Below, piece after piece: positions 1 through 50,550 of a stretch of DNA of 50,550 nt. The position numbers were made by a program, and so were the translations under genes. Source of the stretch: Candidatus Pacearchaeota archaeon (GTDB taxonomy: Archaea; Nanobdellota; Nanobdellia; Pacearchaeales; GW2011-AR1). The DNA lies in NCBI GenBank assembly GCA_018303945.1, contig JAGVXD010000002.1, positions 1 to 50,550 on the forward strand. Direction: 5' to 3'. Position 1 is the first letter of the stretch. The number at the start of each line of letters is the position of its first letter. The notes beneath the pieces are model-generated. The model made no database searches, was not told the DNA's origin, and saw nothing but the letters and a program-made list of their open reading frames with translations.

Positions 1-99
1 TAAGCACAATTTGCATAACAGCTACACTTAGAATAAACCTTTTTCCCCTCTTATTTTGCATGTGTTACAAAGCGAATAGATGTTTATAAATATTGTTAG
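1..99. repeat. 99-bp direct repeat, copy 1 (copy 2 at 1106-1204); may extend left of the window
   Basis: taagcacaatttgcataacagc...ataaatattgttag occurs identically at 1-99 and 1106-1204. Confidence 0.97.
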
Positions 100-186
100 A
101 TTGGTTAATTCAAGATATCATTTATAATTAAGGCAGAGCTGTTATCTATAATTTAATGACTCTACTTATATATCTCCTTAATTCCA

Positions 187-233
187 AATCGTCTGTTAAT
201 CATGTTTTACATAGGATAAGCAGGTATTTAAAT
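187..233 (-). pseudogene. Relic of the promoter and first codons of a second copy of the 1247..2035 gene
   Basis: aatcgtctgttaatcatgtt (187-206 = 2019-2038) and aggataagcaggtatttaaat (213-233 = 2041-2061) are shared; the relic reads MINRRFGIKEIYK* versus MINRRFNSCMAATG in the intact gene. Confidence 0.8.
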
Positions 234-298
234 TTTGCTGTTATTAAATAATAACTACAAATCGAAAGATTTATATATATTAATTGCTTATAAAAAAT

Positions 299-1078
299 AT
301 GAAAGTTTTAGCTAAAAAGCTAATGAATAATTCAGCCAGATTATTTGCTCTTGGAGCTCTTAGCTCTGCTCTCCTTTCTCCTTTGGAATCGCGCTGTCAG
401 GATACAAGTGCGCAATTTTCAGGGCTAGGATGGGTTTTGCAGTCTATAGGCGCACGAGAAGGAAATGTACCTGCGAGTATAATCGGCCAGGGAATGTCTG
501 CTTATGGAAATGCATTAGCAGGAAAATCAGAGGTAAATGTGAATGTTCAGTCAGGACAAACAAGCCAAGTTCCGCAGGAATTTATGAGACAGCAACAAGA
601 GCCTTTAGATATATATCTGAATCGTATAATGATGAGATGTGTAAATAGGTGGGGTAGTTTTATGTGGGCTTGCAATTTTGAAATTGATGATCCAAATCTA
701 AATCGGTCCTTTCCAAATTCTTACATAGGCATCAAACACGAGTATCCAGCAGTTTATGGAACAAATGAGCCTATCAATATCTCAATTGCACGCATGGATA
801 AAAAACTCCATAAATTCGGCGAGGAGAGAGCAGAAAGAGAAATAGGTTATTTACTATACAATGAATATGGAGATGTAACTCATAAGTCTAACACAAGAAT
901 TACTCCTCAAGACTCATATTTTATATTTTCTTTTTGCACAAAAAAAGTTGTTCAAGAAGGTAAATACTTCGTAGTATTCACAGAAGGTAGGGAGACTTTC
1001 AATCCGTATCAATTCATAGTTTCCGCATCTTCACAGAAAAATTCTGTAACAACAAATTCTAGTTCTTCAGTTAAATAA
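299..1078 (+). CDS. Secreted hypothetical protein, paralogue of 1247..2035
   Basis: ORF; the ATG at 299 lies about 25 nt after the TATA-like tttatatatat, so the track start (TTG at 284) is probably not used; N-terminal hydrophobic segment; shares I..REGNV...IGQ...YG...AG+SEVNVNV with the next gene. Confidence 0.75.
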   Translation: MKVLAKKLMNNSARLFALGALSSALLSPLESRCQDTSAQFSGLGWVLQSIGAREGNVPASIIGQGMSAYGNALAGKSEVNVNVQSGQTSQVPQEFMRQQQEPLDIYLNRIMMRCVNRWGSFMWACNFEIDDPNLNRSFPNSYIGIKHEYPAVYGTNEPINISIARMDKKLHKFGEERAEREIGYLLYNEYGDVTHKSNTRITPQDSYFIFSFCTKKVVQEGKYFVVFTEGRETFNPYQFIVSASSQKNSVTTNSSSSVK

Positions 1079-1105
1079 AAGCCAAAGCAAAACTCATCAT
1101 TACAA

Positions 1106-1204
1106 TAAGCACAATTTGCATAACAGCTACACTTAGAATAAACCTTTTTCCCCTCTTATTTTGCATGTGTTACAAAGCGAATAGATGTTTATAAATATTG
1201 TTAG
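1106..1204. repeat. 99-bp direct repeat, copy 2
   Basis: identical to 1-99. Confidence 0.97.
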
Positions 1205-1246
1205 TTAAATTTTAATATGTATATTTAGAGATAAAGATTTGTGTTT

Positions 1247-2035
1247 TTATTTTATATCGTAGTTAAATGATGGGGCAGTTATTTCCTTGTGAACTATCTC
1301 TCCGAGAGGCGCATTATTGGAGTTTGCAGGTTCAACTTTTCTTTCAATATTTTTCTCAACTATCCGTATTTTAGTTGTACCTAAAGGTTCGGTTGATATA
1401 TCGCTTCCTTTGATAAACCAGGCGCCCGTGTAGTCACCTGAAGGCCAATCTTTAGTATTAACAGTATAATAGCGCCGATCATTTAAAAGAACTGGCTGTA
1501 ATTGAGATATTACAGAAGCAATAATAGTCCCTCTTTCATTGAATAAGTAGAAATTAACCTCTTTTGATATTGCCTTGCATCCAACTAATCCAACAAAAGT
1601 TATCGTTTCGTCTTTAGAGCATATTCTAGTCTGTTTAAGATTCACCCCAGGTATTCTCCATGGAGCTTTATTTGAATCATTATAAACTCCAGGAAGTGTA
1701 TAGAATTCAGAAGTCTGAGTGCAATCCTCATTTTGTGAATTTTCTGTTTCGGTGACAGTTTGTCCAACATTCACATTCACTTCAGATCTGCCTGCTTGAG
1801 AAACTCCATACTGGAATGCATTCTGTCCAATCACTGCTTCTGCAACATTTCCTCTCCTTATTCCATCAACTTGCATAGCCGTGCCAAAAATCGGAAGCAT
1901 ATTCAATATCTGCGCACCAGCATCATTAGGATCGCTTCTCCAGTTAGGATTGTATGGTGTCTCGCAGCCAGTTGATAGCAATGCTACCAGTGCGCCTGTT
2001 GCAGCCATGCATGAATTGAATCGTCTGTTAATCAT
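1247..2035 (-). CDS. Putative secreted lipoprotein-like hypothetical protein
   Basis: ORF; hydrophobic N-terminus ending in lipobox-like LLSTGC; VNVNV motif shared with 299..1078. Confidence 0.75.
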   Translation of the reverse strand: MINRRFNSCMAATGALVALLSTGCETPYNPNWRSDPNDAGAQILNMLPIFGTAMQVDGIRRGNVAEAVIGQNAFQYGVSQAGRSEVNVNVGQTVTETENSQNEDCTQTSEFYTLPGVYNDSNKAPWRIPGVNLKQTRICSKDETITFVGLVGCKAISKEVNFYLFNERGTIIASVISQLQPVLLNDRRYYTVNTKDWPSGDYTGAWFIKGSDISTEPLGTTKIRIVEKNIERKVEPANSNNAPLGEIVHKEITAPSFNYDIK

Positions 2036-2107
2036 GTTAGAGGATAAGCAGGTATTTAAATCTTTCCTTTTAATGTTACTTATTAATGATAATAAAATAA
2101 AGACATC

Positions 2108-3640
2108 TTACTTACTCTTCTTCGCTTTTCCTATTGTGACTTTAAATCCCGGCTTATATCCTTCACTGCCTTCCCAGTTTACTTTAGGTCCGCAGTCTCC
2201 CAATGCAAGGCACAAATCAGCTCTCTGCTTTTTCCATTCTTCCGTCAAGCATTCACAGTTTCCTATGCACTTCTCCCCGCCAATAAGTCCTTTTTCAAAT
2301 GTCACAACACAGCTTGAACTGCCTTGCGCACAAATGGCTTTACTCTCCTCTCCTTCCCAGAACTTTAATCCCGGAGTGTTCTTCGGCACACACACGCCTC
2401 CAGTTGCATTGCCAAGTCTTATTCCAGATTTCCATATACAATCTCTGCGGTCTGTATTTTCACAATCTATCTGCTCACTCTGTGCAGTGCAATCCTGCCA
2501 GCGATTTACTCTGCATGCTGCCTGTGAAAATGGTCCTGCAGTACTTTCTATGCTGTCTTCAATGCATTCTTCCTGTCTGAAATCTGCACATTGCTCAAGT
2601 ACTTCCTCGCCGTTAATGCATATATGCTTGTAGAACCTGCTTCCGACGGCATTGTTTGCTTTATCTTCACTTCCGGCGTCGTTATAAACACACCACGATT
2701 CTCCATGTTTGTACGATTTCCCATTTTGAGTGTTTTTGCAGTTCAAGTCAGCACATATTGAATCACCATAAGTTGGACTGTTTCCTTTTTGAGCGTCACG
2801 GCAGTAACTTCCCTGCAAGTAATTACAGTTGCCGCAATTTTTAGAGTTTGCATTTGGACTGTTAGGATTGCATGCTTCGCTTTTATCAAATATTGTTGAC
2901 CAATATCTCTTGTCATCTATTTTTGAAGCATCATATATATTTGCAGTATTTCCACAGCTATCAACAAAATAAACTTCATCTTTTCCGGGCAGGCACATTG
3001 TCTCTCGCGTCGGTGCACAAGGCGTTCCTAACTCTTCCGCCGAGCATAATTTTCCAGGATAAAATTGTCCTTCTGCCTTTGTTCCATTTACTCCACCACT
3101 GCATTCTGCACGGGAAGTTACCTTGCAGGTCTTTTCAAACTCAAATTCATAAACACAAGCCCCCTTTTCCTGGTTTTGCACAGAAAGGACACATTGCACT
3201 TCATCCTGTATATTTGGCTTGTAATTTGTCTGCAAACCAAGGAATGCTGACAATCTTTTACAGCGTACTAATGATACAAATGCCGCTTGGTCACCAAGTA
3301 CACAGCATCCTAGAGAGCATTGAGGAGGAGTTTCTTCAGACCATATTCCTTTATTTGCAGTGCACACGCTTTGAGGAGTATTATCTAAACAATTTCCTTC
3401 AATGCTATTGTAGCACGTTCCGAGCTTGCAATATGATGTTGATTCGCATGAGGTTGGAACTTGCCTTGCTCCCGGCTCACATTCGTTTGCAGGAACATTT
3501 TGACAGTAAAGTACTCCATTTTTTGAATCTGCTTTAGTTTTTTCACAGCAGACAGTAGAATTTAATCCTGCCGCACTTACTGCGCTTGCTAAAATAATTG
3601 CTCCTATAATTATTATGCTAAAAATTAATTTTGTCTTCAT
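2108..3640 (-). CDS. Cys-rich secreted protein, short paralogue of 4430..8251
   Basis: ORF; ATG at 3640 gives a 4-nt ATGA overlap with the upstream gene; signal peptide; CGNCNY, KHGESWC, AACRVNRWQDC motifs shared with the large paralogue. Confidence 0.85.
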   Translation of the reverse strand: MKTKLIFSIIIIGAIILASAVSAAGLNSTVCCEKTKADSKNGVLYCQNVPANECEPGARQVPTSCESTSYCKLGTCYNSIEGNCLDNTPQSVCTANKGIWSEETPPQCSLGCCVLGDQAAFVSLVRCKRLSAFLGLQTNYKPNIQDEVQCVLSVQNQEKGACVYEFEFEKTCKVTSRAECSGGVNGTKAEGQFYPGKLCSAEELGTPCAPTRETMCLPGKDEVYFVDSCGNTANIYDASKIDDKRYWSTIFDKSEACNPNSPNANSKNCGNCNYLQGSYCRDAQKGNSPTYGDSICADLNCKNTQNGKSYKHGESWCVYNDAGSEDKANNAVGSRFYKHICINGEEVLEQCADFRQEECIEDSIESTAGPFSQAACRVNRWQDCTAQSEQIDCENTDRRDCIWKSGIRLGNATGGVCVPKNTPGLKFWEGEESKAICAQGSSSCVVTFEKGLIGGEKCIGNCECLTEEWKKQRADLCLALGDCGPKVNWEGSEGYKPGFKVTIGKAKKSK

Positions 3641-4422
3641 TCTAGTCCGTATCCTGCAGGCCATGCAAGGCTGCGAGAAGCAAACACAAATCTATCTTTG
3701 CTGACAACGTCGGAAATACTGTATATCTTGCTCCCATCACTAAGCTTCACCTTTTCTATTTTAATATTTGGATAATATCTCATATATAAAGTTGTTTCCG
3801 AGTCACCATATGTTGATTCAAAATCTATTATGCTTGTTGCAAGAGAGAGAATTTCATAAATTCCGCTTTTATACTCCAAGTCTATTGATTTATATGTTCT
3901 GGAAAAATCCTTAGTTACAGTCATGGGCAAGTTTAAAGTTATCTTTATGCTGTTAAGTGCAAGAGAAGCATTTACATTTGTATTTCCGTAGCTAATTTTA
4001 TATCCTCTGCTTTCATATTCTTCTGCAAAGCTTTTTACACATGAAGTGGCAATGGGCTGAAGCTCTCTACTAATTTCTCTTTCCACCTGCCCTATTAAAT
4101 TTGGCTGTTGCACAACGCAAGTTTTGTAATATTCAGCAGTATAGCATAAATATGATATTTTCGTATTATTGTAAACTATAAATCCCTGCGGCTGCATGCT
4201 TCCCCCCTGGCTTGTTATGTCTTCCATTATCAAGGGTATTTCCTGCCCTATGCATGAACGAAGATATTCTTCTGGTGTGGCATCTGCACTTCCACTGCCG
4301 GGCAGGTTTACTCTGGGATAAACAAGAAATATAATTAAAACCAGAATTATCGCTAATGCAATTATAATATATAATGTAACCTGCCCTTTTTTTTCTCCGT
4401 ACCGCATAATGCTCAAAGCCAC
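3637..4422 (-). CDS. Pilin-like secreted protein with one N-terminal TM segment
   Basis: GEKKGQVTLYIIIALAIILVLIIFL N-terminus; similar to 8248..9063 (EYLRSCI/ESCARD, ISYLCYTAEYYKTCV/VAYLCENIGYFETCI). Confidence 0.8.
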   Translation of the reverse strand: MALSIMRYGEKKGQVTLYIIIALAIILVLIIFLVYPRVNLPGSGSADATPEEYLRSCIGQEIPLIMEDITSQGGSMQPQGFIVYNNTKISYLCYTAEYYKTCVVQQPNLIGQVEREISRELQPIATSCVKSFAEEYESRGYKISYGNTNVNASLALNSIKITLNLPMTVTKDFSRTYKSIDLEYKSGIYEILSLATSIIDFESTYGDSETTLYMRYYPNIKIEKVKLSDGSKIYSISDVVSKDRFVFASRSLAWPAGYGLE

Positions 4423-4429
4423 GCCGCGT

Positions 4430-7400
4430 TTATAATTCTTGCGCCACGCCCCCCTTTACAATGATTGTGCATGCGCTCCCAGGATTTCTTCCAAACTTGT
4501 CTTTGCATTTTATATAATGAGTAATGGCTCGGCTGAACCCAATGCTGTGCACAAGTTCGCTTCCGCTCATTTCTGTCGCATTTGCAAATTCATAATCGCA
4601 CCCATTTGCTCCTCTTGAAGGTACAGCTGTGCTTGCTGTACATACAGATGGCTCATCCGTTATAAGAGTAAGAGAGCCGCCATTTTCGTAAACACGGGTT
4701 ACTTTAGGAGATTCGCTGTCAAGATTAACTTTAAATCTTGCTGTTTTCTCTGCAGTGTTTCCAGCCAAATCCTCGCATCTTACAGGGAGAGAGTATATTC
4801 CATCATATATTGTCTGAAATATTTGGCTGTTTGTGCTCGTCCATAGCCCTTCAGCAAAATCAATGTAACTGCTGTTTCCCCATTTATATGTGCATCTGGC
4901 ACTTCCATCTACGCCTCCGGAAGTTTTGACAACAACTTCAATTGACGCAGGAATAGTCCCAAAGTTAAGTGTCTCATTGTTTGGAACAAGACTTTCTATT
5001 ATAAGTGGATTGATTGTTCTCTGCAGGTTATATGTATAGCTTTGCGAGTTTGCGTTTCTATGTATTGTCGTATTTTGAGAGCTCACGTTAAGCCATGGCT
5101 GGTCTTGACATCTCACATAATATTTAGATGTATTTTCTGTTACAGGAAACTCTCCAGAACAGAACCAACCAAATAATTGCCTATCTTCAAAATCGTTTTC
5201 ACAGCTCATCTCATGGCTCATCAAAGAATAATCTCTGTCTATGCTGTCCCAACGGCAATCTGCAGGCTCATTTGTATATACTCCCCCATTTAGCATAGTG
5301 AGGTTATATGCTACGGTTGTCAGAGAAGGCTCGCGTTCTACAACTATCGGAGGAGTTGTGTCCGGACCTTGTTTAATGCAGAAACCAATTCCATAATCTT
5401 TTATATTTGTATTTCCTGATTTGTCCTGACATTTTATATGCAGAACATATTCTGCTCTTGCATTAGGATTAAACGACTCAAGCCCGAAGTCAGACAGACT
5501 TGGAGTCAGTAATGGCATTGTCTGATTTCTTTTGAAAAGACTGCTTCCAAAATCACTTTCCATTTCTTCAAACGCGACTCCAGTGCTATTGCTTATTCTG
5601 CATTGTCCCGGTTCATCAAGAGCTACTCCAAGAATGAGAGGTTCATAACTTTCAGGAATGCATCCATCGCTTCCAGGTTGTTTTATTCTAACCCCAAATT
5701 CAGTTTCCTCAACGCTGTAGTTTGCAAGCAGTTCTTTCATAAATCTTATGCTCGGCGCAGCCGCATCATTAGGGCTTATGTCAATACATTCAGGAGTTCC
5801 TGTTTCTTCATTAATTAACTGACACGTCTGTCCAAGAGACTCACATGAGTATCTTGAGCAAGTTTTTCCGTCACTGCCGCACTTTGCGCAGTCAGCTCCT
5901 CCACGGGGAGGCTGCCACGGTTTGCATTCAAATGTAACTTTAACTTTCTTAACTTCTCCAATTCCCAATGCTTTGAATATTACAATTACTATTATTACAA
6001 CCACTACAATAATTATTCCTATAGTTAATAACGTTCCAGCTGCAGCTCCAAAAGCTGAACCACCCATAGCTCCAAACCCGGCAATTGCTCCTCCTGCAGT
6101 TCCAGCAGCTAATAGAGAGTAAGTTATTGCTGGAGGCAAACCTCTTCCTACTCCAGTAAATTGCAGAAGCAATGAAGTTAATGCAAATCCTATAGCTGCT
6201 CCCGCCAAAGCTCCTCCAGCAGCACTAAGACCAGGATTTACAGTCAATGCCGCACCATTAGTTGTTGGTCCAAGCAGCTCCGCTCCAACATGTGCAAGAC
6301 TAAGACTTCCAAGTATTCCTGCTCCGGTAGCTGTCCCAGCAGCCCACACAAGTGCAACACCCATCATGCCTGCAACAGTTCCAGCCATTCCGAATTGAGC
6401 CGCAGGGTCTCCCGGAGTAGAAGCGCTCCCCAAACCTTCAGGAATTCCCAATGTGGCAAAGAACTCTGAAATGTCTCCGGCATCGGCATATTCTCCCTTG
6501 AAAAGTTTTTCATTTGCATATCTCTTTATATTCTCAAGATAAGCCGAATTTAATTTTGGAGATTTCTTCACTTTGTAATTTTCAGTTAAATCTCCTATGT
6601 AATTAACTTCAGCTCCGCAATCTCCAAGACTCATGCACAAATCATTCATCTGCTCTGCAAATATTTTTTTCTCACATTCACAGTTTGCTTTGCAATCCCA
6701 TCCACCCAAGCCCTTCACATAAACTACCGTGCATTTCTGATTTGCCTGTCTGCATATTATTTCAGCGCCTTCTCCTCTTTGGCTCAAGCTAAATCCGGGA
6801 CTGTATTTCGGGACACAATAATCAAACTTAAAATCTTTTCCAACTTTGACTTCTTTGACGAAACAATCCGTATTTTCCTCGCATTTCAAATCTCTCTGAT
6901 TTGACTTAGCTTGCATAGCGCTTTTTCCTATTCCCTTGTTCTCCGGATTATTTACAATGCTATTATAATCAAAACATTGCTGCCATTTGTTTATGCGGCA
7001 CGCAGCAGAAGAAAATTTTCCTCCCTGAATAGGAGTTTGTGCTTCTACACATATTTCGTTTCTATAGTCAGCACATGGCTCCGTTCTTATTTCTCCATTT
7101 ATACATACTTCTCTGAAATGTCGGCTTCCCGGCGTGTCTCTGGCTCGGTTCTTGGCTGTATCCTCACCTATAGCTCCCTGATAACTGCACCATGATTCTC
7201 CATGCTTGCGTTTCTTTCCCTGTTCGTCTATGCATGATAAGTCTTTGCACACATATTCTCCAAGAGAAACAGGATTACGTTCGTCTGCCCTCCCACATAC
7301 ACTTCCAGCTATATAATTGCAGTTTCCGCAAGTTTTTACATTTGCAAGTAAATTGGTTCCGCTTCCTAATGAACAGCTGTTATTTTTTAGCAAAACTCCG

Positions 7401-8251
7401 CCATTGTTCCAGCTTGCGGCTTTCGGGAGCGCAAAAATATTCTCCCGATTGCCGCAGCTATCAAACCAATACACCTCGTCTTTCCCAGGAAAACAGCCCG
7501 TAGTCACTTGTGGCTTGCAGGTTGTATTCAATGAAGGACTGGAACAAATCCGTTGTGAATAAAAATCTCCGTGCATGGTGCCGCATTGACTTCTTGTCGT
7601 AAACTTGCACGTCCTTTCAAATTCCTGCTCAAATACACACGCACCTTCTTCCTGCACGCTTCCCAATGCAAGGCATGCAATTTCTGTCTGAACATCCGGC
7701 CTGAATTCTTTCTTCACTCCTAAAAGTTCTGCACTTCTTACACATTGTCTTTCAGTAACAAATTTCGCCTGACTGTTTATTATGCAGCATCCTTCCCTGC
7801 ATTGAGGTATGTTTTCATATTTCTCCCCAGACCATGTTCCTCCGTGTGCAACACATGTTGATTGCGGTGAACCTGCCTGACATGTTCCTTCAAGAGGGTC
7901 ATAGCATGTTCCAGGCTTGCATGCAGCTACATTTTCCCTGGTTGAAGGCACACAATCTCCGCCGCATTCCTGATTACAGCTCTCAATAGGGTATTCCTGA
8001 CAGCTCTTTCCGCTTAGTGAATTGACGCACGTTGCCACTTCTCCTGCAGCAGATACAATTCCCTTTTCACTGAATAATAATTTTCCAATAAAATTAAGCA
8101 AAGAAACAGAACGAACATTTTTTTGGACTATTATTTTTTCCCCCGGATTTCCAGTTGTATGATTAATGATATATGCAAAAGCAAAGCTCACGCTTATTAG
8201 CAATACTATCTCAAAAACAGCCGTCTTTTTGTAATTTATTTTTTCTTTCAT
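4430..8251 (-). CDS. Giant Cys-rich secreted/membrane protein (1273 aa) with an internal Gly/Ala-rich hydrophobic region and Ig-like C-terminal part
   Basis: ORF; signal peptide; N-terminal third homologous to 2108..3640; central AAGTATGAGILGSL...GAAAGTLLTIGIIIVVVVIIVIVIF segment. Confidence 0.85.
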   Translation of the reverse strand: MKEKINYKKTAVFEIVLLISVSFAFAYIINHTTGNPGEKIIVQKNVRSVSLLNFIGKLLFSEKGIVSAAGEVATCVNSLSGKSCQEYPIESCNQECGGDCVPSTRENVAACKPGTCYDPLEGTCQAGSPQSTCVAHGGTWSGEKYENIPQCREGCCIINSQAKFVTERQCVRSAELLGVKKEFRPDVQTEIACLALGSVQEEGACVFEQEFERTCKFTTRSQCGTMHGDFYSQRICSSPSLNTTCKPQVTTGCFPGKDEVYWFDSCGNRENIFALPKAASWNNGGVLLKNNSCSLGSGTNLLANVKTCGNCNYIAGSVCGRADERNPVSLGEYVCKDLSCIDEQGKKRKHGESWCSYQGAIGEDTAKNRARDTPGSRHFREVCINGEIRTEPCADYRNEICVEAQTPIQGGKFSSAACRINKWQQCFDYNSIVNNPENKGIGKSAMQAKSNQRDLKCEENTDCFVKEVKVGKDFKFDYCVPKYSPGFSLSQRGEGAEIICRQANQKCTVVYVKGLGGWDCKANCECEKKIFAEQMNDLCMSLGDCGAEVNYIGDLTENYKVKKSPKLNSAYLENIKRYANEKLFKGEYADAGDISEFFATLGIPEGLGSASTPGDPAAQFGMAGTVAGMMGVALVWAAGTATGAGILGSLSLAHVGAELLGPTTNGAALTVNPGLSAAGGALAGAAIGFALTSLLLQFTGVGRGLPPAITYSLLAAGTAGGAIAGFGAMGGSAFGAAAGTLLTIGIIIVVVVIIVIVIFKALGIGEVKKVKVTFECKPWQPPRGGADCAKCGSDGKTCSRYSCESLGQTCQLINEETGTPECIDISPNDAAAPSIRFMKELLANYSVEETEFGVRIKQPGSDGCIPESYEPLILGVALDEPGQCRISNSTGVAFEEMESDFGSSLFKRNQTMPLLTPSLSDFGLESFNPNARAEYVLHIKCQDKSGNTNIKDYGIGFCIKQGPDTTPPIVVEREPSLTTVAYNLTMLNGGVYTNEPADCRWDSIDRDYSLMSHEMSCENDFEDRQLFGWFCSGEFPVTENTSKYYVRCQDQPWLNVSSQNTTIHRNANSQSYTYNLQRTINPLIIESLVPNNETLNFGTIPASIEVVVKTSGGVDGSARCTYKWGNSSYIDFAEGLWTSTNSQIFQTIYDGIYSLPVRCEDLAGNTAEKTARFKVNLDSESPKVTRVYENGGSLTLITDEPSVCTASTAVPSRGANGCDYEFANATEMSGSELVHSIGFSRAITHYIKCKDKFGRNPGSACTIIVKGGVAQEL

Positions 8252-9039
8252 ATTCCGGGAGGTATTGCGCAGCTTCTTATTGCAATATTCATTTCACTAT
8301 TGGAATCTTTATGAAGTATAGTATATATTTTTGTCGAGTCGGATAGGGCAGTTTTCTTTATGTCAAATTCTGGATAAAGTATCATATAACCAACATACTC
8401 AAAATAGCAATATTTTGCTTCCTGGCTGGCTATCTCATTGGCGACAAGAGCTAACTCATAGAGAGGATGCCTAATCTCAAAATTGAAGTCTTCAATGTTT
8501 TTCGTGCCTTCCTTACTGCTCAATGTCATTTTTTTATTTATTGAAACCTTTATTCTTTGAGGAGCCAGGTCTATTTTCAAGTTGGTTTCTCCAGACTCAA
8601 CCTTTATATTCTTCTTTTTCAGTTCTTCTGTGGAATCAACGAAGCAATTTTCTATTTTATTTATAGAATTATTATATATCTCTTCCTTTATCTCTGCAAG
8701 GAGTGACGGGTGCTGGTTTATGCAAGTTTCAAAATAGCCTATATTCTCGCATAAATATGCCACATTTATGTTGTCGTATTTTTTATAATTTCTGGGAGAG
8801 ACAAATCCTCCTTGGGGCGCCATTAATTTTACAGTTTCATATATTGCATCTCTGGCACAGCTTTCTATAGTTCTTTCAGGAGATTCTATATTATCAATTT
8901 CAGGCAGGGGCTTCTGCCTCAGTAATGCAAGCAGACCTACTATGGCTACAATTGCAATTGCGATAATAACCCATAATGAAACCTGTCCGGCTTTTCCGAT
9001 TATTATCTGCATATTAGATTCATTTCTTATTCTTATCAT
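8248..9039 (-). CDS. Pilin-like secreted protein, paralogue of 3637..4422
   Basis: ORF; GKAGQVSLWVIIAIAIVAIVGLLALL; ATGA overlap with 4430..8251; start could be 9063, 9039 or 9012. Confidence 0.75.
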   Translation of the reverse strand: MIRIRNESNMQIIIGKAGQVSLWVIIAIAIVAIVGLLALLRQKPLPEIDNIESPERTIESCARDAIYETVKLMAPQGGFVSPRNYKKYDNINVAYLCENIGYFETCINQHPSLLAEIKEEIYNNSINKIENCFVDSTEELKKKNIKVESGETNLKIDLAPQRIKVSINKKMTLSSKEGTKNIEDFNFEIRHPLYELALVANEIASQEAKYCYFEYVGYMILYPEFDIKKTALSDSTKIYTILHKDSNSEMNIAIRSCAIPPGI

Positions 9040-9172
9040 TCTCTTCCCTCGCCAAATTTTCAATAGCTATCTCAATTACATGAGATTTATTTCTATATTT
9101 TTTATTTTCAATCAGGGAGTTTATTGTTTTCACTATCTCTTTATCAACTGTAGCAGATATCCTCTCTTTCAT
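9020..9172 (-). CDS. Ribbon-helix-helix (CopG/Arc-like) small DNA-binding protein, 50 aa
   Basis: MKERISATVDKEIVKTINSLIENKKYRNKSHVIEIAIENLAREENDKNKK*; RHH pattern (short strand, TVD, NKSHVIEIAI helix); below the size cut-off of the ORF track. Confidence 0.75.
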   Translation of the reverse strand: MKERISATVDKEIVKTINSLIENKKYRNKSHVIEIAIENLAREENDKNKK

Positions 9173-9303
9173 AATAATACCTAATATTTTTTTATATGAT
9201 TAAATATAACTTAGTATTACTGGATAAGACTTATATTTAAAGGTTTTGACAATCTCTGTCTGGCAACACATAAACTAATATATATTGCATTATTATATTA
9301 TTA

Positions 9304-9849
9304 ATGGCCGACAAATCTCAACTCGGAATGGTTCAGGTGTTCTGGGGAAATGGAAAAGGAAAGACTACTGCAGCTCTAGGCACAGCTTTGCGTGCATGCG
9401 GAAACGGTTATACAGTGCATCTTATTCAGTTCATGAAGAACGGCACAGGAGATTTTGAGATAGATTATCCTGGAGAGCTCAAAGCCCTTGAAACTTTCAA
9501 TAATTTTTCTGTCAGGAGATTCGGCACGGGTTCATGGGTAATTGGCAAGCCGTCTAAAGCGCATTTAGGCGCCGTTAAGGAAGCGTGTGATTATCTTATT
9601 TCTTGTTTTGGAAAATATGATATAGTTATAGCAGACGAAATTCTTTATGCTGTTCAGATGGGCCTTTTAACAGAGGAAGAGGTCATATTAATAATTGGCA
9701 GGAAACCCAATAATCAAGAGCTTATTCTTACTGGTTCGCACAAACCCCTTACAAATATATTTGAGAAAGCAGATTTAGTTACAGAGATAAAGAAAATCAA
9801 GCACCCTTATGACTCGGGTACAATGGCCAGAAAGGGGCTTGAATACTAA
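9304..9849 (+). CDS. cobO: ATP:corrinoid adenosyltransferase, CobA/CobO/BtuR family
   Basis: GNGKGKTTAALGTALRACGNGYTVHLIQFMKNG P-loop and family layout. Confidence 0.88.
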   Translation: MADKSQLGMVQVFWGNGKGKTTAALGTALRACGNGYTVHLIQFMKNGTGDFEIDYPGELKALETFNNFSVRRFGTGSWVIGKPSKAHLGAVKEACDYLISCFGKYDIVIADEILYAVQMGLLTEEEVILIIGRKPNNQELILTGSHKPLTNIFEKADLVTEIKKIKHPYDSGTMARKGLEY

Positions 9850-10550
9850 GCTTTAAAGCTTGCCTCGCTTTTTCTCTCTTTTCCATCTACTATTACTGTT
9901 CTGGTTATTTTGCCTTTGCGGATTGCAAGCTCTCTAATTTGTACAGGGTCTTTTACTTCTTTTGGGAGCTCAATGTCTTCTATTGTAAGAATATGATTTA
10001 TTTTTACTTCTTTAAAGTCAGGAGCATCAAAAAACAAGTCATCAATTATTGACTGATCATTTGTTTTAAGAGAGCAGAAATCAGGAGTGGCTTCCTTATC
10101 TCCTCTAGAAGCGGGCTTTGCGCTCTTAGGGGCTTTGGCTTTTATTTTTAGATGAAATGCTCCAGTAGAAAATGACAAGGCAAAAAAAGCCTTTGGAAAT
10201 TTATCCATAAGTGAGATTATCTTTTCCGGAGTTGTCGTTGTTGATATAAGTGATTGCTTTACACCCATAAACTGTTTAATTCTCTCTATGGGGAATTCAG
10301 CTTCTTTTGTTATGTCAAATGTTGCTATTATTGCCCCAATTACAGCAATATCTCCTGAAACTTTTTCTAAGCATGCTCTTACAAGATAATTGGCAAATTC
10401 GGGCCCCACCTTTACAGAGTACTGGTTTTTTTGTTTCTTAGCTTCTAAAAGATATCTTGAAGGAAATATACCCTTGCTGAATTTAACGAATTCGCGGTGG
10501 ACTATTTCATCATTAACACCTGAAAATATTTTATTTATTACCGAATGCAT
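9846..10550 (-). CDS. Conserved-looking hypothetical protein
   Basis: ORF of 234 aa, tail-to-tail 4-nt overlap with cobO. Confidence 0.6.
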   Translation of the reverse strand: MHSVINKIFSGVNDEIVHREFVKFSKGIFPSRYLLEAKKQKNQYSVKVGPEFANYLVRACLEKVSGDIAVIGAIIATFDITKEAEFPIERIKQFMGVKQSLISTTTTPEKIISLMDKFPKAFFALSFSTGAFHLKIKAKAPKSAKPASRGDKEATPDFCSLKTNDQSIIDDLFFDAPDFKEVKINHILTIEDIELPKEVKDPVQIRELAIRKGKITRTVIVDGKERKSEASFKA

Positions 10551-10643
10551 ATACTCTATAGATAAAAATCATTTATAAATTTTTGCTGAACCATAATTTC
10601 TTTTAGGAGCGAGATTTATATACTTGTAATAATATACCAGTCC

Positions 10644-11684
10644 ATGGAATTCAACGAAAAAGATATAAAGAAATTCTCAATGCTGGCAATAATAGTTCTT
10701 TTTGCATTTCTCACATTCCTGGTAATTCGTCCAATTCTCATGGCTGTCTTAGGGGCTCTTATTTTGGCTTACTTGTTTATGCCGCTCCACATTCGTTTGC
10801 TTGATTTTGTGAAAAATCGTAGTGTTTCAGCCAGCATTGTCTCATTTATTTTAATACTTGTAGTAATAGTTCCAATATGGTTTCTGATACCTATAGTAAT
10901 TCCTCAAGTTTCAGAAATATTAAGATTTGCGCAGATAATAGACGTCCAAAGCATTATCAAAGCACTCTTCCCCACCGCTTCTGATCAGTTTACAGGTCAG
11001 ATGAGCATAGTCTTAGACGGATTTGTCAGCAATTTAGGGCGTGCAGGATTGGAGAAGCTCACTAATGCTCTTATTGAGCTTCCAAGAATAGCCCTCCAGC
11101 TTTTCATTATATGTTTTGTTTTCTTCTTCACTCTAAGAGACCATCAGCAATTTAGGTCTTTCATGGCTGATTTGTCTCCATTTGCCCCATCAAAGCAGAA
11201 AATATTAATTCAGCACTTTAAAGATGTGGCAGACTCCGTAATATACGGGCAGATAATTATAGGATTGGTGCAGGGAGCTCTTGCAGGCATAGGTTTCTTG
11301 CTCTTTGGAGTAAAGAATGCATTAGCACTCACTATCTTAGCTACTCTTCTCTCAATCACTCCAATCGTAGGTCCATTCATAGTATGGGTGCCAATATCAA
11401 TTTATTTGTTCGCTGCAGGCAATATGCCTATTGCAATAGGTTATCTTCTGTATAACGCCCTTATAGTATCAACAGTAGATAATATCCTCCGCTCTTATCT
11501 TGTTTCAAGAAGAACTAATCTCTCTCCAGCAATAATTCTTATAGGGATGGTCGGAGGTTTCTTCATCTTCGGTGTAATGGGCATAATTCTCGGTCCTCTC
11601 ATCCTAGCATATTTCCTGGTATTTTTGAAATCATACAAAGATAAGACTCTCTACACTTTATTCTCAGACAGCAAAACAGAGTAA
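10644..11684 (+). CDS. AI-2E family transporter (PerM-like permease)
   Basis: Multi-TM ORF with TPIVGPFIVWVP and GIILGPLILAYFLVFL motifs. Confidence 0.88.
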   Translation: MEFNEKDIKKFSMLAIIVLFAFLTFLVIRPILMAVLGALILAYLFMPLHIRLLDFVKNRSVSASIVSFILILVVIVPIWFLIPIVIPQVSEILRFAQIIDVQSIIKALFPTASDQFTGQMSIVLDGFVSNLGRAGLEKLTNALIELPRIALQLFIICFVFFFTLRDHQQFRSFMADLSPFAPSKQKILIQHFKDVADSVIYGQIIIGLVQGALAGIGFLLFGVKNALALTILATLLSITPIVGPFIVWVPISIYLFAAGNMPIAIGYLLYNALIVSTVDNILRSYLVSRRTNLSPAIILIGMVGGFFIFGVMGIILGPLILAYFLVFLKSYKDKTLYTLFSDSKTE

Positions 11685-11729
11685 TTCAATTGACATTAAA
11701 TTTATATATCTATTTTATATCAAAAAAGC

Positions 11730-12002
11730 ATGGGTAAAAGAGAAGATTATGTTCAACAGCTCGCAGAGTACTTAAGAAAGAACCTAAAGAAGGGATATAC
11801 AAAAGATTCTCTTCGCTGGGCTCTGATTAATCAAGGTCATTCAAAATTAGAGGTTGACAAGGCAATCAAGCGCGTAGAAGAAGAGATGAGCCGGGATGCT
11901 CCGATTCTAAGCGTTTCTTCAAATTCACAGGCATCGGCAGAGATCTTGCATCAAGATAGCGAGCCCGAGAAGAAATCTTGGTGGAATCGCTGGTTTGGAT
12001 AG
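11730..12002 (+). CDS. Small helical hypothetical protein
   Basis: 90-aa ORF, ATG about 25 nt after a TATA-like box. Confidence 0.55.
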   Translation: MGKREDYVQQLAEYLRKNLKKGYTKDSLRWALINQGHSKLEVDKAIKRVEEEMSRDAPILSVSSNSQASAEILHQDSEPEKKSWWNRWFG

Positions 12003-12062
12003 GTGCGGCGTGTATATTCTTGTACAACGATTCTTTATATATCATTTAAGCTTTTATTAATT

Positions 12063-12362
12063 ATGAATATTTCTTCGGACAATCTCGGAGCATTATCAAT
12101 TACATATCCTCTTTGCTCAAGTTGTTATTTTTCATCAGATAAAGAACGGCAGGGGATAAAGCGCATAGTCAGAAAGATTAAGGAATCTGATAAGACTCAG
12201 AACAGGATGATATGTATACGATGCCTGCGCAGAACTTCAGCCATATGCACTTGCCATCTTACATTAGATTTAACGAATAAATCAAGTAAAATTCTCTCTT
12301 GTCTTGAAACGTTTGAGTATCTGTCTAAGACCTCTTACGCTTCTAAAGTCAGTGGTAAATGA
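12063..12362 (+). CDS. Small Cys-rich (possible zinc-binding) hypothetical protein
   Basis: Internal ATG of the 12003..12362 ORF; CSSC and CIRC...CTC motifs. Confidence 0.5.
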   Translation: MNISSDNLGALSITYPLCSSCYFSSDKERQGIKRIVRKIKESDKTQNRMICIRCLRRTSAICTCHLTLDLTNKSSKILSCLETFEYLSKTSYASKVSGK

Positions 12363-12444
12363 CGCCGACGCCCGGAATCGAACCGGGAAATCCCGAAGGA
12401 AACTGGTTCTCAAGACCAGCGGAGTACCATTGTCCCACGTCGGC
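12363..12444 (-). tRNA. tRNA-Ser(UGA)
   Basis: GCCGACG...CGTCGGC acceptor stem, CTGGT-CTTGAGA-ACCAG anticodon arm, long variable arm, GGTTCGATTCC T-arm. Confidence 0.95.
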
Positions 12445-12541
12445 TTAATACATTCTCCTCTCTTAGTTATTTAAATATAACTGATATACCATATTAGCAC
12501 TCCAATTATATCTTTCGACTTATATCATTACTAAAAATTCT

Positions 12542-12650
12542 GGAGAACTAGAAGATATGGATAACTGCATTACTTATAGCTCAAGGAAGGGCAGTTATCC
12601 AGACAGAGATCTGTGTACAAAGTGAGCTACAACCTACGCAGTTCTCTATA
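12542..12650. repeat. Intergenic stem-loop element, family copy A
   Basis: Outer stem GAGAACT (12543-12549)/AGTTCTC (12640-12646); inner perfect stem TGGATAACTGC/GCAGTTATCCA; core TACAAAGTGAGCTACAACCTAC (12616-12637) shared with 22908-22929. Confidence 0.75.
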
Positions 12651-12764
12651 TTATAGACTAATAGTTTTCTTAACAAATCTTAAGATAAGATTATAAATCG
12701 CAGTGCTTGAGAAAATGCCCATACTAGAGCTTGCATATCTTCATACATTGAGGATAAAATGGAT

Positions 12765-13043
12765 TTAACCAAACAATGCACTTAGACCTGCTGCTGATTC
12801 GGCTGGCTTTTCTTCTTTCTTCTCTTCCTTCTTAGCTTCTGCAGGTGCAGCGGGTGCTGAAGCCATCGCACTTGCATTGGCAAGCTCCGCAGCAATATCA
12901 ACGCCGTTCAAGCAAGCAATGAGAGTTTTGACTTTCGCTTCATCAACTTTTACTCCAGTTGCAGAAATTACCTTTGTAAGGCTTTCTTCATTAACTGGCT
13001 GTCCCAGCTTATGCAAAAGCAAAGCGCCGTAAACGTATTCCAT
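12765..13043 (-). CDS. rpl12: Ribosomal stalk protein P1 / archaeal L12
   Basis: MEYVYGALLLHKLGQPVNEESL..., Ala/Lys/Glu hinge, GLSALFG C-terminus. Confidence 0.95.
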   Translation of the reverse strand: MEYVYGALLLHKLGQPVNEESLTKVISATGVKVDEAKVKTLIACLNGVDIAAELANASAMASAPAAPAEAKKEEKKEEKPAESAAGLSALFG

Positions 13044-13073
13044 TAGCTATCCTCCCTTGTAGTTTTTGAGTTT

Positions 13074-13916
13074 TCATTTTTGTATTTCTCCGACACTTGC
13101 TGATTCGGATTTAGCATTTAATATTTTCTCAATTGCTTTTGCTTCTAATCCCGCCTTGCTTATGAAATATCCCACAGTATCAGAAGAGAGATACTTAAGA
13201 TTTATCGCAAAACTTCTGCTCTTCCCAATTGCTTCTCTCAATGCTTCCAAGGTCCGCTTCTTATCTATCTTTATCCCTTTGTAAACTTTGTCTGCTGTAG
13301 AATCATAGGCGGCAAGAGGCTCAAATCCTACTTTTAAGGGCATTATTCCAAGTTTAGCCATGACGCTTGCTACGTTGTCTTTTATAGCTTCTCCGGCTCT
13401 GGCTATTGTTGCATGTTGTTTTATTGCAAGCTTTCCACCTTCAACTGCTACTTTAAGTCCAACCCCTGAAAGTTCCGATATGGCTGGGCCTGGAACGAGT
13501 TCAGTAGGTCCCGGCTCAACATGAATATCTTCATTCATTATGTCCCCTGCCTTAGCTTTTGCAGGGCTTTGATTGTCTGCGAGAAGTCCTGAAAGTTCAA
13601 ACGGGTCTAATTCAGAGAAGAACAATGCAACATCAGAGCCAACGCTTTCTTCAAGTGCTTTTATGCCCGGCAATTTGGAATTTTCCATTGCCCTTATAAC
13701 TAGAGACTTCTTGACAACTCTTATAGACGCTTTTCCCCTAAGCTGTTTTTTTATCTGATGAAATTGAGAGCTTGGGAGCTTTCGCGTTGATGCAACTAAC
13801 ACAGTCCTATTTGTCTTAATTTGGTCTACAAGCTCGCTTACCGCTTTTAATTTATATTGCGGAATATTCTTCTCTCTTTTTGATGAATCTTTTTTCTTTA
13901 CTGATTTTGATTTCAT
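13074..13916 (-). CDS. rpl10: Ribosomal protein L10 / P0
   Basis: Archaeal P0 layout (RKLPSSQFHQIKKQLRGKASIRVVKKSLVIRAM, PGPTELVPGPAISELSGVGLKVAVEGGKLAI); ATGA overlap with L1. Confidence 0.95.
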   Translation of the reverse strand: MKSKSVKKKDSSKREKNIPQYKLKAVSELVDQIKTNRTVLVASTRKLPSSQFHQIKKQLRGKASIRVVKKSLVIRAMENSKLPGIKALEESVGSDVALFFSELDPFELSGLLADNQSPAKAKAGDIMNEDIHVEPGPTELVPGPAISELSGVGLKVAVEGGKLAIKQHATIARAGEAIKDNVASVMAKLGIMPLKVGFEPLAAYDSTADKVYKGIKIDKKRTLEALREAIGKSRSFAINLKYLSSDTVGYFISKAGLEAKAIEKILNAKSESASVGEIQK

Positions 13917-14533
13917 GCTATGTTCTCCACCTTAAGAGGTTTACTCATTGTCAGTTTAAGCATGACTGACTTAACATTATCTTTTTTTACAGGAAGCGCA
14001 GCGATAACCGTCTGATATAAGATTTTAACATTGGATATTATCTGCTCGTCACTCATACCTTCTTTTCCAATTGAGACCTTAATGGCGGGCTCTTTTACTC
14101 TTATCTTTATAACACTGTCTATCTTGCTTAAAGCTGTTTTTATTGAAGAATCTTCTTCATTCATTAAAACTCCCAGCTGAGGGGAAGGCATCTTTCCTGT
14201 TGGTCCCAGAGCTTTACCAAATGTAGTTGCCACAGACGGCATAAGTTTAGCAGCAGCAATGAAAAAGTCATAGCTTTTTACAAGTTTCCTTAGGTCTTTC
14301 TTATCTTTATATTTTGGAAATTCAGGAGCAGTAATAGTGTCTACAAGATTAGATTTTTTAGTTAGAAATGCACATACTTTCTTGTCACGTATTCTATTAG
14401 GCAGTGTTACCAGCGCGCTTATATTATCTCTCTTAGGATCAATGTCCTTTAGATTGATAATCATGTCTACGCTCTGCTCAAAGTTGCGTTTTTCCTGCTT
14501 TCTAAGTTCCTGCAATGCTTCTTCTACTTTCAT
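13913..14533 (-). CDS. rpl1: Ribosomal protein L1
   Basis: FFIAAAKLMPSVATTFGKALGPTGKMPSPQ; ATG 14533 preceded by AGGAGAT. Confidence 0.95.
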   Translation of the reverse strand: MKVEEALQELRKQEKRNFEQSVDMIINLKDIDPKRDNISALVTLPNRIRDKKVCAFLTKKSNLVDTITAPEFPKYKDKKDLRKLVKSYDFFIAAAKLMPSVATTFGKALGPTGKMPSPQLGVLMNEEDSSIKTALSKIDSVIKIRVKEPAIKVSIGKEGMSDEQIISNVKILYQTVIAALPVKKDNVKSVMLKLTMSKPLKVENIA

Positions 14534-14565
14534 TTTATCTCCTACATGACGACCCAAACCCCTAG

Positions 14566-14600
14566 AAGGTATGGCTTAGGTATGTAGTCAGCGATACCTT
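14566..14600 (-). promoter_or_regulatory. Hairpin in the L1 mRNA leader; possible L1 autoregulatory site
   Basis: AAGGTAT-CGCTGACTACATACCTAAGCC-ATACCTT on the minus strand, a 7-bp perfect stem upstream of rpl1. Confidence 0.4.
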
Positions 14601-14700
14601 TCCCATTTGAACTTGGTTTTTAAATGTTTTTATTCTCTAAGATTTTTGTATCTACGGGTGTTTTAGATAACTTTTTAAGTTATTTCCTCATAATAAATTT

Positions 14701-14890
14701 ATGCAAGAAAATAGTAATCCTGTAAAAGATTTTTTTTCTGATAACCGCTTTGTTCTTAGAAAGTTATCAAGGTTGGCAAGCATATGTAAAATAGGCAGAT
14801 TCTTTAAAACTTAGAAGAAAAGTATTAAAAGAAATTCATAAATCTAAAGAAGAAAGATATAAATATATAAATCTTGAATTAACTTTATGA
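14701..14890 (+). pseudogene. Small ORF interrupted by a +1 frameshift, immediately upstream of a nucleotidyltransferase
   Basis: Frame 1 MQENSNPVKDFFSDNRFVLRKLSRLASICKIGRFFKT* then frame 2 LRRKVLKEIHKSKEERYKYINLELTL* ending in ATGA overlap with 14887. Confidence 0.45.
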
Positions 14891-15714
14891 AAATTAAACC
14901 AATTTTATTTAATATTCCTTTCCCAATAGAACTCTTCAAAGAAAATAAAATAAATATTGCAGAGAAAAAACAAAGAGAAAAGTTATTGAAAAGAAATATT
15001 TACTATTGCCTCTATAAAAATAAAAAGAATAATCTTTTAGAACAAAGATGGAAAATATTCTTTGATTTGGCAACAAAAGTAAGAGAGTATCTCGCTAAAG
15101 GATATGAGAAAAATAATATCTTAAGTATTTCGATATTCGGTTCAGCACTACATTCTATAAATAATGACGACTATGACTTTTTAGTGATAGTTAGCGGAAG
15201 CATCTTTGATAATGTTCAGACAAAAATTAAGCTGGATAAAATAGAATATTCTGTTGGAATTTCTTTGAAAGGAGAAGAAAATTTTTCAAAAGGGGTTATA
15301 AATAGAAAATCACGATTTAACAAAGAAATTCAAGATAAGATAATTAACAGGACTTCTATTTCATTACCTTATAGGCATTTACCTATTTTGGGGCTGGATT
15401 TTAAAGAAAACAGAGAAATATTTCTATCAAATTGCTATGCTCAAATTTATGACTTATTAATTAATTCTTATAATGCATATTATCTAAGAAAATCAAATAA
15501 TAAGATGCCAAACCGAACAAGAGCAAGAAAAATTCTTTCCAGAATTTTTGAGGCTTCAAAATACGCATCGCTAGTTTTTCCAACAAAAGAACTTGAGAAT
15601 ATTCAAAGAAGAATAGTATCTCGTAGATTAGGTAAGAAATATAATTTAAGAGAAACCAAAAAACTTTTTATAGAATTTGTCAATTATTACAATAAGTTAT
15701 TAGAGAGTAATTAA
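14887..15714 (+). CDS. Nucleotidyltransferase-fold domain protein
   Basis: ISIFGSALHSINNDDYDFLVIV matches the NTase GS...DxD pattern. Confidence 0.65.
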   Translation: MKIKPILFNIPFPIELFKENKINIAEKKQREKLLKRNIYYCLYKNKKNNLLEQRWKIFFDLATKVREYLAKGYEKNNILSISIFGSALHSINNDDYDFLVIVSGSIFDNVQTKIKLDKIEYSVGISLKGEENFSKGVINRKSRFNKEIQDKIINRTSISLPYRHLPILGLDFKENREIFLSNCYAQIYDLLINSYNAYYLRKSNNKMPNRTRARKILSRIFEASKYASLVFPTKELENIQRRIVSRRLGKKYNLRETKKLFIEFVNYYNKLLESN

Positions 15715-16262
15715 TATTTATTTTTTCCTTCAACCAATTCTTTAGGTTGATGTGAGACATCGTTCCAATATTTAAGTCTCCAGTTCCCAAATTTTGGCAT
15801 CCAATAAACCTCACAAACAGCCGTTTCAAGCAACCTGAATCTTATGAGATTTTTTAACTCTAATTCTAATAAAATAGCAAGAATTAATCTATTTGTAATG
15901 CCATGAGCAATTATTAATATTCTTTTATCTTCTTCTGCCCTATTAGTAAAATTTTCTAGAAAGGATTTTAATTTATCATATTGAGATTTGCTTTTCTCAT
16001 CCCACTCTTGTTCTTTTATTTTAAGCAAATTTGATTCAAATTCATTCAATGGGTTTTCTATTTTTGGAGATAATTTTAATTCTTCGGATATGAAGCGGGC
16101 AGTTTCAATTGCTCTCTTAAGACCGCTACAATAGATTTCATCAAAACGTTCATTACTTAATCTTTTAGCAAGATTCTTTGCTTGTTGAATGCCTTTTTCA
16201 GATAATTCTAAATCTCCATCTCCTTCTTTCTTTTCCGCATGTCTAACAAAAACTATTTCCAT
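15711..16262 (-). CDS. Histidine phosphatase (phosphoglycerate mutase-like) family protein
   Basis: VFVRHAEK..., YCSGLKRAIETA, IIAHGITNR. Confidence 0.85.
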   Translation of the reverse strand: MEIVFVRHAEKKEGDGDLELSEKGIQQAKNLAKRLSNERFDEIYCSGLKRAIETARFISEELKLSPKIENPLNEFESNLLKIKEQEWDEKSKSQYDKLKSFLENFTNRAEEDKRILIIAHGITNRLILAILLELELKNLIRFRLLETAVCEVYWMPKFGNWRLKYWNDVSHQPKELVEGKNKY

Positions 16263-16322
16263 TTTTCCTAATAGATTAACATTAAAATAAATATTTAAAT
16301 AGTTAACTATGCCTGCTTTTTT

Positions 16323-17624
16323 ATGAGTGAAATTAAGTTTGATTACAAAAATGGTCAGTTCTTCTTAGAAGGAGTTGAAGGGGAAAGATTTGAATGCAGG
16401 GGGGTTTTACCAATAAATGACTTCAGACAACCAGTAAATTTTTATAGAATAAATAATAATTTTGGTTATGTTCAAGGAAGAATAAATTTTTTTGATAGTT
16501 GTGACAATAATGTAGTGGTTTCAGATCAAACAGAGATAACAATTTTCAATGCAAAGAATTCCTTTATATCAATCAACAATGGAGCATTGCAAGTACTTCC
16601 AATAAGTGAAGTAGAAATCGTTTGTGCAAGAGGGTTAGATTTATTAAAAAATAAAAAGATCATATATAATATCCCAAAAGAAGTTTTGAAAAGAGAAAGA
16701 TTAAAAAGAAAAAGCCATGGAGAGTTGGAGAAGATACTAATAGAAAACTATCGCCTGCATCCAGTCCAATTAAGAGAGATAGAAAAAAGTGCAAAAAAGA
16801 ACGGAATATTTTATGTTTCAGATGGCTATAACAAATACGTTTTCAAATATATTGGGGAAGAAGAAAAAAGAGTTGAGGCAATATCTGAAGTTGCAAAGAA
16901 TATATCATATTTATTCCCTGCGATAAAAGAAACAACGGATGGTAAATCGGGTGTTGTTTTAGAAGATGGAACTTATGTATTAGAGGAATTTATAAGGGGA
17001 AAACATAATACCAAAAGAGATTTAAGTTATTTCACAAAATTAGGAGATTATATGGCTACTATGCATGAACAACTATTAATATTAGTTGAAAATCATCCTA
17101 ATTTAGGAAGAGAATTTTTAACAGATGCAAAACATCTTAGTGAGAGTAACTCGGTAGCTTTAGGGATTGATCTTTCACTTGCAGGACTTGAGGGTATAAA
17201 TTCGGAGATTAGTCAATTTGTAGAATTAGAATTAAGTAAAGAAATTAAATTACTTCCCGAATATCTTATTCATGGAGATCTAAATGAATCTAATGTAATG
17301 GTAACGCCAAATGGCTTTAGATTTATTGATCTTGAGAAAATTAAAATGTCAAAAAGGATATGCGAATTAGAATCTCCTCTTATATTTGGAGGAAATATGG
17401 CTATACCGTTTTATCTTGAAGGAAGTCTAAAGTCAATTATAGGTGGATATAATTCTTCCGCGAAATCTCCCCTGAGCGATAAAGAACGCAAACTAAGTAT
17501 AGATTTAATAAAATATGCTTTAGTAAAAAATTTTGTTATAAGAAACATTAGAAGAGGAGAAAAAGCTAATACTAAAGAAAATCTTTTAGCAAATTTATCT
17601 TTATTAAGCAAGGAGGACTTTTAA
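16323..17624 (+). CDS. Aminoglycoside phosphotransferase/kinase-like protein
   Basis: YLIHGDLNESNVMVTPNGFRFIDLEKI catalytic loop. Confidence 0.75.
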   Translation: MSEIKFDYKNGQFFLEGVEGERFECRGVLPINDFRQPVNFYRINNNFGYVQGRINFFDSCDNNVVVSDQTEITIFNAKNSFISINNGALQVLPISEVEIVCARGLDLLKNKKIIYNIPKEVLKRERLKRKSHGELEKILIENYRLHPVQLREIEKSAKKNGIFYVSDGYNKYVFKYIGEEEKRVEAISEVAKNISYLFPAIKETTDGKSGVVLEDGTYVLEEFIRGKHNTKRDLSYFTKLGDYMATMHEQLLILVENHPNLGREFLTDAKHLSESNSVALGIDLSLAGLEGINSEISQFVELELSKEIKLLPEYLIHGDLNESNVMVTPNGFRFIDLEKIKMSKRICELESPLIFGGNMAIPFYLEGSLKSIIGGYNSSAKSPLSDKERKLSIDLIKYALVKNFVIRNIRRGEKANTKENLLANLSLLSKEDF

Positions 17625-17731
17625 TATGGGTAAAGTATTAATATTTTTTTTGCCACTTCTGATTATTCAAGAGACTATATTATTGTTAAAGAAAGAACTT
17701 GAAGATTCAGCAAATTAAATGTTCCAGATGC

Positions 17732-17926
17732 TCAACTAAAGAACTTAATTATATCAGAGATAGCAAATCCGACGGCGCCAATTATTAATATTCCAAGAGC
17801 AGATATTTTAGCAATGGATTTAAACTCATCAGCAGTCGGTTTCCTAAGGAGATACCATACTCTTTTAGACTGTATTGTAAAAGACATAAATTTCTGTTTC
17901 CATCCAATTTCTCCATTTGCATTCAT
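17732..17926 (-). CDS. secE: Protein translocase subunit SecE/Sec61-gamma
   Basis: 64-aa single-TM protein with KPTADEFKSIAKISALGILIIGAVGFAI signature. Confidence 0.88.
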   Translation of the reverse strand: MNANGEIGWKQKFMSFTIQSKRVWYLLRKPTADEFKSIAKISALGILIIGAVGFAISDIIKFFS

Positions 17927-18049
17927 ACATCTTATACTCTTCCCTGCTTTTTAAAGATATAGATTTGATGGAATCCTGCCTATAGAACTAAAAGAAAATA
18001 GTCATTTTTTAACATATTCAGCTTTAAGATTGTTAAATAATCAGAATCG

Positions 18050-18502
18050 TTACGCTGCTTGTAAACCTTTTAGTGCATCTGCAAGAGAATTTTTGAATGA
18101 CGATTTATCATTTTTCCAGTCTCTAATACTTATGTCTGCCCAAGGTCCATCTCCTTCAGAATATTTAGGTATTTTCATGCCTTCATAATTTACAACTAAA
18201 GTGCGATTTTCAGGATTTCTGTTAACATACCTTACCCAGTTAATATTAGAGTGCGGACCACCGAATTCTTCAGTTGAATCAACGGAATATCCTAAAGAAC
18301 GTAGATGTAAATCAAAACAATACTTAAAATGCTCTGTATTTTTAAGAATTCTTCCATTTGAATTGTAATAAATCTGTCCGGAATCACCTAAATTTAAACT
18401 AGGCCCGACATATGTTTGATTAGGTTCAAATTTAGATTTTCTAAACTCATCATTATTAAAAAATAAGTTCCATACTTCCCATGAATTTAATTTATCTGCC
18501 AT
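18050..18502 (-). CDS. Hypothetical protein
   Basis: 150-aa ORF. Confidence 0.5.
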   Translation of the reverse strand: MADKLNSWEVWNLFFNNDEFRKSKFEPNQTYVGPSLNLGDSGQIYYNSNGRILKNTEHFKYCFDLHLRSLGYSVDSTEEFGGPHSNINWVRYVNRNPENRTLVVNYEGMKIPKYSEGDGPWADISIRDWKNDKSSFKNSLADALKGLQAA

Positions 18503-18671
18503 AACAACTAGTCTTTTCTAACTAGTTTTTAAATGTTGCGTTTAATGGCGTTGTTAATTCTGGGCGTTAAGTTTGGGACTTAATCAAAAGTTATCTATCT
18601 TTAACAGGTATGCTAAATTCATTCAGAGCTTTGATAATCTTTCCACGTTCTTGTGCTAACTCCACTCTTCT

Positions 18672-18932
18672 TTAATGGAACTTTTTAGCGAAGAATATCA
18701 ATAAAGCTAAAGATAAATCAATGAGTAAGAAAACTACGAGCCAGTTTAGTGAATTTGCAAAAATTGCAATCAATACCCCAAATATTAGCGAGGAACCATA
18801 ATAAACCTTAGAATACATACTTGATTTATTTTCTCTTATTTTATCAGACATTTGATTAAGACTTTGAATAGTTGCATATTTAGCAGTATATTCAGGGTCA
18901 TTCGTGCTTAGGTTCTTGGTGTAAGTTTCCAT
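18672..18932 (-). CDS. Small membrane protein (two TM segments)
   Basis: 86-aa ORF with hydrophobic hairpin. Confidence 0.5.
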   Translation of the reverse strand: METYTKNLSTNDPEYTAKYATIQSLNQMSDKIRENKSSMYSKVYYGSSLIFGVLIAIFANSLNWLVVFLLIDLSLALLIFFAKKFH

Positions 18933-19200
18933 ATCTTTTGCTATGTTCTATATTATTCGGGAGCAGATTTTCCAGTTTATTAGTATTATTGAGCTCCATC
19001 CCACATAAACCGTAAATGATTCTTTATATTACCGAATAACGAAAACGGTGCCCTCTAGGTAGGTGGTTCGTCTCCAACCGATAAATTAACAAAATAATTA
19101 TATTTATCCAATTTAAGCTTTCTTTACCAGTTCTATTTATTTATAAATATTTATTAAATAGTAAAGAAAGGTCTGTAAAGTTCATAATCTGGTAGAAAGC

Positions 19201-19341
19201 ATGGAAAAGAACCAACTAAAAGAAGGTTTGATTTTAACTCTTGATAAAGAAGAAGACTTGGTCGTAGAAGGTAAGAAAGTAACTATTAAACCCGTTTGGA
19301 AATGGTTGCTTGAAAAGAGCAATAGGTTAAGTTATGGATAA
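19201..19341 (+). pseudogene. C-terminal remnant of an archaeal AAA ATPase (DUF4143-type tail)
   Basis: MEKNQLKEGLILTLDKEEDLVVEGKKVTIKPVWKWLLEKSNRLSYG* resembles the LIIT.DEE..I..KKI...P.WKWLL tail of these ATPases; no upstream domains. Confidence 0.55.
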
Positions 19342-19388
19342 CTGCATTGTTTAGACTGCAACGAGAGGCAGTTCTCTGTAAATTAAAA

Positions 19389-20474
19389 TCAATGGTTGAC
19401 AAAATCAATGCCCAGTTCTCTTTCAAGGTCTTCCTGTTGGGAATTTGCTATGTTTGTAGAAGCCCCAAGAATTTGCGAGCTTTTTACCCCAGTTACAATT
19501 ATCAGGACTTTTATAGATTTGTCCATGTCATTGGAGATTTGCGCTCCAGATATTATTTTTGCATCAGTAGATATCTTCTCACCTATTATTTCCATTACTG
19601 TCTTGTACTCATCAAGAGACATATCGGGTCCTCCTACAATATTTACCAAAGCTCCAGTAGCATTTGTTATATCAACGTCCAAGAGAGGATTGTTAACTGC
19701 TTTTTCCACAGCATCTCTTGCCCGGTCTTTTGAATCTGACTCCCCAATTCCTATCAATGAAACGCCCCCTTTAGACATTACTGCCTTTATATCTGCAAAG
19801 TCTAGATTTACAAGTCCTGCCTTAGTAACTAATTCTGTAATTCCCTTTACAGAATTGGTAAGTATTTCATCAGCAACTTTAAAGGCAGTGTGTATCGGCA
19901 GTTCAGGAGCTATCTCAAGCAGCTTGTCATTTGGAATAACAATTAACGTGTCAGTCACAGCAACCATTCTCTCAAGTCCATACTGTGCGTTCTCTATGCG
20001 TTTCTGTCCTTCAACTGTAAATGGCAAGGTTACAACCCCTATAGTCAGCGCCCCAAGTCTTTTAGCTATATCGGCTACTACGGGAGCCGCCCCAGTTCCA
20101 GTTCCTCCGCCAAGACCACACGTAATAAATACCATATCAACTTCTCCAAGCTTCTTCTTTATTTCCTGCTCTGATTCTTTGGCTGACTGCTCGCCAATTC
20201 TAGGATTGCTTCCAGCTCCAAGTCCATGAGTCAGCTCCCGCCCTATGAGTATCTTAGCATCTGCATTTGTGTAAAGAAGGTCTTGAGCATCAGTATTAAC
20301 TGCCAAAATTTCACATCCTTTTATTCCAGTCTCCTTCATTCTTGAGACTGAATTGCCTCCCCCTCCGCCACAACCAACTACTTTTATCCTAGCACCTTGT
20401 TTTTGAAGCAGAGATTCTAGTTCTCTGTCAATATCGCTAGTTCCAGGATTCTCTTTTTCATAAAGTTCAGCCAT
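19389..20474 (-). CDS. ftsZ: Cell division protein FtsZ
   Basis: IKVVGCGGGGGNSVSRM, GGGTGTGAAPVVA tubulin signature; start chosen at the internal Met of the 19389..20528 ORF. Confidence 0.97.
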   Translation of the reverse strand: MAELYEKENPGTSDIDRELESLLQKQGARIKVVGCGGGGGNSVSRMKETGIKGCEILAVNTDAQDLLYTNADAKILIGRELTHGLGAGSNPRIGEQSAKESEQEIKKKLGEVDMVFITCGLGGGTGTGAAPVVADIAKRLGALTIGVVTLPFTVEGQKRIENAQYGLERMVAVTDTLIVIPNDKLLEIAPELPIHTAFKVADEILTNSVKGITELVTKAGLVNLDFADIKAVMSKGGVSLIGIGESDSKDRARDAVEKAVNNPLLDVDITNATGALVNIVGGPDMSLDEYKTVMEIIGEKISTDAKIISGAQISNDMDKSIKVLIIVTGVKSSQILGASTNIANSQQEDLERELGIDFVNH

Positions 20475-20609
20475 GCACTGCAGACGTACTATCTGTTTAT
20501 AAGTATTGTTGTTTTGCTCTAGCGTCACATTCCGACGATAAGAGCCATTAAAGAGATATTAATTCCAGAGTAGTGAGATACTCTTATATACTTTGCATCA
20601 ATCTCTTTT

Positions 20610-20866
20610 TTAAGCTGGTACGGACAGTTCGGTTGTCCTGAAAAGGATGCTCGCAGAGCAGCCTCTGGCGTGTGTTCGGCTATCAAGGAAGTGACTGGAC
20701 TATAACTCACTTTCTGAAATCTGCACACGGTAAGCTTCCCTTTGGCGCGAAGGAGATCACCTTTAAAACAAGTCGCGAGGTTAAGATTGACCGACAGAGT
20801 TTAAGGAACTCCTCCACCGAGTCCAGAATATCAGAAAGCCCTGCATGGCAAGGGCTTTTAGGTGCT
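20610..20866 (+). ncRNA. Structured non-coding RNA candidate; class unresolved (RNase P RNA is one hypothesis)
   Basis: TATA-like CTTATATAC about 25 nt upstream; locally higher GC; hairpins GGACA/TGTCC, GCTC/GAGC, CGTGTG/CACACG enclosing AAGTGA/TCACTT; 3' hairpin AAAGCCCT-GCATGGCA-AGGGCTTTT; no convincing ORF. Confidence 0.6.
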
Positions 20867-20925
20867 TAAAATGTACATCGTTTTAAGCATCAGCTTATGC
20901 CATAAAATTCAGGAGTAAAGCTGGT

Positions 20926-21066
20926 ATGAAAAGGACTAAAAATTTAAAATCGCGCAAGAAGGCAAGAAGAAGCAGAAGTTCAGGTAAAAAAAGCAAGATT
21001 TCTAAAGTTAAAAAATTAATTAAGCTTTCTCTCTCAAGAAAAAAGAAAAAACGTTCCCACCGTTAA
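20926..21066 (+). CDS. Highly basic 46-aa protein
   Basis: aggagtaaag RBS-like; MKRTKNLKSRKKARRSRSSGKKSKISKVKKLIKLSLSRKKKKRSHR*; absent from the ORF track (size cut-off). Confidence 0.6.
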   Translation: MKRTKNLKSRKKARRSRSSGKKSKISKVKKLIKLSLSRKKKKRSHR

Positions 21067-21752
21067 TTTTCATGATTGTGTTCGTGTGAGTGTTCATGTA
21101 AATCATTTTTGTCAGACTTTTCTTCTTCTTTCAATTCAAAAGACAGCTCTCTGCCCATTAATTCTTTGAATTGTGGAGAGAATGCTTTTACATATTGCTC
21201 AAGTATTTCAGGTCCCTTAACAATTATACTCTCTTTAATTTCAAATTCAGGAACCATCCTGAATATAACTTTAAATAAAGATTCAGCTCTTTCTTTATCT
21301 TCAATTACTTTTCTCGTCACTGTAAATACATATCTAAGTTTCTTTCCCGCCAGAGGATTATTAAAATCAGTCACGACTCTTGCCCCAGATATAGTTATTA
21401 TTTTAGCAAGCATGCCATCAAGAGTTAAGCTAAGTCCGGGATAAGGATTAATCTTGTTATCTGTAAATGTTTTTAGGGGAATTGTTTTGACAAGTTCTCT
21501 TCTTCTCTCTCCAAAACCATCCTTCGCTTCCAAGTTTATTTCATATTCTTTTCCTATTTCTTTGCCTTCAAAGGAGCGGTCAAGTCCAGGTACAACCATT
21601 CCCTTGCCCACCACAATAATGCTTTCTTCTGCTTTTGCTTTCGGATCTAATTTCTTAAGCTCTACCTCAATATTAGAATCAAAAAGAGATTCATTGGCAT
21701 ATCCTTTAAATCTAAATGCAATGAATTCATTTTTCTGCACAGTTTCCATCAT
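21063..21752 (-). CDS. FKBP-type (SlyD-like) peptidyl-prolyl isomerase with His-rich tail
   Basis: IIVVGKGMVVPGLDRSFEGKEIGKEYEINLEAKDGFGER; C-terminal HEHSHEHNHEN. Confidence 0.9.
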   Translation of the reverse strand: MMETVQKNEFIAFRFKGYANESLFDSNIEVELKKLDPKAKAEESIIVVGKGMVVPGLDRSFEGKEIGKEYEINLEAKDGFGERRRELVKTIPLKTFTDNKINPYPGLSLTLDGMLAKIITISGARVVTDFNNPLAGKKLRYVFTVTRKVIEDKERAESLFKVIFRMVPEFEIKESIIVKGPEILEQYVKAFSPQFKELMGRELSFELKEEEKSDKNDLHEHSHEHNHEN

Positions 21753-21878
21753 TTCTGGTGAGAATCACCTTTTATAAAACTTCTTGTCAGAAAGAAGTTT
21801 CTCGATTAATATTACAAAAAGTATATGGAATAGTACTTTAAGAGTATTATTTTGGAGAATTATACTATTTCGAGCCGG

Positions 21879-22757
21879 TTATTTAGTTCTAAGGCGAGCA
21901 AAGAAATCCCTTATTGGAGTAACTTGTTCTTCAAGTGCAGAGAGTTTTACTTTTCCTTTTTGAATATCAGTAAGTGTTTGGTAATGTTTAGTAATTTCTC
22001 TTTGTGTGTATGATATTGTGCTGTTTTGCATAACAGGCTTATTTTTTTGCGCGCTGGCTTCGCCCATAAAATTCAAAGGAAAAATACCATGAACCCAGTA
22101 GCTGCCGTTCAAGTACCCGTACCCCGACCAGGCGTCGTCACGCCAGCACAACCACATTTGCGTTAAAAGTGTACCTTCTTGTGCATCCACAGTTTCCGGA
22201 TCAACAAGAATAACTTCAATAGGAACATTACCGTTCCATTCGTAGAATGCATCTGCCAACTGCCTTTTCTTCTTTCCTCTACCAATATATCCCGGCATAA
22301 TGGTTCTTAGAATGTCAAAATTAGCTCTAGGCTTAATATAAAAGTTTTTTCTAGAAGGAAGTATAACCACACTTCTCATTTCAGGATTTTGGTTTTTTGC
22401 GTCTAACTCTGCTTGGTTGAGATCTTCATCATATTCTGTTCTTGTCGAGGTATTAAAGTATTTGTCATCACCGTTTGCTTCAACTGCTGCTTGCGCCAAA
22501 GATGGATTCAAAAGGCGAGATTGCATTCTCAATAAAGGCTGTGCATTTTGCGCATACTCAAAGCCTGCAGTAACATAACTACCTTGATCCACACCAATCT
22601 CCTCATTTCCAGCGGTTGCAACACGAATGTATCCCTCTTCTCGCGGAGTAATTAAACGGCCACCATTTTTTTGAAATTCACCAAGAACATATGCAAAGTT
22701 TCCATCTACTTCTCCAATTGTCCCTATTTTCTTTACTTTTGCAATAACGTTAACCAT
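21879..22757 (-). CDS. Hypothetical protein (orphan)
   Basis: 292-aa ORF. Confidence 0.6.
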   Translation of the reverse strand: MVNVIAKVKKIGTIGEVDGNFAYVLGEFQKNGGRLITPREEGYIRVATAGNEEIGVDQGSYVTAGFEYAQNAQPLLRMQSRLLNPSLAQAAVEANGDDKYFNTSTRTEYDEDLNQAELDAKNQNPEMRSVVILPSRKNFYIKPRANFDILRTIMPGYIGRGKKKRQLADAFYEWNGNVPIEVILVDPETVDAQEGTLLTQMWLCWRDDAWSGYGYLNGSYWVHGIFPLNFMGEASAQKNKPVMQNSTISYTQREITKHYQTLTDIQKGKVKLSALEEQVTPIRDFFARLRTK

Positions 22758-22866
22758 ATGTTCCGCAACAAAAGAAAGTATATAAAACTTTCTATTATGT
22801 TACTATTATAAAATTAATTAACTAACATTAAGGAGATTATAAATAACTGCAAGATTTTTCAATTAT

Positions 22867-22943
22867 ATTACAGAGACCTCAAGAACCCTGTGTTCTTGAT
22901 GACTGCATACAAAGTGAGCTACAACCTACATAGTTCTCTGTAT
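22867..22943. repeat. Intergenic stem-loop element, family copy B
   Basis: Outer stem TACAGAGA (22869-22876)/TCTCTGTA (22935-22942); inner hairpin TCAAGAAC/GTTCTTGA; core TACAAAGTGAGCTACAACCTAC at 22908-22929. Confidence 0.75.
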
Positions 22944-22982
22944 CTAATAGAATTCTCTATAATCGACAAACTTGTCAGAAGC

Positions 22983-23759
22983 TCAGAAACTTTTCTGATA
23001 GACTGCATTTATTCTTGCTTCCCCATCAAATGTTGCTCCAATATACGCCTGTCCGCGAAATAGATGTGTTGTCAAGCCTATAAAGCTCAGAGCGCCGAGA
23101 GATTCATCAAATCTTGTGCGCACACCAAGCACAAGTTTAGCATTATCGACCGGTAGCGGGGCAATGAATGTCAGGTTAGCCGAGTCATAACTGACTCTTG
23201 CAAGAAATCCTCCAAATTTATCATGTGAATAGTTGAAGAAAGCATAAGGATGAGTGCGAAACAAACGAAATCCAATATTAGTATTGTAATTTTTTCTGCT
23301 TTCAGGTTTGTCTCCTCTTGCAATATCTTCTGCATTTGGCGGGTCATATTTCTCATGTGCGCCGGCTATGCTTGCTTCTACAAATCTAGGTAAATATCGC
23401 CTTGAATTATCAACAATGCCCTGCCTTATGGTTTCCCATGAGCTTCTAAATAAAATATTCACAGCATCATCGTCTAAATCATGAGCAAGAGGCATGCCCT
23501 GCCTTTCATTTCTAAGATATCTAAGTTCTTTTAAAGGCGTAAATTGGTTTGCAAAATTGCGCTCCATGCGTTCATTTAGATTAATCTTGTAAGCTTCCTC
23601 GCTTTTTCTTTCAGACAAAATTTTGAGATAAGAAGTCCGTGACCATGATAATTCAGCAAGAGAGTCTTTATTCTTTTCATATTCTGATTGAGCTTCGGAA
23701 TTTAAAGTAAGAAAAACTGCAGAAGCAATGCTTGCGAGTACGTATCTTGTTGTTGTCAT
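22983..23759 (-). CDS. Secreted protein with signal peptide and beta-rich C-terminus
   Basis: MTTTRYVLASIASAVFLTLNSEAQ signal; alternating-hydrophobic strands ending in AVYQKSF. Confidence 0.6.
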   Translation of the reverse strand: MTTTRYVLASIASAVFLTLNSEAQSEYEKNKDSLAELSWSRTSYLKILSERKSEEAYKINLNERMERNFANQFTPLKELRYLRNERQGMPLAHDLDDDAVNILFRSSWETIRQGIVDNSRRYLPRFVEASIAGAHEKYDPPNAEDIARGDKPESRKNYNTNIGFRLFRTHPYAFFNYSHDKFGGFLARVSYDSANLTFIAPLPVDNAKLVLGVRTRFDESLGALSFIGLTTHLFRGQAYIGATFDGEARINAVYQKSF

Positions 23760-23866
23760 GCTCTCGCATATATCTATAGATTTTGCTCTATTTAAACTTG
23801 ATATACGCCAAATAAATATGAAATAAAAGCAGTAAGCTTTATAAACAAAGTTTCTTGTAAGACTCT

Positions 23867-24256
23867 ATGGTTTTAAGATTAATCACAGCAACTGGTGCAA
23901 AGCCCGGCACGACAATAATGGTCGACGGAGAACCTTATGCAGTACGTTCTAATGATATTAGCAAGACTGGAAAGCACGGGGCAAGTAAGTGCAGGATAGA
24001 GGCAATTTCAGTATTTTCAGGGAAGAAGAAAATAATCGCTGTACCTGGAGATACAAGATTTGACGTTCCAATGATAGAAAAGCGCAAAGCTCAGGTATTA
24101 AGTGTCTCTGAAGTTACTGCATCAGTGATGGACCTTGAAAGTTTTGAAACTTTAGACATTCCATACATTGAAGAAATAAAAGAGCAGCTTGCTCCTGAGA
24201 AACAGGTTGAATATTGGGACATAGAAGGCAAGAAGGCCATTATGAGGGTAATGTAA
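23867..24256 (+). CDS. eif5A: Translation initiation factor aIF5A
   Basis: KPGTTIMVDGEPYAV...SKTGKHGASKCRIEAISVF with hypusination lysine context. Confidence 0.95.
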   Translation: MVLRLITATGAKPGTTIMVDGEPYAVRSNDISKTGKHGASKCRIEAISVFSGKKKIIAVPGDTRFDVPMIEKRKAQVLSVSEVTASVMDLESFETLDIPYIEEIKEQLAPEKQVEYWDIEGKKAIMRVM

Positions 24257-24421
24257 ATGGCGGCTAAAATACCTATTGCTCAGGCGCGATTGTTTGGAAA
24301 TGTTTTTATTTGCAAGGATTGCAATCATAGGATTAGGACTCAAGCAGTGCGAGTCATTGCCAAGAAAATCAAATGCGTCAAATGTGGTGGCCATTCCTTC
24401 AGGCCAGTACGCAAAAAATAG
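24257..24421 (+). CDS. rpl40e: Ribosomal protein L40e
   Basis: MAAKIPIAQARLFGNVFICKDCNHRIRTQAVRVIAKKIKCVKCGGHSFRPVRKK*; not in the ORF track. Confidence 0.9.
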   Translation: MAAKIPIAQARLFGNVFICKDCNHRIRTQAVRVIAKKIKCVKCGGHSFRPVRKK

Positions 24422-24426
24422 GGCTC

Positions 24427-25818
24427 ATGAGTTTTATAGCATACGACATAATATTCTTGGTAGTTTTCACATTACTCGTAGTTTTATTTCTTTACACTCA
24501 CAGGCATAATTTAAAACGTGAGGGATTGCTTTACCTTTATCGCACAAAAGTAGGATTAAGAGTAATTGAGTGGACAAGCAGGAAATATGCTTCAATTCTG
24601 AAACCTATGCAATATCTCATAATAGCTTCAGGATATGCCTTAATGGCGGCAATGCTCTGGTTCTTAGCTAGTTTTTCATATAATTACATTAGGTCCCCAT
24701 TCCTTGCTGAACAACTAAGAGTGCCAGTATTAACTCCTCTTATTCCATATATTGACAAGCTATTTACAGTTGATTTTCTTCCACCATTCTATTTTACTTA
24801 TTGGATTATAATAATAGCTATTATCGCAGTGCCTCATGAATTTGCCCACGGGATTTTTGCAAGACTTAATAAAATAAGAATACATTCAACAGGATTTGGA
24901 TTTTTAGGGCCATTTTTAGCGGCTTTCGTTGAACAGAACGAGAAAGATATGACTAAGGCAAAAAAATTCCCGCAGCTGGCAGTACTTGCCGCCGGAACCT
25001 TTGCTAATGTACTTACAGCTATTATCTTTGGGATAATATTCATACTTTTCACAGCAGCCGCATTTACTCCAGCAGGAGTTTACTTTAACACTTATTCTGC
25101 AGGAATAATAGATGTAAGCTCAATAAACACAATTAATGGTGTGCCATATTCAGAATTTAAATTAGATAATTCAAGCAGTACAGTTCTTAAAATAACTTCA
25201 GACAACTTAACTTATTTTGCTTCTTCTTCATTGCTTGATAGAGCCGTAAAAGAGGGAAGGCAATTAGTAGCTTACGAAGATAGTCCGGCAAGGAGAGCCA
25301 ATCTAAGCGGAGCAATTACTCACATAAACGGCAAGGAAATTAATTCATACGATATTCTTAGAAGCACAATCCAAGATTATAGGGTAGGAGATAATATAAC
25401 TATAACAACGACAAATGGCAAATTATCCAGGGAATTTAATATTACTCTTGCCGAAAAGGAAGGAAGGGCATTCTTGGGAGTAGGAATAATTCCAAATGAG
25501 CCTTCAGGCATTAGAGGATTTGTTTATTCATTCATAAAAGAAGTGAAAGACCCATTTCTGTATTACCATTCAGATTTGGGAGATTTTGGAATATTCATAT
25601 ACGATCTTCTTTGGTGGATAATTATTATTTGTATTAGCGTAGCTCTTGTAAATATGCTTCCAGTAGGCATGTTTGACGGAGGCAGGTTCTTTTATCTTAC
25701 AGTTTTGGGCATAACCGGCAGTGAGAAAGCAGGAAAGCGCGCCTTTAAGATTTCAACATGGATTATTCTTCTTTTAGTTGCGGCGCTTATGTTAAAATGG
25801 TTTTTAGCTATTTTTTAA
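24427..25818 (+). CDS. Site-2 protease family (M50) membrane metalloprotease with PDZ-like domain
   Basis: VPHEFAHGI HExxH motif, LVNMLPVGMFDGGR second motif; internal ATG 24427 chosen. Confidence 0.9.
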   Translation: MSFIAYDIIFLVVFTLLVVLFLYTHRHNLKREGLLYLYRTKVGLRVIEWTSRKYASILKPMQYLIIASGYALMAAMLWFLASFSYNYIRSPFLAEQLRVPVLTPLIPYIDKLFTVDFLPPFYFTYWIIIIAIIAVPHEFAHGIFARLNKIRIHSTGFGFLGPFLAAFVEQNEKDMTKAKKFPQLAVLAAGTFANVLTAIIFGIIFILFTAAAFTPAGVYFNTYSAGIIDVSSINTINGVPYSEFKLDNSSSTVLKITSDNLTYFASSSLLDRAVKEGRQLVAYEDSPARRANLSGAITHINGKEINSYDILRSTIQDYRVGDNITITTTNGKLSREFNITLAEKEGRAFLGVGIIPNEPSGIRGFVYSFIKEVKDPFLYYHSDLGDFGIFIYDLLWWIIIICISVALVNMLPVGMFDGGRFFYLTVLGITGSEKAGKRAFKISTWIILLLVAALMLKWFLAIF

Positions 25819-25879
25819 CTACTTTAATTTAATGAATATTTTTCAAAAGATTTAAAATCTTCTCAATTTTCTTAATTCA

Positions 25880-27553
25880 ATGAAACATAATGGCCCAGGT
25901 TCTGGGATAATTGACAGAGTAATTACAGAAGGGGGCGTGGATTATAGTTTAATTCTAGATGGAAAGAAAGCAGTGCTGCAGGGAGATATCTCTGAAGAAG
26001 ACCTTCCAAAGCCAGATTCAATAATTTTTACAAATCCTTCTGGCTTATTCTCAAAAAACTCCAATATTCTGCCATCCGTTTCTCTTGTTCGCTTTGGGAA
26101 AGTCAAGCCATTGATAGATGGAATATATGCCGTTGTAGAAAACCATATCGCTAGTCATGGACATAATTATTCCCGCCCGGATTTTCTTCAAAAACTTGAG
26201 GAAAAAGTAACTGACAGTGATGCCAGACTATATGTTCAGGTTGCTAGAGCAATGGGGGGAGAATTATTATCAAATTCTGATGAGCGCTTGGCAAGTGCTT
26301 TAGGAATTGTTAAGAACGAACTGGGAATTTTTCAGCCGCAAGGTTTTTATGATTGGAGTAAAGACTTGACAGACGCATTTAGGCAGATAAAAGTTGTAAA
26401 AACTTGTCCGGGATTTTTTTTGGGAAATGAAAGGGACGAAGGACTAAATAAAAAGGTCTTTCGACATTTAATGAGGAGCATAAGCGATAACACAGAGCTC
26501 TCATCAATATATAATAATATTAATTCAATTTATGCAAAACTTACAGATTCTCTTGAGGAAACTCTCTCTCTTTTCCCTCAATCAAGAATACTCTATGAGG
26601 AAAAGTTGTTTAAAGAAATTTCTCTTGAGGCTCAAAGCGATATTCCCACAAATCTAGGAAATGCTTTAGTTGAAGCTTTGCGCAACGGCAGAATTTATCT
26701 TACTCCAAATAAAGATTCAGGGCTTTATACGAGACAAATGCACGAGGTTTCTTCTTTAGTCACGCAATCATCTCCAGAGTTTGATAAATTCAAACCTAAT
26801 GAAACATACTATAAGATTCTTGAAAGGGAGTTTATTTCAAACTGGGTAACAACCCATCACACCCACATAGGTCACATGGGTCATATAGACTTCAATATAG
26901 TTACTGCAGCAGATATCAAATCATCTATAATTATTAAGCCTCAACTTTCTATAGAGCCATTTCCTACAGTTTACGAGAGAATGGCGGACAACTTGGTCTT
27001 CTTAAACAATACTCTTACTTCTGCTTTCGGAGAACAATTTATCAATAAGCAGAGGTTAGACTGCAATGGACGGGGTGTAGGAACTTCAATAGGCGAAGAG
27101 TTGTGCAATCTACAATCCATTTTACGTGGTTTATCTTATCTATCTAAAGACTCAATTCACATGCCCTATCAATGCAATACTACAGCCCAAGAATCACTCA
27201 ATGATGCAATTAATTGGTTGAAAAATATCTCAGAAGATTATGATCTAGAGAGAGAAGCACCTATTTTTACTCCAATAATAAATGGGACGTATGGCTCACA
27301 ATATATCTCTTACATAATTCCAGGATTTACACTTGCCCCCATCTCTATTTTCTACTCTTCTCCTCCGAATGTAAGTCTAAAGCCATACACACGAGATTAT
27401 GAGTTTGGTTCATCATCTTATCTTTTGCCTAGACTAGTTCATAAAGAAGTAAGAGTCAGCAAAGATAAATTGCTCAACGATAGAATTCTTAAAGAGTCTC
27501 TCCCTAGAAATCTTAATTTAGGGCAATTTGAAGAATTCTGCAATGCACTCTAG
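25880..27553 (+). CDS. Large hypothetical protein (orphan)
   Basis: 557-aa ORF with NWVTTHHTHIGHMGHIDF segment. Confidence 0.65.
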   Translation: MKHNGPGSGIIDRVITEGGVDYSLILDGKKAVLQGDISEEDLPKPDSIIFTNPSGLFSKNSNILPSVSLVRFGKVKPLIDGIYAVVENHIASHGHNYSRPDFLQKLEEKVTDSDARLYVQVARAMGGELLSNSDERLASALGIVKNELGIFQPQGFYDWSKDLTDAFRQIKVVKTCPGFFLGNERDEGLNKKVFRHLMRSISDNTELSSIYNNINSIYAKLTDSLEETLSLFPQSRILYEEKLFKEISLEAQSDIPTNLGNALVEALRNGRIYLTPNKDSGLYTRQMHEVSSLVTQSSPEFDKFKPNETYYKILEREFISNWVTTHHTHIGHMGHIDFNIVTAADIKSSIIIKPQLSIEPFPTVYERMADNLVFLNNTLTSAFGEQFINKQRLDCNGRGVGTSIGEELCNLQSILRGLSYLSKDSIHMPYQCNTTAQESLNDAINWLKNISEDYDLEREAPIFTPIINGTYGSQYISYIIPGFTLAPISIFYSSPPNVSLKPYTRDYEFGSSSYLLPRLVHKEVRVSKDKLLNDRILKESLPRNLNLGQFEEFCNAL

Positions 27554-27686
27554 TATAAAATATAACATTTCCTTTTACAGAGAATTCTGTACTGAACATG
27601 ATACAATCAACAGAATTTTCCATATGTCAATCTCCTTGAAGATTTTCTAAGAATAAATTCCGCTATCATCTTTCCAATAGTATATT

Positions 27687-28043
27687 TTATGTAATAAACT
27701 GCACGCCTTCTTTTGTATAGACTGCTATCTTAACTCCAACAGGAACATTCAGCAATGCCGCAATTAATGCCATGTGCTCCTTTCCATTTCCTGATGCAAG
27801 AGACAAAGCGACTTCAAAATCTCCTGACAAAATAGGCTTTATCTTTTCTATCAGCAAATGCTTAAGTTCAGCCAGAGGCTTTGACGTATCAATACTGATT
27901 AATTTGCATTTAGAAGTCATAGGAAAACCCTCAACATCTTTATTCTGCACAATTATAATATCATCACTTTCCATTCTGTTTATTAAGGCTGTAATTTGTC
28001 CCCAATTTTCTTTATCATTTCCTACAAAAGCAACTAATTTCAT
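27687..28043 (-). CDS. Small Rossmann/CARF-like hypothetical protein
   Basis: ALSLASGNGKEHMALIAALL resembles the glycine-rich turn plus helix of CARF-type folds. Confidence 0.5.
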   Translation of the reverse strand: MKLVAFVGNDKENWGQITALINRMESDDIIIVQNKDVEGFPMTSKCKLISIDTSKPLAELKHLLIEKIKPILSGDFEVALSLASGNGKEHMALIAALLNVPVGVKIAVYTKEGVQFIT

Positions 28044-28183
28044 ATTTTCACAAAAAGACGGAGCTTTATAATAGTTGTTGTTATTGATTGCTCAAATGTT
28101 TCTTATACCCACATAACTTGCGATGGGATTTTTTATTCAGAAAAAACACAACCTTTATAATTTGTCTAAATCTTATAAGTCCA

Positions 28184-28633
28184 ATGGTCAGAGATATTCC
28201 ATTAGGAGAGGTGACTCTTCGCAGATATGAAAAGCCTTATGATTCTTCTCCGCGCGAACTTGTAAGAAAAGTCTGCCTAAGCCTCGGGCTTCTCCAGCCG
28301 GGAGATTCACGAGATATTATAGTTGATATTATGCTAATTCTCGAGGAAGCCAGAAAGCAAAAGCAATGGCTTTCATCTTTCGCCATCAGAGATAAAGTAG
28401 AAGTTCTACGCAGGGAAAACTCTCTTGAAAACAAAGGCTTGGCAGAGAGCAATATAAGGCGTCAGTTGAAAAGATTGCGTGACGCAATGCTCGTTGACAA
28501 GCAGGGCAATCAATATAGAATGTCTGAATTTGCCCCCCTTTCAGAGCTTTTCGAAGCCAAAATAGAAAAGTTTCTCATCCCCCAGACGATAGAGAGAATC
28601 AAGGAGTATCTTGCTAAATTGGAAAAGAAATAA
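28184..28633 (+). CDS. Winged-helix transcriptional regulator-like protein
   Basis: Internal ATG of 28088..28633; ESNIRRQLKRLRDAMLVDKQGNQYRMSEF wHTH-like pattern. Confidence 0.6.
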   Translation: MVRDIPLGEVTLRRYEKPYDSSPRELVRKVCLSLGLLQPGDSRDIIVDIMLILEEARKQKQWLSSFAIRDKVEVLRRENSLENKGLAESNIRRQLKRLRDAMLVDKQGNQYRMSEFAPLSELFEAKIEKFLIPQTIERIKEYLAKLEKK

Positions 28634-28661
28634 ATTTAGGTTATGGGTAATATAGATTAAA

Positions 28662-28829
28662 ATGAAACTCACCGATTATGAAAAAAGAAATTATGTAATG
28701 AAAGATAAAGAAGATTTTATCATTCTCTCAAAAATAAGAGAGCTAGAGAAAAGAAAACTCAATAACAAGGACAAAGAGACTGTAAAAATTATTAGAGCCC
28801 AGCTGAAAAAAACTGGAGATTGCCATTGA
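28662..28829 (+). CDS. Small charged hypothetical protein, 55 aa
   Basis: MKLTDYEKRNYVMKDKEDFIILSKIRELEKRKLNNKDKETVKIIRAQLKKTGDCH*. Confidence 0.5.
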   Translation: MKLTDYEKRNYVMKDKEDFIILSKIRELEKRKLNNKDKETVKIIRAQLKKTGDCH

Positions 28830-28976
28830 TTAAACATTTGGATAAACTGCTTAAGAAATAGACTTTTTTAACAAGAGCCACATATTCAAAAAAGTCGTCT
28901 GGCAAATCTTTATAAACCCTTTTTTCTCTTTATAATAATCTACTTCTTAGATATTAGGAGGTAGCGGAGCCCAGAT

Positions 28977-29462
28977 ATGATATTTATCATCAAAGTAACA
29001 ACGAACAAAGAAGACAAAGCCCTCGATATGATGGCTGATAGATCTAAAAAGAAATCTCTGAATGTATATGCATTAGTAAGACCTCACGGCTTGAAAGGAT
29101 ATGTTATCATGGAAGCGGCTGATAGAGATTCAGCAGCAGAAGCGGCATTTAATCTTCCCTATGTAAAGGGAATCATAGGAAAGACAATTACTTATGAAGA
29201 AATTAAAAATATGCTTCAGCCAAAAATAGAGGATGTAAAGATAGAAATAGGAGACATTGTAGAGATGATTGCAGAGCCGTTCAAGAATGAAAAGGCAAAA
29301 GTCACTCGTTTAGACAAGCAGAAAGGGGAAGTGGTTGTTTCATTGCTAGGTGCTTCAGTGCCAATTCCAGTTACTGTCAAAATTGATAACGTAAAGGTTA
29401 TAAGGCGTGAAGATAAGGAATCTGAAGAAACATCAGATATGGGGGGAGAAAATGAAAGTTAA
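28977..29462 (+). CDS. spt5: Transcription elongation factor Spt5/NusG
   Basis: VRPHGLKGYVIMEAADRDSAAEAAFNLPYVKGIIGK and KOW IGDIVEMIAEPFKNEKAKVTRLD. Confidence 0.95.
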   Translation: MIFIIKVTTNKEDKALDMMADRSKKKSLNVYALVRPHGLKGYVIMEAADRDSAAEAAFNLPYVKGIIGKTITYEEIKNMLQPKIEDVKIEIGDIVEMIAEPFKNEKAKVTRLDKQKGEVVVSLLGASVPIPVTVKIDNVKVIRREDKESEETSDMGGENES

Positions 29463-30177
29463 ATTGATTGTTGAAGGCGGAGCAATGAAGCCGGGTCCGG
29501 CAGTTGCTCAACAGCTAGGCCCTCTGGGGATAAATCTCGGAAAAGTTATATCAGACGTCAATACTGCTACAATAGGATTTAAGGGGATGGATGTTCCAGT
29601 AGAAATTAATGTAGATGCAAAAACAAAATCTTACACTATTAAAGTCTTCTCCCCTTCAGTTGCAACTTTAATTAAGAAGGAACTTGCTCTCGAGAAGGGT
29701 TCAGGCAACGCAGGGTCAGTTAAGGTAGGCAATATAGCTTTAGAGCAAATTATAGGAATAGCAAAAACAAAGATGCCTGACTTGCTTGCAAAAGATTTAA
29801 AGTCTGCAGTTAAGCTGGTTGTCGGAACTTGCGTTTCACTTGGAGTTCTAGTTGATAATAAGCCGGCAGCAGATATAGAGGAGGATATTGATTCAGGCAA
29901 ATATAATAAGGAAATATCTGAAGAAATAACAACTGTAAGTGAATCAAAGAAGAATGAATTGCAGCAGCATTATGCTCAAGTCAAAGCTGCACAGGATAAA
30001 GCAGCCAAGGCAGCAGAAGAAGCGAAAGCAGCCGAGGAAGCTGCGAAAGCCACAGCATTAGCCGCAGCTCCGGCAGCAGGCGCAGTAGTTCCAGGAGCGC
30101 CGGGAGCACCAGTGACTCCAGCAGCAACACCAGCCGCAGCCAAGAAAGAAGAAAAGCCTGCAGCAAAGAAGAAATAA
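29452..30177 (+). CDS. rpl11: Ribosomal protein L11 with long Ala/Lys/Pro-rich C-terminal extension
   Basis: VEGGAMKPGPAVAQQLGPLGINLGKVISDVN; internal ATG 29452 chosen. Confidence 0.95.
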   Translation: MKVKLIVEGGAMKPGPAVAQQLGPLGINLGKVISDVNTATIGFKGMDVPVEINVDAKTKSYTIKVFSPSVATLIKKELALEKGSGNAGSVKVGNIALEQIIGIAKTKMPDLLAKDLKSAVKLVVGTCVSLGVLVDNKPAADIEEDIDSGKYNKEISEEITTVSESKKNELQQHYAQVKAAQDKAAKAAEEAKAAEEAAKATALAAAPAAGAVVPGAPGAPVTPAATPAAAKKEEKPAAKKK

Positions 30178-30235
30178 TTCTTAATAGACATTAGCGGGCA
30201 ATAATTTAAAAAGCGCTTTACAATTATTTTTATAA

Positions 30236-30309
30236 GGGGATGTAGTATAGCCTGGTTAGTACTTGAGGTTTGGGACTTCAAAACCCCGGTTCAAATCCGG
30301 GCATCCCCA
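30236..30309 (+). tRNA. tRNA-Pro(UGG)
   Basis: GGGGATG/CATCCCC acceptor, TTGAGG-TTTGGGA-CTTCAA anticodon arm, GGTTCAAATCC T-arm. Confidence 0.95.
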
Positions 30310-30374
30310 TTTTATCTATAGTCAAGTGCATAGCTAATCGAACAGTTTAAAAACCTACATTTGTAAGATTTCAG

Positions 30375-30602
30375 ATGGGAAGCAAGACAAAGAAAATAAA
30401 GGCATTCGGACGCTTTGGAGCCGGTTATGGCACGCGCGTCAGAAAAGAGTTTAATACTATTGAAGCACTGCAGAGAAAGCGACAGCCCTCTCCTTTTCAT
30501 CCTAAATCCCAAGCAAAACGAATTGCAGCTGGAATATGGAAATGCATGAAGACGGGAAAGGTATTCGCAGGCAATGCATATTCACTGACAAATGCAAAAT
30601 AA
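30375..30602 (+). CDS. rpl37ae: Ribosomal protein L37Ae (L43e) with degenerate zinc ribbon
   Basis: KIKAFGRFGAGYGTRVRKEFNTIEALQ...AAGIWKCMKTGKVFAGNAYSL. Confidence 0.88.
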   Translation: MGSKTKKIKAFGRFGAGYGTRVRKEFNTIEALQRKRQPSPFHPKSQAKRIAAGIWKCMKTGKVFAGNAYSLTNAK

Positions 30603-30729
30603 ATCCATATTAATAATTACTAGATATTCTATTAATGAATTTGTGCTGGAAAATCTTAGGTTGCATCAGCAAGAATATATAATGAAAAATAATCAAGAAA
30701 TACTTGAAGCGCAATTTCATAATCCATGA
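30592..30729 (+). CDS. Small hypothetical protein, 45 aa, overlapping the L37Ae end
   Basis: MQNKSILIITRYSINEFVLENLRLHQQEYIMKNNQEILEAQFHNP*. Confidence 0.4.
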   Translation: MQNKSILIITRYSINEFVLENLRLHQQEYIMKNNQEILEAQFHNP

Positions 30730-30798
30730 CTAAGAAGGGGTTTTGCATTATAACTCTCCGCAACATTTATTAACAAGCTTTTTTAGGCAAATCTGAAA

Positions 30799-31251
30799 AT
30801 GTCGGGCAATACAATAAATCAAAGCGCACAACAGGAAATATTTGATTCTATGCTAAATGGAGATTTTATTCTCACCCTAGTTATTTTAAATCCAAGCAGA
30901 GAAAAATTCTTTTCAAAGAGGGTATTTGTTTCTGCAATGTATAATTCTACAGAAAATTCTCCTTTTCTACGAAATAGATTTTTTCAAGAAGAAGTATTAT
31001 ATCCATACGAGCGTCCTAATCAAATAAATGAAGATATTGACGGTTTAAGAGCACTTAATTTATTATATTTAGATAACAATGAGTACAGAATAACGAGAAA
31101 AGAGCAATATAGAATAACATCTGAAGGAAAGGAATATTGTCAAAGGGAATTATTCAGTGGAAAAATATATGGAGAAGATTTCTTGGACAAACTCCGGCCT
31201 CTAGCATCAGATTTCTGGAGATACTATATGCAAAATAACCCTTGCCAATAG
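30799..31251 (+). CDS. Hypothetical, possible winged-helix protein
   Basis: 150-aa ORF; LNLLYLDNNEYRITRKEQYRITSEGKEYC wing-like pattern. Confidence 0.5.
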   Translation: MSGNTINQSAQQEIFDSMLNGDFILTLVILNPSREKFFSKRVFVSAMYNSTENSPFLRNRFFQEEVLYPYERPNQINEDIDGLRALNLLYLDNNEYRITRKEQYRITSEGKEYCQRELFSGKIYGEDFLDKLRPLASDFWRYYMQNNPCQ

Positions 31252-31281
31252 ATTTAACTATCCAATAATCCCTATTTTTAT

Positions 31282-31455
31282 ATGGCTATACCTCCACGAA
31301 GACGCAGAGCAGGAAAAATAGAGATTGATAATAAAAATAGATTAGTTAGGAAAGAAGAAAAGAAGGAAATAACGCCCGAAGAAGAAGCAGAACGCATCAG
31401 AATTCTAAAGGAAGCAGGACTTCTTTATAAATCTGATAGAAAGCATGATTCTTGA
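31282..31455 (+). CDS. Small charged hypothetical protein, 57 aa
   Basis: MAIPPRRRRAGKIEIDNKNRLVRKEEKKEITPEEEAERIRILKEAGLLYKSDRKHDS*. Confidence 0.5.
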   Translation: MAIPPRRRRAGKIEIDNKNRLVRKEEKKEITPEEEAERIRILKEAGLLYKSDRKHDS

Positions 31456-31542
31456 AAATAAAGAAAAGGCAAATAGCAAACAAGACTTATTTACAAAGCT
31501 GACCAGCAATAGATTTAAAAATCATCTTTAACAGTGATAATC

Positions 31543-31680
31543 ATGGCACAGTATAAATGTTTTAAATGTGAAAAAGCTATCTCTAGCAAGGCTTTAGAAA
31601 AGCGATTTGTATGCCCAAATTGTGGTTCTAAGATATTTTACAAGCCGCGCACCCAGATTGTCAAGATTAAGGCAGTATAA
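31543..31680 (+). CDS. rpoP: DNA-directed RNA polymerase subunit P (Rpo12)
   Basis: MAQYKCFKCEKAISSKALEKRFVCPNCGSKIFYKPRTQIVKIKAV*; not in the ORF track. Confidence 0.92.
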   Translation: MAQYKCFKCEKAISSKALEKRFVCPNCGSKIFYKPRTQIVKIKAV

Positions 31681-31682
31681 TT

Positions 31683-32027
31683 ATGAGCGCAGATTTACAG
31701 ACAGGCAAGAAAATACAGGAATTGCAGTCTATGGAGCAAAATTTGCAGAATTTTGCAATGCAGAAGCAGGTTTTGCAGGCAGAATTAAACGAAATTGACA
31801 ATGCTCTGGCAGAAATCTCCACAGCCGATGATGATATCTACAAGATGACTGCTGGAATAATGATAAAAACAGAGAAAAAAAACATCACCAAGGACTTAAA
31901 TGAAAAGAAAAGAGTCATAGAATTAAGGGCGCAGTCATTTGAAAAGCAGGAAAAGATTATAGAGGATAAAGCCTCAAAGTTGCGTGCAGAAGTGACAGAA
32001 TCTGTTAAAAAATCTCCGCAGAAATAA
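31683..32027 (+). CDS. pfdB: Prefoldin subunit beta
   Basis: Coiled-coil ORF with IYKMTAGIMIKTEKKNITKDL. Confidence 0.9.
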   Translation: MSADLQTGKKIQELQSMEQNLQNFAMQKQVLQAELNEIDNALAEISTADDDIYKMTAGIMIKTEKKNITKDLNEKKRVIELRAQSFEKQEKIIEDKASKLRAEVTESVKKSPQK

Positions 32028-32089
32028 TTCCCAGATATACTTTATAAACCACAGTAATATTTATATACTCGTTCCTGCAAAGAATTGTC

Positions 32090-32467
32090 ATGGTGTTAAA
32101 TTTAAAAAAGATTTTCGGCAAGGGTTCAACAGAAGAGTACGTTGAAATTGACCTTAATGCAGTTCCAAACAAGGACACTAAAGTTCTTGTCAAGCCATTT
32201 GTGCTTAGACAGTATGATGACATTAATGATATTTTAAATGCCGTAAGAGAAGGATTCACAATAGCAGTTGTTGACATAAAAACCCTTAAGACTAAGGATG
32301 TAATAGAGCTTAAGCGCGCAGTTTCAAAGATAAAGAAGACGGTAGATGCAATAGAGGGCTCAATTGCCGGATTTGGAGAGAATGTTCTGATTGTAACTCC
32401 AAAGTTTGCAGAGATACACCGTGCTCCATCAGCGAAGCCCCAGAAAGTTGATTTTATTAACGAATAA
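32090..32467 (+). CDS. sepF: SepF-like cell division protein
   Basis: KVLVKPFVLRQYDDINDILNAVREGFTIAVVDIKTLK...IEGSIAGFGENVLIVTP. Confidence 0.85.
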   Translation: MVLNLKKIFGKGSTEEYVEIDLNAVPNKDTKVLVKPFVLRQYDDINDILNAVREGFTIAVVDIKTLKTKDVIELKRAVSKIKKTVDAIEGSIAGFGENVLIVTPKFAEIHRAPSAKPQKVDFINE

Positions 32468-32506
32468 TTAAGAATTTAGAGCTTTGAATATCCCCCGTTT
32501 TTCAGA

Positions 32507-32556
32507 TTTTCAAAGCGATGCTTTGAGGACTATTCTAGGGTTTTCAAAGTCCTCAA
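32507..32556. terminator. Intergenic hairpin region between convergent genes
   Basis: TTGAGGAC (32523-32530)/GTCCTCAA (32549-32556) and alternative TCAAAG/CTTTGA pairing. Confidence 0.5.
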
Positions 32557-32573
32557 TTCTCCTATCGTTGTTG

Positions 32574-32942
32574 CTAACTCTTAGCAATAGAGAATACTGT
32601 TTTAAGAGCAACTATAATTGTAGCAGGAACAAACAAGGCTAAAAGAGCCCCAAGCGTCGCAGAGACTATTGATGCTATTCCGGTTCCAAGCACAGCCGAA
32701 TTAATGACTAGCCCAGATATCCCTGAATAGCTTACCAATACCAGAGATACAGAAGCCAGAAGAAAAGTCTGCACATTCTTGTCAGCGACAAAATATCCCA
32801 CGATTACACCAAGTATAGCCAGTATTCCTATTATCAAAGAGTTTATCTTATCACCTGCGAACACACCTAGCAAAACAGCAAGTATAACACCGACAAGAAA
32901 AGCCCTAGCAGCAACTAAATTCTCTCTAGCCCTTATAGCCAT
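32574..32942 (-). CDS. Small multi-TM hypothetical protein
   Basis: Internal ATG giving MAIRARENLVAARAFLVGVILAVLLGVF. Confidence 0.6.
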   Translation of the reverse strand: MAIRARENLVAARAFLVGVILAVLLGVFAGDKINSLIIGILAILGVIVGYFVADKNVQTFLLASVSLVLVSYSGISGLVINSAVLGTGIASIVSATLGALLALFVPATIIVALKTVFSIAKS

Positions 32943-33081
32943 GTTAAATAGAGGAACCTCTTGTTTATTAATCCTTCCAACACGATTTATACCCCATACA
33001 AGCCTAAATAATAGTTGTACTAAATCACAGAAATATTTATAAACCATTGTAATTCTAGAATTACAACAGATAAAATTTACC

Positions 33082-35010
33082 ATGAAAACATCTTTGTTTA
33101 CACGAACGATTTTAATTTTTGTCAGTCTATTGTTTTTGGCTGCATCAGCAAGCGCAGCATTAACTTTGACTCCGGTTCAGGTTCCTAATTCAATAGCTCC
33201 AGGGCAGGATGTTCAGGTCAGATATAATATATCAAGCGATGCAAACTATACAAGTCTTGATTGGTCAGCAAGCACAACTTCAGACAGCACAAAGCTAGTC
33301 TGGAAGAATCTAGCTTCCCTCCCTATTAATATTAATGCAGGAACAACCCAAGAAATAACGGCCGTATTAAACGCAAAATCACATTCAATTGGTTCAGTTA
33401 GTGCAACACTAAGAGTAAAAAACGGGACAAATCCAGCATTCTTAGCTTCACACACCTCTTCTTTATCAATTAACGAGACATCTGGCCTGTCAGTTTCAGG
33501 CTCTCCGGCTCTATTAACTTCAAGGCAGAACGGTACTATTAATATAAATAACACGGGCAATTCAAATTCACCAATCATATTATCAACAAGCGGAGCGCTT
33601 AATCTCACTTTGTCATCAAAAACTTTGAGCATATCTCCAGGAGCATCTCAATCAGTTTTAGTTTCACCAGGTAACACAGGCGCACTTCCATTCGGAACAC
33701 ATACAGGCACTGTTTTAGTCAATCAGGGAAGTGCAAGCGCATCAACCATATTTTCCTTCCAAAAGACATTCTGCTCAAGCGGCACACAAGGCACAAACCT
33801 TTCAATATCCAGAGTAGATATAACTTCTTCAGGCGATGATGATGAAGAATGGAAGCCGCTTGATATTGTTACTATCAGAGTAAGAGTTGACAATGATGGA
33901 AATAATGACTTGAAAGATGTAGTTGTCAGACTGGGATTATTTGACGGAGCAGGAGTTAATGTAGCAAATGATTTAGACTTCAACAACAAAGATGAAGACG
34001 AGATTACCATAGACAGAATAAATGATAATGATGAAGAGACAGTAGAATTTGAATTCACAGTTCCGGGAGACATGGACACAGGAGACTACAAGCTTTCTGT
34101 AAAAGCATTCAGTGAGAAAGTAAGTGAAAACTTGCTTTGTGCAGATACTTCTTCAGATTTTGAGACAGAAAATATTTACACTACAATTTCAATAGATAGA
34201 GAAGATGAAGAAGGCAGGTTCATCAACTTTGACGATATAGATTTATCTCCAACACAGGCTACTTGCGGAGATGCAGTAACCTTAAGTGCTGATGTATTCA
34301 ACGTCGGAGAAGACGACCAGGACAGGGTAAGAGTCATATTAAGAAACAGAGAATTATCTCTTGATATGTCGCAAGAATTAAGGCAGGGGCTTGATATAGG
34401 CGATGATGACAGAATAACTTTCAGTTTTACAGTTCCTAGAAATGTACAGGACAAAGATTATACTCTTGAGCTTGATGCAGATTATGATTACAGCGGAGGA
34501 GATTATGACCAATCATTAGACGAGACTAAGAAAGTTCTTTTGACAGTCTTTGGCTGCACTCCTGGACAGCCTGTAACCGGAGCCGTTGCTTCAATTAATG
34601 CAGAGCTAGTTTCAGATGAGGTATTAGCAGGAAAAGAACTATTAGTAAGAGCAAAATTGACAAATCTAGCTAACCAGACAACTACTTTTGTTGTTAGCCC
34701 TAAAGGTTATGAATCATGGGCAGATTTAACAAGAACGTCAGACAGACTTGTCACACTTCGCACAGGAGAAAGCAAGGATATAACATTTACATTTGATGTA
34801 AATGAAGATGTAACAGGAGAGCAGACATTCACAATTGAAGCAAGCAATGGAAACAGAGCCCAGACACAGGAAGTTGCCGTTGAGTTCGCAGAAGAGAGAG
34901 CAAGAAGCGATGTATTTTCAGACAATAAGCTGATATGGGTAATTGGGATAGTTAATATAATCCTTATCATTCTTATTATAGTAGTAGCAATAAAGATTTC
35001 ACAGAGATAA
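33082..35010 (+). CDS. Secreted CARDB/Ig-like repeat surface protein (putative S-layer-like) with C-terminal TM
   Basis: Signal peptide, acidic beta-rich repeats, C-terminal DNKLIWVIGIVNIILIILIIVVAIKISQR. Confidence 0.8.
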   Translation: MKTSLFTRTILIFVSLLFLAASASAALTLTPVQVPNSIAPGQDVQVRYNISSDANYTSLDWSASTTSDSTKLVWKNLASLPININAGTTQEITAVLNAKSHSIGSVSATLRVKNGTNPAFLASHTSSLSINETSGLSVSGSPALLTSRQNGTININNTGNSNSPIILSTSGALNLTLSSKTLSISPGASQSVLVSPGNTGALPFGTHTGTVLVNQGSASASTIFSFQKTFCSSGTQGTNLSISRVDITSSGDDDEEWKPLDIVTIRVRVDNDGNNDLKDVVVRLGLFDGAGVNVANDLDFNNKDEDEITIDRINDNDEETVEFEFTVPGDMDTGDYKLSVKAFSEKVSENLLCADTSSDFETENIYTTISIDREDEEGRFINFDDIDLSPTQATCGDAVTLSADVFNVGEDDQDRVRVILRNRELSLDMSQELRQGLDIGDDDRITFSFTVPRNVQDKDYTLELDADYDYSGGDYDQSLDETKKVLLTVFGCTPGQPVTGAVASINAELVSDEVLAGKELLVRAKLTNLANQTTTFVVSPKGYESWADLTRTSDRLVTLRTGESKDITFTFDVNEDVTGEQTFTIEASNGNRAQTQEVAVEFAEERARSDVFSDNKLIWVIGIVNIILIILIIVVAIKISQR

Positions 35011-35027
35011 GTTTATTCTCATAAAAA

Positions 35028-35396
35028 ATGAAAATCATAGACAAAATAGAAATAGAAAAAAAGAATACATTAAGGCGAAAAGAGCTAATAGAAATTATAA
35101 ATCCTTTTGTCGAGAAGGCATTTGGAAAAGGATACAGAGGAGATTATATTCCTTATTATGATAATATTATTATTGGTAAGGATAATGAATGTCAGTTAAT
35201 GCTTATTTCTGATGGATCCAACGGTGTAGGACATTTCAATTTTGATATTGCAGGCAAGGAAATAGATAAGAATGAAAGAGATGGAAGCGTAATTACTGTA
35301 AGGCCGGAATATAGAAATCAGGCAGAAGAATATGCAAGATTTTACGAGCAAGAATTTAAAAAAGAGGTAACCCTCGTTCTCAATTTATATGCATAA
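35028..35396 (+). CDS. Hypothetical protein
   Basis: 122-aa ORF. Confidence 0.55.
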   Translation: MKIIDKIEIEKKNTLRRKELIEIINPFVEKAFGKGYRGDYIPYYDNIIIGKDNECQLMLISDGSNGVGHFNFDIAGKEIDKNERDGSVITVRPEYRNQAEEYARFYEQEFKKEVTLVLNLYA

Positions 35397-35429
35397 CGCT
35401 AAATTCTTAAACTTGTCTTAATTCTTCAT

Positions 35430-35993
35430 TTGATGGAGCAGAGACGCATTTTAGGCATTTTGTCTAGATATATTATATTACTTATCTTTGCTCTGGGAAA
35501 TCTTAAATTAATATATATTATATTCACGCCTCTCACCATATACCCAGTATATTGGATTCTAAGTTTAATATATGATGATGTTCTTTTAGTCCAGCAAAAT
35601 TCCCTGATTTTAAGTTCTATTGAGATAGAACTGGTTGCAGCGTGCATTGCGGGTTCAGCTTATTATCTTCTTTTCTTCCTCAATCTCTCAACACCAATGA
35701 GAAAACGTCAGAGAATCTTATCTTTAATATTTTTAATATCCTCATTTCTAATAGTTAATATTATCAGGATAGTTTCATTCTCAATATTCTACGCAGAAAG
35801 TCTCAATGTAGAGAGAATTCACGTTTTCTTCTGGTATTTAGTCAGTACATTTCTGGTTGTATTCATCTGGTTTTCTTCAGTTAAGCTTTTTTCAGTTGAA
35901 TCACTTCCAGTTTATACCGATTTAAGTTTCATCATGAAGAGTATACTGCCGGGAAAAACAAAACCTAAAGTCTTTAAACTAAAAAATACATAA
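35430..35993 (+). CDS. Exosortase/archaeosortase family protein
   Basis: Multi-TM with Cys (AACIAGSAYY), Arg (NIIRI) and His (VERIHVFFWYLVST) in family order. Confidence 0.85.
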   Translation: MMEQRRILGILSRYIILLIFALGNLKLIYIIFTPLTIYPVYWILSLIYDDVLLVQQNSLILSSIEIELVAACIAGSAYYLLFFLNLSTPMRKRQRILSLIFLISSFLIVNIIRIVSFSIFYAESLNVERIHVFFWYLVSTFLVVFIWFSSVKLFSVESLPVYTDLSFIMKSILPGKTKPKVFKLKNT

Positions 35994-35999
35994 TAACGC

Positions 36000-36623
36000 A
36001 TGATTGATTCACTCTTAGACATTCTTTTCAGGAGCGATACTGCACTCCAGTCTTTCACAGAATCCTATGGTTTAGGAGTTTACATCATTCTCTTTCTTAT
36101 AATTTTCTTTGAGACAGGAGTGGTAGTCACTCCATTTCTTCCGGGTGACTCGCTTCTTTTTGCAGCAGGCACTCTTGCTTCTTTTGGAACTTTAAACTTC
36201 TGGATAATGGTAGGTTTAATCTCTTGTGCTGCAATAATAGGGGATAGCGTCAATTACTTGATAGGCAGAACTATCGGAAAGCGTTTTGTCTTTAAACCCG
36301 GAGCTTTCATACTCAAAGAAGAGTATTACAATAAAACTATATCTTTTTATGAAAAACACGGAGGCAAAACTATATTTCTGGCAAGGTTCATTCCAATAAT
36401 CCGTACATTCGCTCCCTTCGTGGCTGGAGCCGCAAGAATGAATTATCAGAGATTTGCATATTATAATGTAGTTGGAGGGATAATCTGGACATTGGCTTTT
36501 GTAGGGGCAGGTTATCTTTTCGGGACTATTCCTCTTGTGCAGGAGAACTTCTCTCTTGTTGTTTTGGCAATAATATTCATCTCTTTAATACCATTATTCT
36601 GGGCAGCAGTTAGAAGAAAATGA
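36000..36623 (+). CDS. DedA/VTT-domain membrane protein
   Basis: FETGVVVTPFLPGDSLLFAAGTLA, ARFIPIIRTFAPFVAGAARMNYQRF. Confidence 0.93.
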   Translation: MIDSLLDILFRSDTALQSFTESYGLGVYIILFLIIFFETGVVVTPFLPGDSLLFAAGTLASFGTLNFWIMVGLISCAAIIGDSVNYLIGRTIGKRFVFKPGAFILKEEYYNKTISFYEKHGGKTIFLARFIPIIRTFAPFVAGAARMNYQRFAYYNVVGGIIWTLAFVGAGYLFGTIPLVQENFSLVVLAIIFISLIPLFWAAVRRK

Positions 36624-37259
36624 TTACTCTCCAACTGATTTTTTCCTTTCTTTAGCATTTGCCAAAGTCTCAATAATGAATTTTTCTACTGCAGGAAGCA
36701 TCTCGCATGACGATATAGATATTACATGGCAGTTGTTATTCTTGACTATTGATGTATTTCTGCCTTCCTGCATAAGTATTACAATATTATTAGGATGAGT
36801 ATCACAGGTAACATAAGGTACATTGCTTACATTGGCAAAAGCTATATCTGGAGCGCCCGCTTTTGTAGTAAGCAGATTGCTTCCCAAGAAGGAAGATAAT
36901 GTCTGGGGAGCGAATGAAATATCCTCACACTGCGATAAGCCGCTTGAATTAATGCTTATGTAAACTGGTCTGTCTTTATAAAATGCAATATCTCCTTCAA
37001 GGGGAACTTTATTAGTTCTTGGGTCATTTCTTAGATATATATTTGCTTTGTAAACTTGGCCTTCATCCTTGAAATAGTAAATATGATGATAAACAATTAT
37101 ATCTCCATACGCTTCCTTGGAAAATACAAGATTCTTGTATTCTATTGTTCCCCATGAATTGAACAGGTAGTATGATATTATGAATACTGTCGCAAGAACT
37201 GCCAAACCCCACGCCATCATCTTCCACGATGTTTTTTTTTCTTTAGTTTTTTTTGCCAT
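36624..37259 (-). CDS. Single-TM exported hypothetical protein, paralogue of 37297..37848
   Basis: N-terminal TM; RPVYIS and NNCHVI...VEKFIIETL shared with neighbour. Confidence 0.65.
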   Translation of the reverse strand: MAKKTKEKKTSWKMMAWGLAVLATVFIISYYLFNSWGTIEYKNLVFSKEAYGDIIVYHHIYYFKDEGQVYKANIYLRNDPRTNKVPLEGDIAFYKDRPVYISINSSGLSQCEDISFAPQTLSSFLGSNLLTTKAGAPDIAFANVSNVPYVTCDTHPNNIVILMQEGRNTSIVKNNNCHVISISSCEMLPAVEKFIIETLANAKERKKSVGE

Positions 37260-37296
37260 TTAAATATTTGTTATATAAGTTTAAAAGCTTTGCCAA

Positions 37297-37848
37297 TTAT
37301 ATTATGCCAAGTACTCTATATATAAACGCATCAACCGCCCTCATATCTCCATCAATAAAAACACATGAATTTTCTTCATAAACTCTATTGCTTTCATTGA
37401 CTCTCCATATTATCATATTTTCACTGCAGTTCTTTTCAGGAAGATTTTTCTCGCATGCGCCATAGCACGCCCCCTGCACTCTAGAAGCATAAGCCCCAAG
37501 AGTATTTGTAATCTCTATCATCGCTTGCTCGCTTTCAGAGCTGATATATACTGGTTTCCCGGAATAATCTTCAATTATTTTCGTGCTATCTATGGAGATA
37601 TTCATTACTTCTTCAGGAGAGTTTCTAAATATTAATTGCTTTCCATCACGGTTTATAATCCACCCATCTCCATACGCCTTTCCTTCTCCTTCCGCTATTT
37701 CTTGTATGTCATTAGTATTTCCTCCAAAAGAGAGAAAGGCATATCCAGCACTGCTTCCAACGAGAAGAAGAAGCATAAGGACTACAATAATCTTATTTCT
37801 GCTTCTTTCCTTGTTTATTTTCTCTTCAGGGCTTATTATTCTTCTCAT
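37297..37848 (-). CDS. Single-TM exported hypothetical protein
   Basis: N-terminal TM; KPVYIS and NSCVFI...VDAFIYRVL. Confidence 0.65.
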   Translation of the reverse strand: MRRIISPEEKINKERSRNKIIVVLMLLLLVGSSAGYAFLSFGGNTNDIQEIAEGEGKAYGDGWIINRDGKQLIFRNSPEEVMNISIDSTKIIEDYSGKPVYISSESEQAMIEITNTLGAYASRVQGACYGACEKNLPEKNCSENMIIWRVNESNRVYEENSCVFIDGDMRAVDAFIYRVLGII

Positions 37849-37948
37849 ATAAAATTCTAGTCTGCATAGTTTAAAAATCTGTCTCTGACAGTTAAAGAAA
37901 TAGAATAAAATAAAAAAAAGAAAAATAGAAAGGAATAACCCTTTCTAT

Positions 37949-40609
37949 TTATTGTGACGTGTTTGTTGTAGTGCTTTCAGTTACTACACTAGCTGATGTT
38001 GCGCTTGTACCCTTGTACTTCTTGCCTGCCATTATATCGACAGTCTGTGTAGTTAGGTATTTTGCTGCATTAGCAGTGTCTTGAGCGTGGTATCCTGCAA
38101 CTAGAGTTGCAACCTTGCCTCCCGTTCTTGAGAACGTTTGGATCAAGAATGAACCTGCTCCGACACCAGTGCTTTGCTCAAAGCTGGCACCGCATCCGGC
38201 ACCGCCCAGCAATTCTGCAGCAAGTGTGTTTACGCAACTTCCGCCAACAACGATAAGGTTCTTGCTTGCGACTTGTGCAACTTCAGTATCCTTTACAAGG
38301 ATTGAACCGAGTTCTTTTACAACTCCTGTTCCTGTAGTGCCCGTATCACCGCCAGTTATCTCCGCAGCTTTTTCCGCAACATAAATGTTTGCGAATGCCT
38401 GCTCATCAGGATAGCTTATTATAGCTGATTTCTGATCAGAGTCTGAAGAATCAACAAGACCAACAGTACCATATAGGTCTGCTTCCTTTGTCTTCTTGCT
38501 GTCGCTTGCTAGAGATATAGCATCCCAAGTAGCATCTCCCTGCCACGATCTGATAACATCATTGACTCCAATTCCATCGTCGCCTGTTGCTCCCGGTTCG
38601 AGAGTAACAACAACTGCATGGTATTGTGCATTGTCGTCTTTTTCTTCAAAGATAACGATTGCAGGGTCAAGGATTAACGCACCGCCAGTTTCAGAGCTTC
38701 TCAAATAGACGTTAGTCTCGTTGACAGTTCCTGTACCGCGTAGAGCGTATGTCAGAGCACCTATAGTTAAGTTAACTTCACTGTTAGTGGAAGAGTTTAA
38801 TGTACCTGTTCCTGCACCACTTATTGTCCAGTTTCCAGAAATGGTAGCTAGATTTACAAATGTAGTGTCAGTGTAACCATCTCCATCAGGGAACTTTAAG
38901 TTAGACAAAACTGTTCCAGCAGCATCCCAATTATTTATATCTATTGTAACTGGTTCGTAGAACGCTAACTTTGCTCCTTTAGATGTTTTGATAGTTGGAT
39001 ACACAACCATATCGGCTGTAGCCGTACTATCTGGATAGTTCAATCGTACGAAGTTTGAGTCGTCTGACGGCGTGCCGTTATAGACTATATTGTACGATTT
39101 TCCTCCTACAACAACAGTTCCAGTGCCTTCAGATGAAAGTGTTCCTTCAATGGTATCTCCGGTAAGGACATCCGTAAAGGTGACCTTATCCTGGTTATAT
39201 CCAGTTGTTTGGTTAGTAACAGTTGTCAACTTAAGCATATGACCACTCTCCTCATTTCCAACAACGACATAGTCGTTCTTGAAAACTTTTGTTCTTTCGC
39301 TGACTGTGATGTTATGTCCATCACTGTCATGCTGAAGTTGGATAACATTGGTCAAGTTTCTTGCGAACTGTATTGTCTTTTCATTTGCACCATTTGCAGT
39401 AAATGTTACCTGTACTTTATCATCGCCGCTGTTGGATATTTTAATATCTTCACGGGCAGTGCTATTTTGAGGTATATTTAGACTTGAAAAGTCAAGCTTG
39501 AAGGTAGCAAAGACAGGGTCATTAAATGTCTGTCCAGGCTTTACCGCATCGCTATCTGAATTAGGGGCATAGACGCTTACAGTTATTTTAGTTGTGCCAG
39601 TACTCAAAGTTGCGTTACTGAATGTAACTTTTGTTCCATCAATAACTTTTGAGTCTTCGCCAACTGCTACTGCACTTCCGTCAGTCAAGGTTAATTTTTC
39701 TGCGCCTGCAATTACCGATGCGGACAACTTTAAGTTTGTCTCATCAGCATTTGTGACTGCAACTGTAATGCCTTGTACTTTCTTTGAAGCGTTTTCATTA
39801 ATCTCTTTCGTTTCGCTGTTTCCATCAGAATCTGTAACCTTAACGGTTGCAGCAGTATCTGATGCAGAGACTAATTCAACAGTGTACTCTTTTCCTCCAA
39901 TAATTACTTTGGATGAAGGAGTATCGCTGCTTAAGCTTACTTTTTCAGCAGTCTTCAGCAATACTAGATTTGTAGAATCTGTTGCAGAAGCAACAGTATA
40001 TTTCTGACCAAAGAGCTTTATGTCTGCTCCTTTGCTATCAGCATGTGTGAAGTTTACTGCTTTGTTGAAAGTAACTGTGGCGTTATAGATGTAGTTTGCA
40101 GTTGAAGTTGACGTTGCAAGTCCGAAGTCAGGATCATCTGAGCTTGTTGGTTGCTTTGCAAACGTAACTTGAGGATTAGATCCTATATCAAGTGTTTGAG
40201 TATAGGTCGCATCCGTGTTTCCAGAAAATGAGCCAGTCGCTAGAACAGTAGGTAATTCTGTCTTTGTTAAGACAGTCTTAACCGAGTTCAATGAATCGTT
40301 CACATAGATTTTAGTCCCTGTGAACAATGGAGCGGCTTCGCCTGTTACTGAGGTTGTTGTTGTTGAGCTTCCAGTAGTCGCTGTCTGTTTAGCAAGAGCA
40401 ACCTGTAGGTTGTTCGTGATGTCAACTGTCGCATAAACGTCAATGTCTGCTCCAGGCAAACTTCCAACAACTACTGCTACATCAGCATTGCCACTCTTTA
40501 CGAATGGAGCTGGATAATTAACAGCAGCTGCAAGTGCAACTGTTGAGCTTAACATGACTGCGCCAGTCAACACAGACGCAATTTTCTTAAAAGCGTATTT
40601 CATTTTCAT
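37949..40609 (-). CDS. S-layer protein
   Basis: Signal peptide; KNLIVVGGSCVNTLAAELLG and GAGSFLIQTFSRTGGKVATLVAGYHAQDTANAAKYLT, typical of archaeal S-layer proteins. Confidence 0.92.
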   Translation of the reverse strand: MKMKYAFKKIASVLTGAVMLSSTVALAAAVNYPAPFVKSGNADVAVVVGSLPGADIDVYATVDITNNLQVALAKQTATTGSSTTTTSVTGEAAPLFTGTKIYVNDSLNSVKTVLTKTELPTVLATGSFSGNTDATYTQTLDIGSNPQVTFAKQPTSSDDPDFGLATSTSTANYIYNATVTFNKAVNFTHADSKGADIKLFGQKYTVASATDSTNLVLLKTAEKVSLSSDTPSSKVIIGGKEYTVELVSASDTAATVKVTDSDGNSETKEINENASKKVQGITVAVTNADETNLKLSASVIAGAEKLTLTDGSAVAVGEDSKVIDGTKVTFSNATLSTGTTKITVSVYAPNSDSDAVKPGQTFNDPVFATFKLDFSSLNIPQNSTAREDIKISNSGDDKVQVTFTANGANEKTIQFARNLTNVIQLQHDSDGHNITVSERTKVFKNDYVVVGNEESGHMLKLTTVTNQTTGYNQDKVTFTDVLTGDTIEGTLSSEGTGTVVVGGKSYNIVYNGTPSDDSNFVRLNYPDSTATADMVVYPTIKTSKGAKLAFYEPVTIDINNWDAAGTVLSNLKFPDGDGYTDTTFVNLATISGNWTISGAGTGTLNSSTNSEVNLTIGALTYALRGTGTVNETNVYLRSSETGGALILDPAIVIFEEKDDNAQYHAVVVTLEPGATGDDGIGVNDVIRSWQGDATWDAISLASDSKKTKEADLYGTVGLVDSSDSDQKSAIISYPDEQAFANIYVAEKAAEITGGDTGTTGTGVVKELGSILVKDTEVAQVASKNLIVVGGSCVNTLAAELLGGAGCGASFEQSTGVGAGSFLIQTFSRTGGKVATLVAGYHAQDTANAAKYLTTQTVDIMAGKKYKGTSATSASVVTESTTTNTSQ

Positions 40610-40805
40610 TTCTTATAAACCCCCTTTCAGCTTTTGTTCACTAGTGGCAATCCCGCAGGATTCCTCCCAGAGGAGGCCGTTATATATTGACAGCCCGCCA
40701 GCTCACTACATTCTTCTCGAATGTAGCGGAACTCTAAGCTTTTAGAGTAATTCATCATATTGATTTTGCTTTAAAAAGCTTTCCCCTCACCCTGTGTTTA
40801 ACGAA
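40610..40805 (-). promoter_or_regulatory. Long structured 5' leader of the S-layer gene
   Basis: Stems CTACATTC/GAATGTAG, CCTCC/GGGAGG, ATCC/GGAT; TATA-like TTTATAAATC on the minus strand near 40830-40840. Confidence 0.55.
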
Positions 40806-41010
40806 TTTAATCACCATTAGCTATATAATTGATTTATAAACCTTTCGGTGTTACTATAAGTGAAGACAAAACTGGAAAAACCTTAATACGAACTCCTAAG
40901 GAAATAAAAAACAGATATATGTTATTTAATTACATATATTAAACGACGAAACATATATATATACTATAATATAATATACATATATGTGTTAAAGCACTAG
41001 ATATAATAAA

Positions 41011-41370
41011 ATGGCTCAAAAAACAAGAACTCGCGAGATAAACATCGTCGATAAAGGCGGCACTTTCAATACTTTTTTTAGAAAGCTCACAGGCGATGAG
41101 CATGAGTATGATTTTGAAGGTCTTGAAATGTTGAGAAAATTGCTTAGCAATGAGAGAGCACGTGTTTTGCACACAATAAAATATCAAAATCCTCGTTCTC
41201 TTTACGAGCTGGCAAAATATCTGAAAAGAGACTTCAAGTCAGTCTCTGATGACATCAAATTATTGGAGCGTTTTGGCTTTGTTGAAATGGTTTCAGAAAG
41301 AACCGGAAAGAGGGAGCGCTTGCATCCGACATTGGTTGTAGAACGTCTTATCATTAATATAAAAATTTAA
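41011..41370 (+). CDS. Winged-helix transcriptional regulator
   Basis: NPRSLYELAKYLKRDFKSVSDDIKLLERFGFVEMVSERTGKRERLHPTLVVERL. Confidence 0.82.
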   Translation: MAQKTRTREINIVDKGGTFNTFFRKLTGDEHEYDFEGLEMLRKLLSNERARVLHTIKYQNPRSLYELAKYLKRDFKSVSDDIKLLERFGFVEMVSERTGKRERLHPTLVVERLIINIKI

Positions 41371-41888
41371 CTGCATATTTTAAGAACAGTTTTTATACTT
41401 CCTCTTGAACTGCTGTCCCTTATTATAAATTCATCAGCCGCATATCCGCCGCCGCATTTTCCTTTTTCAAATCTTGCAATTAAGTTTCCACTGCTGGAAT
41501 TGCTTCCAGTTTGGTAATAGATTTCTGCAATATATCCTTTTAATGAGCTATCTTCTCCGGCATTCCATGCAGACTCTATCATTGTGCTGAATGTTTTGTT
41601 GAATAAATCACATACTTTTTCACCTGAAGGAAGACACTCTTGCCCGCTATTTCTCCCGCATTCAATTAAAAGCCCATCCATATCCAGATAAGAGAAAGAC
41701 TGATCTAAAGAGCATTCGCTTGTCGTTTTGTACGTGCTCTCAAGAAACTGTCTTACATCTAAGCTACCCGTGGATGAAGAGCTTTCCTGGCGCAAAACAA
41801 TTCCAAGTATAAACAATAGGACTATACTTACAATTATGACTATTGCTACAAACCCGACTGCTTCTTCCTGTCCTTTCTTTTCAATCAT
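41367..41888 (-). CDS. Pilin-like secreted protein
   Basis: MIEKKGQEEAVGFVAIVIIVSIVLLFILGIVL; ATG 41888 preferred over TTG 41918. Confidence 0.75.
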   Translation of the reverse strand: MIEKKGQEEAVGFVAIVIIVSIVLLFILGIVLRQESSSSTGSLDVRQFLESTYKTTSECSLDQSFSYLDMDGLLIECGRNSGQECLPSGEKVCDLFNKTFSTMIESAWNAGEDSSLKGYIAEIYYQTGSNSSSGNLIARFEKGKCGGGYAADEFIIRDSSSRGSIKTVLKICS

Positions 41889-41938
41889 TTTAAGCTTCTC
41901 CCAGTCCTTTCTTTTCAATCATTTTAAGCTTCTCCCAG
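41871..41938. repeat. Perfect 34-bp tandem duplication at a gene junction
   Basis: tcctttcttttcaatcattttaagcttctcccag at 41871-41904 and 41905-41938. Confidence 0.97.
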
Positions 41939-42440
41939 CAGCATATACTCTCCCTAGAGAGCATTTAACATGGGTGCTTTTCCAATGGCATAATGAGACA
42001 AATGCGGTGGAAGTAACGCCGTAATCTTCCTTATTTTTTATAAGTGTAATCTTGTTGCATTCAGGATATATGCTTTGAATGCATTCTTCCTCTGGCAAGA
42101 TAGGATATATTTGCTCAAAAGCAAGATAATCCAATTCCCACAGATTTGATTCACTTGTATTTCTAATCTGCTGTTTTAAGGCCATTGCCTTATCTAAATC
42201 TACGCATCCGTTGCATTCAGACCAGCTAAGTTCAGGAACAGATGCAATTTTTCTTGCAATTGCTTGGGCCTCTTCTTCTCTTAGATTTTCTACAGAATCG
42301 GTAAGGCGCGAGCCGGCAATAGAGAGATAAATTATGCTTACCAGGGCAAAAAATATGAATAAGGCTACTAAAATAAAAGCCATTTCCTGTATCTTTATCT
42401 GTCCAAGCTTCATGCCATGCGCTCCTTCCATAATTGGCAT
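41919..42440 (-). CDS. Pilin-like secreted protein
   Basis: MKLGQIKIQEMAFILVALFIFFALVSIIYL N-terminus (likely start at the internal Met). Confidence 0.72.
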   Translation of the reverse strand: MPIMEGAHGMKLGQIKIQEMAFILVALFIFFALVSIIYLSIAGSRLTDSVENLREEEAQAIARKIASVPELSWSECNGCVDLDKAMALKQQIRNTSESNLWELDYLAFEQIYPILPEEECIQSIYPECNKITLIKNKEDYGVTSTAFVSLCHWKSTHVKCSLGRVYAAGRSLK

Positions 42441-43384
42441 ATTAAGTTATTGTTTTCTCTGTCTAGATTTATCGCAATTTGTTTAAGATTAGAAATGTCT
42501 CTTGAAGTAGCATTCTTAGCGCTTTTGCTATATATTGCTAACATAGGTTGCAGAGCGCTTCCGCATCCTGAAGAGGAAGAAGAGATTATAGAGATTTTAG
42601 TCAAATAAAGTTCTGCAAGACTAGAGCCGCGCTTCATCATTCTCTGTACCTCGCATTCATATATAGATGATTCAGCAAATATGGCTCCATATATTAAAGC
42701 TCCTTCATAATATAATCCTCTTCCTTCCCTGAAAACTCTTTGAGCAGCAGTATCAACGGAAACATCACATCTCTTTCCCTGACTGACTGCTCCTGTTGAA
42801 AAGCAGACCATCGTGCTATTTTTAGGACATAAATTGCTTGAGCCAGTTATTGTAAGAGCGCTCTCGTTTATGCCAAGAGAACTTAACTCATCTTCTATTT
42901 CTGTTGGGGGATTAAGAAAGCAGTATGGTTCATTCCACATGACTATTACATCGCCTATCTTAAATGGAAATGTAAATGGCTTTACTAAAAGATAGAATTT
43001 CTCTCCCTCTAAATTAGCAGAGGAAAAAATATACTTGTTTGTTATTTTTTTAGGAACCCCGAAATCCTGCCAAGGTTTTCCTATGCCGGAGCGCTGGGCT
43101 ATTCTTATAGATTGTTCTCCAAAATTTCCAGAAACAGAACAGCCCATAGATATTCTAGTCTGGACAGGAAAACTTATTGTTCCCGGTTTACTTGCCGACT
43201 CAATAGAAGTCTCAAGAGGATGAAGCAAAGTCCCAAGAATCTGTGCCGCACTGCTATCTTCGTAATTTCTTTCAGTGCTTGTAATGCGTGTAACAGCATA
43301 AATAGCGAGCACTATCACCATCCCCCCAACAATTACTGAAAATATCCACCCAAAACTCAATTCTATCCCTCTTTTTTCTTTCAT
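42410..43384 (-). CDS. Pilin-like secreted protein
   Basis: MKEKRGIELSFGWIFSVIVGGMVIVLAIYAV; overlaps neighbours. Confidence 0.75.
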   Translation of the reverse strand: MKEKRGIELSFGWIFSVIVGGMVIVLAIYAVTRITSTERNYEDSSAAQILGTLLHPLETSIESASKPGTISFPVQTRISMGCSVSGNFGEQSIRIAQRSGIGKPWQDFGVPKKITNKYIFSSANLEGEKFYLLVKPFTFPFKIGDVIVMWNEPYCFLNPPTEIEDELSSLGINESALTITGSSNLCPKNSTMVCFSTGAVSQGKRCDVSVDTAAQRVFREGRGLYYEGALIYGAIFAESSIYECEVQRMMKRGSSLAELYLTKISIISSSSSGCGSALQPMLAIYSKSAKNATSRDISNLKQIAINLDRENNNLICQLWKERMA

Positions 43385-43869
43385 GGTTTTAGTGTTACTA
43401 GATTATCGCTGCTTCTTTCCTTTATTAATCTTAAAGATACTTCTCCTTCTTTTGTTTTGACACAGAATGACTTAGGTATGCTGGCATGTTCAAGCTTGTG
43501 GAACCCAAGATTGCTGTCACATGCTCTTAATGTAGGATACATAAATACATTATAATCAAATTCACTATATCTTTGCAAGACTCTTTGTTCATTGGAATAG
43601 TTTGAGATGCTAAGTAGTTGAGGACTGCCAAAGCACACACTTTCAACCTTTCCAGACAAACCACTCCTGAATATTTTTTCAGCCAAAGGAGACCTCCAGA
43701 CATTATCAACTTCTTTTTCCAAGTCATCATAAAATAATTGTATTTTAAGACACTCCCCAGTATCCAAGAACCTGGTTATGATATAGAATGCAACTGCAAC
43801 TGTTACAATAATAAGTATAATTGAAAATATCATCCCAAAAGAAAGCTGAAGCTGACCTCTTTTTTGCAT
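43381..43869 (-). CDS. Pilin-like secreted protein
   Basis: MQKRGQLQLSFGMIFSIILIIVTVAVAFYII; ATGA overlap with next gene. Confidence 0.75.
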   Translation of the reverse strand: MQKRGQLQLSFGMIFSIILIIVTVAVAFYIITRFLDTGECLKIQLFYDDLEKEVDNVWRSPLAEKIFRSGLSGKVESVCFGSPQLLSISNYSNEQRVLQRYSEFDYNVFMYPTLRACDSNLGFHKLEHASIPKSFCVKTKEGEVSLRLIKERSSDNLVTLKP

Positions 43870-43908
43870 ACATCACCCAGCTTTCTAGAATAATTAAAGG
43901 TTTCTATA

Positions 43909-44196
43909 TTACATTTTGATGCCTTTCAATGTCCCTGAAACTTTCAATATTCTTATTTCTTGAGGAGAAAGTTCACACGCAGCGCGAAAATAATCAACAC
44001 CTTCACGATTAATAGAAACCACAAATCTCTTATCTTCTTTTTTGCCTTTTATGTCTATAAATTCCATGTTTAATTTTGAAACTCCAATACTTCCAAGAGA
44101 ATTAATCAACGCCTCTTCAAGTTTTTCTTTTCCTTTTGATTCAATAAGTATATATCTCACTTTTGAGCGTTCGCTTGGTTTTAATGAGCTTTTCAT
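43909..44196 (-). CDS. rnp2: RNase P protein subunit Pop5/Rnp2
   Basis: MKSSLKPSERSKVRYILIES...RFVVSINREGVDYFRAACEL...VSGTLKGIK. Confidence 0.8.
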   Translation of the reverse strand: MKSSLKPSERSKVRYILIESKGKEKLEEALINSLGSIGVSKLNMEFIDIKGKKEDKRFVVSINREGVDYFRAACELSPQEIRILKVSGTLKGIKM

Positions 44197-45080
44197 GCAG
44201 TGTTTACAAGTGTGGTGTTTACCAAAGCATTAATTGCATTTTTGAGGGCATTGCTTTCAAGAGCAAATCCCAAACTTTCTGCATCTCCAACTTTGAAATT
44301 ATTTATTCCAACTACTTTTCCTTGAGTATCTATTAATGGCCCGCCTGAATTTCCGGGATTTAGCGACACATCTGTTTGTATATATTCAGAGCGTCCATTT
44401 GGGCCAACACGATTAAGCGCAGATATTATGCCTTCAGTAACTGTAAATGAGAGTCCAAGAGGATTGCCTATGGCAATTACTTTGTTTCCTACTTGCAGTT
44501 GAGATGAGTCTGCGAGGACAAGAGGATTATAACTTCCTTCTATCTTAAGCAGGGCTAAATCTCTGAATTTATCAGAACCGATTATTTTTGCAGGAATAAG
44601 CTCACGATCATACGTTATAACATAAATCTTGTCTGTTCCTTCAGTCACATGATAGTTCGTCACTAAATAACCTTCTTTGTGTATTATGAATCCAGTGCCC
44701 ATTGAATCATCGGTTCTTATTGTTACGACGCTCTTGACTGCTCCCTTAACTATTTCGGAAAAATCCCCCTGCGAGGATTTCAATAGTTTTATCTCTTGCT
44801 CAAATGTATCTCTCTGCTGTGAAAGTGTTCTTGACATCTCATTTAGATTAAGAGTTATATCATTGAAGTTTCTTTGATTTTGAGATTCATAAGCGCTTAT
44901 AAGAGAGATTAGATAGTCAGAAAGATTTGTGAGGCGATTTTCTACACTGTTGAGTGCAGCATCAGTTCTAGATACTTTTGAACTTAGGCTTACAAATGAT
45001 ATTATATTAATAATTATTAAAATGAATATGAGAATATAAAGAACATTTCTGTGATGGTGGTTTACCATACTATTACACAA
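44193..45080 (-). CDS. Trypsin-like serine protease (DegP/HtrA-like), apparently without PDZ
   Basis: N-terminal TM; VTNYHV (His), RDLALLKI (Asp), NPGNSGGPL (Ser). Confidence 0.92.
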   Translation of the reverse strand: MCNSMVNHHHRNVLYILIFILIIINIISFVSLSSKVSRTDAALNSVENRLTNLSDYLISLISAYESQNQRNFNDITLNLNEMSRTLSQQRDTFEQEIKLLKSSQGDFSEIVKGAVKSVVTIRTDDSMGTGFIIHKEGYLVTNYHVTEGTDKIYVITYDRELIPAKIIGSDKFRDLALLKIEGSYNPLVLADSSQLQVGNKVIAIGNPLGLSFTVTEGIISALNRVGPNGRSEYIQTDVSLNPGNSGGPLIDTQGKVVGINNFKVGDAESLGFALESNALKNAINALVNTTLVNTA

Positions 45081-45149
45081 ACGGGATGTTTTTATAGTTT
45101 GCTAAAGTTCTTTAAAAAGCTATTTAAACTCAAATTAATTTAGCTAAGC

Positions 45150-46481
45150 ATGAAGATTCATGCAATCGGAGGGTATAGTGAAGTTGGAAAGAACATGACT
45201 GCCCTTGAAAGCGGAGACGATGTGTTTCTTTTTGATGCCGGATTGTTCTTGCCAGCTATCGTTGGCGTAACAGAAAGAGAAAGAATACAGACTGAAAAGG
45301 GAATGCGCGCTCTCGGAGCTCTGCCAGATGATATCTATCTTGATAAGCACGGTCTTAGGGAGAAAGTAAGAGCAATATTAATTTCACATGCCCATCTTGA
45401 TCATGTCGGAGGAGTGCCTTATATAGCTCCAAGGTATAAAGCAAATGTTTTAGGAACGCCTTTCACAATGGAAGTTCTCAAGGTTTTAATGGCTGATTCA
45501 CAGCAGCATTTGAGAAACAAAATAATATCAGTCAATGTAGACGGAAGTTATTTAGTTAAGGGAAAGAGAAATTATAAGGTTGAATTCATTAATATGACTC
45601 ATTCAACTATTCAAAGCTCAATAATAGCTGTTCACACTCCTGAAGGCATAGTTTTATACGCAAACGATTACAAACTGGATAATTCTCCTATATTTGGGGA
45701 CAAGCCAAATTATAGAAGATTAAAAGAGCTTGCACACATAGGAATAAAGGCACTCATAGTGGACTGCCTTTATGCCCCAGATGATAGAAAAACTCCTTCA
45801 GAGAAGATTGCAAAAGGTCTTCTTGAAGACGTATTTTTCACCACAGACAACAAAAACTCTGGAATAATAGTCACGACTTTTTCTTCTCACATTGCCCGTC
45901 TTAAAACTATTACGGAAATAGGACGCAGGCTTAACAGAGAAGTAGTATTTCTTGGAAGAAGCCTGCAAAAATATGTAACTGCGGCAAATAATGTAGGCAA
46001 AGCCCCTTTTAGAAATCAGATAAATCTCCTTACTTACAAAAACCAAATGGAAAGAATGCTTAAAAAAATAAATAAAAGGAAAAGAGATTATTTAGTCGTC
46101 TGTACAGGACATCAAGGCGAACCCGGCTCCATTCTGGACAGGATATCCCGCAATCAACTTCCATTAAGAATTTCCTCCGATGACCACATCATATTTTCTT
46201 CAAAAACAATTCCAACTCCAATTAATGAGGCAAATAGGGCAGAACTTGAGAATAGGTTAAAAAGATATCATGTACGTATTTTTGATAATGTCCATGTTTC
46301 TGGCCACGGAGGGAGAGAGGACCTTAGAGATTTGATTAAGCTTTTAAAACCAGAGCACATTATACCTTCACATGGCGAGAATGCAAAACGTCTTGCAGGA
46401 GCAAAACTGGCTGAAGAGATGGGTTACGTAATTGGTAAGAATGTTCATCTTATTGAAAATGGGAGAACGTTGTCAATTTAA
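45150..46481 (+). CDS. rnj: Ribonuclease J (beta-CASP metallo-beta-lactamase)
   Basis: IGGYSEVGKNM, SHAHLDHVGG, VSGHGGREDL. Confidence 0.92.
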   Translation: MKIHAIGGYSEVGKNMTALESGDDVFLFDAGLFLPAIVGVTERERIQTEKGMRALGALPDDIYLDKHGLREKVRAILISHAHLDHVGGVPYIAPRYKANVLGTPFTMEVLKVLMADSQQHLRNKIISVNVDGSYLVKGKRNYKVEFINMTHSTIQSSIIAVHTPEGIVLYANDYKLDNSPIFGDKPNYRRLKELAHIGIKALIVDCLYAPDDRKTPSEKIAKGLLEDVFFTTDNKNSGIIVTTFSSHIARLKTITEIGRRLNREVVFLGRSLQKYVTAANNVGKAPFRNQINLLTYKNQMERMLKKINKRKRDYLVVCTGHQGEPGSILDRISRNQLPLRISSDDHIIFSSKTIPTPINEANRAELENRLKRYHVRIFDNVHVSGHGGREDLRDLIKLLKPEHIIPSHGENAKRLAGAKLAEEMGYVIGKNVHLIENGRTLSI

Positions 46482-46888
46482 TGAAAGATGAAATAATAGG
46501 GGGGATAAGAAATGCTCTTGAAAGAGGCGCGACTCTTGAAGAAGCAGTTAAGAGTTTTGTTAATGCTGGATATAATCCCGCAGAAGTCAGGGAAGCAGCA
46601 TCAATGCTTGCAACAAGCGCGAGCATCATAGCCCAGCCCAGCCATGCTTCCAACATCTCTCCCCCATTTTCAAATCCCCCTATACTGCCAAATCCTGAAG
46701 TGCAAAAATCTCAAACTCCCGCCATTCTTCAAAATAATGATAATATTAGAACAAACGCATCTCCACAGCCAAAAAAAACAAACAAAGTATTTATTTCACT
46801 TTTAATTCTATTCCTTGGCCTTATAGCTCTTCTCATTCTTCTTGTTATATTTAAGGACTCTATCCTTCAGGCAATGTTTGGGAAATGA
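46481..46888 (+). CDS. Small single-TM hypothetical protein
   Basis: 135-aa ORF with C-terminal TM. Confidence 0.6.
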   Translation: MKDEIIGGIRNALERGATLEEAVKSFVNAGYNPAEVREAASMLATSASIIAQPSHASNISPPFSNPPILPNPEVQKSQTPAILQNNDNIRTNASPQPKKTNKVFISLLILFLGLIALLILLVIFKDSILQAMFGK

Positions 46889-47643
46889 ATATGGGCAAAC
46901 ACTCACCCGTTACACTGATAATTAAAGCGGCTAAGGACTTTCTAAATAATCCCATTTTGGCTTTCCCCCCATTAATGGCTTTCCTCCTTCTTGTGCTTCT
47001 CTCTTATCTTTCACAAATTATATCATTAAACATATCCTCAAACGCCGGTCAGATTATCTGGCTTTTTCTTTACTCCATTATTTCACTTATTTTTTTGTCT
47101 TTCTCCTTCACAGTGCTTCTCTTTCTTGCTTTATCTCTAAGCAAGGCAAACCATCCTAAACCATATAAAATATTATTGTCAGATTCAATAATCAGAGCAA
47201 AGAGTGTCTGGCACAGAAACTTCCTGAACATGATATTAATTGCCCTGTCTTCAATGGTTCTTGTCCTTCTAGCCAACTTCATAGGACGCATGGCTTCATT
47301 GTTAGGTTACTCTTTCGCAATAATTATATTTATTTTAGTAATGTTTTCAGGGCTTGCGGGAGGCATAATCTTTCTCACTTTTTCAACATCTTATGCCGTG
47401 ATTAACGGCTCTCCAGTATTAGAAAGCATAATATTTAGTGCAAGATTGGTTAAAACTAGATACATTGAAGTCTTAAGCATAATTATCTTTTTCTTAGTAT
47501 TATATAAGTTAATATCTTTTATTCCAAATGTTTTTTTTGTAGAGATAATACAATCACTTATAATAGCTCCGATTCTTTCCCTAGTTCTTGTAAGATTTGT
47601 CCTTTCTTCAGGAGGCGCCAATGTTTTACCAGCCCAGAGATGA
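46885..47643 (+). CDS. Multi-TM hypothetical protein
   Basis: 252-aa hydrophobic ORF, ATGA overlap with upstream gene. Confidence 0.65.
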   Translation: MNMGKHSPVTLIIKAAKDFLNNPILAFPPLMAFLLLVLLSYLSQIISLNISSNAGQIIWLFLYSIISLIFLSFSFTVLLFLALSLSKANHPKPYKILLSDSIIRAKSVWHRNFLNMILIALSSMVLVLLANFIGRMASLLGYSFAIIIFILVMFSGLAGGIIFLTFSTSYAVINGSPVLESIIFSARLVKTRYIEVLSIIIFFLVLYKLISFIPNVFFVEIIQSLIIAPILSLVLVRFVLSSGGANVLPAQR

Positions 47644-48148
47644 TTCTTTTCTTCTTAAGGAACAAGTTATTAAATTATCCAAAGGAAAAAGAGTTTTAGA
47701 TATGGGTACAGGTTCAGGAATTCAGGCAGAAACAGCTCTAAATAATTGTGCAAAATCAGTGCTCGCAGCAGACATAAATAATGAATGCTCATCAATATTG
47801 AAAAAGAAGGGAATAAAGTTTATTCAATCTGACTTATTTTCAGACGTCAAAGGCAGGTTTGACTTGATTATTTTCAATCCTCCCTATCTTCCTTTGGATA
47901 AGAGAGAAGATGAGGAGAGCTCTCTAACTACATCTGGAGGTAAAAGGGGAGATGAATTGATTTTGCGTTTTCTAAAACAATCTTCAGGGCATTTGGCAAG
48001 AGAAGGGATAATTCTACTTTTGCTTTCCTCTCTTACTCCTCAAAATTCAATAAAAAGATTGCTAAAAAAATTAAATATGAATTGCAAAGTAATTTCAGAA
48101 AAGAATATCTTCATGGAGAAATTGGAAGTTTGGAAGATTTCCAACTAA
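47621..48148 (+). CDS. HemK/PrmC-like N5-glutamine methyltransferase
   Basis: MFYQPRDDSFLL, VLDMGTGSGIQAETA, DLIIFNPPYLP; internal ATG chosen. Confidence 0.88.
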   Translation: MFYQPRDDSFLLKEQVIKLSKGKRVLDMGTGSGIQAETALNNCAKSVLAADINNECSSILKKKGIKFIQSDLFSDVKGRFDLIIFNPPYLPLDKREDEESSLTTSGGKRGDELILRFLKQSSGHLAREGIILLLLSSLTPQNSIKRLLKKLNMNCKVISEKNIFMEKLEVWKISN

Positions 48149-48313
48149 GCCACATTAGCCAATGCGTTTAAATACTCTTCCTTGCCCCTTTTTGGATTTA
48201 TGTGTTCATTGACTTTTTTCTCAAAGCATGGCTGATAAAGTCTGTCTCTGCAAGGTGTAAGACGAAGCATAGAAAATGCCAAGATTTAAAATGTCTCAAA
48301 TGTTCGGCTATTT

Positions 48314-48703
48314 ATGGACGAGAGATTATTGGCTGAAGCTTCAGCCCTTGAACAGTACACGCAGGATTTGGAACAGCATTACCAGATGATTGTTCAACAG
48401 CTTAAAGAACTTGATGATTTTTATAATCAGATTGAAGAGATATTACCTGCAAAAGACCAGCAGATTCTCGCGCCTATTGGAAAAGGAGTGTATGTTAAGA
48501 CTTATTTTTCAGATGAGAAGTTCTTTGTAAATATTGGGGCAGGAGTAATAATAAAGAAAAACCGCGAACAGCTAAAAAAGACTATAGAAGACCAGAGAAA
48601 AAAATTGCATGAGTCAAGAACCCATATCCTTGGACAGCTAGAATTCTATGCAGACAAGCTTAATACTATTATGCATGCTCTTCAAGATACAATGAAGGTA
48701 TAA
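48314..48703 (+). CDS. pfdA: Prefoldin subunit alpha
   Basis: Coiled coil; ILAPIGKGVYVKTYFSDEKFFVNIGAGVIIKKN. Confidence 0.92.
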   Translation: MDERLLAEASALEQYTQDLEQHYQMIVQQLKELDDFYNQIEEILPAKDQQILAPIGKGVYVKTYFSDEKFFVNIGAGVIIKKNREQLKKTIEDQRKKLHESRTHILGQLEFYADKLNTIMHALQDTMKV

Positions 48704-48722
48704 TATCAAATAATTTTTATTG

Positions 48723-48774
48723 CTCAAACTGGATGCAATACTCTGCAGCCCGCTACGATAGTTTACAGTTTGAG
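48723..48774 (+). other. Intergenic hairpin
   Basis: CTCAAACTG (48723-48731)/CAGTTTGAG (48766-48774), 9-bp perfect stem. Confidence 0.6.
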
Positions 48775-48775
48775 G

Positions 48776-48851
48776 CTTAAAAATACCTCGAAGTTTGCTC
48801 TGATTGGGATTTTCTTAAAAATACCTCGAAGTTTGCTCTGATTGGGATTTT
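48776..48851. repeat. Two tandem 38-bp repeats
   Basis: cttaaaaatacctcgaagtttgctctgattgggatttt at 48776-48813 and 48814-48851. Confidence 0.97.
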
Positions 48852-48988
48852 TATTTATTCAAATGGGTCTTATACCTTATAATTTTGTTTAAGAGATTGT
48901 TCGTCGGCTTTTTCTTCTATTTCTAGAACACTTTGAGCACAAGAAAATCCTACGGATTTTCTGATGTATTAATAGTCAAACTGTTCAA

Positions 48989-49030
48989 TTACAGAGAATT
49001 TATTAATTCTTAACATTAAATTCTCCGTAA
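48989..49030. repeat. Intergenic palindromic element, family copy C
   Basis: TTACAGAGAATTT...AAATTCTCCGTAA, 13-bp stem with one mismatch. Confidence 0.65.
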
Positions 49031-49075
49031 GGCAGTCATCTATATTTTTATAAACTGGGAGAAATATCAAAGAAA

Positions 49076-49432
49076 ATGTTAAGAGAAAACAAATATACAT
49101 TTCCATTATTATTAGTTTGTGCTACTGTAGGCATTAGCTCACTTTTAGCAGAGCATATTTATTTTGGGCGGAGAGAGGATAAGCTGGAAGCAAGAGCCGG
49201 AACCAATTTTGTAGGAAGGGAAATAAGCGAACGCGTACTTGCACAAAACAATTTTAATGAATTTTCATATACTTCTGAAAAACAGGAAGATGCATATCTT
49301 AATTCATGGATTGACGTTGGCAAAAAAATTGGTTTGTATGGGACAGTTGTTTTCGGAGTAGTTTTTTTGAAGTGCGCCCACAGGAGGCGTTTTGTAGCGC
49401 AACAAGCTAATGACGACCAAGTGTCTTGGTAG
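49076..49432 (+). CDS. Small membrane hypothetical protein (two TM)
   Basis: 118-aa ORF. Confidence 0.55.
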   Translation: MLRENKYTFPLLLVCATVGISSLLAEHIYFGRREDKLEARAGTNFVGREISERVLAQNNFNEFSYTSEKQEDAYLNSWIDVGKKIGLYGTVVFGVVFLKCAHRRRFVAQQANDDQVSW

Positions 49433-49508
49433 AACATAAAAGTTTTAATAAGAATTACACTGCAAAACTATTTAAGCTCGATTCAGTCAATTATAATAGA
49501 GGTGAAAA

Positions 49509-50366
49509 ATGCTTGAGATGTTGATTAATCCCAGAAAAGCCGAGCGTCGGCCATGGGAGATGTTATTTGTAGGTATTCTTTATGCAAGTCTTGCAATGCT
49601 CTTGGTTCATTTTGTATTTGCAAGAGATGCTGTTCTATCAAAATATTCAGGACTTCTTCTTGTTACATTTACAGTCATGTTTTCTATGCCATTCATATAT
49701 TATACAATAAAACTTGAAGAAAAGAAAATCTCTCCGCGTTCTACAACATGGGAGCTTCTTAAGGAGCACGAGCACGCAATTTTGGCTTTTCTTTGGCTGT
49801 TTCTCGGTTTTGTAATTGCCTTTTCATTCTGGTATGTCGCTCTTTCTTCAACACAGAATTTTCAGGCGCAGATAGAGACTTTTTGCGTCATTAACAGGCC
49901 TTCAAGCATAGATTCATGTATAAAGAGCTATGGAATATCCGACTCTCTTGTCTCAACAACTTCCGCGACAAGCGCAGACAGACTTTTCCTTATTTTCACC
50001 AATAATGTTTATGTTCTGATATTTACACTTATATTTTCTCTCATATTCGGGGCAGGAGTAATATTTATATTGGCATGGAATGCAAGCGTCATATCAGCAG
50101 CCATAGGCATATTTTCTAAGTCAAGTTACAATGGTCTTCCTAACGGTCTTGCACGTTATATGCTTCACGGTCTTCCAGAGATAGCTTCTTACTTTATAGT
50201 TGCTCTTGCAGGGGGAATGATATCTATAGCAGTTATACGTCATGAGCTTGGCACTCCTAAATTCTGGGAAGTTTTACAGGACTCTCTTAATTTAATTGTA
50301 ATTTCTCTAGTCGTCCTATTTCTGGCGGCGCTTTTAGAGGTTTTTATAACCCCTATGTTTTTCTAA
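49509..50366 (+). CDS. SpoIIM (stage II sporulation protein M) family membrane protein
   Basis: [33 protein letters not shown]; multi-[19 protein letters not shown]. Confidence 0.88.
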
Positions 50367-50390
50367 TATTAGTACAATCAACGACGGCAG

Positions 50391-50550
50391 ATTGATTCCA
50401 AAAGAAAATGCGTTCAGGAAAGAGCGTGAAGAGGGGGCAGATGAGCTTCTTTCACTAGTGGATTTGGGAAATAGGGGAGAACATTATCCCAACCAGCTTT
50501 CAGGAGGACAGCAGCAAAGAGTTGCAATTGCGAGAGCGTTGTCTAATGAC
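50391..50550 (+). pseudogene. ABC transporter ATPase fragment lacking its N-terminus; runs off the window
   Basis: [53 protein letters not shown]; signature motif present, no Walker A or start upstream. Confidence 0.65.

Follow-up and report, generated by a model that had tools for sequence, protein, structure and literature searches.

Gene organization in the window

The source genome belongs to a pacearchaeote (DPANN, Nanobdellota), a very small archaeon of the symbiont type, and comprises 0.8 Mb in 22 contigs. We analyzed a stretch of 50,550 nucleotides from one of these contigs, referred to here as the window. Five open reading frames proposed by an earlier sequence-only reading were all found on the minus strand at the expected coordinates. 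In the order of transcription, they encode an RHH (CopG-type) regulator, a protein with a pilin-type signal (P1), a giant Cys-rich protein (CG), a second pilin-signal protein (P2), and a shorter Cys-rich protein (C) (Table 1). The 4-nt ATGA junctions described inside the two P/C pairs are also present, joining P1 to the giant at 8251-8248 and P2 to the short C at 3640-3637. As annotated, P1 starts at 9039 and overlaps the RHH gene by 20 nt; an ATG at 9012, which lies 7 nt beyond the RHH stop, is a start that agrees better with relatives. Similarly, the start of P2 may be the ATG at 4407 instead of the GTG at 4422.

Table 1. Features of the P/C pairs and of the S-layer gene cluster, in window coordinates.
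Feature	Position	Strand	Remarks
RHH (CopG-type) regulator gene, operon head	9020..9172	-	50 aa; Pfam RHH_1
P1, pilin-signal partner protein	8248..9039	-	probable start 9012; TM helix, then predicted extracellular alpha/beta domain; 6 Cys
CG, giant	4430..8251	-	1273 aa, 64 Cys
P2, second pilin-signal partner	3637..4422	-	probable start 4407; 4 Cys
C (short copy), Cys-rich	2108..3640	-	510 aa; counterpart of the C half of the CG giant
Lipobox-bearing protein gene between C and G	1247..2035	-	without Pfam or NCBIfam match
G (start), split-off back half of second copy	1..61	-	788 aa, 21 Cys; remainder on contig C1, 8418-10784
X1, small pilin-signal protein (KRGQL...)	43381..43869	-	162 aa; HMM of relatives, 4e-36
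X2, pilin-signal protein (KRGIEL...)	42410..43384	-	324 aa; 7e-50 in whole-genome search, 2e-92 with HMM of relatives
X3, pilin-signal protein (KLGQIK...)	41919..42440	-	173 aa; 2.6e-44
X4, pilin-signal protein (KKGQEE...)	41367..41918	-	183 aa; 7.6e-35
Winged-helix regulator between X4 and S-layer gene	41011..41370	+	Pfam HVO_A0114, 61.9 bits, over cut-off
S-layer protein gene	37949..40609	-	886 aa; Pfam S_layer_C, 41.6 bits (cut-off 23.9)

The product of the RHH gene scores 24.6 bits against Pfam RHH_1 (cut-off 20.5). Among related loci, such a gene occurs in 11 of approximately 71, always ahead of the first P gene and translationally coupled to it. The regulator is present at the operon head, as had been proposed, but it does not belong to the system in general. 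We rejected it as a defining component of the P/C system because only a minority of relatives carry it.

Roughly 32 kb from the P/C pairs, the window contains a cluster of four small proteins with pilin-type N-termini (X1 to X4), a winged-helix regulator, and an S-layer gene. The regulator takes the same position in relatives (for example, locus L090, 15859-16218). Just upstream of X1, with one small gene between, a membrane-anchored trypsin-like (HtrA-type) protease is encoded at 44193-45080 on the minus strand.

A split second copy and a larger locus

In relatives, the second copy consists of P, C (~43 Cys), and G (~21 Cys), a sum that corresponds to the 64-Cys giant, and in some genomes this copy is one fused gene. 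The missing G of the source genome resides on the minus strand of another contig, C1. The last 77 bases of C1 are identical to the first 77 bases of the window. This exact overlap of contig ends implies that G begins at window position 61 (61..59) and continues off the window edge. On C1, G is followed by genes for a resolvase and lysyl-tRNA synthetase, which is the order found in a relative (L088). Once the back half had been located across the contig end, the short C was no longer tenable as a complete stand-alone protein. The Cys-rich reading frame that had been taken as a separate protein actually represents the first half of a giant gene that is split in two.

The order P-CG-P-C-(G)-X1-X2-X3-X4-S-layer is conserved in more than 20 related loci, and the S-layer gene follows X4 in about 20. 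The pair block and the X1-X4/S-layer block are one locus type, which is divided in the source genome. The unit does contain the two pairs originally noted, but it is larger than described, as G, X1 to X4, and the S-layer gene also belong to it.

Several other genes occur within or near these loci. The products of window positions 284-1078 (plus strand) and 1247-2035 (minus strand) are related secreted or lipobox proteins with the common motif IGQ...YG...AG+SEVNVNV, and in close relatives lipobox-bearing proteins are likewise placed between C and G. Small two-gene modules resembling MNT/HEPN toxin-antitoxin systems, as judged by eye, recur in the gap that separates P from C or C from G; insertions of this kind inside the surface operon were seen in L042, L045, L048, L067, L078, L081, and L082. 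A few kilobases from the G gene on C1 (L058, 683-5054) lies an apparent compact CRISPR-Cas locus, whose genes, also named by eye, include Cas1-, Cas2-, and Cas4-like genes and one for an 843-aa Cas12/TnpB-like protein.

P and C are paired and were duplicated together

The short C is 46% identical to the giant (E 5e-85) and P1 is 31% identical to P2 (E 1e-36). Both values are far above chance, and thus homology between the two pairs is readily detectable, in agreement with their proposed paralogy. Each of the motifs CGNCNY, KHGESWC, and AACR[VI]N[KR]WQ[DQ]C that had been assigned to the Cys-rich domains is found in both C copies.

For the scan of the genome collection, the query was a narrowed alignment, the first having been too diverse. 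Of 135 testable C genes from 80 fetched loci, 133 have a P gene upstream on the same strand, including 89 at a distance of no more than 120 nt. Among 279 genomes sampled from the phylum, 92 contain C, and every one of these also contains P, compared with 152 of the 187 genomes that lack C (Fisher p 4e-7). The pair therefore co-occurs across genomes, and C homologues are not regularly found without a P partner.

The P and C trees contain an identical split that sets 75 second-copy pairs apart, with support of 0.989 (P) and 0.999 (C). This matching bipartition upholds the earlier suggestion that the pair was duplicated as a unit. Distances in P and C are also correlated by mirrortree (r 0.81; permuted maximum 0.17); this correlation is inflated by shared species history, of which the common paralogue split is independent. 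Families f13, f38, f56, and f57 encode P, C, and G together in a single ORF (~1,270 aa) or have a P-C fusion with a separate G. Gene fusion is standard evidence of physical association. On the basis of the tree split, the adjacency, and the P-C-G fusions, P and C almost certainly act together, as had been supposed.

P has a prepilin-type signal and a domain that may be a new fold

The signal segment of P follows the pattern [G/A/S]-Q-[V/I/L]-x-x-[F/W/Y], with the Q invariant in 97 of 97 proteins. Class III signals consist of one or more charged residues, G, A, or S at position -1, and a hydrophobic helix. Residue -1 of P is G in 71 cases, A in 15, and S in 11, and is followed by Q and a TM helix; P thus carries a class III signal. 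Cleavage-site residues of this kind, G, A, or S before Q, suit the archaeal prepilin peptidase. At position +5, the 97 proteins have F (75), W (13), Y (5), or I (4), and Glu+5 is absent. Minor pilins often lack Glu+5.

Cysteines of P are gained and lost in pairs. Across the 97 proteins, with counts running from both residues present to both absent, the pairs are C61-C132 (95/0/0/2), C97-C106 (88/1/0/8), and C211-C257 (40/0/0/57). Such covariation is strong evidence that P contains disulfides and hence that this domain is outside the cell.

The AlphaFold model of P1 (pLDDT 92.6) has a helix at residues 16-42, a low-confidence break at 43-53, a second helix at 54-76, and an alpha/beta domain. 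A pilin fold, with a long continuous alpha1 packed on a beta-sheet, was not seen in this model. A fold search of the PDB with the P model produced no match (best E 9e-3, TM-score below 0.2), and the single match in BFVD (E 6e-4) also has a TM-score below 0.2 and is not meaningful. The globular domain has no sequence match in Pfam, NCBIfam, or the PDB, either with single proteins or with a profile. Thus, the label "pilin-like" fits the signal segment of P but not residue +5, the modeled fold, or any family or PDB match. The modeled domain may represent a new fold. Given that Glu+5 is missing, the helix is interrupted, and neither the pilin fold nor another PDB fold is matched, P may not enter a filament.

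Domain architecture of the giant protein

The giant begins with a hydrophobic segment, which is followed by the Cys-rich C domain (~74-588), a flexible Gly-rich linker (~599-679), hydrophobic helices (~673-761), and a string of Ig-like beta-sandwich domains, G (~767-1269). A structural model of residues 74-1273 (pLDDT 83.4) reproduces this layout from the C domain through the hydrophobic helices to the row of beta-sandwiches, and the linker is disordered in it. Foldseek searches with G matched strings of Ig, FnIII, cadherin, and large-adhesin domains, including those of a grappling-hook protein (best E 7e-12). There are three or four hydrophobic helices between C and G. If their number were odd, G would be located inside the cell.

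For the C domain, no known relative turned up in the sequence libraries searched (Pfam, NCBIfam, and the PDB). Searches of these libraries with single proteins and with P and CG profiles gave at most a sub-threshold match to Big_13 in the giant. Matches to PsaL and STEVOR were rejected as chance alignments to the hydrophobic stretch. Neither C nor G matches PilY1 or DUF2341 (no Pfam hit over the cut-off, and only generic Ig, FnIII, and cadherin strings from Foldseek). C was not found in the viral contigs of IMG/VR, and thus it is not virus-borne there.

The Gly/Ala-rich hydrophobic stretch between head and stalk (~614-761) could be read as part of a contact-dependent toxin or predation device, in which these segments insert into neighboring cells, and toxin-antitoxin-like genes are often inserted in the locus. 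We regard this as very improbable, given that a variable toxin C-terminus and an immunity gene are both lacking, that C and G are conserved throughout the family, and that the IMG/VR viral contigs do not carry C.

P genes beyond the Cys-rich partner

P is present in 244 of the 279 sampled genomes. We inspected 23 P genes without C, a non-random set drawn from the better-scoring P matches, and in 20 of these the next gene downstream encodes a large secreted protein, signal-bearing and unrelated in sequence. The background frequency of large secreted genes is 6 in 139 (p 2e-17). This result suggests that P is probably not tied to one partner but serves interchangeable surface proteins in general.

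A third pair occurs in the source genome on contig C17 (L057), where an extended P-like gene (6292-8157; 621 aa) overlaps a giant gene (8154-13964; 1,936 aa) by 4 nt. Similar pairs of a long P and a giant were observed in other families (L234, L240, L241, and L247). In two families of the same order, L243 (1-1635) and L244 (128-1948), P is followed by a secreted protein with 41-43 Cys that the C profile search did not report; these proteins are possibly diverged C.

A proposed role in surface display

The source genome contains matches over cut-off to T2SSE, T2SSF (two genes), and Peptidase_A24, as well as a Pilin_N-like protein and VKOR. The T2SSE, T2SSF, Peptidase_A24, and VKOR genes are unlinked to the P/C locus, which has no pilus ATPase or platform genes of its own. 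The type IV pilus ATPase gene (T2SSE; contig C18, L229 2121-5072) is interrupted by an intein with a LAGLIDADG domain. Because 268 of the 279 phylum genomes encode a prepilin peptidase, its presence does not discriminate; its co-occurrence with P was set aside as an uninformative test of a pilus model. The cell-surface role suggested by the earlier reading is supported by the Ig/adhesin-type domains of G, the paired cysteines, the VKOR in the genome, and the linked S-layer gene.

By analogy with known minor pilins, we propose, with a probability of roughly 0.5, that P acts like a minor pilin, as an adaptor by which its own giant adhesin is displayed or released at the cell surface. The two pairs stand at one end of a surface locus that is conserved in Pacearchaeota, (P-CG)-(P-C-G)-X1-X2-X3-X4-S-layer. 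In this model, P is a membrane protein with a prepilin-type signal, and its disulfide-bonded outer domain would bind the giant encoded directly downstream. CG is an adhesin-like surface protein, with the Cys-rich domain as its head and the Ig domains as its stalk. After processing by the prepilin peptidase of the genome, P would place or release its giant at the cell surface. It would probably do so together with X1 to X4 as additional minor subunits and by means of the ATPase and platform of the type IV pilus, which are encoded elsewhere in the genome. The Cys-rich head would pass the S-layer and contact other cells or surfaces, and each pair would present one of two related heads.

The main rival of this adaptor model is a static scaffold. 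Here, P and CG would stay together permanently as a complex that is anchored in the membrane and connects it to the S-layer, X1 to X4 would be additional membrane subunits, and there would be neither a filament nor dynamic display. An S-layer gene lies directly downstream in about 20 loci and is also present in the window, CG has internal hydrophobic helices, the P domain lacks a pilin fold, and the locus lacks a pilus ATPase, all of which speak for such a scaffold. Against it stands the prepilin-type signal kept in 97 of 97 P proteins, with similar signals in X1 to X4, and the pairing of P with many unrelated secreted proteins is better suited to an adaptor. We therefore consider the scaffold rather unlikely.

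The translational coupling and the presence of one P per giant could also reflect a dedicated export or folding partner, in which P is a membrane chaperone for a large disulfide-rich client and remains outside the final structure. The clients are unrelated in sequence, VKOR is present, and the P cysteines are paired, all of which could be expected of such a chaperone. However, P-C-G fusions would hold P on the mature product, and the P cysteines covary as structural pairs with no CXXC active site. Moreover, if Sec and VKOR suffice, different clients would need no common chaperone. This explanation appears improbable, and the adaptor model is retained as the preferred reading.

Relationship to known systems

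The P/C system resembles known pairs of a co-encoded pilin-signal protein and a surface partner. TcpF is a secreted protein to which the cognate minor pilin TcpB binds, and CofB likewise binds CofJ (PMC9565799). As in those systems, a protein with a prepilin signal is co-encoded with a specific secreted partner, here in 133 of 135 cases, and partners vary among species while the role of the minor pilin is conserved. In the present system, by contrast, a giant Cys-rich/Ig protein serves as the partner, neither a recognizable pilin fold nor Glu+5 is seen in P, the P gene lies immediately upstream of the partner gene, and the pair shows fusion and tandem duplication.

Kil pili have interchangeable tips (PMC12075869). 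In Kil/Tad pili, as in the system proposed here, several alternative tip modules, including some pilin-signal genes, would serve one assembly machine. However, the P/C locus has no ATPase or platform, Kil/Tad tips are minor-pilin complexes and not P plus a giant, and the likeness may not be one of homology. The PilY1-like/DUF2341 tip adhesins of archaeal type IV pili (PMC4858521) are similar in that a large surface protein is encoded with several class III signal proteins, but C and G have no DUF2341 or other Pfam domain over cut-off, and no homology to PilY was found.

A secreted cluster found only in DPANN, cls.004306 (NEQ255), was listed in 2019 beside arCOG02487 and predicted S-layer/Ig proteins (PMC6393860, PMC5898192). 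The published entry takes up a single row of a table and gives neither an anatomy nor a rule of pairing; the cluster may correspond to P or to a neighbor of P. No curated family in Pfam or NCBIfam, PDB entry, or paper within the open-license literature on Pacearchaeota and DPANN describes P, C, or the pair.

Implications for DPANN cell surfaces

It is conceivable, although we hold this view tentatively, that P founds a surface-display or secretion system throughout DPANN. A pilin-signal adaptor with a new fold, conserved across the phylum (244 of 279 genomes sampled), would serve whichever giant secreted protein is encoded beside it, the displayed proteins would be freely replaced, and the Cys-rich/Ig giant would be the Pacearchaeota version and a main tool for contact with partner cells.

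To our knowledge, little is understood of how DPANN archaea recognize and hold partner cells, and most of their surface proteins lack annotation. The rule that a P gene precedes a giant partner marks surface proteins across the phylum. The P domain itself, confidently modeled but unlike any known structure, is a further outcome, as is a concrete hypothesis of binding. If P is a general adaptor, its partners would constitute a list of candidate contact proteins for each genome.
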